DNA of 43,793 nt, from positions 1 through 43,793 of IMG/VR virus record IMGVR_UViG_3300017605_000657. The stretch is one strand, 5' to 3'. Shown piece after piece: positions 1-43,793 of the stretch. A model generated the notes under the pieces. The model was not told the DNA's origin, ran no database searches, and saw only the letters and a program-made list of their open reading frames with translations. A program made the position numbers and the translations under genes. The number at the start of each line of letters is the position of its first letter. Within the stretch, counting starts at the first letter, position 1. Source of the stretch: a virus.

Positions 1-70
1 CTGCGTCCGGTGTTCAACCCCTCGACCGTGCCCGGCGGCAAGCACGGCTGTCGGATCTATCGCACGCCGC
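1..70. repeat. 70-base direct terminal repeat (left copy of 43724-43793)
   Basis: Bases 1-70 are identical to 43724-43793. Both copies lie in the same reading frame of the terminase nuclease gene. The length suits an assembler overlap closing a circular or circularly permuted genome, rather than a biological terminal repeat, but the sequence alone cannot separate these. Confidence 0.95.
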
Positions 71-819
71 AGGACCGCATCCTCTACGAAGTCGGTGGCG
101 ACATCGCCGAGGGCGTGCGCGGTGGAGCGCGCAGCGCCATCGCCGTCTTGAACCGCATGACGCTCAACTTCGACTTCTTCTGGTACGGCTGGACGCCACC
201 CGAGCAGTTCCTGATCTACATGGACTGGATCGGTCGCTGGTACAACGACGCCGAGCTCGTGCCCGAATACAACAACCACGGCTACACCGTGGTCACCGGC
301 CTGGTCGAGCGCGGCTACCCGAACCTGTGGTATCGGCCGGAGAGCTGGGACAACCACGCGCCGCAGACAGGCGGCAAGCTGGGATTCCTCACCGGCGTCA
401 AGACCCGCGAGTACCTGGCCGACACCATCCGCGAGTACGTGCGCAACCGGGCCGTGCCCGAGCGCCGGCACCTCTCTGGCAACCTCGAGGATCCCGAATG
501 CGTGGGCGAGATGCTCACCTCGATCTACGAGAACGACCGCTTCGACAAGCTGCCGGGCTGCCTGAACGACGTGGTGCTCGCCGCGGCGCTGGCGCTGTTC
601 GGTCACCGCGGCCGGCCGGACGCCCCGCTCGCACCCCTGCCGTTCGAGGACTTGCGAACGCTCGCCGAACCGCTACGCTTGAAGCGCGCCTTCGGCGACA
701 AGGTGCCGCTGGCCGAGCTCATCGCGCATGGGCTCACGGCCAGCGACCTTGAGCGCATGGACGAGGAAGAGGCCCAGCAGAAGCGGTCCCGATCCAGGAC
801 GGGAGGGAGGCTGGCGTGA
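1..819 (+). CDS. terL: Terminase large subunit, nuclease domain only (C-terminal part of gene; start is at 43649)
   Basis: This is the RNase H-like nuclease half of a phage large terminase, which cuts concatemeric DNA at packaging. Joined through the terminal repeat to the start codon at 43649, the protein is 297 residues. The three expected metal-binding acids are visible: D59 in GGDIAEG, E114 in VPEYNNHG and D215 in GCLNDVV. Full large terminases are usually 450-600 residues with an N-terminal P-loop ATPase. Here only about 50 residues precede the nuclease core, and no Walker A motif occurs in them. The next gene starts inside the stop codon (GTGA overlap). The family call is by recognition of motif order. 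The missing ATPase is treated as a finding. Confidence 0.85.
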   Translation: MRPVFNPSTVPGGKHGCRIYRTPQDRILYEVGGDIAEGVRGGARSAIAVLNRMTLNFDFFWYGWTPPEQFLIYMDWIGRWYNDAELVPEYNNHGYTVVTGLVERGYPNLWYRPESWDNHAPQTGGKLGFLTGVKTREYLADTIREYVRNRAVPERRHLSGNLEDPECVGEMLTSIYENDRFDKLPGCLNDVVLAAALALFGHRGRPDAPLAPLPFEDLRTLAEPLRLKRAFGDKVPLAELIAHGLTASDLERMDEEEAQQKRSRSRTGGRLA

Positions 820-1097
820 AGTTCCTGCCGGACGAGAATGGCGAGGTGGCGTGCGTCATCTGTCGGCGCACCGACAACATCAAACGCCAGGGCGCCAACA
901 CCCTCATCGGCATGGAGCCGCACGGCCCGAGCCCGCTCGATCTCGTGAACGCGCTGAACCCGCTCGCGCCCAGGGCGAAGCTCTACGCCCACCACTACGA
1001 GCTGGCGCGCGCCGACGCCGACGACTTTCAGGTGCTGCTCGAGGTGCGGATGCGTCAGGCCGCCGAGGGCACCGACGCCGAGGACACGCCGCGATGA
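816..1097 (+). CDS. Small conserved phage-type protein with N-terminal CxxC
   Basis: A 93-residue protein of unknown function. Translation starts at a GTG overlapping the terL stop (GTGA), with a strong purine-rich Shine-Dalgarno run at 801-810. A CVIC pair (C13, C16) near the N-terminus, followed by a basic stretch, suggests half of a metal site, but no second CxxC pair is present. A His-His at residues 59-60 could contribute. The C-terminal half is acidic and helical. It sits between terminase and portal in a tightly coupled chain, so expression with the packaging and head genes is likely. No function can be assigned. Confidence 0.75.
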   Translation: MKFLPDENGEVACVICRRTDNIKRQGANTLIGMEPHGPSPLDLVNALNPLAPRAKLYAHHYELARADADDFQVLLEVRMRQAAEGTDAEDTPR

Positions 1098-1384
1098 TCT
1101 ACTCGTTCCGCTGCGATGGCGGGCACACGTTCGACCTGGTGCGCCGCGTCGAGCACCGCAACCGGCGCGCGCGCTGCAAGTGCGGAAAGTGGGCAAAGCG
1201 CGACCGGCTCTCCGAGATCGCCACCGGACGCCACGGCGTGATTCCCGACATCGCCGAGCACTGGAACCTGTCCATAGACGCCCCCGTGCGCTCGCGCGCG
1301 CACCTGCGAGAGATCCAGAGACAGCGCGGGCTCTCCGACTACGACCCCAAGTCCCACGACGGTCCGCCGTCAGACTGGAAGTGA
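1094..1384 (+). CDS. FmdB-like zinc-ribbon protein
   Basis: A 96-residue protein. The first 30 residues resemble the FmdB/CxxC_CxxC regulatory-ribbon pattern: a YxFxC start, C7, H11 after GG, then CKCG at C28-C30. The second half reads SRAHLREIQRQRGL, a helix often found after such ribbons in phage head clusters. The start ATG overlaps the previous stop (ATGA) and the stop overlaps the portal GTG. The ligand set is incomplete compared with a four-cysteine ribbon, so metal binding is inferred. It could be a small structural or assembly factor of the head-packaging module. Confidence 0.75.
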   Translation: MIYSFRCDGGHTFDLVRRVEHRNRRARCKCGKWAKRDRLSEIATGRHGVIPDIAEHWNLSIDAPVRSRAHLREIQRQRGLSDYDPKSHDGPPSDWK

Positions 1385-3339
1385 CCGTGGCGTTCAGGCC
1401 CTTCACCCAGCAGGTTGACGCCGACCGCTTCTTCGTCGCCGAGGAACGCATCACGCCGGACATGCAGGACTGGCCGCTGCCCAAGAACATCGACAACGAC
1501 GACCAGCTCAAGAAGTTCGTGCAGGACCGCTACTCGCGCGCGTACCAGGGCATGGTTCCCGAGTTCTCGAAGATGCGGATGTGCGAGCGGCTCTACTCTG
1601 GAATGCACTACCTGAACCCGCAGGACAACTTCAACAACGAGATCACCAACTACGCCTTCTCGGTGGTGGAGACGGTGTGGCCCGAGCTGGTGACGGAGCG
1701 CCCGCGTCCGCTGATTCAGCCGCGATCGGGGATGCAGGCGTCCTACGAGAAGATCCGCAAGCACCAGCAGGTCGCACAGTGGTGCATGGACATCACCGGG
1801 TTTGACGACTGGCGACGGCGCTCGATGCGCTCGAAGCTCAAGTTTGGCACCAACGTCACCGTGCTCTTGCCGAACGTCGCCACCGGGCTCCCGTATCCGA
1901 AGCACTGGCCGCTGTGGAACTTCATGCCCGACCCCGGCGCCACCAACCCGTCGAACATGATGTACTACTTCCTCGCCGGCCCCGCGCCGCTGGGCATGGT
2001 GCGCGCCACGTTCGGCGACAAGGCGAACGGCCTCAAGGCCGACAACTACACCTCGCCCGGCTGGCGCGTGCTGATCCAGAACTACTTCGACTACTACACA
2101 TCGCGCGACATGGATGGCGGCGACAGCGGCATCCCGTGGCGCACGGGCTCGGTCGACATCGAGGGCAGCGGAGACACGCCAGCCACGAATCTCGGCGGAG
2201 ACACGTGGCTCGTGCCCATGAGCGGCGAGCGCCAGCCGGGCGCGGACTCCGTGTTCCTCGTGCAGATGTTCTTCCGCGACCTGACCAAGATGGCCGTCGC
2301 CTACCGCGGGCTGATGAACCACCGCCAGAGCGACGGCAGCTACATCCAGTATCCAGCGGTGATGCCGGGCGAGGACTACGTCTGCGACTCCGGCTGGCGC
2401 GTCGCCACCATCACGCCGGACGGCCGCGTGCTGCAGAAGGCTCCGCTCGATGCCGCGTGGGGCGGCGCCAACATCGTCGTCGGCTGGGACTACCAGCACG
2501 AGGACCGCTTCTTCGGCTACGGCGAAATCGAGCAGATCGCGCCCAAGGTTCGCGCCATCAACCGCGCCTACTACCTGATCGGCCAGGCCGAGGCTTACGA
2601 GAACCTTCCGATCGTGGTGAAGGACCAGCAGAGCGGCATCGACACGAACCGCAGCTCGTTCGGCCCCGGCGACACCGTCACCAAGCGGCAGGGCAGCGAG
2701 GTGAAGATCCTCGAGTTCCGCGGCATCTCGAACGCCAGCTTCAACCTGCTCAACGAGCGGAAGAAGGACTTGCAGGACGTGGTCGGTGTGACGCCGGCAC
2801 AGGAGGGGCAGCGCCCGCCCGGCATTGAGGCCGCGGCGGCGTACCGCGCCATCCTTCAGCAGGCGCTGAAGCGCACGCAGGGCAAGATCCCGCAGTACCT
2901 GGACGAGATGGCCACGATCGTCACCAAGCAGATGCTCTACATGGCGCGCAAGCTCGACGTGGCGCTGGGAATCATGGTGAACGGTGAGCCGCTCACGATT
3001 GAGCCCAAGGAGCTGGAGTACCAGTTCGACCTGCGCTTCGACACCTCGACCGCGACCATGAGCGGAAAGATGCTGAACGAGGACCGCATCCTCCAGTACC
3101 TGCAGCTGGGACTGGTCGACCAGATGTGGGCCATCGACCAGCTCGAGCTGCCGGGCGCGCGCGAGCTCAAGCAGCGCATCCTCCAGCAGCAGCAGCGGGA
3201 AGCCGAGCTGCAGCTGATCGAGGCGCTGGTCGGCGGCTCCCAGCAGGGCCAGAATGGTGGCAAGGGCGGAGGCTCCGCCTCGACCAGCAACAACGGTGAG
3301 CGCAGGGCCATGAGCCAGACGCGCACCCACGGGAGGTAG
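1381..3339 (+). CDS. Portal protein
   Basis: A 652-residue protein that would form the dodecameric portal at the capsid vertex through which DNA enters and leaves. It sits directly between the terminase-side genes and the scaffold and capsid genes, the usual portal position. The sequence shows an early NEITNYAFSVVETVWP segment, a central aromatic-rich wing and a late helical region around ALKRTQGKIPQYLDEMATI, as in podovirus-type portals. The tail is rich in Gln, Gly and Ser. I chose the GTG at 1381 because it overlaps the previous stop. Reading further upstream gives an Arg/Pro-rich extension in another gene's shadow. A GTG at 1387 is possible. Confidence 0.85.
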   Translation: MTVAFRPFTQQVDADRFFVAEERITPDMQDWPLPKNIDNDDQLKKFVQDRYSRAYQGMVPEFSKMRMCERLYSGMHYLNPQDNFNNEITNYAFSVVETVWPELVTERPRPLIQPRSGMQASYEKIRKHQQVAQWCMDITGFDDWRRRSMRSKLKFGTNVTVLLPNVATGLPYPKHWPLWNFMPDPGATNPSNMMYYFLAGPAPLGMVRATFGDKANGLKADNYTSPGWRVLIQNYFDYYTSRDMDGGDSGIPWRTGSVDIEGSGDTPATNLGGDTWLVPMSGERQPGADSVFLVQMFFRDLTKMAVAYRGLMNHRQSDGSYIQYPAVMPGEDYVCDSGWRVATITPDGRVLQKAPLDAAWGGANIVVGWDYQHEDRFFGYGEIEQIAPKVRAINRAYYLIGQAEAYENLPIVVKDQQSGIDTNRSSFGPGDTVTKRQGSEVKILEFRGISNASFNLLNERKKDLQDVVGVTPAQEGQRPPGIEAAAAYRAILQQALKRTQGKIPQYLDEMATIVTKQMLYMARKLDVALGIMVNGEPLTIEPKELEYQFDLRFDTSTATMSGKMLNEDRILQYLQLGLVDQMWAIDQLELPGARELKQRILQQQQREAELQLIEALVGGSQQGQNGGKGGGSASTSNNGERRAMSQTRTHGR

Positions 3340-3341
3340 CG

Positions 3342-3551
3342 ATGCCAGCGACTTCAAAGGCCCAGCAAATGGCGGCCGGCGCCGACCTGGCGCGCGTTCG
3401 CGCCGGCAAGCGGCCGCGGACGTTCAAGGGGATGTCCGAAGAGAAGCTCGAGCACTTCGCCTCGACACCCCGCAAGGGTCTGCCGTATCGTAAAGGCAGC
3501 GCACGCAAGCGCGTGGCCGGCAAGATGGCGGCCGGGCTCGGGAGGTACTGA
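3342..3551 (+). CDS. DUF3008-like small basic protein
   Basis: A 69-residue basic protein. It begins MPATSKAQQMAAGADLARVR and carries SEEKLEHFASTPRKGLP in the middle. This matches what I recall of the DUF3008 pattern (SKAQQ near the start, then MSEKELEEFASTKRKGLP). Members are small proteins of unknown function often found in phage genomes. The gene starts three bases after the portal stop with an upstream GGGAGG, and ends just before the next gene, so it belongs to the head operon. Its high Lys/Arg content would allow nucleic-acid binding, but that is inference. Confidence 0.8.
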   Translation: MPATSKAQQMAAGADLARVRAGKRPRTFKGMSEEKLEHFASTPRKGLPYRKGSARKRVAGKMAAGLGRY

Positions 3552-3553
3552 CA

Positions 3554-3886
3554 ATGAGTGTCGGCGTTGGGCAGGAGAGCACTCCCGCGATCTACGGCGG
3601 CGACCCGCCGAACGCGAACGTGGCGACGTTCGGCCAGTTGCTGGACCAGCTCGATGCCGTGCTGTGGTCGGACGGCATGTTCGGCATGGACGAGCAGCGG
3701 CTGTTCGCTGCGTTCATGGGCAAGCTGAAGATGAAGATTCAGGCCATCCAGCAACAGCAGCAGCAAGCCGCGGCGCAGCAGCAGCAGTTCTCGCCGAGCG
3801 GCGGAGCGCCCCCGTTGAGCGAGGCCCCCCTCACCATGGGCGCGCGCTCTGGTGGCGGTGGCCAATTCCAGGACTACGTGCCATGA
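3554..3886 (+). CDS. Gln-rich hypothetical protein of the head operon
   Basis: A 110-residue protein with no recognised family. The first half is mixed, with a FGQLLDQLDAVLW helix. The middle has a short helix (FMGKLKMKIQ) running into two polyglutamine tracts, and the end is Gly/Ser/Pro-rich and probably disordered. A GGGAGG sequence just upstream serves as ribosome-binding site. The stop overlaps the start of the scaffold gene (ATGA). Its position between the DUF3008-like gene and the scaffold suggests a head-assembly accessory role, which remains unproven. Confidence 0.7.
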   Translation: MSVGVGQESTPAIYGGDPPNANVATFGQLLDQLDAVLWSDGMFGMDEQRLFAAFMGKLKMKIQAIQQQQQQAAAQQQQFSPSGGAPPLSEAPLTMGARSGGGGQFQDYVP

Positions 3887-4698
3887 CGATTCTTCCGCCC
3901 GCGGGCGAGTTCCCGACCGGCCGCCGCAACGACTTCGAGGCAGCCCTGAACGACGGCATCGCCGCCGCGGAGAAGGCTGCCGCGGAGAAGGCTGCCGCCG
4001 ACAACCCGGAGCCGCAGCCGGGGCTCGCCGACATCATGCAGTCGCTGCAGGACATCCTCGTAAGCAGCGACGAGCCCGCCCCGGAGACGAAGCCGGGCGA
4101 GAAGCCCACGGAGAAGCCGGCCGAGACGCCGCCCGCCGAAGAGAACGCGAGCCGCGCCGAGATCGACAAGCTCATGGTCGCCCTGAAGGACGAGCCCGAG
4201 GCCATCCAGGCAGCCGTGAAGCGCGCGCTCGAGGCGGGCGTCGACGCACAGGAAGCCGTGGCCGCCGTGCTGCAGGAACGCGACAGCGTGATTGCCCACG
4301 CTCAGTTGGTGAGCGAGGTCAACGAGCTGGCGAAGAAGTACCCGTCGTTCGACAAGAAGCAGCTGCAGACCACACTCGATCACCTGTCCAAGCTCCCGCG
4401 CCCGCTCGCGGACGAGCTCTCGCTGGAGGAAGTCGCTCGCCGAGCGATCGGTGAGGATGCGCTCCAGAAGGCGAAGGAACCGCCGAAGCCGCCCGCGCCG
4501 AAGCCCGCACCCACGACGGGTGCCGTTCTGCGCCCCGGTTCTCGACTTCCCGCTGTGGCAGAGATCGTCGGAGATGCCACCCCCGGCTCGATGGGCGACG
4601 ACAAGCCGTTCGATCCTGGGAAGGGCAACAACTTCAACGACCTCGCCAGCTTCATCGTGAAGAAGCACGGGGACAGCCTGATGCTTCCACGGAAGTAG
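3883..4698 (+). CDS. Putative capsid scaffolding protein
   Basis: A 271-residue, highly charged and mostly helical protein directly upstream of the major capsid gene. An Ala/Glu/Lys-rich N-terminus is followed by a Pro/Glu/Lys linker (about residues 60-90). Next comes a long helical segment with ALKDEPEAIQAAVKRALEAG and a KYPSFDKKQLQTTLDHL helix. Another Pro/Ala linker leads to a short C-terminal tail, FIVKKHGDSLMLPRK. This architecture and position are typical of scaffolds, whose basic C-terminal tail contacts the capsid shell. No protease gene is seen nearby, so a reusable scaffold is more likely than a cleaved one. The call rests on position and composition. Confidence 0.7.
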   Translation: MTILPPAGEFPTGRRNDFEAALNDGIAAAEKAAAEKAAADNPEPQPGLADIMQSLQDILVSSDEPAPETKPGEKPTEKPAETPPAEENASRAEIDKLMVALKDEPEAIQAAVKRALEAGVDAQEAVAAVLQERDSVIAHAQLVSEVNELAKKYPSFDKKQLQTTLDHLSKLPRPLADELSLEEVARRAIGEDALQKAKEPPKPPAPKPAPTTGAVLRPGSRLPAVAEIVGDATPGSMGDDKPFDPGKGNNFNDLASFIVKKHGDSLMLPRK

Positions 4699-4715
4699 GC
4701 GTGTAGGAGTCTGAG

Positions 4716-5750
4716 ATGCCGTCGACAACCATCAATTGGGACAACGTGTCGACGCACGTGCAGGACTACATCATGCCTCGCGTGCGCAACAACGTGTTCA
4801 CAGCGAACGTGGCGTGGTATCGACTGAAGGACCGGGTCGAACACTACGCTGGCGGTCGCAAGATCGTGTATCCGCTGGCATTCGAGCCCGAGGGCGGCGG
4901 CGGCCAGTGGTGGAACAGCAACGACAAGATCGACACCAGGCACCGCGCACCGTTCACCGCGGCGGAGTACTACGCGGTCAACGGCGTGGTCCCGATCACC
5001 GTCCTGCTCGAGGAAGAGGACATGATCTCCGGGCCGCAGCAGGTGATGAGCCTGGTGGCGAACAAGATGAAGCTGGCGAACCGCACCGCGGTGTCGCTGC
5101 TCGGTGGCTCGCAGGGCCTCTACTCGGACGGCACGAACACCAAGGCCATCGCCGGGCTCGAGAAGGCGCTGCCGGATTCGCCGGGCACGCTCCACACCTA
5201 CGGCGGCATCCCCACCAGCTCGACGCAGAACACGTGGTGGCAGCCGCAGATGGACACGACCGCCTACACGACGGGCGTGGCGGGCAACTTCGTCCAGCAG
5301 GCCAATTGGGCTCCGCTCGACAAGGCGTGGGCGTCGATCGGCCTCAACAGCGACGGTGCGGCGCCGACGCTGGCGCTGCTCAACTGGGGTGCCTTCAACG
5401 ACATCTCGGCGGCGTGCACCAAGCTGGACAGCTCGTTCCGTCCGCAGCAGGACACCAACCTGCGCGCGGCCGGGTTCATCAACATCACGTACAAGAACGC
5501 GGCCATCGTGGTCGACCCGCAGGTGCCGCGCAACTCCGGCACGAAGGTGGAGAAGGCGTACTTCCTGAACGAGGACAGCTTCAACCTCGTCGTTCACGAG
5601 CGCCGCGACCTCGACTTCGTGCCGTGGCGTCAGCCGGTGGACCAGTTCCTCCGGGTGGCGTACATCCTGTGGCGCGGGCAGCTGTGCTTCTCGGAGCGCC
5701 GCTGCAACCTGAAGATGACGAACATCACCACCACGGCGACCTCGCCGTAG
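4716..5750 (+). CDS. Major capsid protein
   Basis: A 344-residue protein immediately after the scaffold and probably the HK97-fold shell subunit. The start ATG follows a TAGGAGT ribosome-binding sequence. The N-arm leads into YRLKDRVEHYAGGRKIVYPL, resembling the E-loop region. A central helix (MSLVANKMKLANRTAVSLLGG) fits the spine helix. The last third has alternating strands with VVDPQVPRNSGTKVEKAYFLN and ends near DQFLRVAYILWRGQL. The family call is by position and overall pattern; I do not see a signature unique to one capsid family. A hairpin follows the stop codon. Confidence 0.82.
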   Translation: MPSTTINWDNVSTHVQDYIMPRVRNNVFTANVAWYRLKDRVEHYAGGRKIVYPLAFEPEGGGGQWWNSNDKIDTRHRAPFTAAEYYAVNGVVPITVLLEEEDMISGPQQVMSLVANKMKLANRTAVSLLGGSQGLYSDGTNTKAIAGLEKALPDSPGTLHTYGGIPTSSTQNTWWQPQMDTTAYTTGVAGNFVQQANWAPLDKAWASIGLNSDGAAPTLALLNWGAFNDISAACTKLDSSFRPQQDTNLRAAGFINITYKNAAIVVDPQVPRNSGTKVEKAYFLNEDSFNLVVHERRDLDFVPWRQPVDQFLRVAYILWRGQLCFSERRCNLKMTNITTTATSP

Positions 5751-5767
5751 TCGCAGCAACCACGGGT

Positions 5768-5794
5768 GTGGGCGGTCGCAGCTCGGCCGCCCAC
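5768..5794 (+). terminator. GC-rich hairpin after the capsid gene
   Basis: GTGGGCGG at 5768-5775 pairs with CCGCCCAC at 5787-5794 around an 11-base loop. It lies between the capsid stop and the next ribosome-binding site (AAGGAG at 5806). No T-run follows, so it is more likely a partial terminator or an mRNA-protecting stem-loop than a full intrinsic terminator. Confidence 0.5.
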
Positions 5795-5817
5795 CCACTT
5801 CACCGAAGGAGAGCACC

Positions 5818-6378
5818 ATGACTTCCGTGGACATGGAACGCTCGTGGGCATGGATCGACTCCAGCGGCAATCGCTTCTGGAGCGGTCTGCTGCGCGCGGG
5901 CATCATCTTCATGGCCATCAGCTCGGAGGCCGCCGGCACGACGATCGCGCCCGGCGAGCCGCTGCGCGTCGATGACACCAACTCGGCCTTCCCGCGCTGG
6001 GATCTCGCCACGACCGCGGATGCCGTCAAGGGCATCCTCAACGTGATCGGGACCACGGCGGCGGCGGAGCTCGGGATGTGCGGTGTCGCGCTCGAGCAGA
6101 TTCCCTCCGGGCTCCAGGGCCGCGTCGCAGGCATGGGCTGCTGGGTCGCGGTCAAGTGCAAGAACCCGCCAACCTCGAACGTGCGTGGCTCCATGGTCAT
6201 CTCGGACGCCGCGAATGCTCGCCAGGTCGACGCGGTCACGTCGGGCGGCGCGTACTCGCAGACGATCGCCCACATCAAGCCCGGACTGATTCTCGGCTAC
6301 GTTGCGAAGCCGTCCGGCGCTGGTGGCGGGCAGATCGGAAGCACCACGCAGCTCGGCATCGTCGTCGCACCCGCGTAG
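5818..6378 (+). CDS. Putative capsid decoration or stabilisation protein
   Basis: A 186-residue protein directly downstream of the major capsid gene, with AAGGAG six bases before the ATG. It is rich in Gly, Ala and beta-type sequence. Examples are a GTTIAPGEPLRVDD stretch and a repetitive C-terminal half with HIKPGLILGYVAKPSG and STTQLGIVVAPA. Proteins of this size at this position are often capsid cement or head-fibre proteins. No signal peptide or catalytic motif is visible. The functional call is positional. Confidence 0.55.
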   Translation: MTSVDMERSWAWIDSSGNRFWSGLLRAGIIFMAISSEAAGTTIAPGEPLRVDDTNSAFPRWDLATTADAVKGILNVIGTTAAAELGMCGVALEQIPSGLQGRVAGMGCWVAVKCKNPPTSNVRGSMVISDAANARQVDAVTSGGAYSQTIAHIKPGLILGYVAKPSGAGGGQIGSTTQLGIVVAPA

Positions 6379-6392
6379 TCCAATCACGGGAA

Positions 6393-6431
6393 CGGGTCGG
6401 GTCGTCCGATGCAGGTCGGACGCCCGGCCCG
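6393..6431 (+). terminator. Strong long hairpin between capsid-associated gene and secreted-protein gene
   Basis: The left arm 6393-6409 pairs with the right arm 6416-6431 around a 6-base loop. It has about 16 pairs with one bulged T and one G-T pair. It lies 15 bases after the stop at 6378 and 20 bases before the GGAGG of the next gene. There is no T-run. It may attenuate or stabilise the messenger and so separate the high-level capsid message from downstream genes. Confidence 0.5.
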
Positions 6432-6462
6432 TCACCCGGTCCCCCTGCAGGGAGGCAGCGCC

Positions 6463-7269
6463 ATGCGCAAGCTGTTCCTGTTCATCATGCTCGCGGCCGT
6501 GGCGCTGGCGAACATCGCCGCGGCCCCCGTGCCCATCCAGTGGATCGACAGCGCCGGCCAGCTCCACACGGTCGGCCCTCCGCCGAACGCCCTGACGATC
6601 CAAGAGCAGTTCCCCGAGCGCAACATGAAGTTCATCCAGCCCGCGGCGCTCCAGTCCATCTTCTGGCGGAGGCTCACCTCCGTCGCGCAGCAGACCACGA
6701 ACGGCTACCGATTCGTGGACTCGACGCAGTTCTTCAACGTCGCCGGATACCGGATGCTGGGCGTGATCTTCACGCCCACGTTTCAGGACTCGAATGGCGC
6801 GACCGAGGGCACCTACGGCGCCTCGCTGGCGATGGAGCTGCGCTACAGCCTGACGCAGACGCCGGACACGAACGGCACCGTCATCATCGGCGAGCGGTCG
6901 CGCGCGCTCACTGGCGGCGTCATCGACTACTCGAAGCCAGACTCGCTGGGCAGCCTGCTCGACATCTTCGCCACCAACCCCACCAAGGTCGAAGCCGACA
7001 CGGTGGTCCGCCGCGACCAGTACGTGGTGAACCTGTCGAATGTCGCTGGCGCGAACCGCGCCCGGCTCTACTACCTGCTCAACAAGGACGGCACGCCGTG
7101 GCGCGCCGACAACCTCTCCATCTGGCTCAAGATCCTGCACAGCTACTGTGACGCCGTGGGCGCGACGGTGGGTCCGGTCTACTGCGAGCCCGGCGGCGGC
7201 GTCGCCGATGCGGCGAACGCCATGGGACGCAAGGTCCGCCTTCGCGTCGACATCGTGGGGTGGATGTGA
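6463..7269 (+). CDS. Signal-peptide protein in the head-tail cluster
   Basis: A 268-residue protein of unknown family. GGAGG at 6451 precedes the ATG. The N-terminus is a classic Sec signal: MRK, then about 16 hydrophobic residues, then NIAAAP with likely cleavage near residue 20. The mature part is rich in beta-type sequence (GYRFVDSTQFFNVAGYRML, then MELRYSLTQTP and ARLYYLLNKDG) and could be a jelly-roll or other beta sandwich. Four cysteines cluster near the C-terminal third (around SYCDAV and VYCEPG), fitting disulphides in an exported protein. It lies between capsid and adaptor genes, where exported proteins are not expected. The stop overlaps the next start. Confidence 0.7.
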   Translation: MRKLFLFIMLAAVALANIAAAPVPIQWIDSAGQLHTVGPPPNALTIQEQFPERNMKFIQPAALQSIFWRRLTSVAQQTTNGYRFVDSTQFFNVAGYRMLGVIFTPTFQDSNGATEGTYGASLAMELRYSLTQTPDTNGTVIIGERSRALTGGVIDYSKPDSLGSLLDIFATNPTKVEADTVVRRDQYVVNLSNVAGANRARLYYLLNKDGTPWRADNLSIWLKILHSYCDAVGATVGPVYCEPGGGVADAANAMGRKVRLRVDIVGWM

Positions 7270-9323
7270 TGCGTCGATTCCTCGCGGTCCTGACCGCGCT
7301 CCTGCTCGCTGGGCCGGCGTTCGCCGGCCGGCTTGGGCTCATCCGCCCGGCGACGACCTTCGCCAACGACCTGCAGGGCGGTAGGGCGCTCGCGGCATTC
7401 CAGGTGCTGCTCGATCGCCGCGGCGTGCAGTACGACATCCTCGACCAGCTGAGCGTTCCCACCTCGATGATGGAGGACGGGAACGTGACGTTCAGGAACG
7501 GGCCACTCACCACCCAGCACTACGACGCCTTCGTGGAGTTTGGCTTCCGCGCCGACCACGGGGCCAATGCGTACTACGCCGGCCACACCCCCGACTCGCT
7601 CACGCTCACCGCGGTTCCGGGCGGATCTCCGCGGCCGGCGTACTGGCGCGAGGGCGGCGTGCCGATCATCTTCATCGGCAACAGCGGCAACGTCACCGGG
7701 ACCAATTGGGCGAGCACCGCGGCGTGCTCCACGGGAGCCGGCAACACGCCAAGCCTCTTCGCCGTCACCTCGTGGCTATCCCACGCAGCCTACATCGTGG
7801 GTGGCCCGGAAGTGTGGAAGAGCGGCGGCGGATACGTTCCCGTGAAGCGGCTCGCGTCTGTTCCCGCGGGCACGTTCACGCGCACGGTGGTGGCCTACAA
7901 CGTGGTCCCCGGCACCTATCCAGACGCCTTCGCCAACTCGGCATCGCAGAACATGGTGCGCCGGGACGACCAGGCGGCAGCGGACTCGATGGCGTTGTGG
8001 GTTCGATACCGAAGGAAGGCTGACGGCACACCGGAGACGACCAACCCGCGCATCTTCGCCATGGGCCACGTCTCGAGCGCGACGGTGATCCCGGTTGAGA
8101 TTTGGGACATGGCGCTGGCGGTGGCCGACTCGGCGTGCGGGCACAAGCTCATCGGCTTCGCTCCCGGCTACCAGCCGCAGGAGTACGCCATGTTCTTGGA
8201 CCAGGTCGCCACCACGGGCACCTACACGTTCACGCCGGGATCCATCCATCTCGGCGGCAATATGTTCATCCCCAAGATCGACGCCGGCAACGCCGGCACG
8301 CCCAGCGCCGACAGCACGGACCAGGCGAACATCGAATCTGGCCTCGACAGCCTGGGCTCGCTCAAGTACTACACGCCAGCCGGCATGAAGCCGGTGCCGT
8401 GGACTGCTGGCATCGCGCCCGACTCGATCGTGTTCTTCCCGTGGCTCGTGACGAGGCTCAAGTCGGCGATGCCGAACCTTGAGGTGACGCCCGAGAGCTG
8501 GAGCTTCGTCCAGGGCTCCGGCAAGCGCACGCAGCCCACGGACGGTCGCGCGTACCCGGTCGGACCGATGGCCGCCGACATCTTCGGCGTGCTGCGCACG
8601 CGCACGTGGTTCCCGTTCAACAACGCCCTGCCGTGCGGCTCGACGGACACCTCGATCACCTGTCAGCTCATCGCAGCGCAGAACGTGCTCCGCGGCTACG
8701 GGTTCAAGATCTCGCGGTCCGTGATCGCGCCGTTCTTCGACTACGTGCCCAACAACTATTCGGGCGGCAGCCGCGCCGCCATCCCCGGACCAGACACGCT
8801 GGGCGGAGCCCTCTACATGGCGGGCATCGACCACGTCATTGTGAACCCGGACGCCGTGTCCAACGCCCTCAACGTCTCGTTCTCGGTCAACTTCGCGGGA
8901 ACCGTCCAGCCAACTGTGAGCGACTATGCGTGCTTCACCACTCATCAGTCCAAGTGGCCGGTTCGCAACACCGACAACAGCACGCTGTCGATCGTTTCCA
9001 CGCGCGGAGTGCCGGACAACGTGGTGAGCGTCAACCTGTGGTCGTCGTTCTACAACACCGGCCATCCGCAATGGGACGAGTTCAGGTACGGGTTCATCCA
9101 GAACATCTGGTACTCCACCAACATCCCGTACTACTACCACAACTTCTACTCGAACCTGTCGGTGTTCATCGTGCGCATCGGCGAGGCCGCGGGAACGGGC
9201 AGCGGAGCTCCGGCCACGCGGCCGTGGTACTTCCCCGCGAGCTGGGTCGTGAACGGCTACTCGGCGGTCAACCGGCTGGACAACGCGGTGGTCATCCAGC
9301 CCGTGCCCGTGGACGAGCTGTGA
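7269..9323 (+). CDS. Large signal-peptide protein, possible carbohydrate-active ectoprotein
   Basis: A 684-residue protein. The ATG overlaps the previous stop. The N-terminus is a textbook signal peptide (MRRFLAVLTALLLAGPAFA, cleavage expected after AFA). The mature N-terminal region reads RALAAFQVLLDRRGVQYDIL with YDAFVEFGF further on. That resembles the glutamine-amidotransferase-like fold seen at the front of some exported polysaccharide-active proteins. Later segments are rich in Tyr, Asn and Trp, including YGFKISRSVIAPFFDYVP and a YMAGIDHVIVNPD stretch. A glycan-binding or deacetylase-like role is a guess. What is visible is a large, secreted, soluble protein in the middle of virion genes. 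The stop overlaps the next GTG. Confidence 0.65.
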   Translation: MRRFLAVLTALLLAGPAFAGRLGLIRPATTFANDLQGGRALAAFQVLLDRRGVQYDILDQLSVPTSMMEDGNVTFRNGPLTTQHYDAFVEFGFRADHGANAYYAGHTPDSLTLTAVPGGSPRPAYWREGGVPIIFIGNSGNVTGTNWASTAACSTGAGNTPSLFAVTSWLSHAAYIVGGPEVWKSGGGYVPVKRLASVPAGTFTRTVVAYNVVPGTYPDAFANSASQNMVRRDDQAAADSMALWVRYRRKADGTPETTNPRIFAMGHVSSATVIPVEIWDMALAVADSACGHKLIGFAPGYQPQEYAMFLDQVATTGTYTFTPGSIHLGGNMFIPKIDAGNAGTPSADSTDQANIESGLDSLGSLKYYTPAGMKPVPWTAGIAPDSIVFFPWLVTRLKSAMPNLEVTPESWSFVQGSGKRTQPTDGRAYPVGPMAADIFGVLRTRTWFPFNNALPCGSTDTSITCQLIAAQNVLRGYGFKISRSVIAPFFDYVPNNYSGGSRAAIPGPDTLGGALYMAGIDHVIVNPDAVSNALNVSFSVNFAGTVQPTVSDYACFTTHQSKWPVRNTDNSTLSIVSTRGVPDNVVSVNLWSSFYNTGHPQWDEFRYGFIQNIWYSTNIPYYYHNFYSNLSVFIVRIGEAAGTGSGAPATRPWYFPASWVVNGYSAVNRLDNAVVIQPVPVDEL

Positions 9324-10099
9324 GCAACCGCTGGTCGGTGCGCACGGACGGCACCCCCTACGTCGCGTTCGCGCAGAACGACATCTCCGGCATGACGCCG
9401 GGGAACCTGTTCCAGGGCACCGGGCTCGAGCAGATGTACCTCGAGTTCGCGGTCCACTCGCTGCCGATTGCGTTCGCGTCGCAGGAAGAGGCGCATCCGC
9501 TGTTCACGATGCGAGAGCACAACGGCGCCACGATTCTCGGCCTGTTCATCACGCCCAGCGGTCGCATCGTCGGCATCTCGCCGAACGGCTCAGGTCCAGC
9601 CAGCGCCGTGAACATCATCCGCGGCGACGGGCTCTGGCACTCGGCCACGGTGACGCACGACCTGTTCACCGGAGTCACCTCTTTGGCCTACGATGGAAAC
9701 GCGCCGGCCGGCACCGTGACCGTCGCGGCTCCGGCGGCGCCCTCAATTCTCGGACGCTTCACCCTCTTCAACGGCGCGAGCGGCCTGACGCGGTCTGCCG
9801 TCTCGATCCGGCTCGCCTCAGCGACCGGCGGCGCACAACTCGGCGCCGAGCAGACCGCGACGTGGGCAATCTCCGAGGGCGAGGGCGCAGCAATGTCCGC
9901 CGACCTGGATACATTTGGGGGCGGCGGACCCATCGACCTTGGCCTCGTCGCTCAGTTCATCTCGCCGCTCTCGCTGCCGTGGGGAGATCCAGGCACCGAT
10001 CCCACCAGCAACTACTACTGGAAGCTCCAGACACAGTGGCAGCGCCAGGCGCGCACGCCCACGGTCTGGAGTCGGAGCAAGGTCACATGGCCCAGCTAG
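9320..10099 (+). CDS. LamG/concanavalin-like fibre or virion protein
   Basis: A 259-residue protein without a signal peptide. The GTG start overlaps the preceding stop. The central part has the rhythm of a concanavalin-like sandwich: an EFAVHSLPIAF strand, TILGLFITPSGRIVGISPNG, then DGLWHSATVTHDLFTGVTSLAYDG and ILGRFTLFNGASG. Such folds occur in phage fibres and receptor-binding or neck-appended proteins. The C-terminus is Trp/Gln-rich (KLQTQWQRQAR). It lies just before the head-tail adaptor. Fold assignment is by pattern only. Confidence 0.6.
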   Translation: MSNRWSVRTDGTPYVAFAQNDISGMTPGNLFQGTGLEQMYLEFAVHSLPIAFASQEEAHPLFTMREHNGATILGLFITPSGRIVGISPNGSGPASAVNIIRGDGLWHSATVTHDLFTGVTSLAYDGNAPAGTVTVAAPAAPSILGRFTLFNGASGLTRSAVSIRLASATGGAQLGAEQTATWAISEGEGAAMSADLDTFGGGGPIDLGLVAQFISPLSLPWGDPGTDPTSNYYWKLQTQWQRQARTPTVWSRSKVTWPS

Positions 10100-10767
10100 T
10101 TCTCGCCGACTGGCTCGCGTCGACCGCCGCCCGGCTGCTCGGGGATCCCAATCGGCAGCGGGTCACGACGGAGCATTGGATCGACGCCTACAACCTGTCC
10201 ATGGGCGACATCTGCTCGACCTACGACATCCTGCAGTTCGAGCAGCTCGCCGACCTGCCGCTCGACGGCATCGTGACCTACCCGGAAGAGAACACGCGCA
10301 TCTCCGAGGTGGCGGTCAACTCCACGCCCAGCGACCCGTCGACGTGGCGCGTGTGCAGGGAGAAGTTCCAGGACGAGTACCGGCTCCTGACGATCGACAC
10401 CGGACTCCCGAACCAAGACCTTCCCGACTGGTACTTCGCCGACCAGAACTACCTGCGCCTGGGCGCGCGCCTCGCCGCTGACATCGTCGGCGGCCTGCGG
10501 CTCACGCACTTCGGCGTTCCCGAAATCGTCACCGACCTGACCGTGACCTACATGCCGCTGCCCAGCTTCCTGCGCAGCTACGCCATGGAGCGGATGCTGA
10601 TCTACGGCCTGCGCGGCGACGACCGCGACCAGCAGGCGGACGACCACGAGTCGCGCTGGAACCAGCGCGAGGGCTGGGTGCGGAACAAGCTCGAGGACAA
10701 GTCGGCCGACCGCCTCGACGCGATTCGCCCGAAGGCCGACGTGGTCAAGTACGGGGGCATGGCGTGA
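10087..10767 (+). CDS. Head-tail adaptor (connector) protein
   Basis: A 226-residue protein that overlaps the previous gene by 13 bases. It sits immediately upstream of the nozzle-like gene, the usual place of a podovirus adaptor that binds below the portal ring. The sequence is helical with acidic patches. Features are VTTEHWIDAYNLSMGDICSTY, then LPDWYFADQNYLRLGARLAADIV, and a C-terminal charged segment rich in Asp/Arg (GDDRDQQADDHESRW). No catalytic motif or signal is seen. The call is from gene order and length. Confidence 0.6.
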   Translation: MAQLVLADWLASTAARLLGDPNRQRVTTEHWIDAYNLSMGDICSTYDILQFEQLADLPLDGIVTYPEENTRISEVAVNSTPSDPSTWRVCREKFQDEYRLLTIDTGLPNQDLPDWYFADQNYLRLGARLAADIVGGLRLTHFGVPEIVTDLTVTYMPLPSFLRSYAMERMLIYGLRGDDRDQQADDHESRWNQREGWVRNKLEDKSADRLDAIRPKADVVKYGGMA

Positions 10768-12698
10768 GCCGCGTGCTGCGCCCGACAGACTTCCGCTATC
10801 CGCTGTACGACCTCTCCGGCGGCATCATCGGGAATCTCTCCGAGGCCGCTGTGGGCCGCGTAAAGTTCCTGAAGCACGGCAACAACACGGTGTTCGAGCC
10901 GCCGCGCTCGGTGTCGTCGCGTCCGGGCTCGCGCGCGCTCAGCTCGGCGACGCTCTCATCCGCCGGGCACTCGCTGGGCAAGCTGCGCCCCACGACCGGA
11001 ACGCGCCGGCTGTTCGTCGGGCGCGGCACCGGGATCTCGCTGGCAGCAGCGGGCAGCTACACCAACCAGACCATGCCCGGCTCCGCGGTGTTCGGCGGAG
11101 CCCAGCTTCGATTCGAGCAGCTGAACGACGTGCTGTGGGTCACGGAGCACGGCGGCATCAACAAGCCGTTCGGCTACATCGAGGGCATCGGCTGGATCCC
11201 CATCGACAGCCCGATTGTCGCCCCGACTCCCAACTTCACCGTGGGAGCTGCCGGCAACGTGGATGTCGGCAAGCACTACTACCGCGTGCGCCAGCGGTTC
11301 GTGAACGGCGCGAGCCTCGCCACCACGCCCGTGCTCGTGAACCCAGGCGTGGCGAGCAAGGTCGACATCGGCACGGTGACCGCCCTGCCAACGACCGGGC
11401 CGGGCGGCCGCACCGACTGGCTCGGCTGGACCATCGAGCGCACCAAGGCGAACGATCCCAAGGACGCCGCCGGCACCTACTACCAGGTCGCCTTCGGGAC
11501 CACCGCCACCTACCAGGACAACACCGCCGACGCGCTTCTGTGGGATGCCGTCACCGATGGCTGGTACACAGGACCACAGGTGTTCAGCGGCGTGATCGCC
11601 TTCCGCCAGCGCATGTTCGGGTGGATCGGTTCCCTGCTCTACCCGTCGTGGGAGATCGCCGCCGCGGCGCAGCTGGGCATCTTCAACTTCGACCCGATCA
11701 ATGCGCTGCGAGTGGGGGCCGACGACGGCGACGTTATCCAGACTGCGACCGATCGCGCCGGCCAGCTCATCATCTTCAAGAGCCGATCCATCCACGTCCT
11801 GGACGGCACCGACCTCTCGACGTTCGACATCATCGACGTGCCCAGCACCGGCGGAGCCGCGGGGCCTCGCTGCGCGTGCACTGTGGGCGGCGAGAACGTC
11901 ATCTTCTACAACGACGACGGGCTGTTCCGCGTCAAGCGCAACGGCTGCGAGCCATTCGGCTGGGAGCAGGTGGGACACTACCTCTCCGACATCCTCGACT
12001 CGCGGCGCGACAAGGTGGTGCTGCGGGCCATCGGCACGCGCTACCTGATCGTCAACTACTCGGCAGGCAACTCCAGCTTCAACAACGAGGCCCTGCTCTA
12101 CGACTTCCGCACGCGCACGTGGGACCACTACACCAACTTCAATGCCGAGGATCTGCTCTATTCGGAGGACTCGGACTTCACGAACGCGCGCGTCATCGTC
12201 GCTGACGGTCAGGACCAGGGCGGCTCCACGTTCCAGTGCTGGATCGAACACGACGGCGTGCTGTCGCGGCGCGCACAGGACGGCACCGGCGGCGGCTCCA
12301 TCCCCTTCTACATCGAGACGCCGCTGCTCGACCTGGGCTACCCGGAGAGCTGGAAGGAGCTGTCGCGCATCACGCTCTCGGCAACATCCGAGACGCAGGA
12401 CGCCACCGTGACCATCACGGCAGAGAACGGCGACGCCATCTCCACGTCGGTCCAGTTCGCTGCCCACGGCAACGTGTGGGGCGATGACTCGGTGCCGGTC
12501 GGGTCGAACGACCTGGTGTGGGATACTGGCGTGTGGGCCGGCGACGAGGACCAGGAGGGCGTCGTCGTACCCATCCCGAGGGGATTGCTCTCGCGGAGGT
12601 TCAAGGTGGCGCTGTCGCTCAACGCATCGGCGCCGTTCAGGTTCTCGGGCATGGCCATCGAGGGCAGGATTCGGCCCGAAAGGAGATACGTGTCGTGA
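10764..12698 (+). CDS. Tail nozzle / stabilisation protein (P22 gp10-like beta-propeller)
   Basis: A 644-residue protein starting at GTG inside the previous stop. The N-terminus (DLSGGIIGN, then PPRSVSSRPGSRALSS) followed by repeated blade-like segments matches the nozzle or packaged-DNA stabilisation proteins of podoviruses. The blade-like segments include VLWVTEHGGINKPFGYIEG, FRQRMFGWIGSLLYPSWE, GQLIIFKSRSIHVLDG and NVIFYNDDGLFRVKRNG. These proteins form a beta-propeller ring that closes the tail after DNA filling. The C-terminus looks like a strand-rich domain (SRITLSATSETQDATVTI). The position after the adaptor agrees. The precise family is inferred from pattern. Confidence 0.7.
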   Translation: MSRVLRPTDFRYPLYDLSGGIIGNLSEAAVGRVKFLKHGNNTVFEPPRSVSSRPGSRALSSATLSSAGHSLGKLRPTTGTRRLFVGRGTGISLAAAGSYTNQTMPGSAVFGGAQLRFEQLNDVLWVTEHGGINKPFGYIEGIGWIPIDSPIVAPTPNFTVGAAGNVDVGKHYYRVRQRFVNGASLATTPVLVNPGVASKVDIGTVTALPTTGPGGRTDWLGWTIERTKANDPKDAAGTYYQVAFGTTATYQDNTADALLWDAVTDGWYTGPQVFSGVIAFRQRMFGWIGSLLYPSWEIAAAAQLGIFNFDPINALRVGADDGDVIQTATDRAGQLIIFKSRSIHVLDGTDLSTFDIIDVPSTGGAAGPRCACTVGGENVIFYNDDGLFRVKRNGCEPFGWEQVGHYLSDILDSRRDKVVLRAIGTRYLIVNYSAGNSSFNNEALLYDFRTRTWDHYTNFNAEDLLYSEDSDFTNARVIVADGQDQGGSTFQCWIEHDGVLSRRAQDGTGGGSIPFYIETPLLDLGYPESWKELSRITLSATSETQDATVTITAENGDAISTSVQFAAHGNVWGDDSVPVGSNDLVWDTGVWAGDEDQEGVVVPIPRGLLSRRFKVALSLNASAPFRFSGMAIEGRIRPERRYVS

Positions 12699-13330
12699 GC
12701 CTGACCGTCCCCTTCACCTTCAGCTCCGGGAACAAGGCCAAGTCGTCCGAGGTGAACGCCAACTTTGCTGCCGTGGCGGCGAAGTTCTCGACCGGGGCCG
12801 GCGGCATCAACGACAGCGACATCAGCTCGAGCTGCGACTTCGACGCGAACAAGCTCTCGGTAACGCCCGGCAAGAGGATCATCGCCAACAAGTTCGAGAC
12901 GGGCGCCGTCGATTCCACCGCGCTCAAGAAAGACCCGAACGCGGGCTCACCGAACGCCGCGGTGAACGACCCGACCCACGTGAAGGACGGGATTCTCGGC
13001 AAGGCCAAGCTGTCCACCGTGGTCGGCCAGAAGGTTACCGTCGCCCAACTCGACCTGCTCGTGGAGGACGTGCCGTTCAGCGTCAACGTCGGCTCTGTCG
13101 GCGTCTTGACTGGCATCGACGTGCAGCGCCAGGTGTCTGGACTCAACTACGTCATCGGAATCCGCTACCAGACCAACACCGGCGGCGGCGGCTCACTGGC
13201 AACCCTCAGCCCAACGACCCCCATACCCACGGCGACCAGGCACCTGCTGGCGGCCTTCCCGGTCGGAGTGACCTGGGCGGGCAACATCATCAGCGGATCG
13301 GTTTGCGTCGTCTCCATCGCCAAGACGTAG
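12695..13330 (+). CDS. Tail fibre-like protein
   Basis: A 211-residue protein, GTG start overlapping the nozzle stop, with AGGAGA at 12681. The first 25 residues, VPFTFSSGNKAKSSEVNANF, are a motif I recognise from the start of many short phage tail-fibre and tail-appendage proteins. A repetitive region with Asp, Asn and Lys (DISSSCDFDANKLSV, DSTALKKDPN) follows, then a compact C-terminal beta part ending WAGNIISGSVCVVSIAKT. It is probably a trimeric fibre tip or collar component. Confidence 0.65.
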   Translation: MSLTVPFTFSSGNKAKSSEVNANFAAVAAKFSTGAGGINDSDISSSCDFDANKLSVTPGKRIIANKFETGAVDSTALKKDPNAGSPNAAVNDPTHVKDGILGKAKLSTVVGQKVTVAQLDLLVEDVPFSVNVGSVGVLTGIDVQRQVSGLNYVIGIRYQTNTGGGGSLATLSPTTPIPTATRHLLAAFPVGVTWAGNIISGSVCVVSIAKT

Positions 13331-13339
13331 GGAGGATTC

Positions 13340-13759
13340 ATGCCGGACCCGCAAAATAGAGGCGGCCAGCAGGTTGGCACCCTCGACATCGACGCCCTCG
13401 TGCAGCTGCTCCGGGCCAAGCTCGGAGACGCGAACATCCAGCCGGACGGGCTCGAGACGGCCACCATCAAGGATGGCGCGCCGATCGGCAGGCAGCACGC
13501 CCGCTGCCACTTCATCACCGGGCTCACGGGCGCCGGCGGCGTCGTCTCGATCCAGCACACGCTGGGGCGGGTTCCGGGCTACGTGCGCATCATCACGGTC
13601 ATCCCTCCGGTCGGGTCGAAGTGCCACGTGGTACTCTCACCGGAGCAGTACGAGAAGTGGACCGACACCACCTGCAGGGTCGACGCCTACCTGGTCGGTC
13701 CCGGCAGCCTCGACAACGCAATCATCGCCGTGGAAGTTGGCGGACTGAGGGCGACGTAA
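13340..13759 (+). CDS. Hypothetical virion-associated protein
   Basis: A 139-residue protein with GGAGGA seven bases upstream. After a polar N-terminus and a helix (DALVQLLRAKLGD), the rest is strand-rich: HARCHFITGLTGAGGVVSIQH, GYVRIITVIPPVG and NAIIAVEVGGLRAT. The C-terminal half has the look of a small fibre-tip or baseplate-like beta domain. It sits between a fibre-like gene and the internal virion genes. No known family is claimed. Confidence 0.6.
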   Translation: MPDPQNRGGQQVGTLDIDALVQLLRAKLGDANIQPDGLETATIKDGAPIGRQHARCHFITGLTGAGGVVSIQHTLGRVPGYVRIITVIPPVGSKCHVVLSPEQYEKWTDTTCRVDAYLVGPGSLDNAIIAVEVGGLRAT

Positions 13760-13760
13760 G

Positions 13761-14369
13761 ATGGATCCACTGTCCATCAGCGGTGTGGCGAAGGACGCGC
13801 TCGGCTTGCTGCCGGGCCTCGTCGGTCTGTTCGGCGGGCGCGGCAAGCCAATCAACTACCGTGCGATCATCGACCACTACCGATCGCTGATGCCGACCGG
13901 CTACCTGACCCCCGAGGACACCGCGTTCGCGGACACGCAGTTCCAGCGCGGCGCCGAGGTGGTCGGTCGGAAAACCATGAGCGCGCGGTCCGCCGCCGCG
14001 GGCCGCCTCGCTGCGCGCGGCCTGTCGGGATCCCCCGCGGCGGAGCGCGTGCTCGAGAACATCAACCAGCAGGAGTCGCGGGATCTGACCGGCATCGAGC
14101 GCAACCGCCAGGCGATGCTCTACGGCATCCGCAGCAAGCGCGAGGGCTACCAGCAGCAGATGAACCTGCAGGGGCTCATGGGCGAGCTGTCGGGCGCGCG
14201 CTACAACGCGCAGCGCGAGGATCTCCAGCGGTCGGGCTTCTTCAACTCCATGCTGGAGTTCGCCCCCGAGGTGTTCGACTACTTCGGCGGCCTGGGCCAG
14301 CCGAAGCTCGGCGGCGGCATGACGGACACGCCGCTCCAGCCCGCGGACGAGGAACCGAACCTTGGCTGA
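13761..14369 (+). CDS. Putative internal virion (ejection) protein, small
   Basis: A 202-residue protein. A hydrophobic Gly/Leu segment near the start (ALGLLPGLVGLFGG) is followed by a long helical, Arg/Gln-rich body (AAAGRLAARGLSGSPAAERVLENINQQESRDL) and an acidic, Gly-rich tail. Such amphipathic internal proteins, encoded before the largest virion gene in podoviruses, are often packed in the head and ejected with DNA. Role is inferred from position and composition. The stop lies inside the next gene (8-base overlap). Confidence 0.55.
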   Translation: MDPLSISGVAKDALGLLPGLVGLFGGRGKPINYRAIIDHYRSLMPTGYLTPEDTAFADTQFQRGAEVVGRKTMSARSAAAGRLAARGLSGSPAAERVLENINQQESRDLTGIERNRQAMLYGIRSKREGYQQQMNLQGLMGELSGARYNAQREDLQRSGFFNSMLEFAPEVFDYFGGLGQPKLGGGMTDTPLQPADEEPNLG

Positions 14370-15237
14370 CATCGGGAGTGCCATCGAGGCCGAGGCCCTG
14401 CGTGGCTTCTACGGCGCCGGGCCGTTCGATTCGACCCTGCCTGCTCAGCCAGGGCCACCCACCGGCGTGAAGGCATTCGCGCCCGGCGAGGGAACGCCCG
14501 GCGCCTACCTCGCCAAGCTCGGCGCGCGCATCTTCCAGCGCGCGCGCGAGCGCGCCGCGTACAAGACGAAGCTCTCCCAGCTGGCGCTGAACGACCAGTA
14601 CAAGCGCGCGCAGATCGAGCATCTCCAGTCGCTCACCTCGCATCAGGACGAGCCGACGTACACGGTCGACCTGGATGGCCAGAAGTTCTCGGGGCTCAAG
14701 GGTGGCGAGGCCGCGCGCCTGGTCGCTGCGCGCGACCGCGCCAAGGGCGGCACGATCGACGCCGACCCCATGACCGGAAAGCCGCTGCCGATGCCCATGA
14801 AGGTGTCGGAGTGGCTGACGTGGCGCGGGCAGAACATGACCAGCGGCCGCGCCGCGGCGGCGCGCGAGCTGCAGGAGAAGCTGGCCACGAATCGTCAGGC
14901 GACCGCCGACGAGGGCCTCAAGCTGCGCGAGGCCAGCGCCGCGCTCTCCGCCATCCACGAGCCAACCGAGCAGGAGCTGTTCGCGCGCGCGGGCGCGGTG
15001 GCGCAGGACTCGCTCGCCCGTGCCGGCGTGAAGAGGCCGAGCAAGTCGAAGATTCAAGACCTTCAGGTCAAGCTCTACCCCTACGTCAGCCGCGCGGTGC
15101 GCGACTCGCTGGCGTCGCGGCGCGATTCCCTCGCGCGCAACATCGACGCGAGCAGCCTGCGGATGCAGCCACTGTCCGACCAGGCGAAGTCGATCATCGA
15201 CGCCATCCAGGCACAGATCGAATCTCCGGGGCCGTAG
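14362..15237 (+). CDS. Putative internal virion (ejection) protein, medium
   Basis: A 291-residue protein with a TTG start overlapping the previous gene. It is strongly helical and rich in Ala, Arg and Gln. Features are GAYLAKLGARIFQRARERAAYKTK, a long TADEGLKLREASAALSAI helix, and DSLASRRDSLARNIDASS near the end. There is no signal peptide or membrane span. It immediately precedes the giant gene, separated by three bases, so the two are probably co-translated. It resembles ejection-protein partners of podoviruses by place and composition only. Confidence 0.55.
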   Translation: MADIGSAIEAEALRGFYGAGPFDSTLPAQPGPPTGVKAFAPGEGTPGAYLAKLGARIFQRARERAAYKTKLSQLALNDQYKRAQIEHLQSLTSHQDEPTYTVDLDGQKFSGLKGGEAARLVAARDRAKGGTIDADPMTGKPLPMPMKVSEWLTWRGQNMTSGRAAAARELQEKLATNRQATADEGLKLREASAALSAIHEPTEQELFARAGAVAQDSLARAGVKRPSKSKIQDLQVKLYPYVSRAVRDSLASRRDSLARNIDASSLRMQPLSDQAKSIIDAIQAQIESPGP

Positions 15238-15240
15238 CCC

Positions 15241-18200
15241 GTGGCGACCACCGACCAGTCGCCTATCTCGGCAACGATCGACTCCATGCGCGCGCGCGCG
15301 GCCGCCGCCGCGCCGCCCGTGCGCATCGCCAAGGGCGGCAAGCACCGCGTCGGTGACTTGCTGCAGGACGGCTGGGGCGCGCCGCTCATCGGGCGCGCCG
15401 GCATGTACACGCCCAAGGGCCAGAAGCTCCTGAGCCTCGAGCTGCCCGACGACCTGCCGGACAACGATCGCACCGCCATCCTTGGCTTCGTGGCGAAGAA
15501 CTTGGGTAGGTTCGTGACGCCGGAGGCCGCTGCGGGCATGGGCGGTGGACCCGAGGTGGCTGGACCTACCCAGCAGCAGGTGGCACAGGAGGCGTACAAC
15601 CGCTCGTCGCTGGGCGGCAAGATGCTGCTCCAGATGGCGGCCGGCATCGAGCGCGTGGCCCCGCAGCCGATCGCCGCGCCCACCGACCTGGTGCCGAAGC
15701 CGCAGAGCCTCGCCGAGCACGCCGCGGGGTTCGCCGGCACGGTGGGCACTTACGCGCTCGAGGTGGCGGCGCTCCGCAAGCTGCCGTTCCTCAAGCCAGT
15801 GGCGGGGAGCCCGCTCGCGTCCAGCGTGCGCGGCGGCGCGGCGGCAGCGATGGCCGCGGGCGCGAGCCGAGCGCCGGACCTGTCGAGCCGCCTCGTCTCC
15901 GCCGGCACCATGGGCGTCACGTCGGGGCTCTCGGAGTTCATCCCGCTCTCGATCTACAAGGCCGCCGTGACGCGCGCGGCCACCAAGGTGGCCCCGGCGT
16001 TCGCAGAGGCAGCCGGGGCGTCTCGGGCCGCGAGCATCGCCCAGGCGCTCAAGGCCGCGGCTGGCACCGTGCCCGGCATGACCGAGGCCGACCAGGCTCT
16101 CGCCGCCCGGCTCGCCGCGGTGACCGGCGAGCGCGCGGCCGGCGCCGCACGCGGCGCTGCCGTGGCCGGCGCCGCGGCGCTCACCGGGGCGCAGCGAGCT
16201 GCGGCTGTCGGCGGGGCCGTGGGATCCACGCTAATCTTCGGTCCGCTCTCGGCTTACATGGAGTACGGCGGGGAGAAGATCACGGGCCACGACGTGGAGC
16301 TGCCCACGCTCAAGGACGTGCTCACGCAGACCGGCATGGTCGCGGCCACGAGCCTGCTCCACCTGCCCATGCAGCTGCGCGGCGTGGGCGTCGAGCCCGA
16401 GCGCATCGAGCCGCTGGGGCCTGGTCCAGCTGGGCCGGAGCTCCTGCCTGGTGGCACTACGCCACCATCCCCCGTGGCGCCGTGGCCGGTGCCGCGCGCC
16501 GCCGCGCCCGCGGTCGACGCCATCCGGCAGAACGCGCTCGCCAAGCTGGGGAACGAGCCCAACCCGTTCGCTGGCGGCCTTACGCCCACGCAGGCTTTCA
16601 ACAAGAACTTCACCGACGCCGTGCAGGCTGTTGCGGCAGAGCGCGGTAAGCCGCCCGAGGCACTCACCCCGGACGAGTTTCGAATTGCGGCAGCGCGCGC
16701 CTCGAGCAAGGTTGGCGGCCTTGAGACGCTGAAGCAGGTGATGACGCTGCCGAAGCTCTCGCCGGCCGACCCGGACGCCGCGCGCAAGCTCAACAACCGC
16801 GTCGACGCCACCGCGCGAGCGAACAAGATCATGGCCGGGAAGCAGGCGACTATCTCGTTGCCGGTCAAGACTTCGCGTGGCGTGGTTCAAGTGCCGACTG
16901 ACGCCACGATCGTACACGTGGAGATGGCCCCGGACCTCCGGGAAGGCGCCCTCCGCGTGCTGGTCCAGGAGGGCCAGACCGGCAAGCTGGTGCCGTTGTC
17001 GTTCGACAACGTCGAGGCCATGGCGCGCGACATCCGTTTCCCAGCTCCGACGCCGGCCAGCGCCGAGCCCGTGGGTAGACTGACGACCAGCCGCATGGCC
17101 ACCGTGCCGCCGGGCACGCCGCCTCCGACCGCTGTTGGCGCCGAGCTGGCCCGCGGCGCGCTGACGCCCACGCCCAAGCCCATCGCCGGGCAACTGCCGC
17201 TCAAGGCAGGGAAGGGCGCAGCGCCCGCGGAGCCGGTGGATGTCTGGCGTGAGGCCCGCGGCACGATTAAGGAGCTGGCCGGGGACGAGGGCAGCGCCGC
17301 CACGGAGCTCTGGACAGAACTGCGCGCTGGCCGCCCGGTGCCGCCGCGCGCCGTGCCGCTGCTCGAGCGGCTGCGCTCCATGGGCATGAAGGTGAAGGAC
17401 TCCAAGGTCCGCGAGCTGGCGAAGCGCGTCCCGAACGCCAACGTGTTCAGGAAGTCGCTGCGCGGCAAGCTGATGAAGGGTCTTGAGGGCAGGATTCGGG
17501 AGCTGGGACGTTCGACGCCTGAGCAGGGGCCAACAGCGTCGCCCCCATCGCCGGCACCGACACCACCGGCTCCCGCTACGGGGCCGCCGCCCGAACCGCC
17601 GTCCGCGGGTCCGCCGGCCGTCACGCAACCGAAGCCGGCGCCGACTCCGCCGGCTCCAAAGTCGATCGCTCCTGAGCCGCTTAGGAGAGAGGAACCGAAG
17701 GGACCGAAGGTCGGAGAGCGCGTCGAGGTGGGAGAGCACCGCGGCGTGGTCATCGACCAGGCGGAGGGCAAAAAGACCGTCCTGCTGGACAGCGGGCGCA
17801 CGGTGCAGGCGGCCGACGTCGCCGTGAAGCCCGAGGCTCCGAAGGAGATCACGCACTACCCCAGCCAGTCGCGTGGCGGCGAGCCGCTGCGCATCTCCAC
17901 CATGGCCGGCTCGCACCTCGTGAACGCCGAGGCGAAGCAGCCAGCTGGTCCACTCAAGGAAGCCCTGCGCGCCGAGATCGGCCGCCGCGGCATCGTCCCG
18001 AAGGAGGCCCCCGTTGAGCCAGCCAAGCCCGCAGCCCCAGCAGCCGCCGCCCATCCCGCGCAACCCCGAGCAGCCCCCAGCGGTGGGACTGTCGAGCGAG
18101 GAGCTGGTGGCGAGCGCAACGCTCGCGCGCGCGTTCCCGTCAAGGGACAAGGCGGCGAGCGCATCGCCGTCGCCCGCGCCGAGTTCACGCACGACGTTGA

Positions 18201-21200
18201 CGAATCGGGAGTTCCTGCGGATCTGCGGGGATTCCTGACGCCGTACCAGCTCCAGGGCGCAGCCAAGGCGCTCGCTGCGATGAACGACCAGGCCCGCCGC
18301 GCGTTCCTGCTCGCGGACGGGACCGGCGTGGGCAAGACCCGGCAGGCGCTCGCGGTCGCGGAGGCGTTCCGCCGCGAGGGCCGCCTGGTCGTGGTGTTCA
18401 CGCCGAACGAAGTGGTTGGAAAGCCGTGGGAGGCCAAGTCGCTCAAGGCCCACGGCGGCAAGGCTGTCATCACCGGCTCCTACGCGCAGGACGCCGCGGC
18501 CATGGGCATCAGCGTGAACCTGTGGCGGCCCAAGGATGGGCCGATGCCTCTCTCGGGCATCGTGCTCACCACGTACACGTACATGACGGACCCCGCGATC
18601 ACCGAGAACCACAACGCGGTGTACGTGTTCGATGAATCGCACGCGCTCAAGAACGCGAGCGCGGGCACGGCGCTCGCGGTGAAGGGGCGCACGCTCGCCA
18701 ATGCGTCCTACGCCACGCTGTTCATGTCCGCCACTCCGGCCGACAAGCCGACCCACATCGAGTACCTGGCGCGCATCGGCATCCTCGAGGGCAAGACGCT
18801 GCGCGACGCGGTCTACGGGCTCGGGTTCCGGCTCGCAGAGAAGGGCGGCCGCACGTTTTGGGTGCCGCAGAAGAACATCAAGACCGAAGAGATCCTGAAG
18901 CGGATGTCCGCGCTGTTCGATCGCATGACCGACAAGGGCTCGATGGTGAAGCGCGAGATCGGGCTCGACGGCGTCGACATCCACTTCCGCCGCCTGGGGA
19001 TGCCGCGCGAGATGCACCAGACGCTGGCGAAGATCGCCGCCCACTTCGATGAATCGAACCCGCGGCAGCGGGCCATCATGCTCATGCACCAGCGCCGCCA
19101 GCAGGAGCCCGAGAAGGCGAAGGTGGCGCTGGAGATTGCGCGCAAGGAGATCGCCGCGGGCCGGCGCGTGATCCTGTTCGTGGCGCGCGTGAACGAGTCC
19201 GAAGTGAAGGTCCAGACCGGCAAGACCGCGACCGGCGAAAAGACCTACGAAACCATCACCTCGAGCGAGGGCACGGCGAAGCTGCTGCGCGCGATGCTGA
19301 CGAAGGAGGGCATCCCGTTCGCCGAGCTGCACGGCGCCGCGGATGTGCACGCCGCCGAGGCCATGGCGTCGTTCCAGACCGGCAACGCAAAGGTGCTCGT
19401 CGCCACCGTGGAGAGCGGCGGCACCGGCATCAACCTGGACGACACCGTGGGCGACGCGCCGCGCACGCTCATCATGGTCACCGCTCCGTTCAACGGCGTC
19501 ACGAACGTGCAGGCGGCCGGGCGCGTGTGGCGCATGACGACCAAGAGCCTGCCGCGCATCGTCTACCTGTTCGGCGATACGCCCGTGGACGACTGGAACG
19601 CCGCCATCATCGCCAAGAAGATGGAGACGCTGGGCGCGAACGTGAGCGGCCAGGTGAAGCGACTACTCATCGACCCCGACCTTCTCAACGAAACAGAGCC
19701 CGAGGACATCGGTTCGCTGATGTCAGGGGAGATCGGAGGGGAAATGCGCGAGCCACCCGCACCCGTCACCACGCCGCCGCCAGAGGAACCGCCGCCACAG
19801 CCGGCGAAGTTCACGCCGCCCAAGCCGACGCCGGCTCCGCCGACCACGACGGAGCTGGCCGAAGGCACGCACGAGGCGTTGCCCAGGGAGTGGACCAGCG
19901 ACAACCGCGACGACATCCGGTACACGGTGGGCCAGGTTCACTATGGGCGCGAGATCCTGAAGGAGCTGGAGGCCAAGCTCGCCAAGGGCACGGTGTCGAA
20001 GCGCAAGGGCGGCGAGCGCAAGCTGACCGGCAAGGAGCGCACCCAGCTGGAGGAAGATGTCCAGCGCAGGAGAGATGCGCTGGACATCGACATGGAGCGC
20101 GTGCGCGCGATCGTGGGCGACCAGACCGAAGAGGCCATCGCTCAGATGGAACGCGAGGCCGCGGAGATCGCCGCGCTGCCGGAGAGCAGCTACTCCAAAA
20201 AGACCGACGAGCCGATGCTCGACTACGAAGGCAAGCAGGAAGTCGATGACGCCGGCAATCCCCTGTACCACGAAGAGCTGGTCGACGTGCAGCCCACGGC
20301 CGAGAACGTCGACAAGTACCAGTGGTCGCGCTACGGCAAGGCCATGGTGAACGGCAAGGAGCACGACATCTCCGACGCCGTCGCCTACTTCAAGTTCGGG
20401 AAGTTCCCGTGGCAGATGTCGCAGGACGAGTACGACCGCTGGCTGTCGTGGGCCGAGGGTCCGTTCGAGGGCGCCGACCGCGTCTCGCTCGAGGACTCCG
20501 CGCACGTCTCGGGTTACGCGCAGGTCCAGGCCGGGTTGATGGACATTCCCATCAGCGACATGGCGAGCACCGAGTACAACCGCCGCCGCGCGGAGGTGTT
20601 CCACGCTGCGTTCAAGGGCGAGGAAATCCCGGAGGCCGTGAAGAACGACTTCCCGTTCGTGCGCCGGATGCTGCCGCCGGACAAGCACCTGTCCGACGCC
20701 GACGCCGACGCCTACATGGACATCGGGTCCAGCCGCAAAAAGGGCGAGACGGACGAGCAGCGCGCGGTGCGGGCCGAGGCCGCGCGCGCCAAGCTGCGCG
20801 CGAAGCACGGGCTGGAGATGTACGGCAAGGAGCACATCGACCACTACCAGCTCGAAAAGATGCGCGACCAGTGGTACGAGCGCCGCGTGGAGTACCAAGG
20901 CGAGCCCTACCGCGTCGGCTTCGTGCACACCGAGTACGACCCGGAGGCCGACCGCGCCTACTTCGCTGCCGACCTGCAGGACGAGTACGACTACGACAAC
21001 CGCGACAAGCGCGTGGACGACGTGCCCATCACCGAGCTGAAGAAGCTGCCCGAGCCGCCGGATTGGGAGACGCGCGACGATCGCATGGAGCGCATCCACA
21101 AGCAGGACGCGGAGCGACGGAGCAACCGCAGCGGCGAGAACATCGAGTTCGCAGACAACAAGTATGAGCAGGAGCGCGAGGCCGCCGGCACCACGCTCGA

Positions 21201-24200
21201 GGAAGAGCGCGCGGCCACGCTGTCGAGCGTGCGCGCGGGGCTGATCGCCAGCTACAACGAGGTGGTGGCGGCCCGCGAGATCATCAGGCGGGCGACCGCG
21301 ATGCTCGAAGGCGCGGATGGCAAGAAGAAGGCGAAGCTCCAGAAGGACATCAACGCCGCCAAGACAGCGATCATCCACGAGACGCGCTCGATCGGGGCAA
21401 CGATCGACGAGGCTCAGATGGCGTTCGGCAACGAGACGGCCGCGGAGCTGGAGAAGCTGGTCGCCGATCTGAACGAGCCGGCGCCTACGAAGCCTCCCGC
21501 CGGCACGAAGCTCGAGCAGACGACGATGGAGGGGATGCCGGCGCCGCAGATCCCCGGCGGCGCGAAGCCAACCGGCCCGGCTCCGCCGCTCGAGCTGGGC
21601 GGCGAGGCGCAGACGTTTGAGCAGGCGTTCGAGGCCCAGCTCCGTGCCGGCGAAGAGCCGGCGTTCGCGTCGCTGGAGGCCGCGCGCATCTCGGGCCAGA
21701 ACGAGCCCGAGGGCTTCGACGCCGAGAAGGCCGCGAGCATGATCCGCCGCCGGATGCTCGAGGAAGTCGGGCAGGGCGACCTGTTCGGAAATAGTCCGCT
21801 CCTGGGCGCAGAGGGACGGGTCGGCGTGGCTGGTGTGCCGCGCGGCGCGCTCCAGGACATCGAGGCCCGTCCCGACCTGATCGGCAACGGCAAGTCCGGA
21901 GTGTGGGACCAGAACGTACTCGCCAGCGACATCCGCACGCACACGACGTTCCAGAACCGCGACACGCTCGCCACGCTGGGCAACACCTCCGGCCCCGTGC
22001 CCGTCGAGTCGCTGGTGAACAACGAGAACATCAACGCGCTCTACAAGGCCGAGGGCGGCTTCAACCCCGACCTGATCCGCGCCAACCCGCCGCTGCTGTG
22101 GAAGGACACGCTGGGCGAGCTGGGCGAGAAGGACGCGCTGTGGCTGCTCTCGGGGCACCACCGCGTGGCGATGTGGAAGCAGAACCTGCCGGACGAGCCC
22201 ATGCCTGCCAAGGTCATGGGCGGGTCGCTGGCGAGCGCCCAGCGCGTGGCGCAGCTCTCCAACCGCCAGGGCGTGGCGAACACACACAGCGAGCTCGCGC
22301 GCCTCGCCTACACGGCGATGAAGAAGGGCGAGGACGACGCGCGCACCGCGGCCCAGCTCAAGGTGAGCGTCTCGGAGCTGGAGCGGCTTGTAAACTTCTA
22401 CCACGTCGACGCCGAGCTGCGGTCCGTCTATTTCCCGCCCGGCGCCGAGGTGTCGATCATGGAGCCGGTGTTCGGGAGCGCGCTGGGCGAGCAGGTGCGG
22501 AAGAACCCCGACGTGTTCACGAAGCAGATTCAGGACGACTTCCTGCGCCGGGTGCTGGGCTCGAGCGACATGCCGCCGTTGTCGCTGATGCAGTTCCGCG
22601 CCGCCATGACCGACTGGAAGAAGAAGATCGCGGACCGCCTGCCGCAGGAGCGCGCCGCCGAGCTGCTGGCCGGCGGGGGCGGCTACATCTCGCCGAGTGC
22701 GTGGCTCGCCGCCACGGAGCGGCTGACGTTCGACATCCAGGCGAGCGTCGCCGACGCGCGCGCCACCATGGTCGGCATCCTCAAGCAGTACGTGCCCGAG
22801 AGCTCGCTGCCCAAGAAGATGACGCAGGAGGCCATCGGCAGGGCGCTCCGCGACTACCGGCACAAGCTGCCCGAGCACGTGCGCGCCACGCTGTCCGACA
22901 TCTCCACGAAGCTGGGCCAGCTCAAGGAGGTCGAGGACGAGGTCGAGGCCCGCGGGCGCACGCTACTCCAGAAGATCATGGACGGCCTGGACATCGCCGA
23001 CGACCTGTCCGCGATCAAGAAGTTCATCGTGGAGAAGATCGGCACGCCGATGCGCGACGCCCTGAACGAAGGCGCGAAGGGCGGCCCCATGGGTGGCGGC
23101 TTCGGCGCGCTGGAGCCGACGATCAACTGGCTGCTCCGCCGCGCCGCCGAGCGCACGCACAAGGCGGCCGAGGCCGTGATGCGCCGGCTGGGCCGCAAGG
23201 CGCGCACGATCTACGTGAAGGACCACGGCACCGGCGCGACGCTCGCCAAGTACGAGCTGACGATGGACCCGACCACGGACCCGGCGAGCGAGATGGCGAT
23301 GTACCGCGCCGGAGCGGTGAGCGGGATCATGGGCAGCTACGTGTCCATGCCGCCCTACGCCCGCGGCGAGACGCTTCGGATGCAGGCCGCGCGCGACTAC
23401 CTGCCGGACTTTTGGGAGCAGCGGCTCTACGAGATCATGGGCGACAGCTTCATCCGCGACGTGCAGCAGTACTACCCCGGCGACGCCCATGCGTTCGACG
23501 CGCTGGAGAAGAAGGACACACCGCAGGCCAAGACCATGCTCGCCAAGTACGGCACCAACTACACCGAGCTGCGCAAGTTCCTCACGGAGATCCACGACTA
23601 CGTGAAGGAGGTGTCCGAGCAGGCAGGCATCCCCGCGCCCGGCTTCATCGAAAACTACGCCCCGCACGTGTTCGAGGGCGAGATGGCCAAGGGGGTCGAC
23701 CGGCTGGCTGAGTTCTTCTACGACCGCAAGATGGACGACGCCGAGAAGCGCCAGCTGGCTAAGCGATTTTTCGACCATCGTGAGGGCGACGAGAACTACC
23801 GCCGCTCGTTCTGGCTGGCGCTTCGTACCTACGCCCGGTTCGCCGGGCACTACGTGGCCAAGGTGCGATTCCTGTCCAAGATGAAAACCCTGCTCTCGAG
23901 CGAGTGGGCGAAGGGCGATCCCCAGCGCGCCGCCGAGGTGCGTCGCACGGTCGTGCGCTCCGTGTGGCAGCAGGAGGATTCCATCGGCAGGTTCATCAAC
24001 GACGCCACGCGCTCCGCGTTCTGGAGCAACGTGGCCGGCGGCGTGGATGCCATCACCGCAGACCAGGCCGCTGCGTACCTGGGCGAGACGAATCCCGGCG
24101 GGAAGTGGGCCGAGACGATCGCCCTCCGTCACCACCGCTTTGCTGGCGCTCGCTTTGCCTACGCGCTCAAGGGCGTGAAGCCCAACTTCACGGACCCCAG

Positions 24201-25959
24201 GCTGTGGGTGAAGCTCGGCGACACGAAGCACGGCAGCGTCTACGCCGGCACCGGAGGCCACGCCTTCGGCCCGGCCCATTCGGAGCTCACGCCGTGGATG
24301 CAGAAAATGCTCGACTTGGGGCTCGAGCTGAAGGTGAGGTCGAACCGGAAGTTCGCCCCCGAGGATGCTGTGGCGGCGATGCTGAGACAGCGGGACCGCT
24401 CGACGCGGCTCTCGCGTCAGCCAGGCAACTACTTGGTGAGCTGGCTCGGGCGGCGCATATCCACCGCCTTGGTCGGGCTCTCGGTGCAGACAACGCTCGT
24501 CAACTTCACCGGCCTGCTCACGCACGTCTACACGCGCTACGGCGCGCTGTCGATGCTCCGCGGCGGGCTGCGCTTCGGGGCGGGCTCGGCAGTAACCGCC
24601 GTGCGCGGGCTCGCGTCGTACCTCGAGCACCACAACCTCATCGACCCCAAGCTCGCTAGCGCCATCTACCGCTCGACGCCCTACATGCGCGAGCAGCTGC
24701 TGCTCGAGGCCGGCGGGCTGCGCCAGGGCTTCGCGCTGTCGCTGGAGAAGATGCTCGAGAAGATCGAGGCGGGCCAGCACAGCATCGACGTGCGCGTGGC
24801 CAAGCTCGCCACCAACTGGATGCAGGGGGCGGAGCTCGTCATCCGCGGCTGGTCGGTCATGGCCGCGGCGGACGCCGCGGAGAGCCGCGGGCACACGTGG
24901 GGCAACGTCAAGGCGTGGGTCGGGCGCAGCAACGTCGACCGCGACCGCGCCATCCAAGACTTGATGGGCCAGCTCTCGGATCCGAAGAGCGTGGTGAGCT
25001 ACGCCGCGGAGAACGAGTATTTCACCAACTTCTTCTACAACCAGCTTGGCCAGAACCCCGGCATGGGCATCCCATGGTTCAAGACCGTGCTCGGGCTCTT
25101 CTCGACGTTCCCCTGGTCGACGTTCGTGCACAAGGATCTGCGCGGGCTGCTGGGCGCGAGCCGCACCGTGTCCGCCGGCATCCGCTCGGCGCTCGGCCGC
25201 ACGCCCACGGAGAAGCCGATGCGCGGCTCGGTGCAGGGCGCCAACTACGACGTGCCTCGCATGGCACCTCGAGAACCCTACGGCGGGCGGGCGAAGGGTG
25301 ACCCGTTCGGCCCGTTCGCGGAGTTCTTCCGAAAAGGCGGCATGTCCTACTTCGACCGCCAGGCAGCGATCGAGTTCGCGCGCTCCATGTTTGTGTCGGG
25401 CGCGCTCGCCGCCGCGGGGGCGGTCTTGGGCATCAACGCGCTTATCGCCTACAGCCCGTTCGCGTTCATGCTCGTGCTCGCCATCCTCAAGATGTTCTAT
25501 CCCGACAACGAGCAGCTCGCCAAGGCGATCCAGAACGCGGAGGCAGGCCAGGCGTTCCGCGCCGGCCATGGCGGCATGGTGGCGGGATCCCCCGTCATCA
25601 ACGCGATTGAGGGCGCGCGCGCGGGCGACGATTGGGGACAGGTGCTGTGGAACGCGACGCTCGGTCGAGTCGGCGACCTGGTGCGCATGGCCGCGCTGGG
25701 CAAGTTCTACCGCTCCGGCAAGGGCATCCTCGAGCAGAACCCCGAGACGTTCGACACCGACCAGCTGCGGTGGCTCTACGACGCCTTCGGCGTGAAGAGC
25801 GCGCTCTACGACCTGACGCTCCAGCAGAAGGCCATGCGCACGCTGGGCATCTTGGACGAGGACACGATCAAGGAGCACCGGCGCCTCATCCGCCCGCGCG
25901 AGAGCCGCGGGGCCGGGCCGCCGCCGCCACCCATGCGGCCGGCGATGGCGCATCCTTGA
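15241..25959 (+). CDS. Giant polyvalent internal virion protein with SNF2/strawberry-notch-type helicase and ParB-like domain
   Basis: A 3572-residue protein, about a quarter of the genome. Visible order: Ala/Gly-rich, membrane-active-looking N-region (1-390); Pro-rich linkers; a small SH3/KOW-like barrel (about 821-870); a superfamily 2 helicase (about 981-1483); a charged coiled-coil region (about 1560-2110); a ParB-like domain with SGHHR at 2304-2308; a helical region; and a C-terminal hydrophobic part with membrane segments near 3061-3100 and 3383-3420. Helicase landmarks are GTGVGKT (1027-1033), DESH (1131-1134), SATP (1163-1166) and QAAGRVWR (1424-1431). The layout fits the polyvalent proteins of phages and plasmids, injected with DNA to protect or process it. 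P1 DarB is a known functional parallel. No methylase motif is seen. GTG start with weak ribosome-binding site. Confidence 0.85.
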   Translation: MATTDQSPISATIDSMRARAAAAAPPVRIAKGGKHRVGDLLQDGWGAPLIGRAGMYTPKGQKLLSLELPDDLPDNDRTAILGFVAKNLGRFVTPEAAAGMGGGPEVAGPTQQQVAQEAYNRSSLGGKMLLQMAAGIERVAPQPIAAPTDLVPKPQSLAEHAAGFAGTVGTYALEVAALRKLPFLKPVAGSPLASSVRGGAAAAMAAGASRAPDLSSRLVSAGTMGVTSGLSEFIPLSIYKAAVTRAATKVAPAFAEAAGASRAASIAQALKAAAGTVPGMTEADQALAARLAAVTGERAAGAARGAAVAGAAALTGAQRAAAVGGAVGSTLIFGPLSAYMEYGGEKITGHDVELPTLKDVLTQTGMVAATSLLHLPMQLRGVGVEPERIEPLGPGPAGPELLPGGTTPPSPVAPWPVPRAAAPAVDAIRQNALAKLGNEPNPFAGGLTPTQAFNKNFTDAVQAVAAERGKPPEALTPDEFRIAAARASSKVGGLETLKQVMTLPKLSPADPDAARKLNNRVDATARANKIMAGKQATISLPVKTSRGVVQVPTDATIVHVEMAPDLREGALRVLVQEGQTGKLVPLSFDNVEAMARDIRFPAPTPASAEPVGRLTTSRMATVPPGTPPPTAVGAELARGALTPTPKPIAGQLPLKAGKGAAPAEPVDVWREARGTIKELAGDEGSAATELWTELRAGRPVPPRAVPLLERLRSMGMKVKDSKVRELAKRVPNANVFRKSLRGKLMKGLEGRIRELGRSTPEQGPTASPPSPAPTPPAPATGPPPEPPSAGPPAVTQPKPAPTPPAPKSIAPEPLRREEPKGPKVGERVEVGEHRGVVIDQAEGKKTVLLDSGRTVQAADVAVKPEAPKEITHYPSQSRGGEPLRISTMAGSHLVNAEAKQPAGPLKEALRAEIGRRGIVPKEAPVEPAKPAAPAAAAHPAQPRAAPSGGTVERGAGGERNARARVPVKGQGGERIAVARAEFTHDVDESGVPADLRGFLTPYQLQGAAKALAAMNDQARRAFLLADGTGVGKTRQALAVAEAFRREGRLVVVFTPNEVVGKPWEAKSLKAHGGKAVITGSYAQDAAAMGISVNLWRPKDGPMPLSGIVLTTYTYMTDPAITENHNAVYVFDESHALKNASAGTALAVKGRTLANASYATLFMSATPADKPTHIEYLARIGILEGKTLRDAVYGLGFRLAEKGGRTFWVPQKNIKTEEILKRMSALFDRMTDKGSMVKREIGLDGVDIHFRRLGMPREMHQTLAKIAAHFDESNPRQRAIMLMHQRRQQEPEKAKVALEIARKEIAAGRRVILFVARVNESEVKVQTGKTATGEKTYETITSSEGTAKLLRAMLTKEGIPFAELHGAADVHAAEAMASFQTGNAKVLVATVESGGTGINLDDTVGDAPRTLIMVTAPFNGVTNVQAAGRVWRMTTKSLPRIVYLFGDTPVDDWNAAIIAKKMETLGANVSGQVKRLLIDPDLLNETEPEDIGSLMSGEIGGEMREPPAPVTTPPPEEPPPQPAKFTPPKPTPAPPTTTELAEGTHEALPREWTSDNRDDIRYTVGQVHYGREILKELEAKLAKGTVSKRKGGERKLTGKERTQLEEDVQRRRDALDIDMERVRAIVGDQTEEAIAQMEREAAEIAALPESSYSKKTDEPMLDYEGKQEVDDAGNPLYHEELVDVQPTAENVDKYQWSRYGKAMVNGKEHDISDAVAYFKFGKFPWQMSQDEYDRWLSWAEGPFEGADRVSLEDSAHVSGYAQVQAGLMDIPISDMASTEYNRRRAEVFHAAFKGEEIPEAVKNDFPFVRRMLPPDKHLSDADADAYMDIGSSRKKGETDEQRAVRAEAARAKLRAKHGLEMYGKEHIDHYQLEKMRDQWYERRVEYQGEPYRVGFVHTEYDPEADRAYFAADLQDEYDYDNRDKRVDDVPITELKKLPEPPDWETRDDRMERIHKQDAERRSNRSGENIEFADNKYEQEREAAGTTLEEERAATLSSVRAGLIASYNEVVAAREIIRRATAMLEGADGKKKAKLQKDINAAKTAIIHETRSIGATIDEAQMAFGNETAAELEKLVADLNEPAPTKPPAGTKLEQTTMEGMPAPQIPGGAKPTGPAPPLELGGEAQTFEQAFEAQLRAGEEPAFASLEAARISGQNEPEGFDAEKAASMIRRRMLEEVGQGDLFGNSPLLGAEGRVGVAGVPRGALQDIEARPDLIGNGKSGVWDQNVLASDIRTHTTFQNRDTLATLGNTSGPVPVESLVNNENINALYKAEGGFNPDLIRANPPLLWKDTLGELGEKDALWLLSGHHRVAMWKQNLPDEPMPAKVMGGSLASAQRVAQLSNRQGVANTHSELARLAYTAMKKGEDDARTAAQLKVSVSELERLVNFYHVDAELRSVYFPPGAEVSIMEPVFGSALGEQVRKNPDVFTKQIQDDFLRRVLGSSDMPPLSLMQFRAAMTDWKKKIADRLPQERAAELLAGGGGYISPSAWLAATERLTFDIQASVADARATMVGILKQYVPESSLPKKMTQEAIGRALRDYRHKLPEHVRATLSDISTKLGQLKEVEDEVEARGRTLLQKIMDGLDIADDLSAIKKFIVEKIGTPMRDALNEGAKGGPMGGGFGALEPTINWLLRRAAERTHKAAEAVMRRLGRKARTIYVKDHGTGATLAKYELTMDPTTDPASEMAMYRAGAVSGIMGSYVSMPPYARGETLRMQAARDYLPDFWEQRLYEIMGDSFIRDVQQYYPGDAHAFDALEKKDTPQAKTMLAKYGTNYTELRKFLTEIHDYVKEVSEQAGIPAPGFIENYAPHVFEGEMAKGVDRLAEFFYDRKMDDAEKRQLAKRFFDHREGDENYRRSFWLALRTYARFAGHYVAKVRFLSKMKTLLSSEWAKGDPQRAAEVRRTVVRSVWQQEDSIGRFINDATRSAFWSNVAGGVDAITADQAAAYLGETNPGGKWAETIALRHHRFAGARFAYALKGVKPNFTDPRLWVKLGDTKHGSVYAGTGGHAFGPAHSELTPWMQKMLDLGLELKVRSNRKFAPEDAVAAMLRQRDRSTRLSRQPGNYLVSWLGRRISTALVGLSVQTTLVNFTGLLTHVYTRYGALSMLRGGLRFGAGSAVTAVRGLASYLEHHNLIDPKLASAIYRSTPYMREQLLLEAGGLRQGFALSLEKMLEKIEAGQHSIDVRVAKLATNWMQGAELVIRGWSVMAAADAAESRGHTWGNVKAWVGRSNVDRDRAIQDLMGQLSDPKSVVSYAAENEYFTNFFYNQLGQNPGMGIPWFKTVLGLFSTFPWSTFVHKDLRGLLGASRTVSAGIRSALGRTPTEKPMRGSVQGANYDVPRMAPREPYGGRAKGDPFGPFAEFFRKGGMSYFDRQAAIEFARSMFVSGALAAAGAVLGINALIAYSPFAFMLVLAILKMFYPDNEQLAKAIQNAEAGQAFRAGHGGMVAGSPVINAIEGARAGDDWGQVLWNATLGRVGDLVRMAALGKFYRSGKGILEQNPETFDTDQLRWLYDAFGVKSALYDLTLQQKAMRTLGILDEDTIKEHRRLIRPRESRGAGPPPPPMRPAMAHP

Positions 25960-26375
25960 GCAAGCTCATCGCCGACCTGGAGCCGTGGACGCAGGCCAAG
26001 TGCGAGCGCGTTCTCGCCGCGGCCGCCACCTTCGTGGGCCGGCCGGTGAGGCTGACGTGGACCGAGCGCACGATGGAAGAGCAGCAGCAGCTGTGGGAGG
26101 TTGGCCGCAAGCTGGAGAACGGCATCTGGATCGTCGTGGGCAAGACCGTGACGCGAGCCCGACCGGGGCAGAGCCCGCACAACTACCGGATGGCGTTCGA
26201 TATATGCTTTCAGGGCGCTGACCCGTACCTGGAGGGCCTGCCGGAGGGCAACGCCCTGTGGGAGCGTTACGGGCAGCTGGTGGAGTCAGTCGGGCTGGCT
26301 TGGGGTGGCCGGTGGCATGTGGGAGCAGACCGTCCGCACGCGGAAAGGCCGGACTGGAGAACTGCCCATGCTTGA
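25956..26375 (+). CDS. Endolysin, M15-type peptidase (VanY/L-alanyl-D-glutamate-like)
   Basis: A 139-residue single-domain enzyme. It should cleave peptide stems of peptidoglycan and lyse the host. Zinc ligands fit the M15 pattern: H75 and D82 in SPHNYRMAFD, and H128 in DRPHAE. The N-terminal half has the usual helix with TWTERTMEEQQQLWEVGRK. No signal peptide or cell-wall-binding domain is present, so a holin is needed for release. TTG start overlapping the stop of the giant gene. The next two genes encode small membrane proteins, completing a lysis cassette. Confidence 0.85.
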   Translation: MSKLIADLEPWTQAKCERVLAAAATFVGRPVRLTWTERTMEEQQQLWEVGRKLENGIWIVVGKTVTRARPGQSPHNYRMAFDICFQGADPYLEGLPEGNALWERYGQLVESVGLAWGGRWHVGADRPHAERPDWRTAHA

Positions 26376-26718
26376 CGATGTCGGGGGGAACGCGATGGCG
26401 CTCACGGAGGGCGAAACCCAGATCCTGTTGCGGCTGGCGGACAACGCGCAGAAGCAGTCCGAGATCGCCAGCGACCAGGTCGTGGTGATGCAGCGGATCA
26501 TCGACCTGATGTCGCGCCTCGAGGACAGGCTGGAAAAGCTGGACACCGACCGGCAGGAGACGATCCACTCCATCAACCTGCACACCACGTCCACGGTGCG
26601 CAACTGGAAAACCGCGATGACCATCACCATCGGTCTGGCCATGCTCGTGCTGGGCATGGTCGAGGTGCTGGACATCACCGTGGAGCGGTGGCAACACTGG
26701 CTGCAGTTCCACCCGTAA
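26368..26718 (+). CDS. Small membrane protein of the lysis cassette
   Basis: A 116-residue protein overlapping the endolysin by 8 bases. A long N-terminal coiled-coil helix (GETQILLRLADNAQKQSEIA through MSRLEDRLEKLD) leads to one membrane segment at about 82-102 (MTITIGLAMLVLGMVEVL) and a short Trp-rich tail. The position between endolysin and holin suggests a spanin-like or auxiliary holin role. The start could also be the ATG at 26395, preceded by a G-run. I prefer 26368 because TGGAGA lies at good spacing and the overlap allows coupling. Confidence 0.65.
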   Translation: MLDDVGGNAMALTEGETQILLRLADNAQKQSEIASDQVVVMQRIIDLMSRLEDRLEKLDTDRQETIHSINLHTTSTVRNWKTAMTITIGLAMLVLGMVEVLDITVERWQHWLQFHP

Positions 26719-26730
26719 CAAGGAGGTTTC

Positions 26731-27036
26731 ATGGATACCGCGCTGTTCCACGTGCTGTGGCCCTACATCCTCCAGCTCGGCGGAGTCGTGTTCGCCGGCT
26801 TCGTCGCCAAGAAGCTGCACACGGCGGCCGACCACTCGCGCGCCCAGGCCATCGCCACGATCGCCAAGGACATTGCCGGCGCCGTCTACGCGAACAACCC
26901 CACGCTGACGTGGGTGCAGTTGCTGCAGCAGGTGGTGAACCAGCTCGCCGACCAGCAGCTCACGAACAACGCCGATGTGCTCGCTCGCGTGGCATCCACG
27001 GCGCTGCTCTCGGTGGGTGCCGGACCGAAGAAATAG
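26731..27036 (+). CDS. Holin, LLH-like
   Basis: A 101-residue protein with a perfect AAGGAGG six bases before the ATG. One N-terminal membrane segment (about residues 8-25, YILQLGGVVFAGFVAKKL) is followed by a soluble helix-rich tail with DIAGAVYANNP and QQVVNQLADQQL. That resembles the LLH-type phage holins, which have a single N-terminal span and an Ala/Val-rich tail. It is the last gene of the late operon before a promoter at 27042. Holin function is inferred from topology, size and position beside an endolysin. Confidence 0.65.
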   Translation: MDTALFHVLWPYILQLGGVVFAGFVAKKLHTAADHSRAQAIATIAKDIAGAVYANNPTLTWVQLLQQVVNQLADQQLTNNADVLARVASTALLSVGAGPKK

Positions 27037-27041
27037 GGGGC

Positions 27042-27071
27042 TTGACGGCTAGGCCCATGCAAGGGTAAGGT
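27042..27071 (+). promoter_or_regulatory. Sigma-70-type promoter for the recT operon
   Basis: TTGACG at 27042-27047, an 18-base spacer, and TAAGGT at 27066-27071 give a good -35 and a -10 keeping the three most conserved bases. The expected start site near 27078 falls just before the first stem of the structured leader, supporting the assignment. It faces the RecT-like gene. Confidence 0.6.
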
Positions 27072-27077
27072 CCGCGG

Positions 27078-27177
27078 TGTAGCGTGGACCCGGTGGGAGT
27101 TCGATAAGACGAAGCGGAGCGGATTCGGGTCCACGCCGCCAGTCGAGTCGGACTCCCTCTTACTTTTGGAGGCCCCC
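27078..27177 (+). promoter_or_regulatory. Structured 5' leader RNA with pseudoknot and Shine-Dalgarno-masking alternative
   Basis: An 11-base perfect inverted repeat (27082-27092 with 27126-27136) forms stem 1. GGGAGT at 27095-27100, inside its loop, can pair with ACTCCC at 27152-27157 beyond stem 1, giving H-type pseudoknot topology. The CTCC at 27154-27157 can instead pair with GGAG of the ribosome-binding site (27168-27172) in a short hairpin. The two pairings exclude each other, so the leader could switch translation of the RecT-like gene. Read from sequence; energies not computed. Confidence 0.45.
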
Positions 27178-28575
27178 GTGCCCGAAACCGCCCTTGGCCA
27201 GCGCACCCCGGACCAGCTGGCGTTCCTCACCAGCACCGATGGATGGCGCAAGTTCACCGACATTTCCGCCATCATGTGTGCTGGCGGCGCGGATCCAGGA
27301 GCGCGGATGCTGCCGCGCGGCTTCAAGACCCCGCAGCAGGTGCAGACCGGCCTGCTCTTGGGCATGTCGCTTGGCTACGACCTGCTCGGTGCCATCGCCC
27401 TGCTCCAGCACATGAGCCCGGTCGAGGGCAAGATGTCGTTCGGCTGGGAGTGGAAGCTCGCGCGCGTGATCGAGCTGGTGCCCACGTGGCGCTACGGCAT
27501 CACCGAGAGCACCGACACGGTGTGCAAGGGGTGGTTCCAGCGCAGCCCGCAGCACGAGCGGTTCGAGGTGAGCTGGACGATCGAGCAGGCGCAGAAGGCC
27601 CAGCCGTCGGCGTTCATCAAGAGCGAAAAGGGCTTCTTCGGCAATTGGGTGACGCGCTCGGCGCAGATGCTGCGCAAGACCGTCATCACCCAGGGGGTGT
27701 CGCTCACCGCGCCCGATGCCCTCATCGGCGTCACGCGCGATCCCGAGGACGAAGAGGCGCAGGAAGAGGTTGTGGTCACGACCACGGTGGAGGAAGCCCG
27801 CAACGCCGTGCCCGTGCCCGTCGCTGTCGTGGTCGAGGATGGTGGCGGCAACAAGCCGGAGGCCGTCATCGGGGGCGGGCCGAAGGCTGAGCCGCCGCCG
27901 TCCACGCCCACGGACAGCGTCGAGGCCGCGCGCACGTGCTTCCTCAGCGAGGCCGAGAAGAGGGGCTGGAACCGCAAGCACGGCCCGTCTATCTTCAAGC
28001 TCCTCCAGGAGCTGCTCACGGCCGAGGGCGTGGTCCCCACGTGGAAGAGCGCGGCCGAGGTGGCGACGGGTGACTGGCGGCTCGCCTACGCCCGTCTCTG
28101 CGAGCGGTATCCGAACGGCAAGCCCGAGGGCTGGCCGAATCAGGTGAGGGCGGCGGTTGCGGAAAAGCCAGGCCCCACGGGAGCGGCCCCCGTGAGCCGG
28201 GAGGCCGCGCCGTCGCCCGTAGTTACCACCGAGAGCGTTGCCGATCTGCGCACCGAGGTCGAGGGCGGCAACCCGCAGCTCGAGGATCCGCAGTTCCTCA
28301 TCCAGCTCGGCGTGGCGCTCGAGAAGGCGTGGAAGCAGCCCGCCGGCACCGTCATCGGCGACCACGGCGAGTTCGGCACGTGGTTCATGCACTCGGGCAT
28401 CCTCATCGAGGCCGGGCACGTCGAGCTGGAGAAGGGGCAGGCGAGCGCCAAGACCATGGCCATCACGCCGTGCCCCAACTTCCCCGACCGGCTGCTCAAC
28501 GCGGCGCAGGTGGCGAAGCTCTCGGAGATCGTGCAGGACAAGCTGCGCGCGATCGACCAGCGGAGGGCACGATGA
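27178..28575 (+). CDS. RecT-like single-strand annealing protein with C-terminal extension
   Basis: A 465-residue protein. The first 200 residues follow the RecT-type order: LPRGFKTPQQVQTGLLLGMS, then IALLQHMSPVEGKMSFGW, a GWFQRSP strand, and TRSAQMLRKTVITQGVSLTAPDA ending GVTRDPEDEE. RecT proteins anneal complementary single strands in phage recombination and replication. A Val/Pro/Gly linker (about 200-240) separates a second part with KHGPSIFKLLQELLTAEG and a MHSGILIEAGHVELEKGQ segment near the end, for which I have no family. Start GTG with GGAGG five bases upstream; a TTG at 27166 is less likely because it overlaps that site. First gene of the operon. Confidence 0.7.
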   Translation: MPETALGQRTPDQLAFLTSTDGWRKFTDISAIMCAGGADPGARMLPRGFKTPQQVQTGLLLGMSLGYDLLGAIALLQHMSPVEGKMSFGWEWKLARVIELVPTWRYGITESTDTVCKGWFQRSPQHERFEVSWTIEQAQKAQPSAFIKSEKGFFGNWVTRSAQMLRKTVITQGVSLTAPDALIGVTRDPEDEEAQEEVVVTTTVEEARNAVPVPVAVVVEDGGGNKPEAVIGGGPKAEPPPSTPTDSVEAARTCFLSEAEKRGWNRKHGPSIFKLLQELLTAEGVVPTWKSAAEVATGDWRLAYARLCERYPNGKPEGWPNQVRAAVAEKPGPTGAAPVSREAAPSPVVTTESVADLRTEVEGGNPQLEDPQFLIQLGVALEKAWKQPAGTVIGDHGEFGTWFMHSGILIEAGHVELEKGQASAKTMAITPCPNFPDRLLNAAQVAKLSEIVQDKLRAIDQRRAR

Positions 28576-29111
28576 AGGTCACGGTACGGAAGGTTCAGCC
28601 CGGCTGGTTCCACCGCGTCACGCGCTGGATCGTGGGCGCGAACGCGCACGGCTGGTGGGTCATCGTGGAGGGCGCGCAGACTCCCATCGCACGGGATCTG
28701 CGCGAGGACGACGCCTACCGCCTGGTCGACGTGCTCAACGCCGTCTACGGCATCGCGCGGTTCAACCTGGAGACGGTGAGCAAGCAGCAGAAGGAGATGG
28801 AGGTGTACGAAGAGGTGCTCCGCGAGTGCCGCGAGTACTTCGACAACAAGGCCGACGCCGAGCACTGGCCGCCGGTCGGGAACAAAGAGATGACGATGCT
28901 CTCGCGCATCGACAGCATCCTGCCGCGCGAGCTGCTCATCGCAGAGCTGGGGCGCCCGTCGCGCTTCCCGCACTTCGATGACGGGGAGCCGCGGCGCAGC
29001 GACTACGTGGACGACGAGCCGGACATTGACGACGACCCGGACCACCACTCCCTGCCGGACGACTGCCTGCCCCGGTTCGTGTCCAGCGACAACGACGAGG
29101 GGTTCGCATGA
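28572..29111 (+). CDS. Acidic-tailed hypothetical protein
   Basis: A 179-residue protein coupled to the RecT-like gene (ATGA overlap). The N-terminal half mixes strand and helix (WFHRVTRWIVGANAHGWWVIVEG, DAYRLVDVLNAVYGIARF), followed by a charged helix with KQQKEMEVYEEVLRECREYF. The last 40 residues are mostly Asp, Glu, Pro and His (DEPDIDDDPDHHSLPDD), a DNA-mimic-like acidic tail. No family is recognised. Position suggests a recombination accessory or early regulator. Confidence 0.65.
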   Translation: MKVTVRKVQPGWFHRVTRWIVGANAHGWWVIVEGAQTPIARDLREDDAYRLVDVLNAVYGIARFNLETVSKQQKEMEVYEEVLRECREYFDNKADAEHWPPVGNKEMTMLSRIDSILPRELLIAELGRPSRFPHFDDGEPRRSDYVDDEPDIDDDPDHHSLPDDCLPRFVSSDNDEGFA

Positions 29112-29722
29112 GCACGAACGTCTACGAAGGTCTGGTCAACCGCGCGTTGCAGGCCCCAGCCATCACCAGCGCCGCGGTGGTTGTCGAGCAGCTCAAGGAG
29201 CACGCGCCGCTCGAGAGCGAGGAAGAGGCCGCGCTCGTTGCCGGCATGGGCATCGCCTGCCACGACGCGCGCGTGGAGCTGGAGCGCGAGCGCAAGAAGA
29301 TCCTCGACCCGCTGAACGAGGCCCGCCAAGTCATCTTCGACGGCACGAAGCCGCGGCTGGACCTGTTCGCCGAGGGCGAGCGCCAGGCCAAGGCCCTCGT
29401 CGGCGCGTGGAACGAGAAGAAGCGCGCCATCGCCCTCGAAGAGCAGCGGAAGCAGCAGGAGCGCCAGGCTGCCGCGGTGACGGACGGCGCGCCGGTCCCG
29501 GTGGTCTATGCCCCGCCGCCCTCCGCGACCGTGCACAGCATGGGCCGCACGATGCACGAGAGCACGGTCTGGTACGTCGAGGTGTTCGACAAGGCCGCGG
29601 CGATAGCGGCTCGCCCGGACCTGTTCGACGTGCGCGAGAGCGACGCCAAGCAGCTGCTCCAGGCCGGCGTCGTCATCCCCGGCATGGCGATGCGCTCGCG
29701 CAAGACGCAGGTGATCCGGTGA
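29108..29722 (+). CDS. Conserved phage coiled-coil protein of the recombination cluster
   Basis: A 204-residue protein. A long helical body includes EEEAALVAGMGIACHDARVE, a KKILDPLNEARQVIFDGTKP region and AKALVGAWNEKKRAIALEEQ. A Pro-rich hinge leads to a compact C-terminal part with ESTVWYVEVFDKAAAIAARPD and VVIPGMAMRSRKTQVI. This split (helical N-part, then a small beta domain with a TxW motif and a closing IPG) is one I associate with phage proteins found next to recT. The function is not established. Confidence 0.6.
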   Translation: MSTNVYEGLVNRALQAPAITSAAVVVEQLKEHAPLESEEEAALVAGMGIACHDARVELERERKKILDPLNEARQVIFDGTKPRLDLFAEGERQAKALVGAWNEKKRAIALEEQRKQQERQAAAVTDGAPVPVVYAPPPSATVHSMGRTMHESTVWYVEVFDKAAAIAARPDLFDVRESDAKQLLQAGVVIPGMAMRSRKTQVIR

Positions 29723-29874
29723 GCGCCACGACCTGCGAGGCCCACGATGGCGCGGTCTGCTACCGGAACGCGAATGGGACGTGGACGTGCCCAGCCTGCG
29801 AGTTGGAGCGCCTGGAGCGTAAGGTCGACGCCCTGCAGCGGACGCTGAACTCGAGAACAGAGGGGGCAGCATGA
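29719..29874 (+). CDS. Small zinc-ribbon-like protein
   Basis: A 51-residue protein starting at GTG inside the preceding stop. Cysteines are at 6, 14, 24 and 27 (the last pair as CPAC), with H9 nearby. They could bind one zinc. A Leu/Arg helix (RLERKVDALQRTLN) follows. The stop overlaps the next ATG. Too small for a functional call; it may bind nucleic acid or a partner. Confidence 0.6.
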   Translation: MSATTCEAHDGAVCYRNANGTWTCPACELERLERKVDALQRTLNSRTEGAA

Positions 29875-30257
29875 GAGCACAGCCGTCAGAGCTTCTGGAG
29901 GCCGGCCGTCTCCGCGGCCGCTCCATGGACAGCAGGCCGAACGACACCTTCGGCGCGTTCCGAGTCTCGATGCCCGGCAGCCAGGCCGTGCTGCTCGTCA
30001 TCGTGGGCGACGGCAAGGACTGGCACCTCACGGGGCTGCCGATGCCGGCATGGGAGCATGTGAGCGTCAGCCTCAAGAACCGCACGCCCACGTGGGAAGA
30101 GATGGAGTGGGTGCGCGAGCAGGTGTTCGATGACAGCGAGCTGGTGATCCAGCTCTCGGTGCCGCGCGTGGACCACATCAACTTCCACGACTACGTGCTG
30201 CATATGTGGCGGCCGGTCGGCGTCGAGCTTCCGGTGCCGCCGAAGAAGTGCGTGTGA
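29871..30257 (+). CDS. DUF7694-like conserved phage protein
   Basis: A 128-residue protein. The second half reads W..VSVSLKNRTPTWEEMEWV, then FDDSELVIQLSVP and ending LHMWRPVGVELPVPP. I recognise this combination (WEEM helix, a DD strand, a HxWRP turn and a Pro-rich end) from a widespread phage family of unknown function listed as DUF7694. It starts at ATG overlapping the previous stop and belongs to the rightward early operon. The role is unknown. Confidence 0.7.
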   Translation: MRAQPSELLEAGRLRGRSMDSRPNDTFGAFRVSMPGSQAVLLVIVGDGKDWHLTGLPMPAWEHVSVSLKNRTPTWEEMEWVREQVFDDSELVIQLSVPRVDHINFHDYVLHMWRPVGVELPVPPKKCV

Positions 30258-30403
30258 TCCGATTCGTCTCGAGCACGCCGCTGGAGTCCCGCATGGACTT
30301 GTTCTACGCCATGATGCTCGGAGACAAGGAAGCTGAGCCGAAGTGGCTCGACGCAGTTCTGTGCGACTTGGCGTCGAGGCCAGCCGAGGGGGAGGGCAAA
30401 TGA
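30254..30403 (+). CDS. Very small hypothetical protein
   Basis: A 49-residue protein, GTG start overlapping the previous stop, stop overlapping the next start. It contains a short helix (RMDLFYAMMLGDKEAEPKW) with no motif. It is kept because the overlapping start and stop on both sides fit the operon pattern; coding is not otherwise proven. Confidence 0.5.
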   Translation: MIRFVSSTPLESRMDLFYAMMLGDKEAEPKWLDAVLCDLASRPAEGEGK

Positions 30404-30930
30404 GCATCGAGCTGCAGGAGCTGCTGGAACGTCTCGCCGAGCTGCACCACAACCAGTGGCGCACGTGGGCGGCCGGGCTCACCCTCTCGGACGACGAAAG
30501 GCTGTCCTACGCCAAGGCCATGGTGCCGTACTCGAAGCTGTCGGAGGACTTGAAGAACGCGCGCCGCGGCGTGGCCCAGCTCCAGCTCGAGGCGGCCGAG
30601 CAGGTGTTCGGCGACATCGACGGGCGCGCGCAGAAGCTCTACGCGGCCGTCCTCGAGGTCTGCAACCGGATCCCGCTGCTCTACCACCCCGTCAGCGAGG
30701 GCAAGCTGCCGTTCGAGCAGGCCGCCGACATGCTCGCGGCGCTGGGCAAGGAGTGGCAGGCGATCGATGCGCGCCAGGAGATGCTGGCGGCGAAACTCTA
30801 CGGCTACGAGAAGCTGCTCGCAGCCGTGAAGGCGTGGCACAAGCGCGACTTGACCGACCGCGTCGCCATCTCGGCCGCGGAGGACGCGCTCACCTACGAG
30901 GTGGACACTCTGTTGCAGGCCAAGGACTGA
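30400..30930 (+). CDS. Helical hypothetical protein
   Basis: A 176-residue protein with ATG overlapping the previous stop and GGAGGG upstream. It is almost entirely helical. Segments are LQELLERLAELHHNQWRTWAAG, a QLQLEAAEQVFGDIDGRAQ region and a C-terminal EDALTYEVDTLLQAKD. The ELHHNQW segment is reminiscent of small phage early proteins, but I cannot name a family. It ends the first part of the early operon; the next gene begins 40 bases later after a candidate -10 element. Confidence 0.6.
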   Translation: MSIELQELLERLAELHHNQWRTWAAGLTLSDDERLSYAKAMVPYSKLSEDLKNARRGVAQLQLEAAEQVFGDIDGRAQKLYAAVLEVCNRIPLLYHPVSEGKLPFEQAADMLAALGKEWQAIDARQEMLAAKLYGYEKLLAAVKAWHKRDLTDRVAISAAEDALTYEVDTLLQAKD

Positions 30931-30932
30931 GG

Positions 30933-30938
30933 TATTAT
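30933..30938 (+). promoter_or_regulatory. Candidate -10 element before the glycosidase-spike cassette
   Basis: TATTAT, one mismatch from the -10 consensus, stands out in this GC-rich sequence. The best -35 (TTGCAG at 30913) is only 14 bases away, so the promoter is weak or needs an activator. It would separate transcription of the 30971-35067 genes from the recT genes. Confidence 0.3.
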
Positions 30939-30970
30939 CGAAGCCGGTCCATGGGAGGGACACCCCGGCC

Positions 30971-32221
30971 ATGAAGGCACTGATCCTGGCAGTCCTGCTC
31001 GCGTTGCCGTTCCCGAGGCCCGCCTCGTACCAGAACAACAGCAGCCAGGGCGGCCCCGTCATCAAGCCGAACAACACCATCGACACCGCGCGCGTGAAGG
31101 AACGAGCGCGCTGGTCGCGCACCGTCCTTGACATCGCCCCGTTCGGCAACTTCGGCACGCCCCCGCCCGCCTGGTATCAGGTGCCGGCGCTCATCCGGTT
31201 CTACAACCCGACGTGTGACGTGCTCGGCTACATCCAGACGCAGAACTTCTGGCACGACAGCACGTGGAACCCCGACCCCAGCGACCACGGCTTCTGGACC
31301 GACTACTGGCGCTGCCTCTACCACTACGACGCCTGGCTCTACACGCCAGACGGGCAGACGCGCGGCGAGTGGAACGTGAATTGGGGGAACGCCGCGTTCG
31401 CCGACTCGATGGGCACGCTCCTGATCCGCCAGTGGCAGCTCGGGATCTGGAACGGCCTGTTCCTCGACTCGTGGATGGAGCACATCAAGTGGACCGGCGA
31501 GGGCGTGAACCCGCCGATCGACTACGTGCGAGCTGGGTTCGCCAACGGCGACCAGATGGACAGCGCGCGCACGGTCAATATGTCGCGGCAGATCTCGAGG
31601 CTGAAGGCAGCCGGCGCCGTGGTGTGGACCAACTCCGGCGGCACGCCCGTGGCGAACGACGACGCCGACATGCGCGAGGGCTTCATGTCGCTGTTCACCC
31701 TCGCCAGCACCGTGGCGTGGATCCAGACCAAGGATGTCGCGCACTGGCTCAAGGCCGAGTGGTATGGCGGCGGCCAGGACTCCGGGGAGTGGTACACGCG
31801 CGAGGCTTGCAAGTTCGCGCGCTTCGGGCTCGGCATCTCCTGTATGGGTGACGGCTGCTACAGCATCGGCGCCGAACGCTTCAACACCCAGCCGTGGTAC
31901 GACGAGTTCGCCATCGGCCCGTGGCCCTACAACCGCGCCGACTCTCCGCAGAAGCAGACCGGGTGGCTCGGACAGCCGGGCGACCTGGTCACGATCTCGC
32001 CGGGGTTCTACGTGCGCTGGTTCGACAACGGCGCGGTGCTCATCAACACCACTAACACCGTGCAGACGTGGTTCGCATGGAAAACGCTGTGGCGCATCCA
32101 GGGCTACCGCGATCCCTACACCAACACCGGCCAGTCGGGGTGGTTCTTCGCTGTGCCGGGGCAGGACGCGCTGTTCCTGCGCAAGAGGCCGGAGCCGGCC
32201 AAGAAGCACGGGCTGCTGTGA
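30971..32221 (+). CDS. Exported glycoside-hydrolase-like protein (GHL15-type)
   Basis: A 416-residue protein. The N-terminus is a probable signal peptide (MKALILAVLLALPFPRPAS). The mature part has the order expected of a hydrolase barrel: IRFYNPTCDVLGYIQ, FADSMGTLLIRQWQLG, then NGLFLDSW with D166 as a likely catalytic acid. AVVWTNSGGTP and REGFMSLFTL follow. I associate this pattern with the putative glycosyl hydrolase family 15 (GHL15). The C-terminal third is a beta domain (VRWFDNGAVLINTTNT). It precedes two beta-helix genes and a fibre gene, suggesting a surface-glycan-degrading set. Activity and family are inferred. Confidence 0.6.
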   Translation: MKALILAVLLALPFPRPASYQNNSSQGGPVIKPNNTIDTARVKERARWSRTVLDIAPFGNFGTPPPAWYQVPALIRFYNPTCDVLGYIQTQNFWHDSTWNPDPSDHGFWTDYWRCLYHYDAWLYTPDGQTRGEWNVNWGNAAFADSMGTLLIRQWQLGIWNGLFLDSWMEHIKWTGEGVNPPIDYVRAGFANGDQMDSARTVNMSRQISRLKAAGAVVWTNSGGTPVANDDADMREGFMSLFTLASTVAWIQTKDVAHWLKAEWYGGGQDSGEWYTREACKFARFGLGISCMGDGCYSIGAERFNTQPWYDEFAIGPWPYNRADSPQKQTGWLGQPGDLVTISPGFYVRWFDNGAVLINTTNTVQTWFAWKTLWRIQGYRDPYTNTGQSGWFFAVPGQDALFLRKRPEPAKKHGLL

Positions 32222-32235
32222 AGGAGCTGGCGCGG

Positions 32236-32403
32236 ATGAAGTTCCCCGGCACCGAGGTGCCCGCGCGCGACCACAACTTCAACGGTCGCTGTCGTCCGGG
32301 CTGCCAGGTCGACCACGCCGGCAAGTACGAGGCGTGGGTCCACCGCATGGCGATGTGGGCCTTCCAGTGGGGTCCGGCGCTGCTGGACCAGGAGAAGCCG
32401 TGA
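32236..32403 (+). CDS. Small hypothetical protein
   Basis: A 55-residue protein. ATG follows AAGGAG by nine bases; a GTG at 32218 overlapping the previous stop is possible but lacks a ribosome-binding site. It has two cysteines (CRPGC) and His residues (DHNF, QVDHAGKYEAWVHRM), followed by a Trp-rich helix. It might bind a metal. It sits between the glycosidase-like gene and the first beta-helix gene. No family known. Confidence 0.5.
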   Translation: MKFPGTEVPARDHNFNGRCRPGCQVDHAGKYEAWVHRMAMWAFQWGPALLDQEKP

Positions 32404-33314
32404 GGATCTGCGTCAGCCCCAGCAAGGGACTCCAGGTGGTCTGCAACGCGCTCACGAACGGCGGCACGATCGTGCTGCAGGGCGGCGCCACCTACTACGG
32501 AGATCCAGCCAACCCCGGCAACAACCTCGTGCTCACGAACGGCAACATCAACTTCGTGGGCGAGGGCCAGCTGAGCACGATCATTGGCAGCCCGGTGCTC
32601 ATCCAGAGCTCCTTCAACAGCGCGGAGAACATCTGGTTCAAGCGCGCCGGTGCAGCCTATGGCGTGCGCATCGGCGCGCCGGGCGGCAACCCCTTTCTCG
32701 CTCGCAACTACTTCAAGAGGTGCCAGTTCGGGGCCACGTCCTCCGGCAGCGGAGACGGTCCAGTGGACGGCATCCAGAGCGACGGCGCCGGACTGTTCAT
32801 CGCGGAGCATTGCCTGTTCGCCTTCTGCACGAACGACGGGGTGGCGTGGGACAAGACGGGCGCGCAGCCCAACACCACGTCGCAATTCATCGGCTGCTCG
32901 GCGGTCGGCAACGCCCGGTTCGGCTACTACATCAATGGCAGCAACACGTGCGTCGAGATAATCGGCGGGAGCATCCAGGACAACGTCAGCTCCGAGGTCA
33001 AGCTCGCGGGCGTCTCGGGCGTGAACATCATTGCCGTGGACCTCGAAACCGCGCAGAACCACGCACTCGGCATGATCCAAGCCAGCGGCACCAACATCAT
33101 CATCGAGCGGTGCACCGTCAGCCGCAACGCCGGCACCTCCGCCAGATTTGTGCTGGCACAGACGGCGGGTCGCTTCACCATGACGAAGAACCGCGTCACC
33201 GGGTGGGGCGCGACGGAGATCGCTCGCTTGGACGAGAACTGCACGGACTGCTTGACGGAGCCAAACTGGCTCGACTCGGGGGCATACGTGGACGACAGGT
33301 CGGTGTCGGCATGA
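32400..33314 (+). CDS. Right-handed beta-helix tail-spike-like protein
   Basis: A 304-residue protein, GTG start overlapping the previous stop. Successive short turns rich in Gly, Asn and Ile suggest a pectate-lyase-type beta-helix: GGTIVLQGGATYYGD, NINFVGEGQLSTIIG, FIAEHCLFAFCTNDG, FIGCSAVGNARFGYYING, VEIIGGSIQDN and IIIERCTVSRNAG. Such folds are used by phage spikes that bind or cleave polysaccharide. No N-terminal virion-anchor domain is obvious, so it may be a secreted or separately assembled depolymerase, or bind the virion through a partner. Several Asp/Glu could be catalytic but cannot be picked out. Confidence 0.65.
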   Translation: MRICVSPSKGLQVVCNALTNGGTIVLQGGATYYGDPANPGNNLVLTNGNINFVGEGQLSTIIGSPVLIQSSFNSAENIWFKRAGAAYGVRIGAPGGNPFLARNYFKRCQFGATSSGSGDGPVDGIQSDGAGLFIAEHCLFAFCTNDGVAWDKTGAQPNTTSQFIGCSAVGNARFGYYINGSNTCVEIIGGSIQDNVSSEVKLAGVSGVNIIAVDLETAQNHALGMIQASGTNIIIERCTVSRNAGTSARFVLAQTAGRFTMTKNRVTGWGATEIARLDENCTDCLTEPNWLDSGAYVDDRSVSA

Positions 33315-34102
33315 GGCCATACAGCATCTACGAGTACGGTCTGTGGAAGAACCAGCCCATGCTCTACCTGCCCGACACGGGCACCAGCCTGAACGGCGGC
33401 GGGTTCGGTCCCACCAATTGGACCAACAGCGGCGCTCCAACGGTCGTGTCGCACCCGCAGCCCGCCAGCACCGACTTCGTGACCCAACATCGACGCACGC
33501 GCATCACCTCTGGCGCGACGACGACGAACCAAGAGCTGGGCATCCACCTGCCAAACAACGACCAGCTCTGTTTCTGGCGCGGCAACGCTGCCAACCTGGG
33601 CGGCTTCTACGTGGACGTGAAGTTCAAGGTGCAGGCGATTCCCGCGACGAGCGTGCGGCTCTTCTGCGGGCTCTCGAGCCTCAACACCGCCGTGTGCGTG
33701 ACCGACACCCCTGGCGGCAGCGCCATCGGCCTGTGGTGCGACACCGGCGACGCCGGCAACCTAACGCTGCTCCGGTCGGACGGCACGCGGGAGAAGATCA
33801 CGCTGCTCAGGAACGGCGGCAACGTGACCGAGACGCTCGCCACCGGCAAGGCGTACCGATTCAAGCTGTGGGCGCTGCCGAATGGCAATCAAATCGGCTA
33901 CCAGCTCCTGAACCTCACGAACAACAGCCTGATCGCGCATGGCATGAACACCAGCGGCCACACGCCGGGCACCGCAACATTCATGGCGCCGCAGGTCGGG
34001 CTCTCGAACGGCACCGCGAACACCACGGGCGGCGACACCGCGCTCGACATCCTGTCGCTCTACGCGCGTCCCAACCTTTCGTACCAACCACAGGAGCAGT
34101 AG
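33311..34102 (+). CDS. LamG-like fibre or receptor-binding protein
   Basis: A 263-residue protein with ATG overlapping the previous stop. It is strand-rich: FYVDVKFKVQAIP, VRLFCGLSSLNTAVCV, SAIGLWCDTGDAGNLTLL, YRFKLWALPNGNQIGYQLL and a closing ALDILSLYARPNL. The spacing and the repeated GLW/WALP turns look like a concanavalin-type sandwich found at the tips of fibres. It is flanked on both sides by beta-helix genes. Binding target unknown. Confidence 0.6.
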   Translation: MRPYSIYEYGLWKNQPMLYLPDTGTSLNGGGFGPTNWTNSGAPTVVSHPQPASTDFVTQHRRTRITSGATTTNQELGIHLPNNDQLCFWRGNAANLGGFYVDVKFKVQAIPATSVRLFCGLSSLNTAVCVTDTPGGSAIGLWCDTGDAGNLTLLRSDGTREKITLLRNGGNVTETLATGKAYRFKLWALPNGNQIGYQLLNLTNNSLIAHGMNTSGHTPGTATFMAPQVGLSNGTANTTGGDTALDILSLYARPNLSYQPQEQ

Positions 34103-34104
34103 CC

Positions 34105-35067
34105 ATGTGCTCAATCGAGGTTGCGGGCGGAGACGCGGCCGGCCTGCGAGCCGTGCTCGAGGGAGCCAGCGACGGCGACGAAATCGTGGTTGGTGGAGGC
34201 ACCTACGCCTTCACATCGGCGATCGCCGTGGCACCGAAGCGGCTGCGCGTGCTCGGCCAGGGGCGCAACGACACCATCCTGACTTGGGGCACGAGCGCGT
34301 CGAACGGGCTCCAGCTCGCCGGCGACGCCACCCTGACGGACATCGAGTTCGACTCGCTGTCCATCGAGGCGAGCGGCGCGAGCTCCAACCCACTCGACGG
34401 CGTGAGCTGGGTCACGGACGCGAACCCCGCCCACACGCTCAGCGGCTTGAGCTTCCGCAACTGCGACTTCAGCGGGTGGCGCACGGGCCTGCGCCTGCTC
34501 GGGGATCCGGCCGCACCGTTCTCGAACGTGAATGTGGAGAACTGCACCGCCAGCGCCAACCGCCAGTACGGGATGCGCACCGAGAACGGCTCGGGCCTGC
34601 GGCTGTGGAAGAACGCGATCGGGAGCTGCGGAAACTGCGGGATCTACGCGGGCGCCGTGCTCGGCGCAAACCTCGCCGGCAATGCGGTCGACGGCTGCAA
34701 CACCACGGACGGCACGTCGGAAGAGCTCAACGCGCACGTCACGCTCAAGTTCTGCCACGGCTTCGTGGTCAACGGGCTGAACGTCACCACGCTGCGCACG
34801 GCCACGAGCGCCACCAAGCTCTGCCTGCTCGTCTCCAACTGCGGCGCCGGATTGGTGCAGGGCCTGAACGCGGACACGACGACCTACAAGGCGGACAACC
34901 GCGTGTTGCGCCTGGTGAACGCGAAAGGCACGTCCATCATGCCGATCGGCTACAACTACCAGGTCTTTGACGAGCTCCAGGTGGTGAGCGTGGACGCGAC
35001 GTCCAAATATTCCTTGTTCTTTCCGTTCACGTGTGCTGTACATCCCACCAGCTTCAACGCCCCTTAG
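34105..35067 (+). CDS. Second beta-helix tail-spike-like protein
   Basis: A 320-residue protein with AGGAGC upstream of the ATG. It opens like many phage beta-helix proteins: AGLRAVLEGASDGDEIVVGGGTY then LRVLGQGRNDTIL. Rungs follow: LQLAGDATLTDIEFDSLSIE, LSFRNCDFSGWRTGLRLLG, VENCTASANRQYGMRTENG, LWKNAIGSCGNCGIYAG and VVNGLNVTTLRTAT. It has the same fold type as the gene at 32400 but only loose similarity by eye. The C-terminal 60 residues, ending SLFFPFTCAVHPTSF, may cap or trimerise the spike. There is no signal peptide. Confidence 0.65.
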   Translation: MCSIEVAGGDAAGLRAVLEGASDGDEIVVGGGTYAFTSAIAVAPKRLRVLGQGRNDTILTWGTSASNGLQLAGDATLTDIEFDSLSIEASGASSNPLDGVSWVTDANPAHTLSGLSFRNCDFSGWRTGLRLLGDPAAPFSNVNVENCTASANRQYGMRTENGSGLRLWKNAIGSCGNCGIYAGAVLGANLAGNAVDGCNTTDGTSEELNAHVTLKFCHGFVVNGLNVTTLRTATSATKLCLLVSNCGAGLVQGLNADTTTYKADNRVLRLVNAKGTSIMPIGYNYQVFDELQVVSVDATSKYSLFFPFTCAVHPTSFNAP

Positions 35068-35089
35068 ACGACCAACAGGGAGGCCGTCC

Positions 35090-35515
35090 GTGACGCCCGA
35101 ACGTCAACGCGAGTTGTGGAGGAAGCAGCGCGCAGCCTATCGAGCGAAGCACACCGATCGGTGCTTCCGCTGCGCGAAGGTGGCCCTGCCGGGGACGCGC
35201 TCGTGCGCGTTCTGCCTGGCGCGTAGCATCGAGCGCCACAAGCCGGGAGTCGAGCACGACACGCACCACCACGCGGCCATGCTCATGCTCGCGCGAGATC
35301 CTTCGGCGCGCTGTGCGGCCAGCGGGCTCACGCGCGACCAGCTCGCCGCGGTGGGCGAGTGGCTCGAGGTGGACCGCATCGACAGCTATCGCGGCTACGT
35401 GCGCGGCAACTGCCAGCTCCTGGCGCGCTGCCTCAACCGCTCGAAGTGGCGCGAGGACGCGCCGGCCGAGTGGGCGGTGGAAGAGCTGGTCCAGCTCGCA
35501 TCGGGTGCCGCGTGA
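35090..35515 (+). CDS. HNH-type endonuclease with zinc pairs
   Basis: A 141-residue protein. Start GTG follows AGGGAGG by seven bases. Two CxxC pairs (C25/C28 in CFRC, C39/C42 in CAFC) form a probable zinc knuckle. The later part reads SGLT, then LEVDRIDSYRGYVRGNCQLL and LNRSKW. That is the EVDRID-GY-GN-QLL-N-K pattern of phage HNH/His-Me finger nucleases. It directly precedes the FEN-type nuclease (overlapping start), suggesting joint work in recombination, packaging or host-DNA degradation. It could also be a homing-type nuclease, although it lies inside no intron. Confidence 0.7.
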   Translation: MTPERQRELWRKQRAAYRAKHTDRCFRCAKVALPGTRSCAFCLARSIERHKPGVEHDTHHHAAMLMLARDPSARCAASGLTRDQLAAVGEWLEVDRIDSYRGYVRGNCQLLARCLNRSKWREDAPAEWAVEELVQLASGAA

Positions 35516-36216
35516 GCCGACCGCTCTGCATCATCGACGGCAGCAACCTGGCCCGGCGCGCCTACCATGCCGGCGGCAGCCTTGGGGTGATCCACGCCGC
35601 GGCCAAGGTCCGCGCTCTCTACGGGGAGAACATCGAGGTGGTCGCCGCGTGGGACGGTCCGCCGCCCACGTGGAGGCACCGGCTCTGGCCGGCCTACAAG
35701 GCGCACCGGGAGCGACACCCCGAGGCCCTCGCCGCTGTGCGCCAGGAGTACAAGGAAGCCCGTGCGCAGGGCATCGTCGGAATCATGGCCCGAGATGGGG
35801 AGGCAGACGACGCGGCCGCCACGCTGGCCCACAGGGCGCGTGGGGCGGGCAGGCCGGTGGTGGTCGTGAGCTCCGACAAGGATTGGGGTCAGCTCATGGC
35901 CATCGGCTGCGAGTGGCTGGCTCCCGTGGCCGGCGGCGCGCTCGAGAAGCGCACCGAGGACTGGTTCATCGACCGTTACGGCTGTGGCCCGGAGGACTGG
36001 CCGGACTACGTCGGGCTGGCCGGCGACTCCACGGACGGCATCCCTGGCGTTCGCGGGATCGGCCCGAAGAAGGCCGCGGCGCTTCTGGCCAAGTTCGGGA
36101 GCCTCGAGGGCGCGCTCAACGGGTGCAAGCTGGAGGGTGAGGTGCGGCAGTTGGCGTACACGTCGTGCAGCCTCGCGGGCTTGGACGCGAGCAGCGACAT
36201 CGACTGGAGGGACTAA
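35512..36216 (+). CDS. 5'-3' exonuclease / flap endonuclease (FEN family)
   Basis: A 234-residue protein with GTG overlapping the HNH stop. It has the metal-binding and helical-arch pattern of FEN and Pol I N-terminal nucleases: IDGSN (D9), WDGPPPTWRHRLWPAYKAHR (D48), DGEADDAAATLA (E97, D99, D100), SSDKDWGQL (D122, D124), then GLAGDSTDGIPGVRGIGPKKAAALL (D172, D175, with the helix-hairpin-helix). It would remove RNA primers or flaps during phage replication. No polymerase gene accompanies it, so it would act with host Pol I or Pol III. Slightly shorter than the Pol I exonuclease domain but all key acids are present. Confidence 0.88.
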   Translation: MSRPLCIIDGSNLARRAYHAGGSLGVIHAAAKVRALYGENIEVVAAWDGPPPTWRHRLWPAYKAHRERHPEALAAVRQEYKEARAQGIVGIMARDGEADDAAATLAHRARGAGRPVVVVSSDKDWGQLMAIGCEWLAPVAGGALEKRTEDWFIDRYGCGPEDWPDYVGLAGDSTDGIPGVRGIGPKKAAALLAKFGSLEGALNGCKLEGEVRQLAYTSCSLAGLDASSDIDWRD

Positions 36217-36515
36217 TGGTGCTGACGCCCGGACGAGTGGCCGAGATTCAGAGCGAGGCCAGCGAATGGAGCCAGAAGTATCCCTCGATGGCGGAGGTTG
36301 AGCGCCTCGCTGGCGACTGGCTGCGTCTCCGCGCGCAAGTCGAGGTTCTCAGGAGCGAGGTCCGGGCGTGGCGCGAAGCCCATGCGCTGGACAATGAAGA
36401 AAGGGTTTCGCACGACGAACTCTGGAAGGCATGGAAGAAAGCCAAAGCCGCCCGCGCGGCCACCGACCGCGATCGGGCACTGGAGGAGTGGGCGCTGGAC
36501 GAGAACAAGATCTAG
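36216..36515 (+). CDS. Coiled-coil hypothetical protein
   Basis: A 99-residue, charged, helical protein (AEVERLAGDWLRLRAQVEVLRSEV, then SHDELWKAWKKAKAARAATDRD). The ATG follows the FEN stop with one base overlap and TGGAGG upstream. It probably forms a coiled coil, possibly binding a partner of the nuclease. No family recognised. Confidence 0.6.
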   Translation: MVLTPGRVAEIQSEASEWSQKYPSMAEVERLAGDWLRLRAQVEVLRSEVRAWREAHALDNEERVSHDELWKAWKKAKAARAATDRDRALEEWALDENKI

Positions 36516-36524
36516 GGGGCGGGC

Positions 36525-36824
36525 ATGGGATACGAGGAACGCAACCGGCAGCTCGTGACAGCGGAGGCACAGCAGTTGATCGCAGCCCACAACGAGCGGC
36601 TCCAGGGCGAGATGCTGCCCTACGACGCGCACGCGAGCGGCTGCCCGGCGTGCGGCACGGTGGAGCGCAGGGTCGCGTTCTGCCCCGGCTACCTGGTGAC
36701 GCTGCCGCCCGAGGTGGAGCAGCCGTGCAAGCTCAAGGGCCACCACCTGCACGTGACCTGTGCCGCGTGCGGCTACCGTTGGCGCACGTCGTGCAAGACC
36801 GACACTGAGGCGGCGATCCATTGA
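36525..36824 (+). CDS. Zinc-ribbon protein
   Basis: A 99-residue protein. Two knuckles, C40/C43 (CPAC) and C79/C82 (CAAC), set about 36 residues apart, fit a zinc ribbon with a long loop. The N-terminal helix carries YEERNRQLVTAEAQQLIAAHNE. A third Cys/His set (C53, HH73-74) lies between. Likely nucleic-acid or protein binding; no specific family named. Translation of the next gene starts in its stop. Confidence 0.65.
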   Translation: MGYEERNRQLVTAEAQQLIAAHNERLQGEMLPYDAHASGCPACGTVERRVAFCPGYLVTLPPEVEQPCKLKGHHLHVTCAACGYRWRTSCKTDTEAAIH

Positions 36825-37024
36825 TTCACTACCGGGTGGCGGTGCACCACCCTCAGCCCGGATCCGATGCCTGGTGGGTGTGGAGCGTAGCGCGGGCTGA
36901 CGACCCGGTGGGCCGGGCCAGCGATTACGTCATGGGACAAAAGACGACGCGCGCGGAGGCGTGGACCTCCGCGCGCGTGTGGTTGTCCAGGTTCGTCAAC
37001 GAGGACCGCGGCACCCCCCGCTAG
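36821..37024 (+). CDS. Small hypothetical protein, last gene of the rightward operon
   Basis: A 67-residue protein with TTG start overlapping the preceding stop. It has a HYRVAVHHPQPGSDAWWVWSVA strand region and a helix (RAEAWTSARVWLSRFV). The shared terminator hairpin at 36948-36977 lies inside its coding sequence, and its last 29 bases overlap the end of a convergent gene on the other strand. Coding is likely but not certain because of these overlaps. Confidence 0.5.
   Translation: MIHYRVAVHHPQPGSDAWWVWSVARADDPVGRASDYVMGQKTTRAEAWTSARVWLSRFVNEDRGTPR
36937..36977 (-). terminator. Intrinsic terminator of the leftward operon (stem shared with the rightward strand)
   Basis: A perfect 12-base GC-rich stem (36948-36959 with 36966-36977) has a 6-base loop. 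On the - strand it is followed by TCGTCTTTTGT, a T-rich run, right after the last leftward gene (ends 36996). On the + strand the following bases (TGTGGTTGT) are a poorer T-run. It probably ends leftward transcription, with weaker rightward termination. Confidence 0.65.
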
Positions 37025-37106
37025 CGAAGTAGATCAGGGCGGCCCAGCCGGCGATCGACACCACGACAAGCAATAGCGTCCCTGCCATCGCACGAGCTCG
37101 CATCAT
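36996..37106 (-). CDS. Tiny single-span membrane protein
   Basis: A 36-residue protein, Met-Met-Arg-Ala-Arg followed by one membrane segment (GTLLLVVVSIAGWAALIYFA) and a short GGCRGPR tail. GGAGGA lies directly before the tandem ATGs (37106 or 37103) and the first ATG overlaps the upstream stop (ATGA). It is the last leftward gene before the terminator. Possible inner-membrane effector or holin-like peptide; no family known. Confidence 0.55.
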   Translation of the reverse strand: MMRARAMAGTLLLVVVSIAGWAALIYFASGGCRGPR

Positions 37107-37303
37107 TCCTCCGTGAACAAGTCCAGGGGTGGCGGCGGCGGTGTTGGCGGCCCAGCGATGCCATAGAGCTCGAGCTCTACGGTAGGCAGGAAGGCGGGCG
37201 ACCGCTGCGCCATCTTCCAATTCTCGCGGCACGGGCCGCACTCGTAGCCATCTTCGTCCTTGAGAGCGCGGCTGCACGTGGCACACCTCCTAACGCTGCT
37301 CAC
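37103..37303 (-). CDS. Small zinc-finger-like protein with polyproline tail
   Basis: A 66-residue protein. C7/C10 (CATC) and C22/C25 (CGPC) form a compact zinc ribbon. A Pro-rich tail (GPPTPPPPPLDLF) could bind a partner. Start GTG at 37303, chosen because GGAGGG precedes it by six bases and the upstream gene stops just before (TAA at 37306-37308). A longer ATG start at 37339 would overlap that gene. Likely regulator or adaptor; function unknown. Confidence 0.6.
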   Translation of the reverse strand: MSSVRRCATCSRALKDEDGYECGPCRENWKMAQRSPAFLPTVELELYGIAGPPTPPPPPLDLFTEE

Positions 37304-37305
37304 GG

Positions 37306-37512
37306 TTACCCTCCGATGGTTCCTGAATCCGTGGGCCATTGGGGAATCCTCCGCACGTGGTGCGGCAACACGAGCCGGCTCCCGCCCTCAACTGCGAGGA
37401 CGGGGAGCCGGTGCGTGCACCAGTGACAGGCGCCCAGCTTGTACTTCACGCAGTCGATGAGCTTCGCGGGCGCCTTGAGCGAGCCGGGGCAGAACTCGAA
37501 AACCGGGTTCAT
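37306..37512 (-). CDS. Cys-rich small protein
   Basis: A 68-residue basic protein with C8, C21, C29 and C32 (the last two as CHWC), possibly one zinc site, then a PVLAVEGGSRLVLPHH strand region. The ATG overlaps the stop of the upstream gene (ATGA). No family known. It is part of the leftward operon. Confidence 0.55.
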   Translation of the reverse strand: MNPVFEFCPGSLKAPAKLIDCVKYKLGACHWCTHRLPVLAVEGGSRLVLPHHVRRIPQWPTDSGTIGG

Positions 37513-38252
37513 GCGTTGCCGGCGCGCTCGGCGTTCTCGACCGCGTCCAGCTCGACGGCGCGCGGGTGCTGAATCCATTCCCCGTCGTAGACGTTGAGGA
37601 TCTGCGGGAAGTCGTGCGAGCTCAAGCCCCAGCGCGACCGGGAGGCGCGGTCAGCGGCCACGCTCTCGCACTCGCGCAGGGCCTCGTTGAGCGTCGGCCA
37701 CGTGTGCAGGAGCTGGGAACCGTGCTTCATAACCGCGAAGAGCTGCGGCGCGCCCGCCTCGACGCCGGCACGGTCCGCCAGCTCCTTGGCAACGGCGCTC
37801 TCGGCCTCCGCCATCTCTCGGTGCGTGTCCGCGCGCGCGGTCGCGTCGTGTGACTGCTGGACCAGCTCGGCGCCGCGCGCCTGGCGCATGACCTCGACGG
37901 TGCCGAACTCCGTGGCCACGTGCTCGGCCCAGCCGCGGATGATCTCGCGCGCGCCGCTGGGGAGCGAGTTCAGGAAGCTGCCGACGCGCGAGAAGTGGAA
38001 GTCGGCGACGTGCCAGCCGACGCGGTGCTCCGCCTTGTCCTGCTCGCGGTCGATCCAGCCGACGAAGTGGCGCGAGAACTCCAAGGACGCGCGCCCGTGA
38101 AACGGGATGCCGTTGCAGACCGCGCCCGCGTCGCTGTCCACGATGAGCTCGGCGCGCGGGTGTGCGTTGCTGGCGAGCCCGGAGAACTGTAGCCGCGCCG
38201 TGGGAACCGTGATGCGGCCGGCCTTCACGCTGGTGATGAACTCGGGGAACAT
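37509..38252 (-). CDS. Hypothetical protein, largest unknown of the leftward operon
   Basis: A 247-residue protein. The first half looks globular and beta-rich (FITSVKAGRITVPTARLQFSG, then ELIVDSDAGAVCNGIPFHGR). The second half is helical (a REMAEAESAVAKELADRAGVE region) and ends with LNVYDGEWIQHPRAVELD. The start at 38252 follows AAAGG by eight bases and lies 15 bases after a GC-rich hairpin. I do not recognise it. Its size and position suggest a main effector of the operon, but nothing more can be said. Confidence 0.65.
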   Translation of the reverse strand: MFPEFITSVKAGRITVPTARLQFSGLASNAHPRAELIVDSDAGAVCNGIPFHGRASLEFSRHFVGWIDREQDKAEHRVGWHVADFHFSRVGSFLNSLPSGAREIIRGWAEHVATEFGTVEVMRQARGAELVQQSHDATARADTHREMAEAESAVAKELADRAGVEAGAPQLFAVMKHGSQLLHTWPTLNEALRECESVAADRASRSRWGLSSHDFPQILNVYDGEWIQHPRAVELDAVENAERAGNA

Positions 38253-38267
38253 GGGGGCAACCTTTCT

Positions 38268-38298
38268 GCGCGCGCGGGCCTCCGAAGCCCGCGCGCGC
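38268..38298 (-). terminator. Intercistronic 12-base-pair hairpin
   Basis: GCGCGCGCGGGC at 38268-38279 pairs perfectly with 38287-38298 around a 7-base loop, between the stop at 38323 and the start at 38252 of the leftward operon. No T-run follows, so it may act as an mRNA-processing or stability element, or an attenuator. Confidence 0.45.
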
Positions 38299-38322
38299 CG
38301 TTCGGGTGTCAGTAGTCGGACC

Positions 38323-38652
38323 TCATCGGGAAACCGCCTTCCGCCTCGTCTGCGGCTCCTGCGTGACTTCCCGATGCGTGAGCGAGGCGCAGCAGTCGAT
38401 GCAGTAGCCGCGCTCGTCGTAGTCGGTTTCCCCAATCCAGCCACAGTGCCGGCACATCTGGTCGGGGCGGCTCGCGCTCTCGATTCCCGGCGTAGCGCGG
38501 TCCAGGTGGTAGCTCGTGGTCTCGCGCGGATGCAGGCCCGCGGCCCTCAGCGCCGCGTCGATCCGACTGCTCAGCACGTCGCCCGCGACCTCGGTCACGA
38601 CGAGCGTGCGGCACCCTCTCTGCTTGTCCATCGCGCGCGCCTTCCGGTTCAC
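38323..38652 (-). CDS. Zinc-ribbon protein
   Basis: A 109-residue protein. After a mixed N-terminal part (CRTLVVTEVAGDVLSSRID, then HPRETTSYHLDR) comes a ribbon with C67/C70 (CRHC) and C84/C87 (CIDC). That resembles small zinc ribbons which bind nucleic acid or partner proteins. GTG start overlaps the upstream stop (GTGA). Family unknown. Confidence 0.6.
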   Translation of the reverse strand: MNRKARAMDKQRGCRTLVVTEVAGDVLSSRIDAALRAAGLHPRETTSYHLDRATPGIESASRPDQMCRHCGWIGETDYDERGYCIDCCASLTHREVTQEPQTRRKAVSR

Positions 38653-38987
38653 GACCGCGCCTCTCCCGCCACGTAGGCGGGAGAGGTTTCGCGGATGTAG
38701 CCGTCGTGCGTGCAGCCGATCTGCCCGCACACGTGGCAGTATTCGAGCTCGGCGAGCGGGCGCAGCCGGTCGGGCTCGATGCTCCAGCGGCAATCGTCGC
38801 CGACCATGACCGCGAGAGCGTTGCCGGTCCGCTGCTCGATGCCGCTCCACTCCGTATCCTCGTCCGGCTGCGTCTCCCATCCGAACACACGCCAGGCAAC
38901 GCCGGGCATGGTGTCTACCGCGTAGGCGTCAGCCGCGAACGCGGCCGCGTCTGCCTCGTAGTTGGTCCGCTTGTGCACGTTGTACAC
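38649..38987 (-). CDS. Small protein with C-terminal zinc site
   Basis: A 112-residue protein. AAGGAG lies seven bases before the GTG start. It has an N-terminal helix, a GVAWRVFGWETQPDEDTEW strand region, and C84/C87 (CHVC), C92 and H94 (CTH) near the end. This C-terminal CxxC..CxH cluster is found in many small phage proteins. A GC-rich hairpin (39012-39040) lies just upstream. Function unknown. Confidence 0.6.
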   Translation of the reverse strand: MYNVHKRTNYEADAAAFAADAYAVDTMPGVAWRVFGWETQPDEDTEWSGIEQRTGNALAVMVGDDCRWSIEPDRLRPLAELEYCHVCGQIGCTHDGYIRETSPAYVAGEARS

Positions 38988-39011
38988 GTTCGCTCCTTTC
39001 GGGAAGAGCTT

Positions 39012-39040
39012 GGCCGGCGGGCCGTCCTAGCCCGCCGGCC
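39012..39040 (-). terminator. Intercistronic hairpin with 10-base perfect stem
   Basis: GGCCGGCGGG at 39012-39021 pairs with CCCGCCGGCC at 39031-39040 around a 9-base loop, between the small membrane gene (ends 39048) and the start at 38987. No T-run follows. Same arrangement as 38268-38298. Confidence 0.45.
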
Positions 39041-39047
39041 CGTTCGG

Positions 39048-39170
39048 CTACTGGAAGAGGGACGCCAAGAGCAGCGTTGACCAGATGCCAGCAGCCACGA
39101 CGAGAGCGAGCCCGATAGCAACCGCGAGCTCGCGCCAGCTACGGAAGATGCCGGGGCGCTCGTCAGTCAT
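39048..39170 (-). CDS. Tiny membrane protein
   Basis: A 40-residue protein: a polar N-terminus (MTDERPGIFRSW) followed by one membrane segment (AVAIGLALVVAAGIWSTLLL). The ATG overlaps the upstream stop (shared ATGACTGA). Like the 36-residue protein at 36996 it could be a membrane-active effector. The short length lowers certainty. Confidence 0.5.
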   Translation of the reverse strand: MTDERPGIFRSWRELAVAIGLALVVAAGIWSTLLLASLFQ

Positions 39171-39465
39171 GGGAGCGCGACCGGATGGCAACTTGAATGG
39201 AGCGGGAGCAGAGCGTCGCCCGCCCGTGCTTGTTGTACGCCGCCCTGTGCGCGATGCCGGCCGCGAGCGCGGCAACGTTGATCGTTATCTCAAACGTGTA
39301 GGTCTCGGGTGAGAGCTCGCGCAGGTCGCCGAGCACGCCGGGCGCGCCGTCCGCCGGCTTCTCGCGCTCCCAGCGGCGCCGCGTGCCCATGCCCTTGAAG
39401 CTCACCGTAGGCAACTTCTCGACCTCGACCGGGACCGACTGCACAGCCTTGACGCTTGGTCGCAT
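39163..39465 (-). CDS. Hypothetical protein
   Basis: A 100-residue, basic protein. ATG follows GGAGG by eight bases. It contains VPVEVEKLPTVSFKGMG, an acidic hinge, a strand region (PETYTFEITINVAALAAG) and a basic tail (SRSIQVAIRSRSHD). A GC-rich direct/inverted repeat (39476-39510) precedes it. I do not recognise it. It follows radC in the operon. Confidence 0.6.
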   Translation of the reverse strand: MRPSVKAVQSVPVEVEKLPTVSFKGMGTRRRWEREKPADGAPGVLGDLRELSPETYTFEITINVAALAAGIAHRAAYNKHGRATLCSRSIQVAIRSRSHD

Positions 39466-39475
39466 CGTGTGGACC

Positions 39476-39510
39476 TCCGTGGCGCGCGCGCCGTCCGTGG
39501 CGCGCGCGCC
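39476..39510 (-). repeat. Tandem 17-base direct repeat whose cores form a hairpin
   Basis: TCCGTGGCGCGCGCGCC occurs at 39476-39492 and 39494-39510 (+ strand). Each core GGCGCGCGCGCC is its own reverse complement, so the two cores can pair with each other as a 12-base stem around GTCCGT. It lies between radC and the next leftward start, 15 bases upstream of that ATG. Confidence 0.55.
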
Positions 39511-39517
39511 TTCAGGG

Positions 39518-40159
39518 TTAGAGCAGGTTGCGCGAACGGAACGACACATGCCCACGCACGCCAACGATGACGTGGTCCAGCACGCCGATACCCACGACCT
39601 CGCCGACCTCGCGCAGCCGCTTGGTGATGCTCAAGTCCTCTTCGCTGGGCTCCGGGTCGCCGCTGGGGTGGTTGTGGACCAGCACGATGCTGGCCGCGCT
39701 GTGCAGGATGGCGGGCAGGAACACTTCACGCGGGTGAACGATGCTGGCATTCAAGGAGCCGATGCTCACGGTCTCGCGCCGCATGACCTCATGGCGTGCG
39801 TTGAGCAGGAGCACCACGAAATGCTCACGCTTCGCCGGCACGATGTCGCGCACGTGCGGGAGCACATCCTCTGGCCCACGCACGCACGCCGGCCGCGCGT
39901 TCGCCGGAATCTCCTGCGCGCGCCGGCCAAGCTCGAACGCGGCACACACGGCGGCCGCGCTCCCCTTGGTCATGCCCAGCCCGTGCAACTTGTCGAAGGG
40001 CATTGACGCGACCTCGTTGGGATGCAGGCCGGTCACGCCAACCTTGCGCGCGTCGATGCGACCTAGGAGCAGGGTGTAAAGCTCGCTCTCGGTCAGGCTC
40101 GTAGCGGCGTTGTTTCGCAGGGCATCCATGACCCTGTCGATGCTGCTGGGCTTCGTCAT
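39518..40159 (-). CDS. radC: RadC family JAB/MPN-domain protein
   Basis: A 213-residue protein. An N-terminal helix-hairpin-helix (DKLHGLGMTKGSAAAVCAAFELG) precedes the JAB domain. The JAMM metal site is complete: H162, H164 and D175 in HNHPSGDPEPSEED. GSLNASIVHPREVF matches the usual RadC strand-turn, and the length is normal. RadC proteins are common on phages, prophages and plasmids; despite the name, a DNA-repair role is doubtful and the activity is unsettled. The ATG follows AAAGGTGG and is the first gene after a leftward promoter. Being first and best conserved, it is probably expressed most strongly in its operon. Confidence 0.88.
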   Translation of the reverse strand: MTKPSSIDRVMDALRNNAATSLTESELYTLLLGRIDARKVGVTGLHPNEVASMPFDKLHGLGMTKGSAAAVCAAFELGRRAQEIPANARPACVRGPEDVLPHVRDIVPAKREHFVVLLLNARHEVMRRETVSIGSLNASIVHPREVFLPAILHSAASIVLVHNHPSGDPEPSEEDLSITKRLREVGEVVGIGVLDHVIVGVRGHVSFRSRNLL

Positions 40160-40218
40160 TCGTGGCCACCTTTCGGGCGATGGTCCAGTGTCGCGCCGCG
40201 TCTCGGAGCGACTGGCGT

Positions 40219-40247
40219 AGCCTAGCACATGCTGCCCTAGTGCTCAA
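40219..40247 (-). promoter_or_regulatory. Leftward sigma-70-type promoter for the radC operon
   Basis: On the - strand TTGAGC (40247-40242), a 17-base spacer and TAGGCT (40224-40219) face radC, whose ATG is at 40159. The expected leader is about 50 bases. The motif resembles the recT promoter (TTGACG/TAAGGT). Confidence 0.55.
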
Positions 40248-40559
40248 GGCCCCCGTGTGTGTGCCGACGCTCTCGCGGCCGCTCCTTCGACTGCGAGCCC
40301 TCGCGCCTACGGAGCCCGCTCCACATGGGCATGGATGCCGGTCGCACGCTCGCCACCTTGCCGCCCGCTGGCCATGCTTGCCGGCGAGCTCGTCGCCATG
40401 CCCGCCCCCGCGCGCACCCTCCCCCCGCCGTGCCCAGGCACGCGCCGCCGATCCCCGCGCGCCGCCCCAGGCGCCCGCCCGCGCCCGACCCGCCCTGCAC
40501 CTCCTCGACGCGCGCCATCCGCGCGCGCGCAGTACTCAGGGGGGTTCTGTGGTTCGCTC

Positions 40560-40580
40560 GGGACTCCTGTTCGGAGTCCC
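40560..40580. repeat. 8-base-pair perfect hairpin near the skew flip
   Basis: GGGACTCC (40560-40567) pairs with GGAGTCCC (40573-40580) around TGTTC. It lies within 20 bases of the change from C-rich to G-rich. Could be an origin element or transcript end; no T-run follows. Confidence 0.5.
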
Positions 40581-40763
40581 ATCGGGTGGGTGGTCGTTCC
40601 ATCCCATGGGGGTACGTTCCGATGCCCCGATAAGAGAGAGATGGAAGGCCCCCGCCAGGGGACCACGTGCTATCCAAGCACCACGTCGCTGGTGGGGGGA
40701 GTGTGAGGGGGGATCCCGGGGAGGCGTCAAGGGAAAACCGTACACGCCTTGCAGCCATGCATC

Positions 40764-40791
40764 TTGGACACGTCCAGATAACTACGATTAT
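40764..40791 (+). promoter_or_regulatory. Weak second promoter candidate with operator-like palindrome
   Basis: TTGGAC (40764-40769), 16 bases, then GATTAT (40786-40791). TGGACACGTCCA (40765-40776) is a 5-base inverted repeat overlapping the -35. The surrounding AT-rich patch is rare in this genome. Could also be a DNA-unwinding element. Confidence 0.3.
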
Positions 40792-40808
40792 GTAAACCTG
40801 AGCCCTCC

Positions 40809-40824
40809 GTCCCATTCTTGGGAC
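40809..40824. repeat. Short hairpin before the late promoter
   Basis: GTCCCA pairs with TGGGAC around TTCT, immediately before GGGGCC and the TTGACA box. It may end transcripts arriving from upstream or serve as a protein site. Confidence 0.4.
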
Positions 40825-40831
40825 AGGGGCC

Positions 40832-40860
40832 TTGACAGCAGGGGTAGTTGCGTGCAGGAT
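40832..40860 (+). promoter_or_regulatory. Rightward sigma-70-type promoter for the packaging and late genes
   Basis: A consensus TTGACA (40832-40837), 17 bases, and CAGGAT (40855-40860) face the chain of genes at 41034 onward that leads into terminase and head genes. The expected start near 40867 puts the parS-like site inside the leader. Confidence 0.5.
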
Positions 40861-40931
40861 GGCACCGCCGGTCGGCGAGAAAGACTCACGGCTTGAGGTG
40901 GTGGCGTGGGTCCGGGAGGCGCCGGCCGGCA

Positions 40932-40947
40932 TGTTCCACGTGAAACA
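40932..40947. other. parS: parS site (exact match to the bacterial ParB-binding consensus)
   Basis: TGTTCCACGTGAAACA matches all 15 fixed bases of the chromosomal parS consensus TGTTNCACGTGAAACA. It is intergenic, 85 bases upstream of the first rightward start. No parA or parB gene is present. The only ParB-like sequence is the domain inside the giant protein, which is of a different type. Host ParB is the expected ligand. Confidence 0.85.
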
Positions 40948-41033
40948 TCGAGGGCGGCGGGCGGCATCCGCGGGTGTCCAGCGCACGAGCTCCGCGGGGG
41001 AAACCCACCCCGCTGCCGGACCTGGAGGTGCGA

Positions 41034-41363
41034 GTGAAGATGAACGACGGACTGGTGGAGGGGCGCCACGTGTTCTATCAGGACACGGACGGCACCCATG
41101 CGGCGATCGTGGCCAAGGTGGATGGCGCCGTGGACCCGGACGGGAACGACCAGACCACGGTGACGCTGATGGTGATCGACTTCAACGGCGGCACCTACGC
41201 CAAGCAGGACGTGCACCCGGATCCGCGGGCGAGCTCTGCCGGCATCGTGGAGAGCGGCCAGCCGACCGTGGGCACATGGCGCTGGATGTACCACCGCCAG
41301 GGCACGACCTACACGCCGGGGCAGAAGCCGGGTTCGCTGGACCCGGCCGGCGCGAAGGGCTGA
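41034..41363 (+). CDS. Conserved-looking hypothetical protein
   Basis: A 109-residue protein. GGAGG at 41024 precedes the GTG (41034); ATG at 41040 is an alternative. It is strand-rich (GRHVFYQDTDGTHAAIVAKVDG, QTTVTLMVIDFNGGTYAKQ) and ends with a TWRWMYHRQGTTYTPG segment. It looks like a compact beta domain of the type often seen in small phage proteins near the packaging genes. No specific family is claimed. First gene after the late promoter. Confidence 0.65.
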   Translation: MKMNDGLVEGRHVFYQDTDGTHAAIVAKVDGAVDPDGNDQTTVTLMVIDFNGGTYAKQDVHPDPRASSAGIVESGQPTVGTWRWMYHRQGTTYTPGQKPGSLDPAGAKG

Positions 41364-41444
41364 ACGATGGGGGGCGCGTCTCGGGTGCGCGTGGTTTCCC
41401 TGGCTGCGGCGCTCGAGCCGCCCCCCGCCCAAGGAGGTAGCGAC

Positions 41445-41720
41445 GTGATTCTCGACGTGGCAGGCGAAGAGCTCGTGAGCGGGTCTGTGGTCACGATCCC
41501 GTTGCCGGAATCCGGCGACGAGGTGCGCGGCTACGTCGTGGCCTGCGAGGACAACACGGGCGATGTGTTCGTCATGGTCACGGCCGCGCCGCACCGCGGA
41601 CAGCGACTCCGGGTCCACGGTTCCAGCTGCTCGCTGCAGCACGCTCAGTCAGGGAAGGCTCTCATGGCGATTCAACGCGCGGGCAACGAGCTCGGGCTGG
41701 TGGAGGTGGAGGCCGCGTGA
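41445..41720 (+). CDS. Hypothetical small beta-rich protein
   Basis: A 91-residue protein with AAGGAGG seven bases before GTG. An upstream ATG at 41367 would extend it by 26 residues but lies before the good ribosome-binding site. Strand-rich (VVTIPLPESGDEVRGYVVAC, DVFVMVTAAPHRGQRLRV), probably a small barrel. The stop overlaps the next start. Confidence 0.6.
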   Translation: MILDVAGEELVSGSVVTIPLPESGDEVRGYVVACEDNTGDVFVMVTAAPHRGQRLRVHGSSCSLQHAQSGKALMAIQRAGNELGLVEVEAA

Positions 41721-42436
41721 TCGTGAACGGCTTCGAGGTGCCCAAGGGACTGCTCGGCACCGACTACGACCCACAGCCATGGGAGACGTGGTGTAACGAC
41801 CACCACTGGCAGACCGGCAGGCTGATCCCGTCGCTCGAGGCATCGAGCCTTGGTGTCTGCGAGATGTGCCTGCAGCTGAACTACGTGAGGTGCAAGACCC
41901 ATGGCATCATCGAGCGCAACGAGCGCGGAGGATGCTCCCTCTGTGCGCCAGACCAAGGCCAGGGAGGAAGCCCGGCTCTGCCCGCCGGACATGAAGCACA
42001 ACCCGCCGTGGCGGTCGGTGCTGCTGCGATACCTGAAGCCGGGGCAATCACTGAACGAGATCTACCGGCTCCTTGGGTGGACGAAGGGTCGTCAGTATTG
42101 GGCGCGCAGGGGCGGCGGGGTGGACCTCCGCCTGTCGGTAGCCTCGCAGATGGCACGGGCGGTGCGCGCGCCGCTGGGGACGTTCCTCGCGGAGCTGGCG
42201 ACGGCGACGGGGATCCCACCGCTGATGGCGCCGCCGCGCCGGCCGGTGACGAAGAAGTCGATCCAACGCAAGGAGCGTCACCGGAAACGCTGCAGCTACT
42301 GTCAGAGCTGGGCTCACAAGAGGAAGGACTGTCCTCGCTTGCTCAGTCAGTCCTCGACGCAGTTGATGCTCGCACGTGGGGAGGCGCACGCCGAGAGCGG
42401 GGAGCGTCTGCGAAAACGGAGGTAGCGGGTGAGTGA
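41717..42436 (+). CDS. Zinc-binding protein whose frame stays open far beyond its likely domain
   Basis: The frame encodes 239 residues, but only about the first 76 look like real protein. That part has a WCNDHHW segment, then C48/C51 (CEMC), C59, H62, C73/C76 (CSLC), a probable zinc ribbon. Third codon positions are strongly G/C up to about base 41945 and then lose that bias, while the +1 frame gains it. The remaining 160 residues are Gly/Ala/Pro/Asp-rich and probably not selected as protein. Either the zinc protein simply ends late, or ribosomes or the original gene shift into the HTH frame (41943-42425). A base-call error would give the same picture. Confidence 0.5.
   Translation: MIVNGFEVPKGLLGTDYDPQPWETWCNDHHWQTGRLIPSLEASSLGVCEMCLQLNYVRCKTHGIIERNERGGCSLCAPDQGQGGSPALPAGHEAQPAVAVGAAAIPEAGAITERDLPAPWVDEGSSVLGAQGRRGGPPPVGSLADGTGGARAAGDVPRGAGDGDGDPTADGAAAPAGDEEVDPTQGASPETLQLLSELGSQEEGLSSLAQSVLDAVDARTWGGARRERGASAKTEVAGE
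41943..42425 (+). CDS. HTH protein with C-terminal CCHC zinc knuckle
   Basis: A 160-residue protein. A helical middle (QSLNEIYRLLGWTKGRQYW, then VASQMARAVRAPLGTFLAEL) resembles an XRE-type DNA-binding fold. A basic stretch (SIQRKERHRKR) leads to C117, C120, H125, C130. That is exactly CX2CX4HX4C, the spacing of retroviral-type nucleic-acid-binding knuckles. A basic tail follows. Start uncertain: GTG 41943 has GGAGGA eleven bases upstream; ATG 41901 is possible; or the protein is joined to the preceding zinc protein by a +1 shift. High G/C at third positions supports this frame. Candidate regulator of the late genes or RNA/ssDNA-binding factor. Confidence 0.6.
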   Translation: MRQTKAREEARLCPPDMKHNPPWRSVLLRYLKPGQSLNEIYRLLGWTKGRQYWARRGGGVDLRLSVASQMARAVRAPLGTFLAELATATGIPPLMAPPRRPVTKKSIQRKERHRKRCSYCQSWAHKRKDCPRLLSQSSTQLMLARGEAHAESGERLRKRR

Positions 42437-42665
42437 GGCCAGGTTCGTGACGTTCATCGGCGGTCCGCTCGATGGGCGCACGCAGCTGATGACGATGCCG
42501 TTTCCGCAGCGCGTGAGCATCGAGCCATCGGGCAACCAGGAGGGGCAGTTCTTCTACCTCCCGAACCAGCCGTGGCACGAATGGACTCTCCACCGCGAGC
42601 CCAAGCCGGCGAAGGTGGTCTACGAGCTCGAGGGATTGAACTGCTACCGCGCGGTCGAGTCGTGA
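42429..42665 (+). CDS. Small FxGGPxDG-motif protein (copy 1)
   Basis: A 78-residue protein beginning near FVTFIGGPLDGRTQLM. The same start motif (EFVGGPKDGE) opens the protein at 43416. I have seen this G-G-P-x-D-G opening in many small phage proteins of unknown function. The rest has a WHEWTLHREPKPAKVVYELEG strand region. GTG start; the stop overlaps the next start. Function unknown. Confidence 0.6.
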   Translation: MSEARFVTFIGGPLDGRTQLMTMPFPQRVSIEPSGNQEGQFFYLPNQPWHEWTLHREPKPAKVVYELEGLNCYRAVES

Positions 42666-43132
42666 CGTGGGGGAACGCGCTGGCGCTCGTAATCGGCATG
42701 GTGATCGGGGCGGGCCTGCTGAGCCTCGGATACTGGCTGGGGATGACGTGGTCGAGGTCCGCGTCTCAGGACGTGCTCTCCGCCGCACAGACCCAGGTGC
42801 AGGCAGCGAAGGCGGTCAGCGACATGACCCTGACCCTGGCGGACGTGGCGGCGAGGGATTCGATGCTGGCGACGAGGATGGACGCGCTCCACGACCGGAT
42901 CGGGTCGCAGGAGAGGGCGACGGAGCAGCTGGAGCGCCAGTCGAGGGCGCAGACGGACAACCTGGCGATGCTGGTGGACGCCTTCATCCAGAGGGGCTAC
43001 CTGCGCGAGGCGAGGACGCCGACGCAGGTGGGGGAGAAGCGCCAGCCGCCCGGCCCCATGCCCCTGGACCGCGTCCCGAGCGCGAGGGTGGACAACTCCC
43101 AATCGCACACGGAGCCTACCGCCACTGGTTGA
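42662..43132 (+). CDS. Membrane-anchored coiled-coil protein
   Basis: A 156-residue protein. An N-terminal membrane segment (about 3-29, NALALVIGMVIGAGLLSLGYWLG) is followed by a long Ala/Gln/Asp coiled coil (LTLADVAARDSMLATRMDALHDRI) and a Pro-rich end. GTG start overlaps the previous stop. The topology (anchor plus periplasmic or cytoplasmic coil) is spanin-like, but it lies before terminase, not in the lysis cassette. Role unknown. Confidence 0.6.
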   Translation: MTWGNALALVIGMVIGAGLLSLGYWLGMTWSRSASQDVLSAAQTQVQAAKAVSDMTLTLADVAARDSMLATRMDALHDRIGSQERATEQLERQSRAQTDNLAMLVDAFIQRGYLREARTPTQVGEKRQPPGPMPLDRVPSARVDNSQSHTEPTATG

Positions 43133-43419
43133 CGCTACCCGTGGGAGAGCGCCCCACGGCCGCGCCGAACGCCGAGAAGTTCGCCGAGATGTTCGGCGTC
43201 ACGCTCAAGCAGCTCATGGCGTGGGAAGGGGATAAGGCGTTCATGCAGTCCGTGCTCGAGCACCAGGGCCACTGGATCGCTCAGCGACCGCGTATCATGG
43301 AGGCGCTGCTCGCTCGCGCCACCAACACGGAGGACAAGGAGCAGCTGCTCTACGCTTCCGCGTACATGATTGCGATCGGAGATCCCACCGGACAGCAGCT
43401 CGGGAAGCTGGCCGGGTGA
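43129..43419 (+). CDS. Putative terminase small subunit
   Basis: A 96-residue helical protein just upstream of the terminase nuclease. The N-terminal part has an HTH-like pattern, AEKFAEMFGVTLKQLMAWEGD, followed by KAFMQSVLEHQGHWI and a C-terminal helix. That resembles small terminase subunits and phBC6A51-type HTH proteins, which recognise packaging sites. TTG start overlapping the previous stop; a GTG at 43141 is possible. The call rests on the motif and position. Confidence 0.6.
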   Translation: MTLPVGERPTAAPNAEKFAEMFGVTLKQLMAWEGDKAFMQSVLEHQGHWIAQRPRIMEALLARATNTEDKEQLLYASAYMIAIGDPTGQQLGKLAG

Positions 43420-43652
43420 GCCTTTTCGACCGGCTGCTCAGGCGCCGAACACGGAGGATCCCCATGGAGTTCGTGGGAGGCCCCAAGGATGGGGAAGTCG
43501 AGCCGACGCAGTCGTGGTGGACGCCGGGCACGGTGGTGAGGTTTCGCACCGAGCCCGAGCCTGAATCGCCGGTGCTCCACCACTACCAGGTGCAGGAGAA
43601 GCCGTCAGGAGAGCGTTACTTCATGTACGTGGGCGCAGCGAGGGAGCCATGA
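43416..43652 (+). CDS. Small FxGGPxDG-motif protein (copy 2)
   Basis: A 78-residue protein with a basic N-terminus (LFDRLLRRRTRRI) then MEFVGGPKDGEVEPT, the motif shared with 42429-42665. The C-terminal half (HYQVQEKPSGERYFMYVGA) is a strand region. GTG start overlaps the terS stop and its stop overlaps the terL start, placing it between the two terminase genes. Confidence 0.6.
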   Translation: MSLFDRLLRRRTRRIPMEFVGGPKDGEVEPTQSWWTPGTVVRFRTEPEPESPVLHHYQVQEKPSGERYFMYVGAAREP

Positions 43653-43793
43653 TCGAGAAGCGAGACGACGGCACGCGCGTGGAGAAGAAGCCGCTGATGG
43701 ACCTGAGCTACGACCACGAGGGCCTGCGTCCGGTGTTCAACCCCTCGACCGTGCCCGGCGGCAAGCACGGCTGTCGGATCTATCGCACGCCGC
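43649..43793 (+). CDS. terL: Terminase nuclease gene, 5' part (continues at base 71)
   Basis: ATG at 43649 with GGGAG just upstream, overlapping the previous stop (ATGA). It encodes a polar N-terminus and then a segment ending VFNPSTVPGGKHGC, the region just before the nuclease core. From 43724 it repeats the left end of the window. Read through the join, the gene is 894 bases. No ATPase sequence precedes it within the gene. Confidence 0.8.
   Translation, partial: MIEKRDDGTRVEKKPLMDLSYDHEGLRPVFNPSTVPGGKHGCRIYRTP
43724..43793. repeat. 70-base direct terminal repeat (right copy of 1-70)
   Basis: Identical to bases 1-70 and in the same reading frame of terL. It supports a circular or circularly permuted genome map of 43,723 bases. 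Confidence 0.95.

Follow-up and report, generated by a model that had tools for sequence, protein, structure and literature searches.

The recT locus

The window, by which we mean the whole stretch of DNA analysed, is a virus record of 43,793 bases whose first and last 70 nucleotides (1–70 and 43724–43793) are identical. These identical ends make it probable that the genome is complete and, as far as ends can tell, it is circularly permuted or directly repeated. A polyvalent protein gene of 3,572 codons (15241–25959) bears a helicase motif; inside it, on the opposite strand, ARAGORN called a tRNA-Val (16063–16156, - strand) that is probably false. Further on, 141 bases separate a 101-codon gene (26731–27036) from a recT-like gene, whose product matched Pfam RecT with 26.1 bits (cut-off 24; E = 7.5e-6) and phrog_4171, a RecT-like single-stranded DNA (ssDNA) annealing protein, with E = 3.8e-7. 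A structure model of this RecT, made from 2 sequences, had a pLDDT of 33 and no usable fold. The 141-base gap contains a weak promoter-like site and two helices, S1 and S2, which cross each other. The features are as follows, L012 being the related locus described below.

27042–27071, + strand: promoter-like TTGACG-18-TAAGGT, read from the sequence and weak by consensus
27080–27084, + strand: TAGCG, same letters in L012 (8812–8816), with the predicted transcription start inside
27082–27092, + strand: S1 5' arm, GCGTGGACCCG, 11/11 standard pairs in the window and in L012
27095–27105, + strand: S2 5' arm, GGGAGTTCGAT, crossing S1, pairing computed
27108–27110, + strand: possible S3 5' arm, GAC, an inner extension of S2, weak
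27121–27129, + strand: GGATTCGGG, an identical 9-mer in L012 by sequence-only alignment
27126–27136, + strand: S1 3' arm, CGGGTCCACGC, with 3 pairs double-changed (2 of them alignment-independent) and 1 changed from G-C to G-U
27142–27144, + strand: possible S3 3' arm, GTC, weak
27147–27157, + strand: S2 3' arm, GTCGGACTCCC, with 9 invariant pairs, 1 double-changed and 1 G-G mismatch in L012
27168–27172, + strand: Shine-Dalgarno (SD) GGAGG of recT, read from the sequence, 10 nt 3' of S2
27178–28575, + strand: recT-like gene of the single-strand annealing protein family, GTG start (Pfam RecT, phrog_4171)

A distant relative with the same leader layout

Single-protein scans of IMG/VR with RecT, capsid and portal returned zero relatives, as did the genome contigs collection. 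INPHARED held no credible RecT relative of the window protein, and its capsid matches were just 22–27% identical; leader-pattern searches returned nothing or chance repeats (10 stretches, with dissimilar surroundings in all). L012 was reached by one route alone: the helicase motif in the polyvalent protein (3,572 residues), which matched 38 loci. The polyvalent gene of L012 has 2,385 codons, two stretches of which are similar to that of the window (67% identity over 663 columns, and 43%), and downstream of it lies a RecT homologue 34% identical to the window RecT. When the records with the helicase motif were searched for RecT, the window protein matched in 1 of 38 and the L012 protein in 2 of 40. 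The second record matched by the L012 RecT was MW202753.1, where the match lies shortly behind an annotated exonuclease; the leader models gave no match in this record.

The 138 bases 5' of the L012 recT have the layout seen in the window: TTGACA-18-TACCTT, TAGCG, S1, S2, GGAGG and GTG. The two leaders are identical at 46 of 70 aligned letters, the recT coding DNAs at 52% and the proteins at 34%. Similarity was undetectable between the genes just upstream of recT (26731–27036 and L012 8262–8771). Because these upstream genes are dissimilar, the promoter and leader appear to travel with recT, and a conserved leader behind dissimilar small genes suggests module exchange. Across the small genes from the endolysin position to recT (26305–27036 against L012 7932–8771), the next pair upstream gave only insignificant matches. 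A small upstream open reading frame in the window (GTG at 27084, 7 codons) was dropped as a candidate: by eye, L012 has no counterpart.

The window promoter matches the consensus weakly (TTGACG 5/6, TAAGGT 3/6), and a promoter scan of the window made no call at the site. Its counterpart in L012 (8775–8804) shares with it TTGAC, a TANNNT skeleton and the 18-nt spacer, and TAGCG lies 8 nt 3' of the -10 hexamer in the window and 7 nt in L012. A preliminary description of this DNA had placed the transcript start at the base of the first stem; the promoter-like site at the same offset in L012 supports this placement, and we infer that the RNA begins at the foot of S1.

S1 and S2 form a pseudoknot layout

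The preliminary description had also proposed an 11-base perfect stem and a helix, GGGAGT with ACTCCC, that crosses it. Both were recovered: S1 (27082–27092/27126–27136) has 11 perfect pairs, and S2 is present in the window and in L012. S2 comprises 11 pairs in the window, 2 of them U-G; its core (27095–27104/27148–27157) has 10/10 pairs, one of which is U-G, and the eleventh pair is the other U-G. The helix order S1a S2a S1b S2b is, on sequence and covariation, the layout of an H-type pseudoknot. It is ~76 nt long; from its end to the SD there are 10–11 nt in each phage, and in the window S2 ends 21 nt 5' of the start codon. The helices had been thought mutually exclusive, but S1 and S2 have no base in common, and so their sequences do not force exclusion.

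Among dinucleotide-shuffled leaders, a two-helix pseudoknot of this size arose in 2 of 20,000 for the window and in 5 of 20,000 for L012; its occurrence within 141 nt is beyond chance. A perfect 11-bp inverted repeat alone is less remarkable, the GC-rich window holding 8 where 2.45 are expected. A pseudoknot descriptor run over 880,715 bases, both strands, found the window leader and the L012 leader, each of them a second time in a duplicate locus, along with six further sites. Elsewhere in the window, between convergent genes, a GC-rich 14-bp hairpin with a T-rich tail on the - strand (36947–36978) contains GGTCCACGCC, which is similar to an S1 arm.

S1 is conserved in structure while its letters change

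We made a covariance model from the window leader alone, with the S1 structure, and searched 51 of the 55 sources (54 loci and the window), 872 kb in all; L001, L050, L053 and L054, three of which are copies, were left out. The sole other significant match was L012 8810–8891 (29.7 bits, E = 6.6e-5), and the next had an E of 0.49. With its pairs removed, the same model gave L012 17.2 bits (E = 0.0038). A record-wide search with the model missed the record of L012 at first look, although that record bears the element.

Pair counts depend on the alignment used, which was fitted to S1. On this alignment, S1 had 11/11 pairs in both sequences, three double-changed and one G-C/G-U, while S2 had 11/11 pairs in the window and 10/11 in L012. 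Of the 44 cells of S1 and S2 together, 97.7% were paired, against 32–54% when partners were slid by 1–3 columns, and 4 pairs were double-changed against 0 in these slid controls. Sequence-only alignments shift the 3' arm of S1 in L012 by one column. In a sequence-only alignment the third double change of S1 is non-homologous, and we therefore count it as alignment-dependent; it hinges on the placement of GGATTCGGG, the CGGG of which falls within S1 in the window and in the loop in L012. The check for covariation in relatives that had been proposed for this leader was thus run against L012, and it yielded two firm compensatory changes and an alignment-dependent third in S1, with one more in S2. 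When the S1 arms were randomly substituted, all pairs were kept in 0.07% of trials on the 11-bp reading, and the alignment-independent 9-bp core was kept in 1.1%. S2 alone shows little covariation (random null 16%).

Four U-G cells across the two sequences would be mismatches on the opposite strand, which argues for a + strand RNA. Although this conservation evidence comes from n = 2 sequences, S1, the main helix of the knotted fold, is kept in a distant relative despite changed letters, and the fold is on that account probably a genuine control element.

Folding energies

Stacking energies were -27.0 kcal/mol for S1 and -21.4 kcal/mol for S2. Rough nearest-neighbour sums for S1 and S2 together, with a penalty of 9.6, came to -38.8 kcal/mol in the window and -41.9 kcal/mol in L012, and the best nested folds to -38.3 and -49.1 kcal/mol, the latter containing a nested S2 hairpin. 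On these energies, the S1-S2 pseudoknot is plausible. In L012 the nested S2 hairpin is stabler than the rough pseudoknot estimate, so S1 and S2 may alternate; helices of 11 and 11 bp with a loop of 0–2 nt also make their simultaneous formation sterically demanding. The nested minimum-energy fold of the window region uses S2 and not S1. As a nested fold, 27078–27177 was not unusually stable (z = -1.0; 43 of 300 shuffles were as good), while the trimmed 27080–27162 was (z = -2.9; 1 of 200 shuffles). Among the 985 scanning windows (of 1746) that were scored, 17 were lower than the one over the leader (27051–27200, z = -3.29), so energy alone would not single out the leader. Two coding stretches, 20051–20200 and 27801–27950, fold far better as + strand RNA than 24 shuffles of each (z = -5.9 and -5.7).

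Stems as stable as these, placed at the predicted 5' end with the SD outside both helices, could be a passive, ligand-free structure that keeps the end of the mRNA from being degraded and buffers the recT ribosome site against variable upstream sequence. A plain stem would suffice for these tasks, making the crossing helix unnecessary, and the conserved unpaired letters (TAGCG, GGATTCGGG, and parts of CGATRA and GAGTCGG) would be unneeded. We regard a purely passive role as unlikely.

Masking of the Shine-Dalgarno is not conserved

When S1 was forced in the window, the SD was unpaired with a probability of 0.01–0.07, through pairing of CCUCU (27156–27160) with GGAGG (27168–27172). With S1 forced in L012, it was unpaired with a probability of 0.52–0.95. 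The earlier proposal of a switch in which CTCC masks the SD is therefore not supported: the pairing is predicted in the window with S1 forced but is absent in L012, so that the SD hairpin belongs to the window sequence alone. We rejected an SD switch as a conserved feature because L012 has no SD-sequestering pairing. At L012 8892–8908, a hairpin of 6 bp (GCGTTA/TGACGC, with one G-U) has GGAGG as exactly its five-base loop, and the window has no such hairpin.

These values bear on a bistable, riboswitch-like arrangement in which a metabolite or protein would choose between the S1 hairpin and a long S2/S3 hairpin. The mostly unpaired L012 SD in the S1-only state speaks against such a switch, as do inner helices that differ between the two nested folds and the absence of a match in Rfam; the paired SD in the S1-only state of the window speaks for it. 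The S1-only and S2 folds differ by 4–8 kcal/mol in the window and 3–5 in L012, which a switch could use, and one S3 pair is double-changed (A-U/U-A), another being invariant and one broken in each sequence. Taken together, we find a switch of this kind improbable. Rfam 15 gave no match at the gathering cut-off in the window and none credible, at E up to 5, in either leader. The riboswitch-type expression platform suggested by the preliminary description found no positive support: Rfam gave no match, a partner that sequesters the SD is not conserved, and L012 lacks a U-tract terminator.

In H-type pseudoknot translational riboswitches (preQ1, SAM-II, SAM/SAH), the SD or anti-SD is part of the knot. 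The recT leader is like these in its crossing helices just 5' of the SD, but it differs from them in that the SD lies outside the knot, masking is not conserved and Rfam gives no match.

Terminators and upstream transcription

The S2 hairpin is followed in the window by TCTTACTTTT, with 7 T in 10 bases at 27158–27167, and it stands at an operon boundary, as would an intrinsic terminator for the lysis genes that lie upstream. In L012, TTCGGCGTTA occupies the same place; moreover, a terminator scan gave no call at the leader and S1 would be left unexplained. A terminator is thus a most improbable account, and we rejected it as a conserved feature because the U-rich stretch after S2 is missing in L012.

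RNA reading through from upstream could fold differently. In the window, 27060–27168 folds into a three-way junction composed of 27060–27069/27159–27168, 27069–27076/27083–27090 and the S2 hairpin; its energy is -57.2, where shuffles gave -38.0 (z = -5.4; 0 of 300), and the SD is buried in the fold of 27037–27200. Read-through mRNA would then hide the SD and RNA from the recT promoter would not, as in T4 lysozyme, gene e being the precedent in the available part of PMC3014915. L012 lacks the first two of these helices, its corresponding fold being different, and we rejected the junction as a conserved feature for that reason; as the explanation of the leader it has very little chance of being right. 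It may supplement the pseudoknot but would not replace it.

In the available part of PMC9378689, the putL RNA of phage HK022 lies just 3' of an early promoter, has its first paired base at +3, extends ~70 nt and consists of two successive stem-loops with a triplex. By that account, the recT leader is similarly a folded RNA of the ~70-nt class beginning at the first bases of the transcript: S1 starts at ~+1 to +3 and the element is 76 nt. It might act as a put-type RNA, whose folded 5' end binds the elongating RNA polymerase so that pauses and downstream terminators are ignored, and a long operon does follow behind recT. Its helices cross, however, whereas those of putL, as described in the same text, are in tandem, and no terminators are evident downstream. 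A terminator scan of 25000–43793 found no excess (9 against 8.0 expected); on the + strand the recT operon has a single weak candidate, at 34991, which leaves a put-type RNA little to read through. Put-type antitermination is the leading rival on position and size, yet we consider it unlikely.

A candidate operator resembling that of T4 gene 32

The sequence comparison supports two crossing helices, a sense-strand RNA, a conserved promoter offset and an association with recT. Our preferred reading is a protein-controlled leader: 27078–27162 would be the 5'-terminal, pseudoknotted leader of the recT operon and most likely a protein-bound translational operator like that of T4 gene 32, a tentative assignment to which we give a probability of roughly 0.36. 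In the portions of PMC535899 and PMC3014915 available, gp32 nucleates on a pseudoknot ahead of the gene 32 ribosome site and covers that site; the pseudoknot has ~28 nt, with >40 nt of A+U-rich, unstructured RNA behind it. Measured against those portions, the recT leader and that of gene 32 in T4, T2 and RB69 are alike: each places a pseudoknot close to the start of a phage message, ahead of the ribosome site for a recombination protein that binds ssDNA, and in each the helices are preserved in a relative. RecT belongs to an ssDNA annealing family, much as gp32 is an ssDNA-binding protein, which favours the analogy; the two are of different protein families. The recT leader is also larger than the gene 32 pseudoknot as there described (76 nt against ~28 nt), stands 10 nt from the SD and is GC-rich; a UUAAA-rich unstructured tract is absent between knot and start, the sequence there being TCTTACTTTT in the window and TTCGGCGTTA in L012. 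Because of its size, its spacing and the missing A+U tract, we say that the recT leader may work like that of T4 gene 32, not that it is a member of the same class.

In the proposed mechanism, RNA synthesis would start at the foot of S1. The 3' arm of S1 is transcribed ahead of that of S2, so S1 can form first on the emerging RNA, and S2 would then close across it, the two coexisting in one molecule. The resulting pseudoknot would be an operator recognised by a protein, RecT being the first candidate. RecT in excess over ssDNA would bind the pseudoknot, spread or sit over the SD and stop its own synthesis; the pseudoknot ends about where we would place the 5' border of an initiating ribosome. 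That a RecT-family annealing protein governs its own translation in this way, via a 76-nt 5'-terminal pseudoknot and as a second, independently evolved case of the gene 32 kind, is possible but doubtful.

In the full-text literature, a coverage that takes in few subscription papers, we found nothing on recT leader pseudoknots or RNA motifs upstream of recT. Within the same coverage there was nothing on translational autoregulation by annealing proteins, and no RNA-binding data for RecT. The leader is probably a new type of leader RNA, present in two phages, with its mechanism as a candidate. If this is true, a conserved pseudoknot before another single-strand annealing family suggests a general solution, in which a strand-coating protein gauges its own surplus on a folded piece of its own mRNA. 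RecT is used in recombineering, and a natural brake on RecT synthesis would, if real, be of practical use.

Follow-up and report, generated by a model that had tools for sequence, protein, structure and literature searches.

A terminase nuclease gene across the ends of a viral contig and the packaging ATPase missing beside it

How does a phage with its own portal, capsid and terminase nuclease come to show no packaging ATPase? The question was raised by the ends of the IMG/VR record IMGVR_UViG_3300017605_000657, of which the whole 43,793-nucleotide stretch was analysed (called the window below). Bases 1-70 were identical to bases 43724-43793 (70 bp), and the contig closed as a circle measured 43,723 bp. 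Read across this end overlap, from 43649 to 43723 and then from 1 to 819, the terminase nuclease gene was free of stop codons and encoded 297 amino acids, the length reported in the initial annotation; the coordinates given there (43649-43793) covered the first 48 codons of the gene only. The features discussed here were as follows.

43649..43723, plus strand: terminase nuclease gene, 5' part (codons 1-25); the ATG overlaps the upstream stop, and this part has no TerL homology
1..819, plus strand: terminase nuclease gene, codons 26-297; RNase H-like nuclease with D59, E114 and D215, profile matches and a predicted gp17/G20c nuclease fold
43724..43793, plus strand: 70-bp copy of bases 1-70, inside the nuclease gene; an assembly overlap or a true repeat
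43464..43652, plus strand: 62-aa gene without family match, occupying the position that the ATPase gene or domain has in relatives
43141..43419, plus strand: 92-aa all-helical protein without family match; low-confidence model
1381..3339, plus strand: portal protein (phrog_156, E 3e-12), downstream of the nuclease as in relatives
4716..5750, plus strand: major capsid protein, Mx8-like (phrog_9953, E 1.5e-34; tblastn to Mx8/Mx9)
15241..25959, plus strand: giant protein of 3572 aa with a Strawberry-notch/SNF2-type helicase domain; not a terminase ATPase

The nuclease gene had the marks of a real gene, as had been claimed for it on account of a ribosome-binding site of its own and an overlapping start. 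Its ATG shared bases with the stop of the preceding 62-aa gene (ATGA) and followed closely on a GAGGGAG, and a 4-bp overlap of this kind was the commonest gene joint in the window genome (16/38). Furthermore, the first 25 codons showed native codon usage only in their own frame, with +1.0 bit/codon against about -1.1 and -1.2 in the other two. The rightward late-gene order ran across the junction into portal and capsid. Both the native-looking gene joints and this gene order speak against the ends having simply been misjoined. Upstream of the 62-aa gene, the position of the 92-aa protein suggests a candidate terminase small subunit; the fold lent this identity no support, since the model was too poor. 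In addition, the 62-aa protein and a second small protein (42447-42665) shared an FxGGPxDG start and flanked the terminase region; the two may be paralogues.

The encoded protein was compared with known large terminases. A related full-length terminase profile aligned its nuclease domain to residues 38-227 (E about 1e-46), and a five-sequence profile matched the nuclease domain with an E of 1e-28. The three catalytic acids, D59, E114 and D215, were invariant in a 36-sequence alignment, in agreement with the initial annotation. In PHROGs the 297-aa protein matched phrog_38407 and phrog_24361, and on its own it scored no Pfam family. The AlphaFold model was built for the residues that the linear window itself spells out (26-297) and had a mean pLDDT of 78, with values above 90 in the core (model residues 21-110). 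The best PDB matches of the model in Foldseek were the TerL nucleases of T4 gp17, RB49 gp17, G20c and P74-26, with 3cpe at the top, and the top 14 PDB matches (E <= 0.001) were all TerL chains, mostly nuclease domains. Accordingly, the model predicts a T4 gp17-type RNase H nuclease fold for the protein, with the same catalytic acids as T4 gp17 and Terminase_6. Unlike the window protein, gp17 carries an ATPase on the same chain. Likewise, the large terminases of Vibrio phage douglas 12A4 and related phages were 27-34% identical to the window nuclease but were full-length proteins of 560-578 aa with a deviant-Walker-A ATPase.

TerL homology began at residue 38, at the linker to the nuclease, which indicates that no ATPase domain is present on the same chain, and the reported lack of a P-loop domain on terL was thus confirmed. 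The protein is therefore not a complete large terminase, which has the ATPase on the same chain. It resembles the nuclease of a split terminase in being a separate gene with its own start (ATGA overlap, ribosome-binding site and coding frame). The partner ATPase gene that a split terminase has in the same genome was missing from the contig, which need not hold for the virus. One way to such a gene is an in-frame removal of the ATPase part from the normal fused TerL of a phage, so that the contig would be a deletion derivative (a defective genome, or an amplification or assembly chimera). The start of homology at residue 38 agrees with this, as do the contig ends, which lie within the short non-homologous stretch, and the surrounding genes, which keep the normal terminase-portal-capsid order. 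However, the 25 leading codons began at a native 4-bp overlap and had no TerL homology, and it would be a coincidence for an in-frame deletion to stop right in front of the nuclease domain. A deletion derivative is unlikely, though it comes before the other alternatives.

The packaging ATPase was searched for on the whole contig. The initial annotation had found a Walker A motif only in the helicase of the giant protein, and this site (residue 1031, DGTGVGKT) was indeed the sole P-loop-like GK[ST] in a called gene. Such a scan was nevertheless unsuitable as an ATPase test for this TerL family and was rejected: in the closest relatives that have this ATPase type (L001, L002, L003, L007 and L009) the Walker A is deviant, KARQxG[FI]ST or FRQAGITEL, and lacks GK[ST], which made the test unfair. 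A scan of the window for the deviant motif found it in no plausible gene, so that neither form of Walker A was present in any plausible gene of the window. Moreover, a six-frame hmmsearch of the window with all filters off, using ATPase profiles from 5 and from about 70 relatives, found nothing, and neither did searches of the record with PF03237, PF03354 and PF04466. No terminase family was matched in PHROGs or Pfam by 67 translated stretches, taken from alternative frames, from the genes that remained and from the giant protein, which was cut into pieces.

The controls showed what these searches could detect. The ATPase profiles recovered the ATPase of relatives, and the ATPase halves of relatives were identified in 7/7 cases by PHROGs, canonical Walker A types included, and in 4/7 by Pfam. 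The profile search of the window's proteins for a terminase ATPase, which had been proposed as a check, therefore detected none while recovering its controls, and the earlier observation of no packaging ATPase on the contig stands. By profile and motif, a terminase ATPase appears not to be detectable anywhere on the contig; the profile tests exclude the known terminase ATPase types, not an unknown type.

A strongly diverged ATPase might still be encoded on the contig, in a gene without family match or within the giant protein. Many genes were without a family match. Nothing was found when each protein of the window was set against the ATPase profile by single-sequence profile-profile comparison, but this method also failed on controls of other ATPase types and so misses distant ones. 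Against this, PHROGs recognised all the controls, of more than one type, and nothing in the window; Walker A was absent from the plausible genes in either form; no unassigned gene of suitable size adjoins the nuclease; and the P-loop domain of the giant protein is that of a DEAD/SNF2-type helicase. A hidden ATPase on the contig is thus improbable, more so than a deletion. The giant gene, with 3572 codons, took up about a quarter of the genome, and its helicase domain lay near residues 1000-1480. Its C-terminal 1072 aa had no tblastn match in the phage collection. ARAGORN reported a tRNA-Val at 16063-16156 on the minus strand, inside the giant gene on the opposite strand; it is probably a false positive, as Rfam finds none.

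The gene was further compared with related terminase loci, in a set of 150 open frames with the nuclease, almost all of them on viral contigs. The ATPase was fused in 120 of them (including L209, whose Walker A was read by eye) and was a separate gene directly upstream in ten; the other 20 were cut by a contig end, and none was without ATPase. Consequently, all 130 related loci with enough upstream sequence carried the ATPase, and compared with them the window was the only locus with nothing beside the nuclease. In the tree, nine split loci formed one clade (L138, L141, L204-L206, L214, L215, L220 and L221), while L084, also split, fell within a fused clade; because of this, terminase splitting seems to have happened several times. 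The terminase was also split in a Planctomycetota MAG (L228), and, the window aside, the tally of split terminases was one nine-locus clade and two scattered cases. Judged from these sequences, split terminases are real and recurrent. The window nuclease sat on a long branch of unsure position, and its membership of the split clade was not supported; it had about 38 extra N-terminal residues relative to that clade and grouped elsewhere.

Other designs were seen among the relatives. In L081, L015, L040 and L209 the same nuclease family was fused to another ATPase type with GK[ST] (canonical Walker A), which suggests domain exchange within terL. The TerL frames of L008 (1075-3588) and L011 (5829-8606) were 838 and 926 codons long and contained a large insert that separated the ATPase start from the nuclease; the L008 insert looked intein-like, beginning with CITGDT and ending with HN. 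In L028 (76-1263), near the contig start, a signal-peptide-like N-terminus took the place of the ATPase in front of the nuclease, possibly as a chimera.

As in the window, the nuclease of the split clade, L084, L228 and phage phiPDS1 is a gene of its own, with its own start and complete catalytic acids. The gene joints of split-terminase loci are also translational overlaps (the ATPase and nuclease genes overlapped as ATGA in L138 and L141, the two loci read at base level, and L084 had a short Lys-rich frame between them), and portal and Mx8-like capsid genes follow downstream, the capsid being shown for L138 and L141. The difference is that the split loci from IMG/VR and the MAG have the ATPase gene just upstream, whereas in the window it is absent. 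For phiPDS1, the authors considered that its split terminase might stem from a distinct codon table or from faulty assembly (PMC10773633). In Jug phages terL is split by group I introns (PMC12363816) and is likewise in pieces, but the window had no Rfam intron match and no second piece on the contig. No Rfam family matched in the window, and a group I intron splitting the nuclease gene was rejected on this lack of a match.

The most probable explanation, at about 45%, is a split terminase made of two polypeptides: the protein would be its nuclease subunit, and the ATPase, though encoded by the phage, would have its gene off the contig. The same nuclease family occurs separately in the ten viral loci above with the ATPase directly upstream. 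The short terL thus need not mean a loss of function, because the nuclease occurs naturally as a separate gene; the missing partner is the only odd thing. To our knowledge, no tailed phage packages without an ATPase, and we therefore infer that it is a separate phage gene outside the assembled sequence. The presence of an ATPase in every relative that could be read, and the recovery by PHROGs of the control ATPases but none from the window's proteins, support the same reading. Under it, a complete RNase H-type nuclease would be made from its own start codon and would join its ATPase, a polypeptide of its own, on the portal; the motor would drive the DNA in and the nuclease would cut the concatemer. 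The missing ATPase gene might, for example, lie on a segment flanked by a 70-bp repeat copy on either side, or a co-occurring variant might carry it. Since the gene order around the junction is that of a normal late operon, little sequence should be missing, and it should be missing at the junction itself, where an ATPase gene belongs.

The position of the contig break also favours the split terminase with an ATPase outside the contig. The break sat inside the nuclease gene, 75 bp past its start, and a random break would be expected at such a place in about 0.2% of cases. Furthermore, 70 bp is not a usual assembler k-mer size; the end overlaps in five comparison contigs were 119, 127, 119, 94 and 127 bp. 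However, the overlap length was rejected as proof of misassembly, because the 94-bp overlap in another record shows that odd lengths occur. The native 4-bp joint, with the right frame and codon usage on both sides, and the late-gene order continuing over the junction also speak against a gap at this point. In addition, a gap there requires a second copy of the 70-bp stretch; an exact search found no other contig with it, and no evidence of a second copy or context was found beyond the end overlap itself.

The same joint, with its coding continuity and exact end overlap, would fit a circle that is correct and complete, from which the ATPase was lost; a co-infecting phage or a prophage would provide it in trans, and the phage would keep its own nuclease, capsid and portal (a dependent, satellite-like packaging). 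The failure of profiles and motifs to find an ATPase fits too, and so does the lack of any recognised DNA polymerase, primase or integrase. A repressor was not recognised in the whole window either, and the recognised DNA-metabolism genes outside the giant protein were RecT, a 5'-3' exonuclease, an endonuclease VII-like match and RadC. A ParB-like PHROG match was also seen among the scanned stretches. However, this state did not occur among the 130 related loci whose upstream sequence was long enough. Known satellites lack a full head and portal set, unlike the window phage; packaging satellites of the PICI/P4 type use helper capsid genes, and the window has its own portal and major capsid protein. 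There was also no relative to show that the state is stable: single-sequence searches of IMG/VR found no near relatives of the window nuclease, capsid or C-terminal part of the giant protein, and the portal, tail protein and giant-protein end had no match in the phage collection. The portal was too poorly conserved to support an alignment search. Supply in trans is thus also unlikely, ranking between the deletion and the hidden ATPase. Rated lowest is the reading of a tailed phage that really lacks a gene for the packaging ATPase, has a capsid, portal and terminase nuclease of its own and borrows the motor of another replicon.

Overall, the initial annotation was right that only the nuclease half is present and that the ATPase is absent from the contig, but it missed the natural separate-gene nuclease with a neighbouring ATPase. 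Of the options it had offered (a hidden gene, supply in trans or a missing segment), all of which still stand formally, the hidden gene has become less probable.

The terminase ATPase counts as a hallmark that tailed phages cannot do without, and it serves to detect and classify them. The naturally separate nuclease shows that the two terminase halves can be uncoupled, and recurrently so. The separate nuclease of this phage is ordinary within a known minority design, and the missing partner is the unusual part. If it arose in assembly, contigs that look circular but whose terL comprises the nuclease alone need checking before they are called complete. If the nuclease-only genome is complete, it would mean that the packaging motor can be borrowed.
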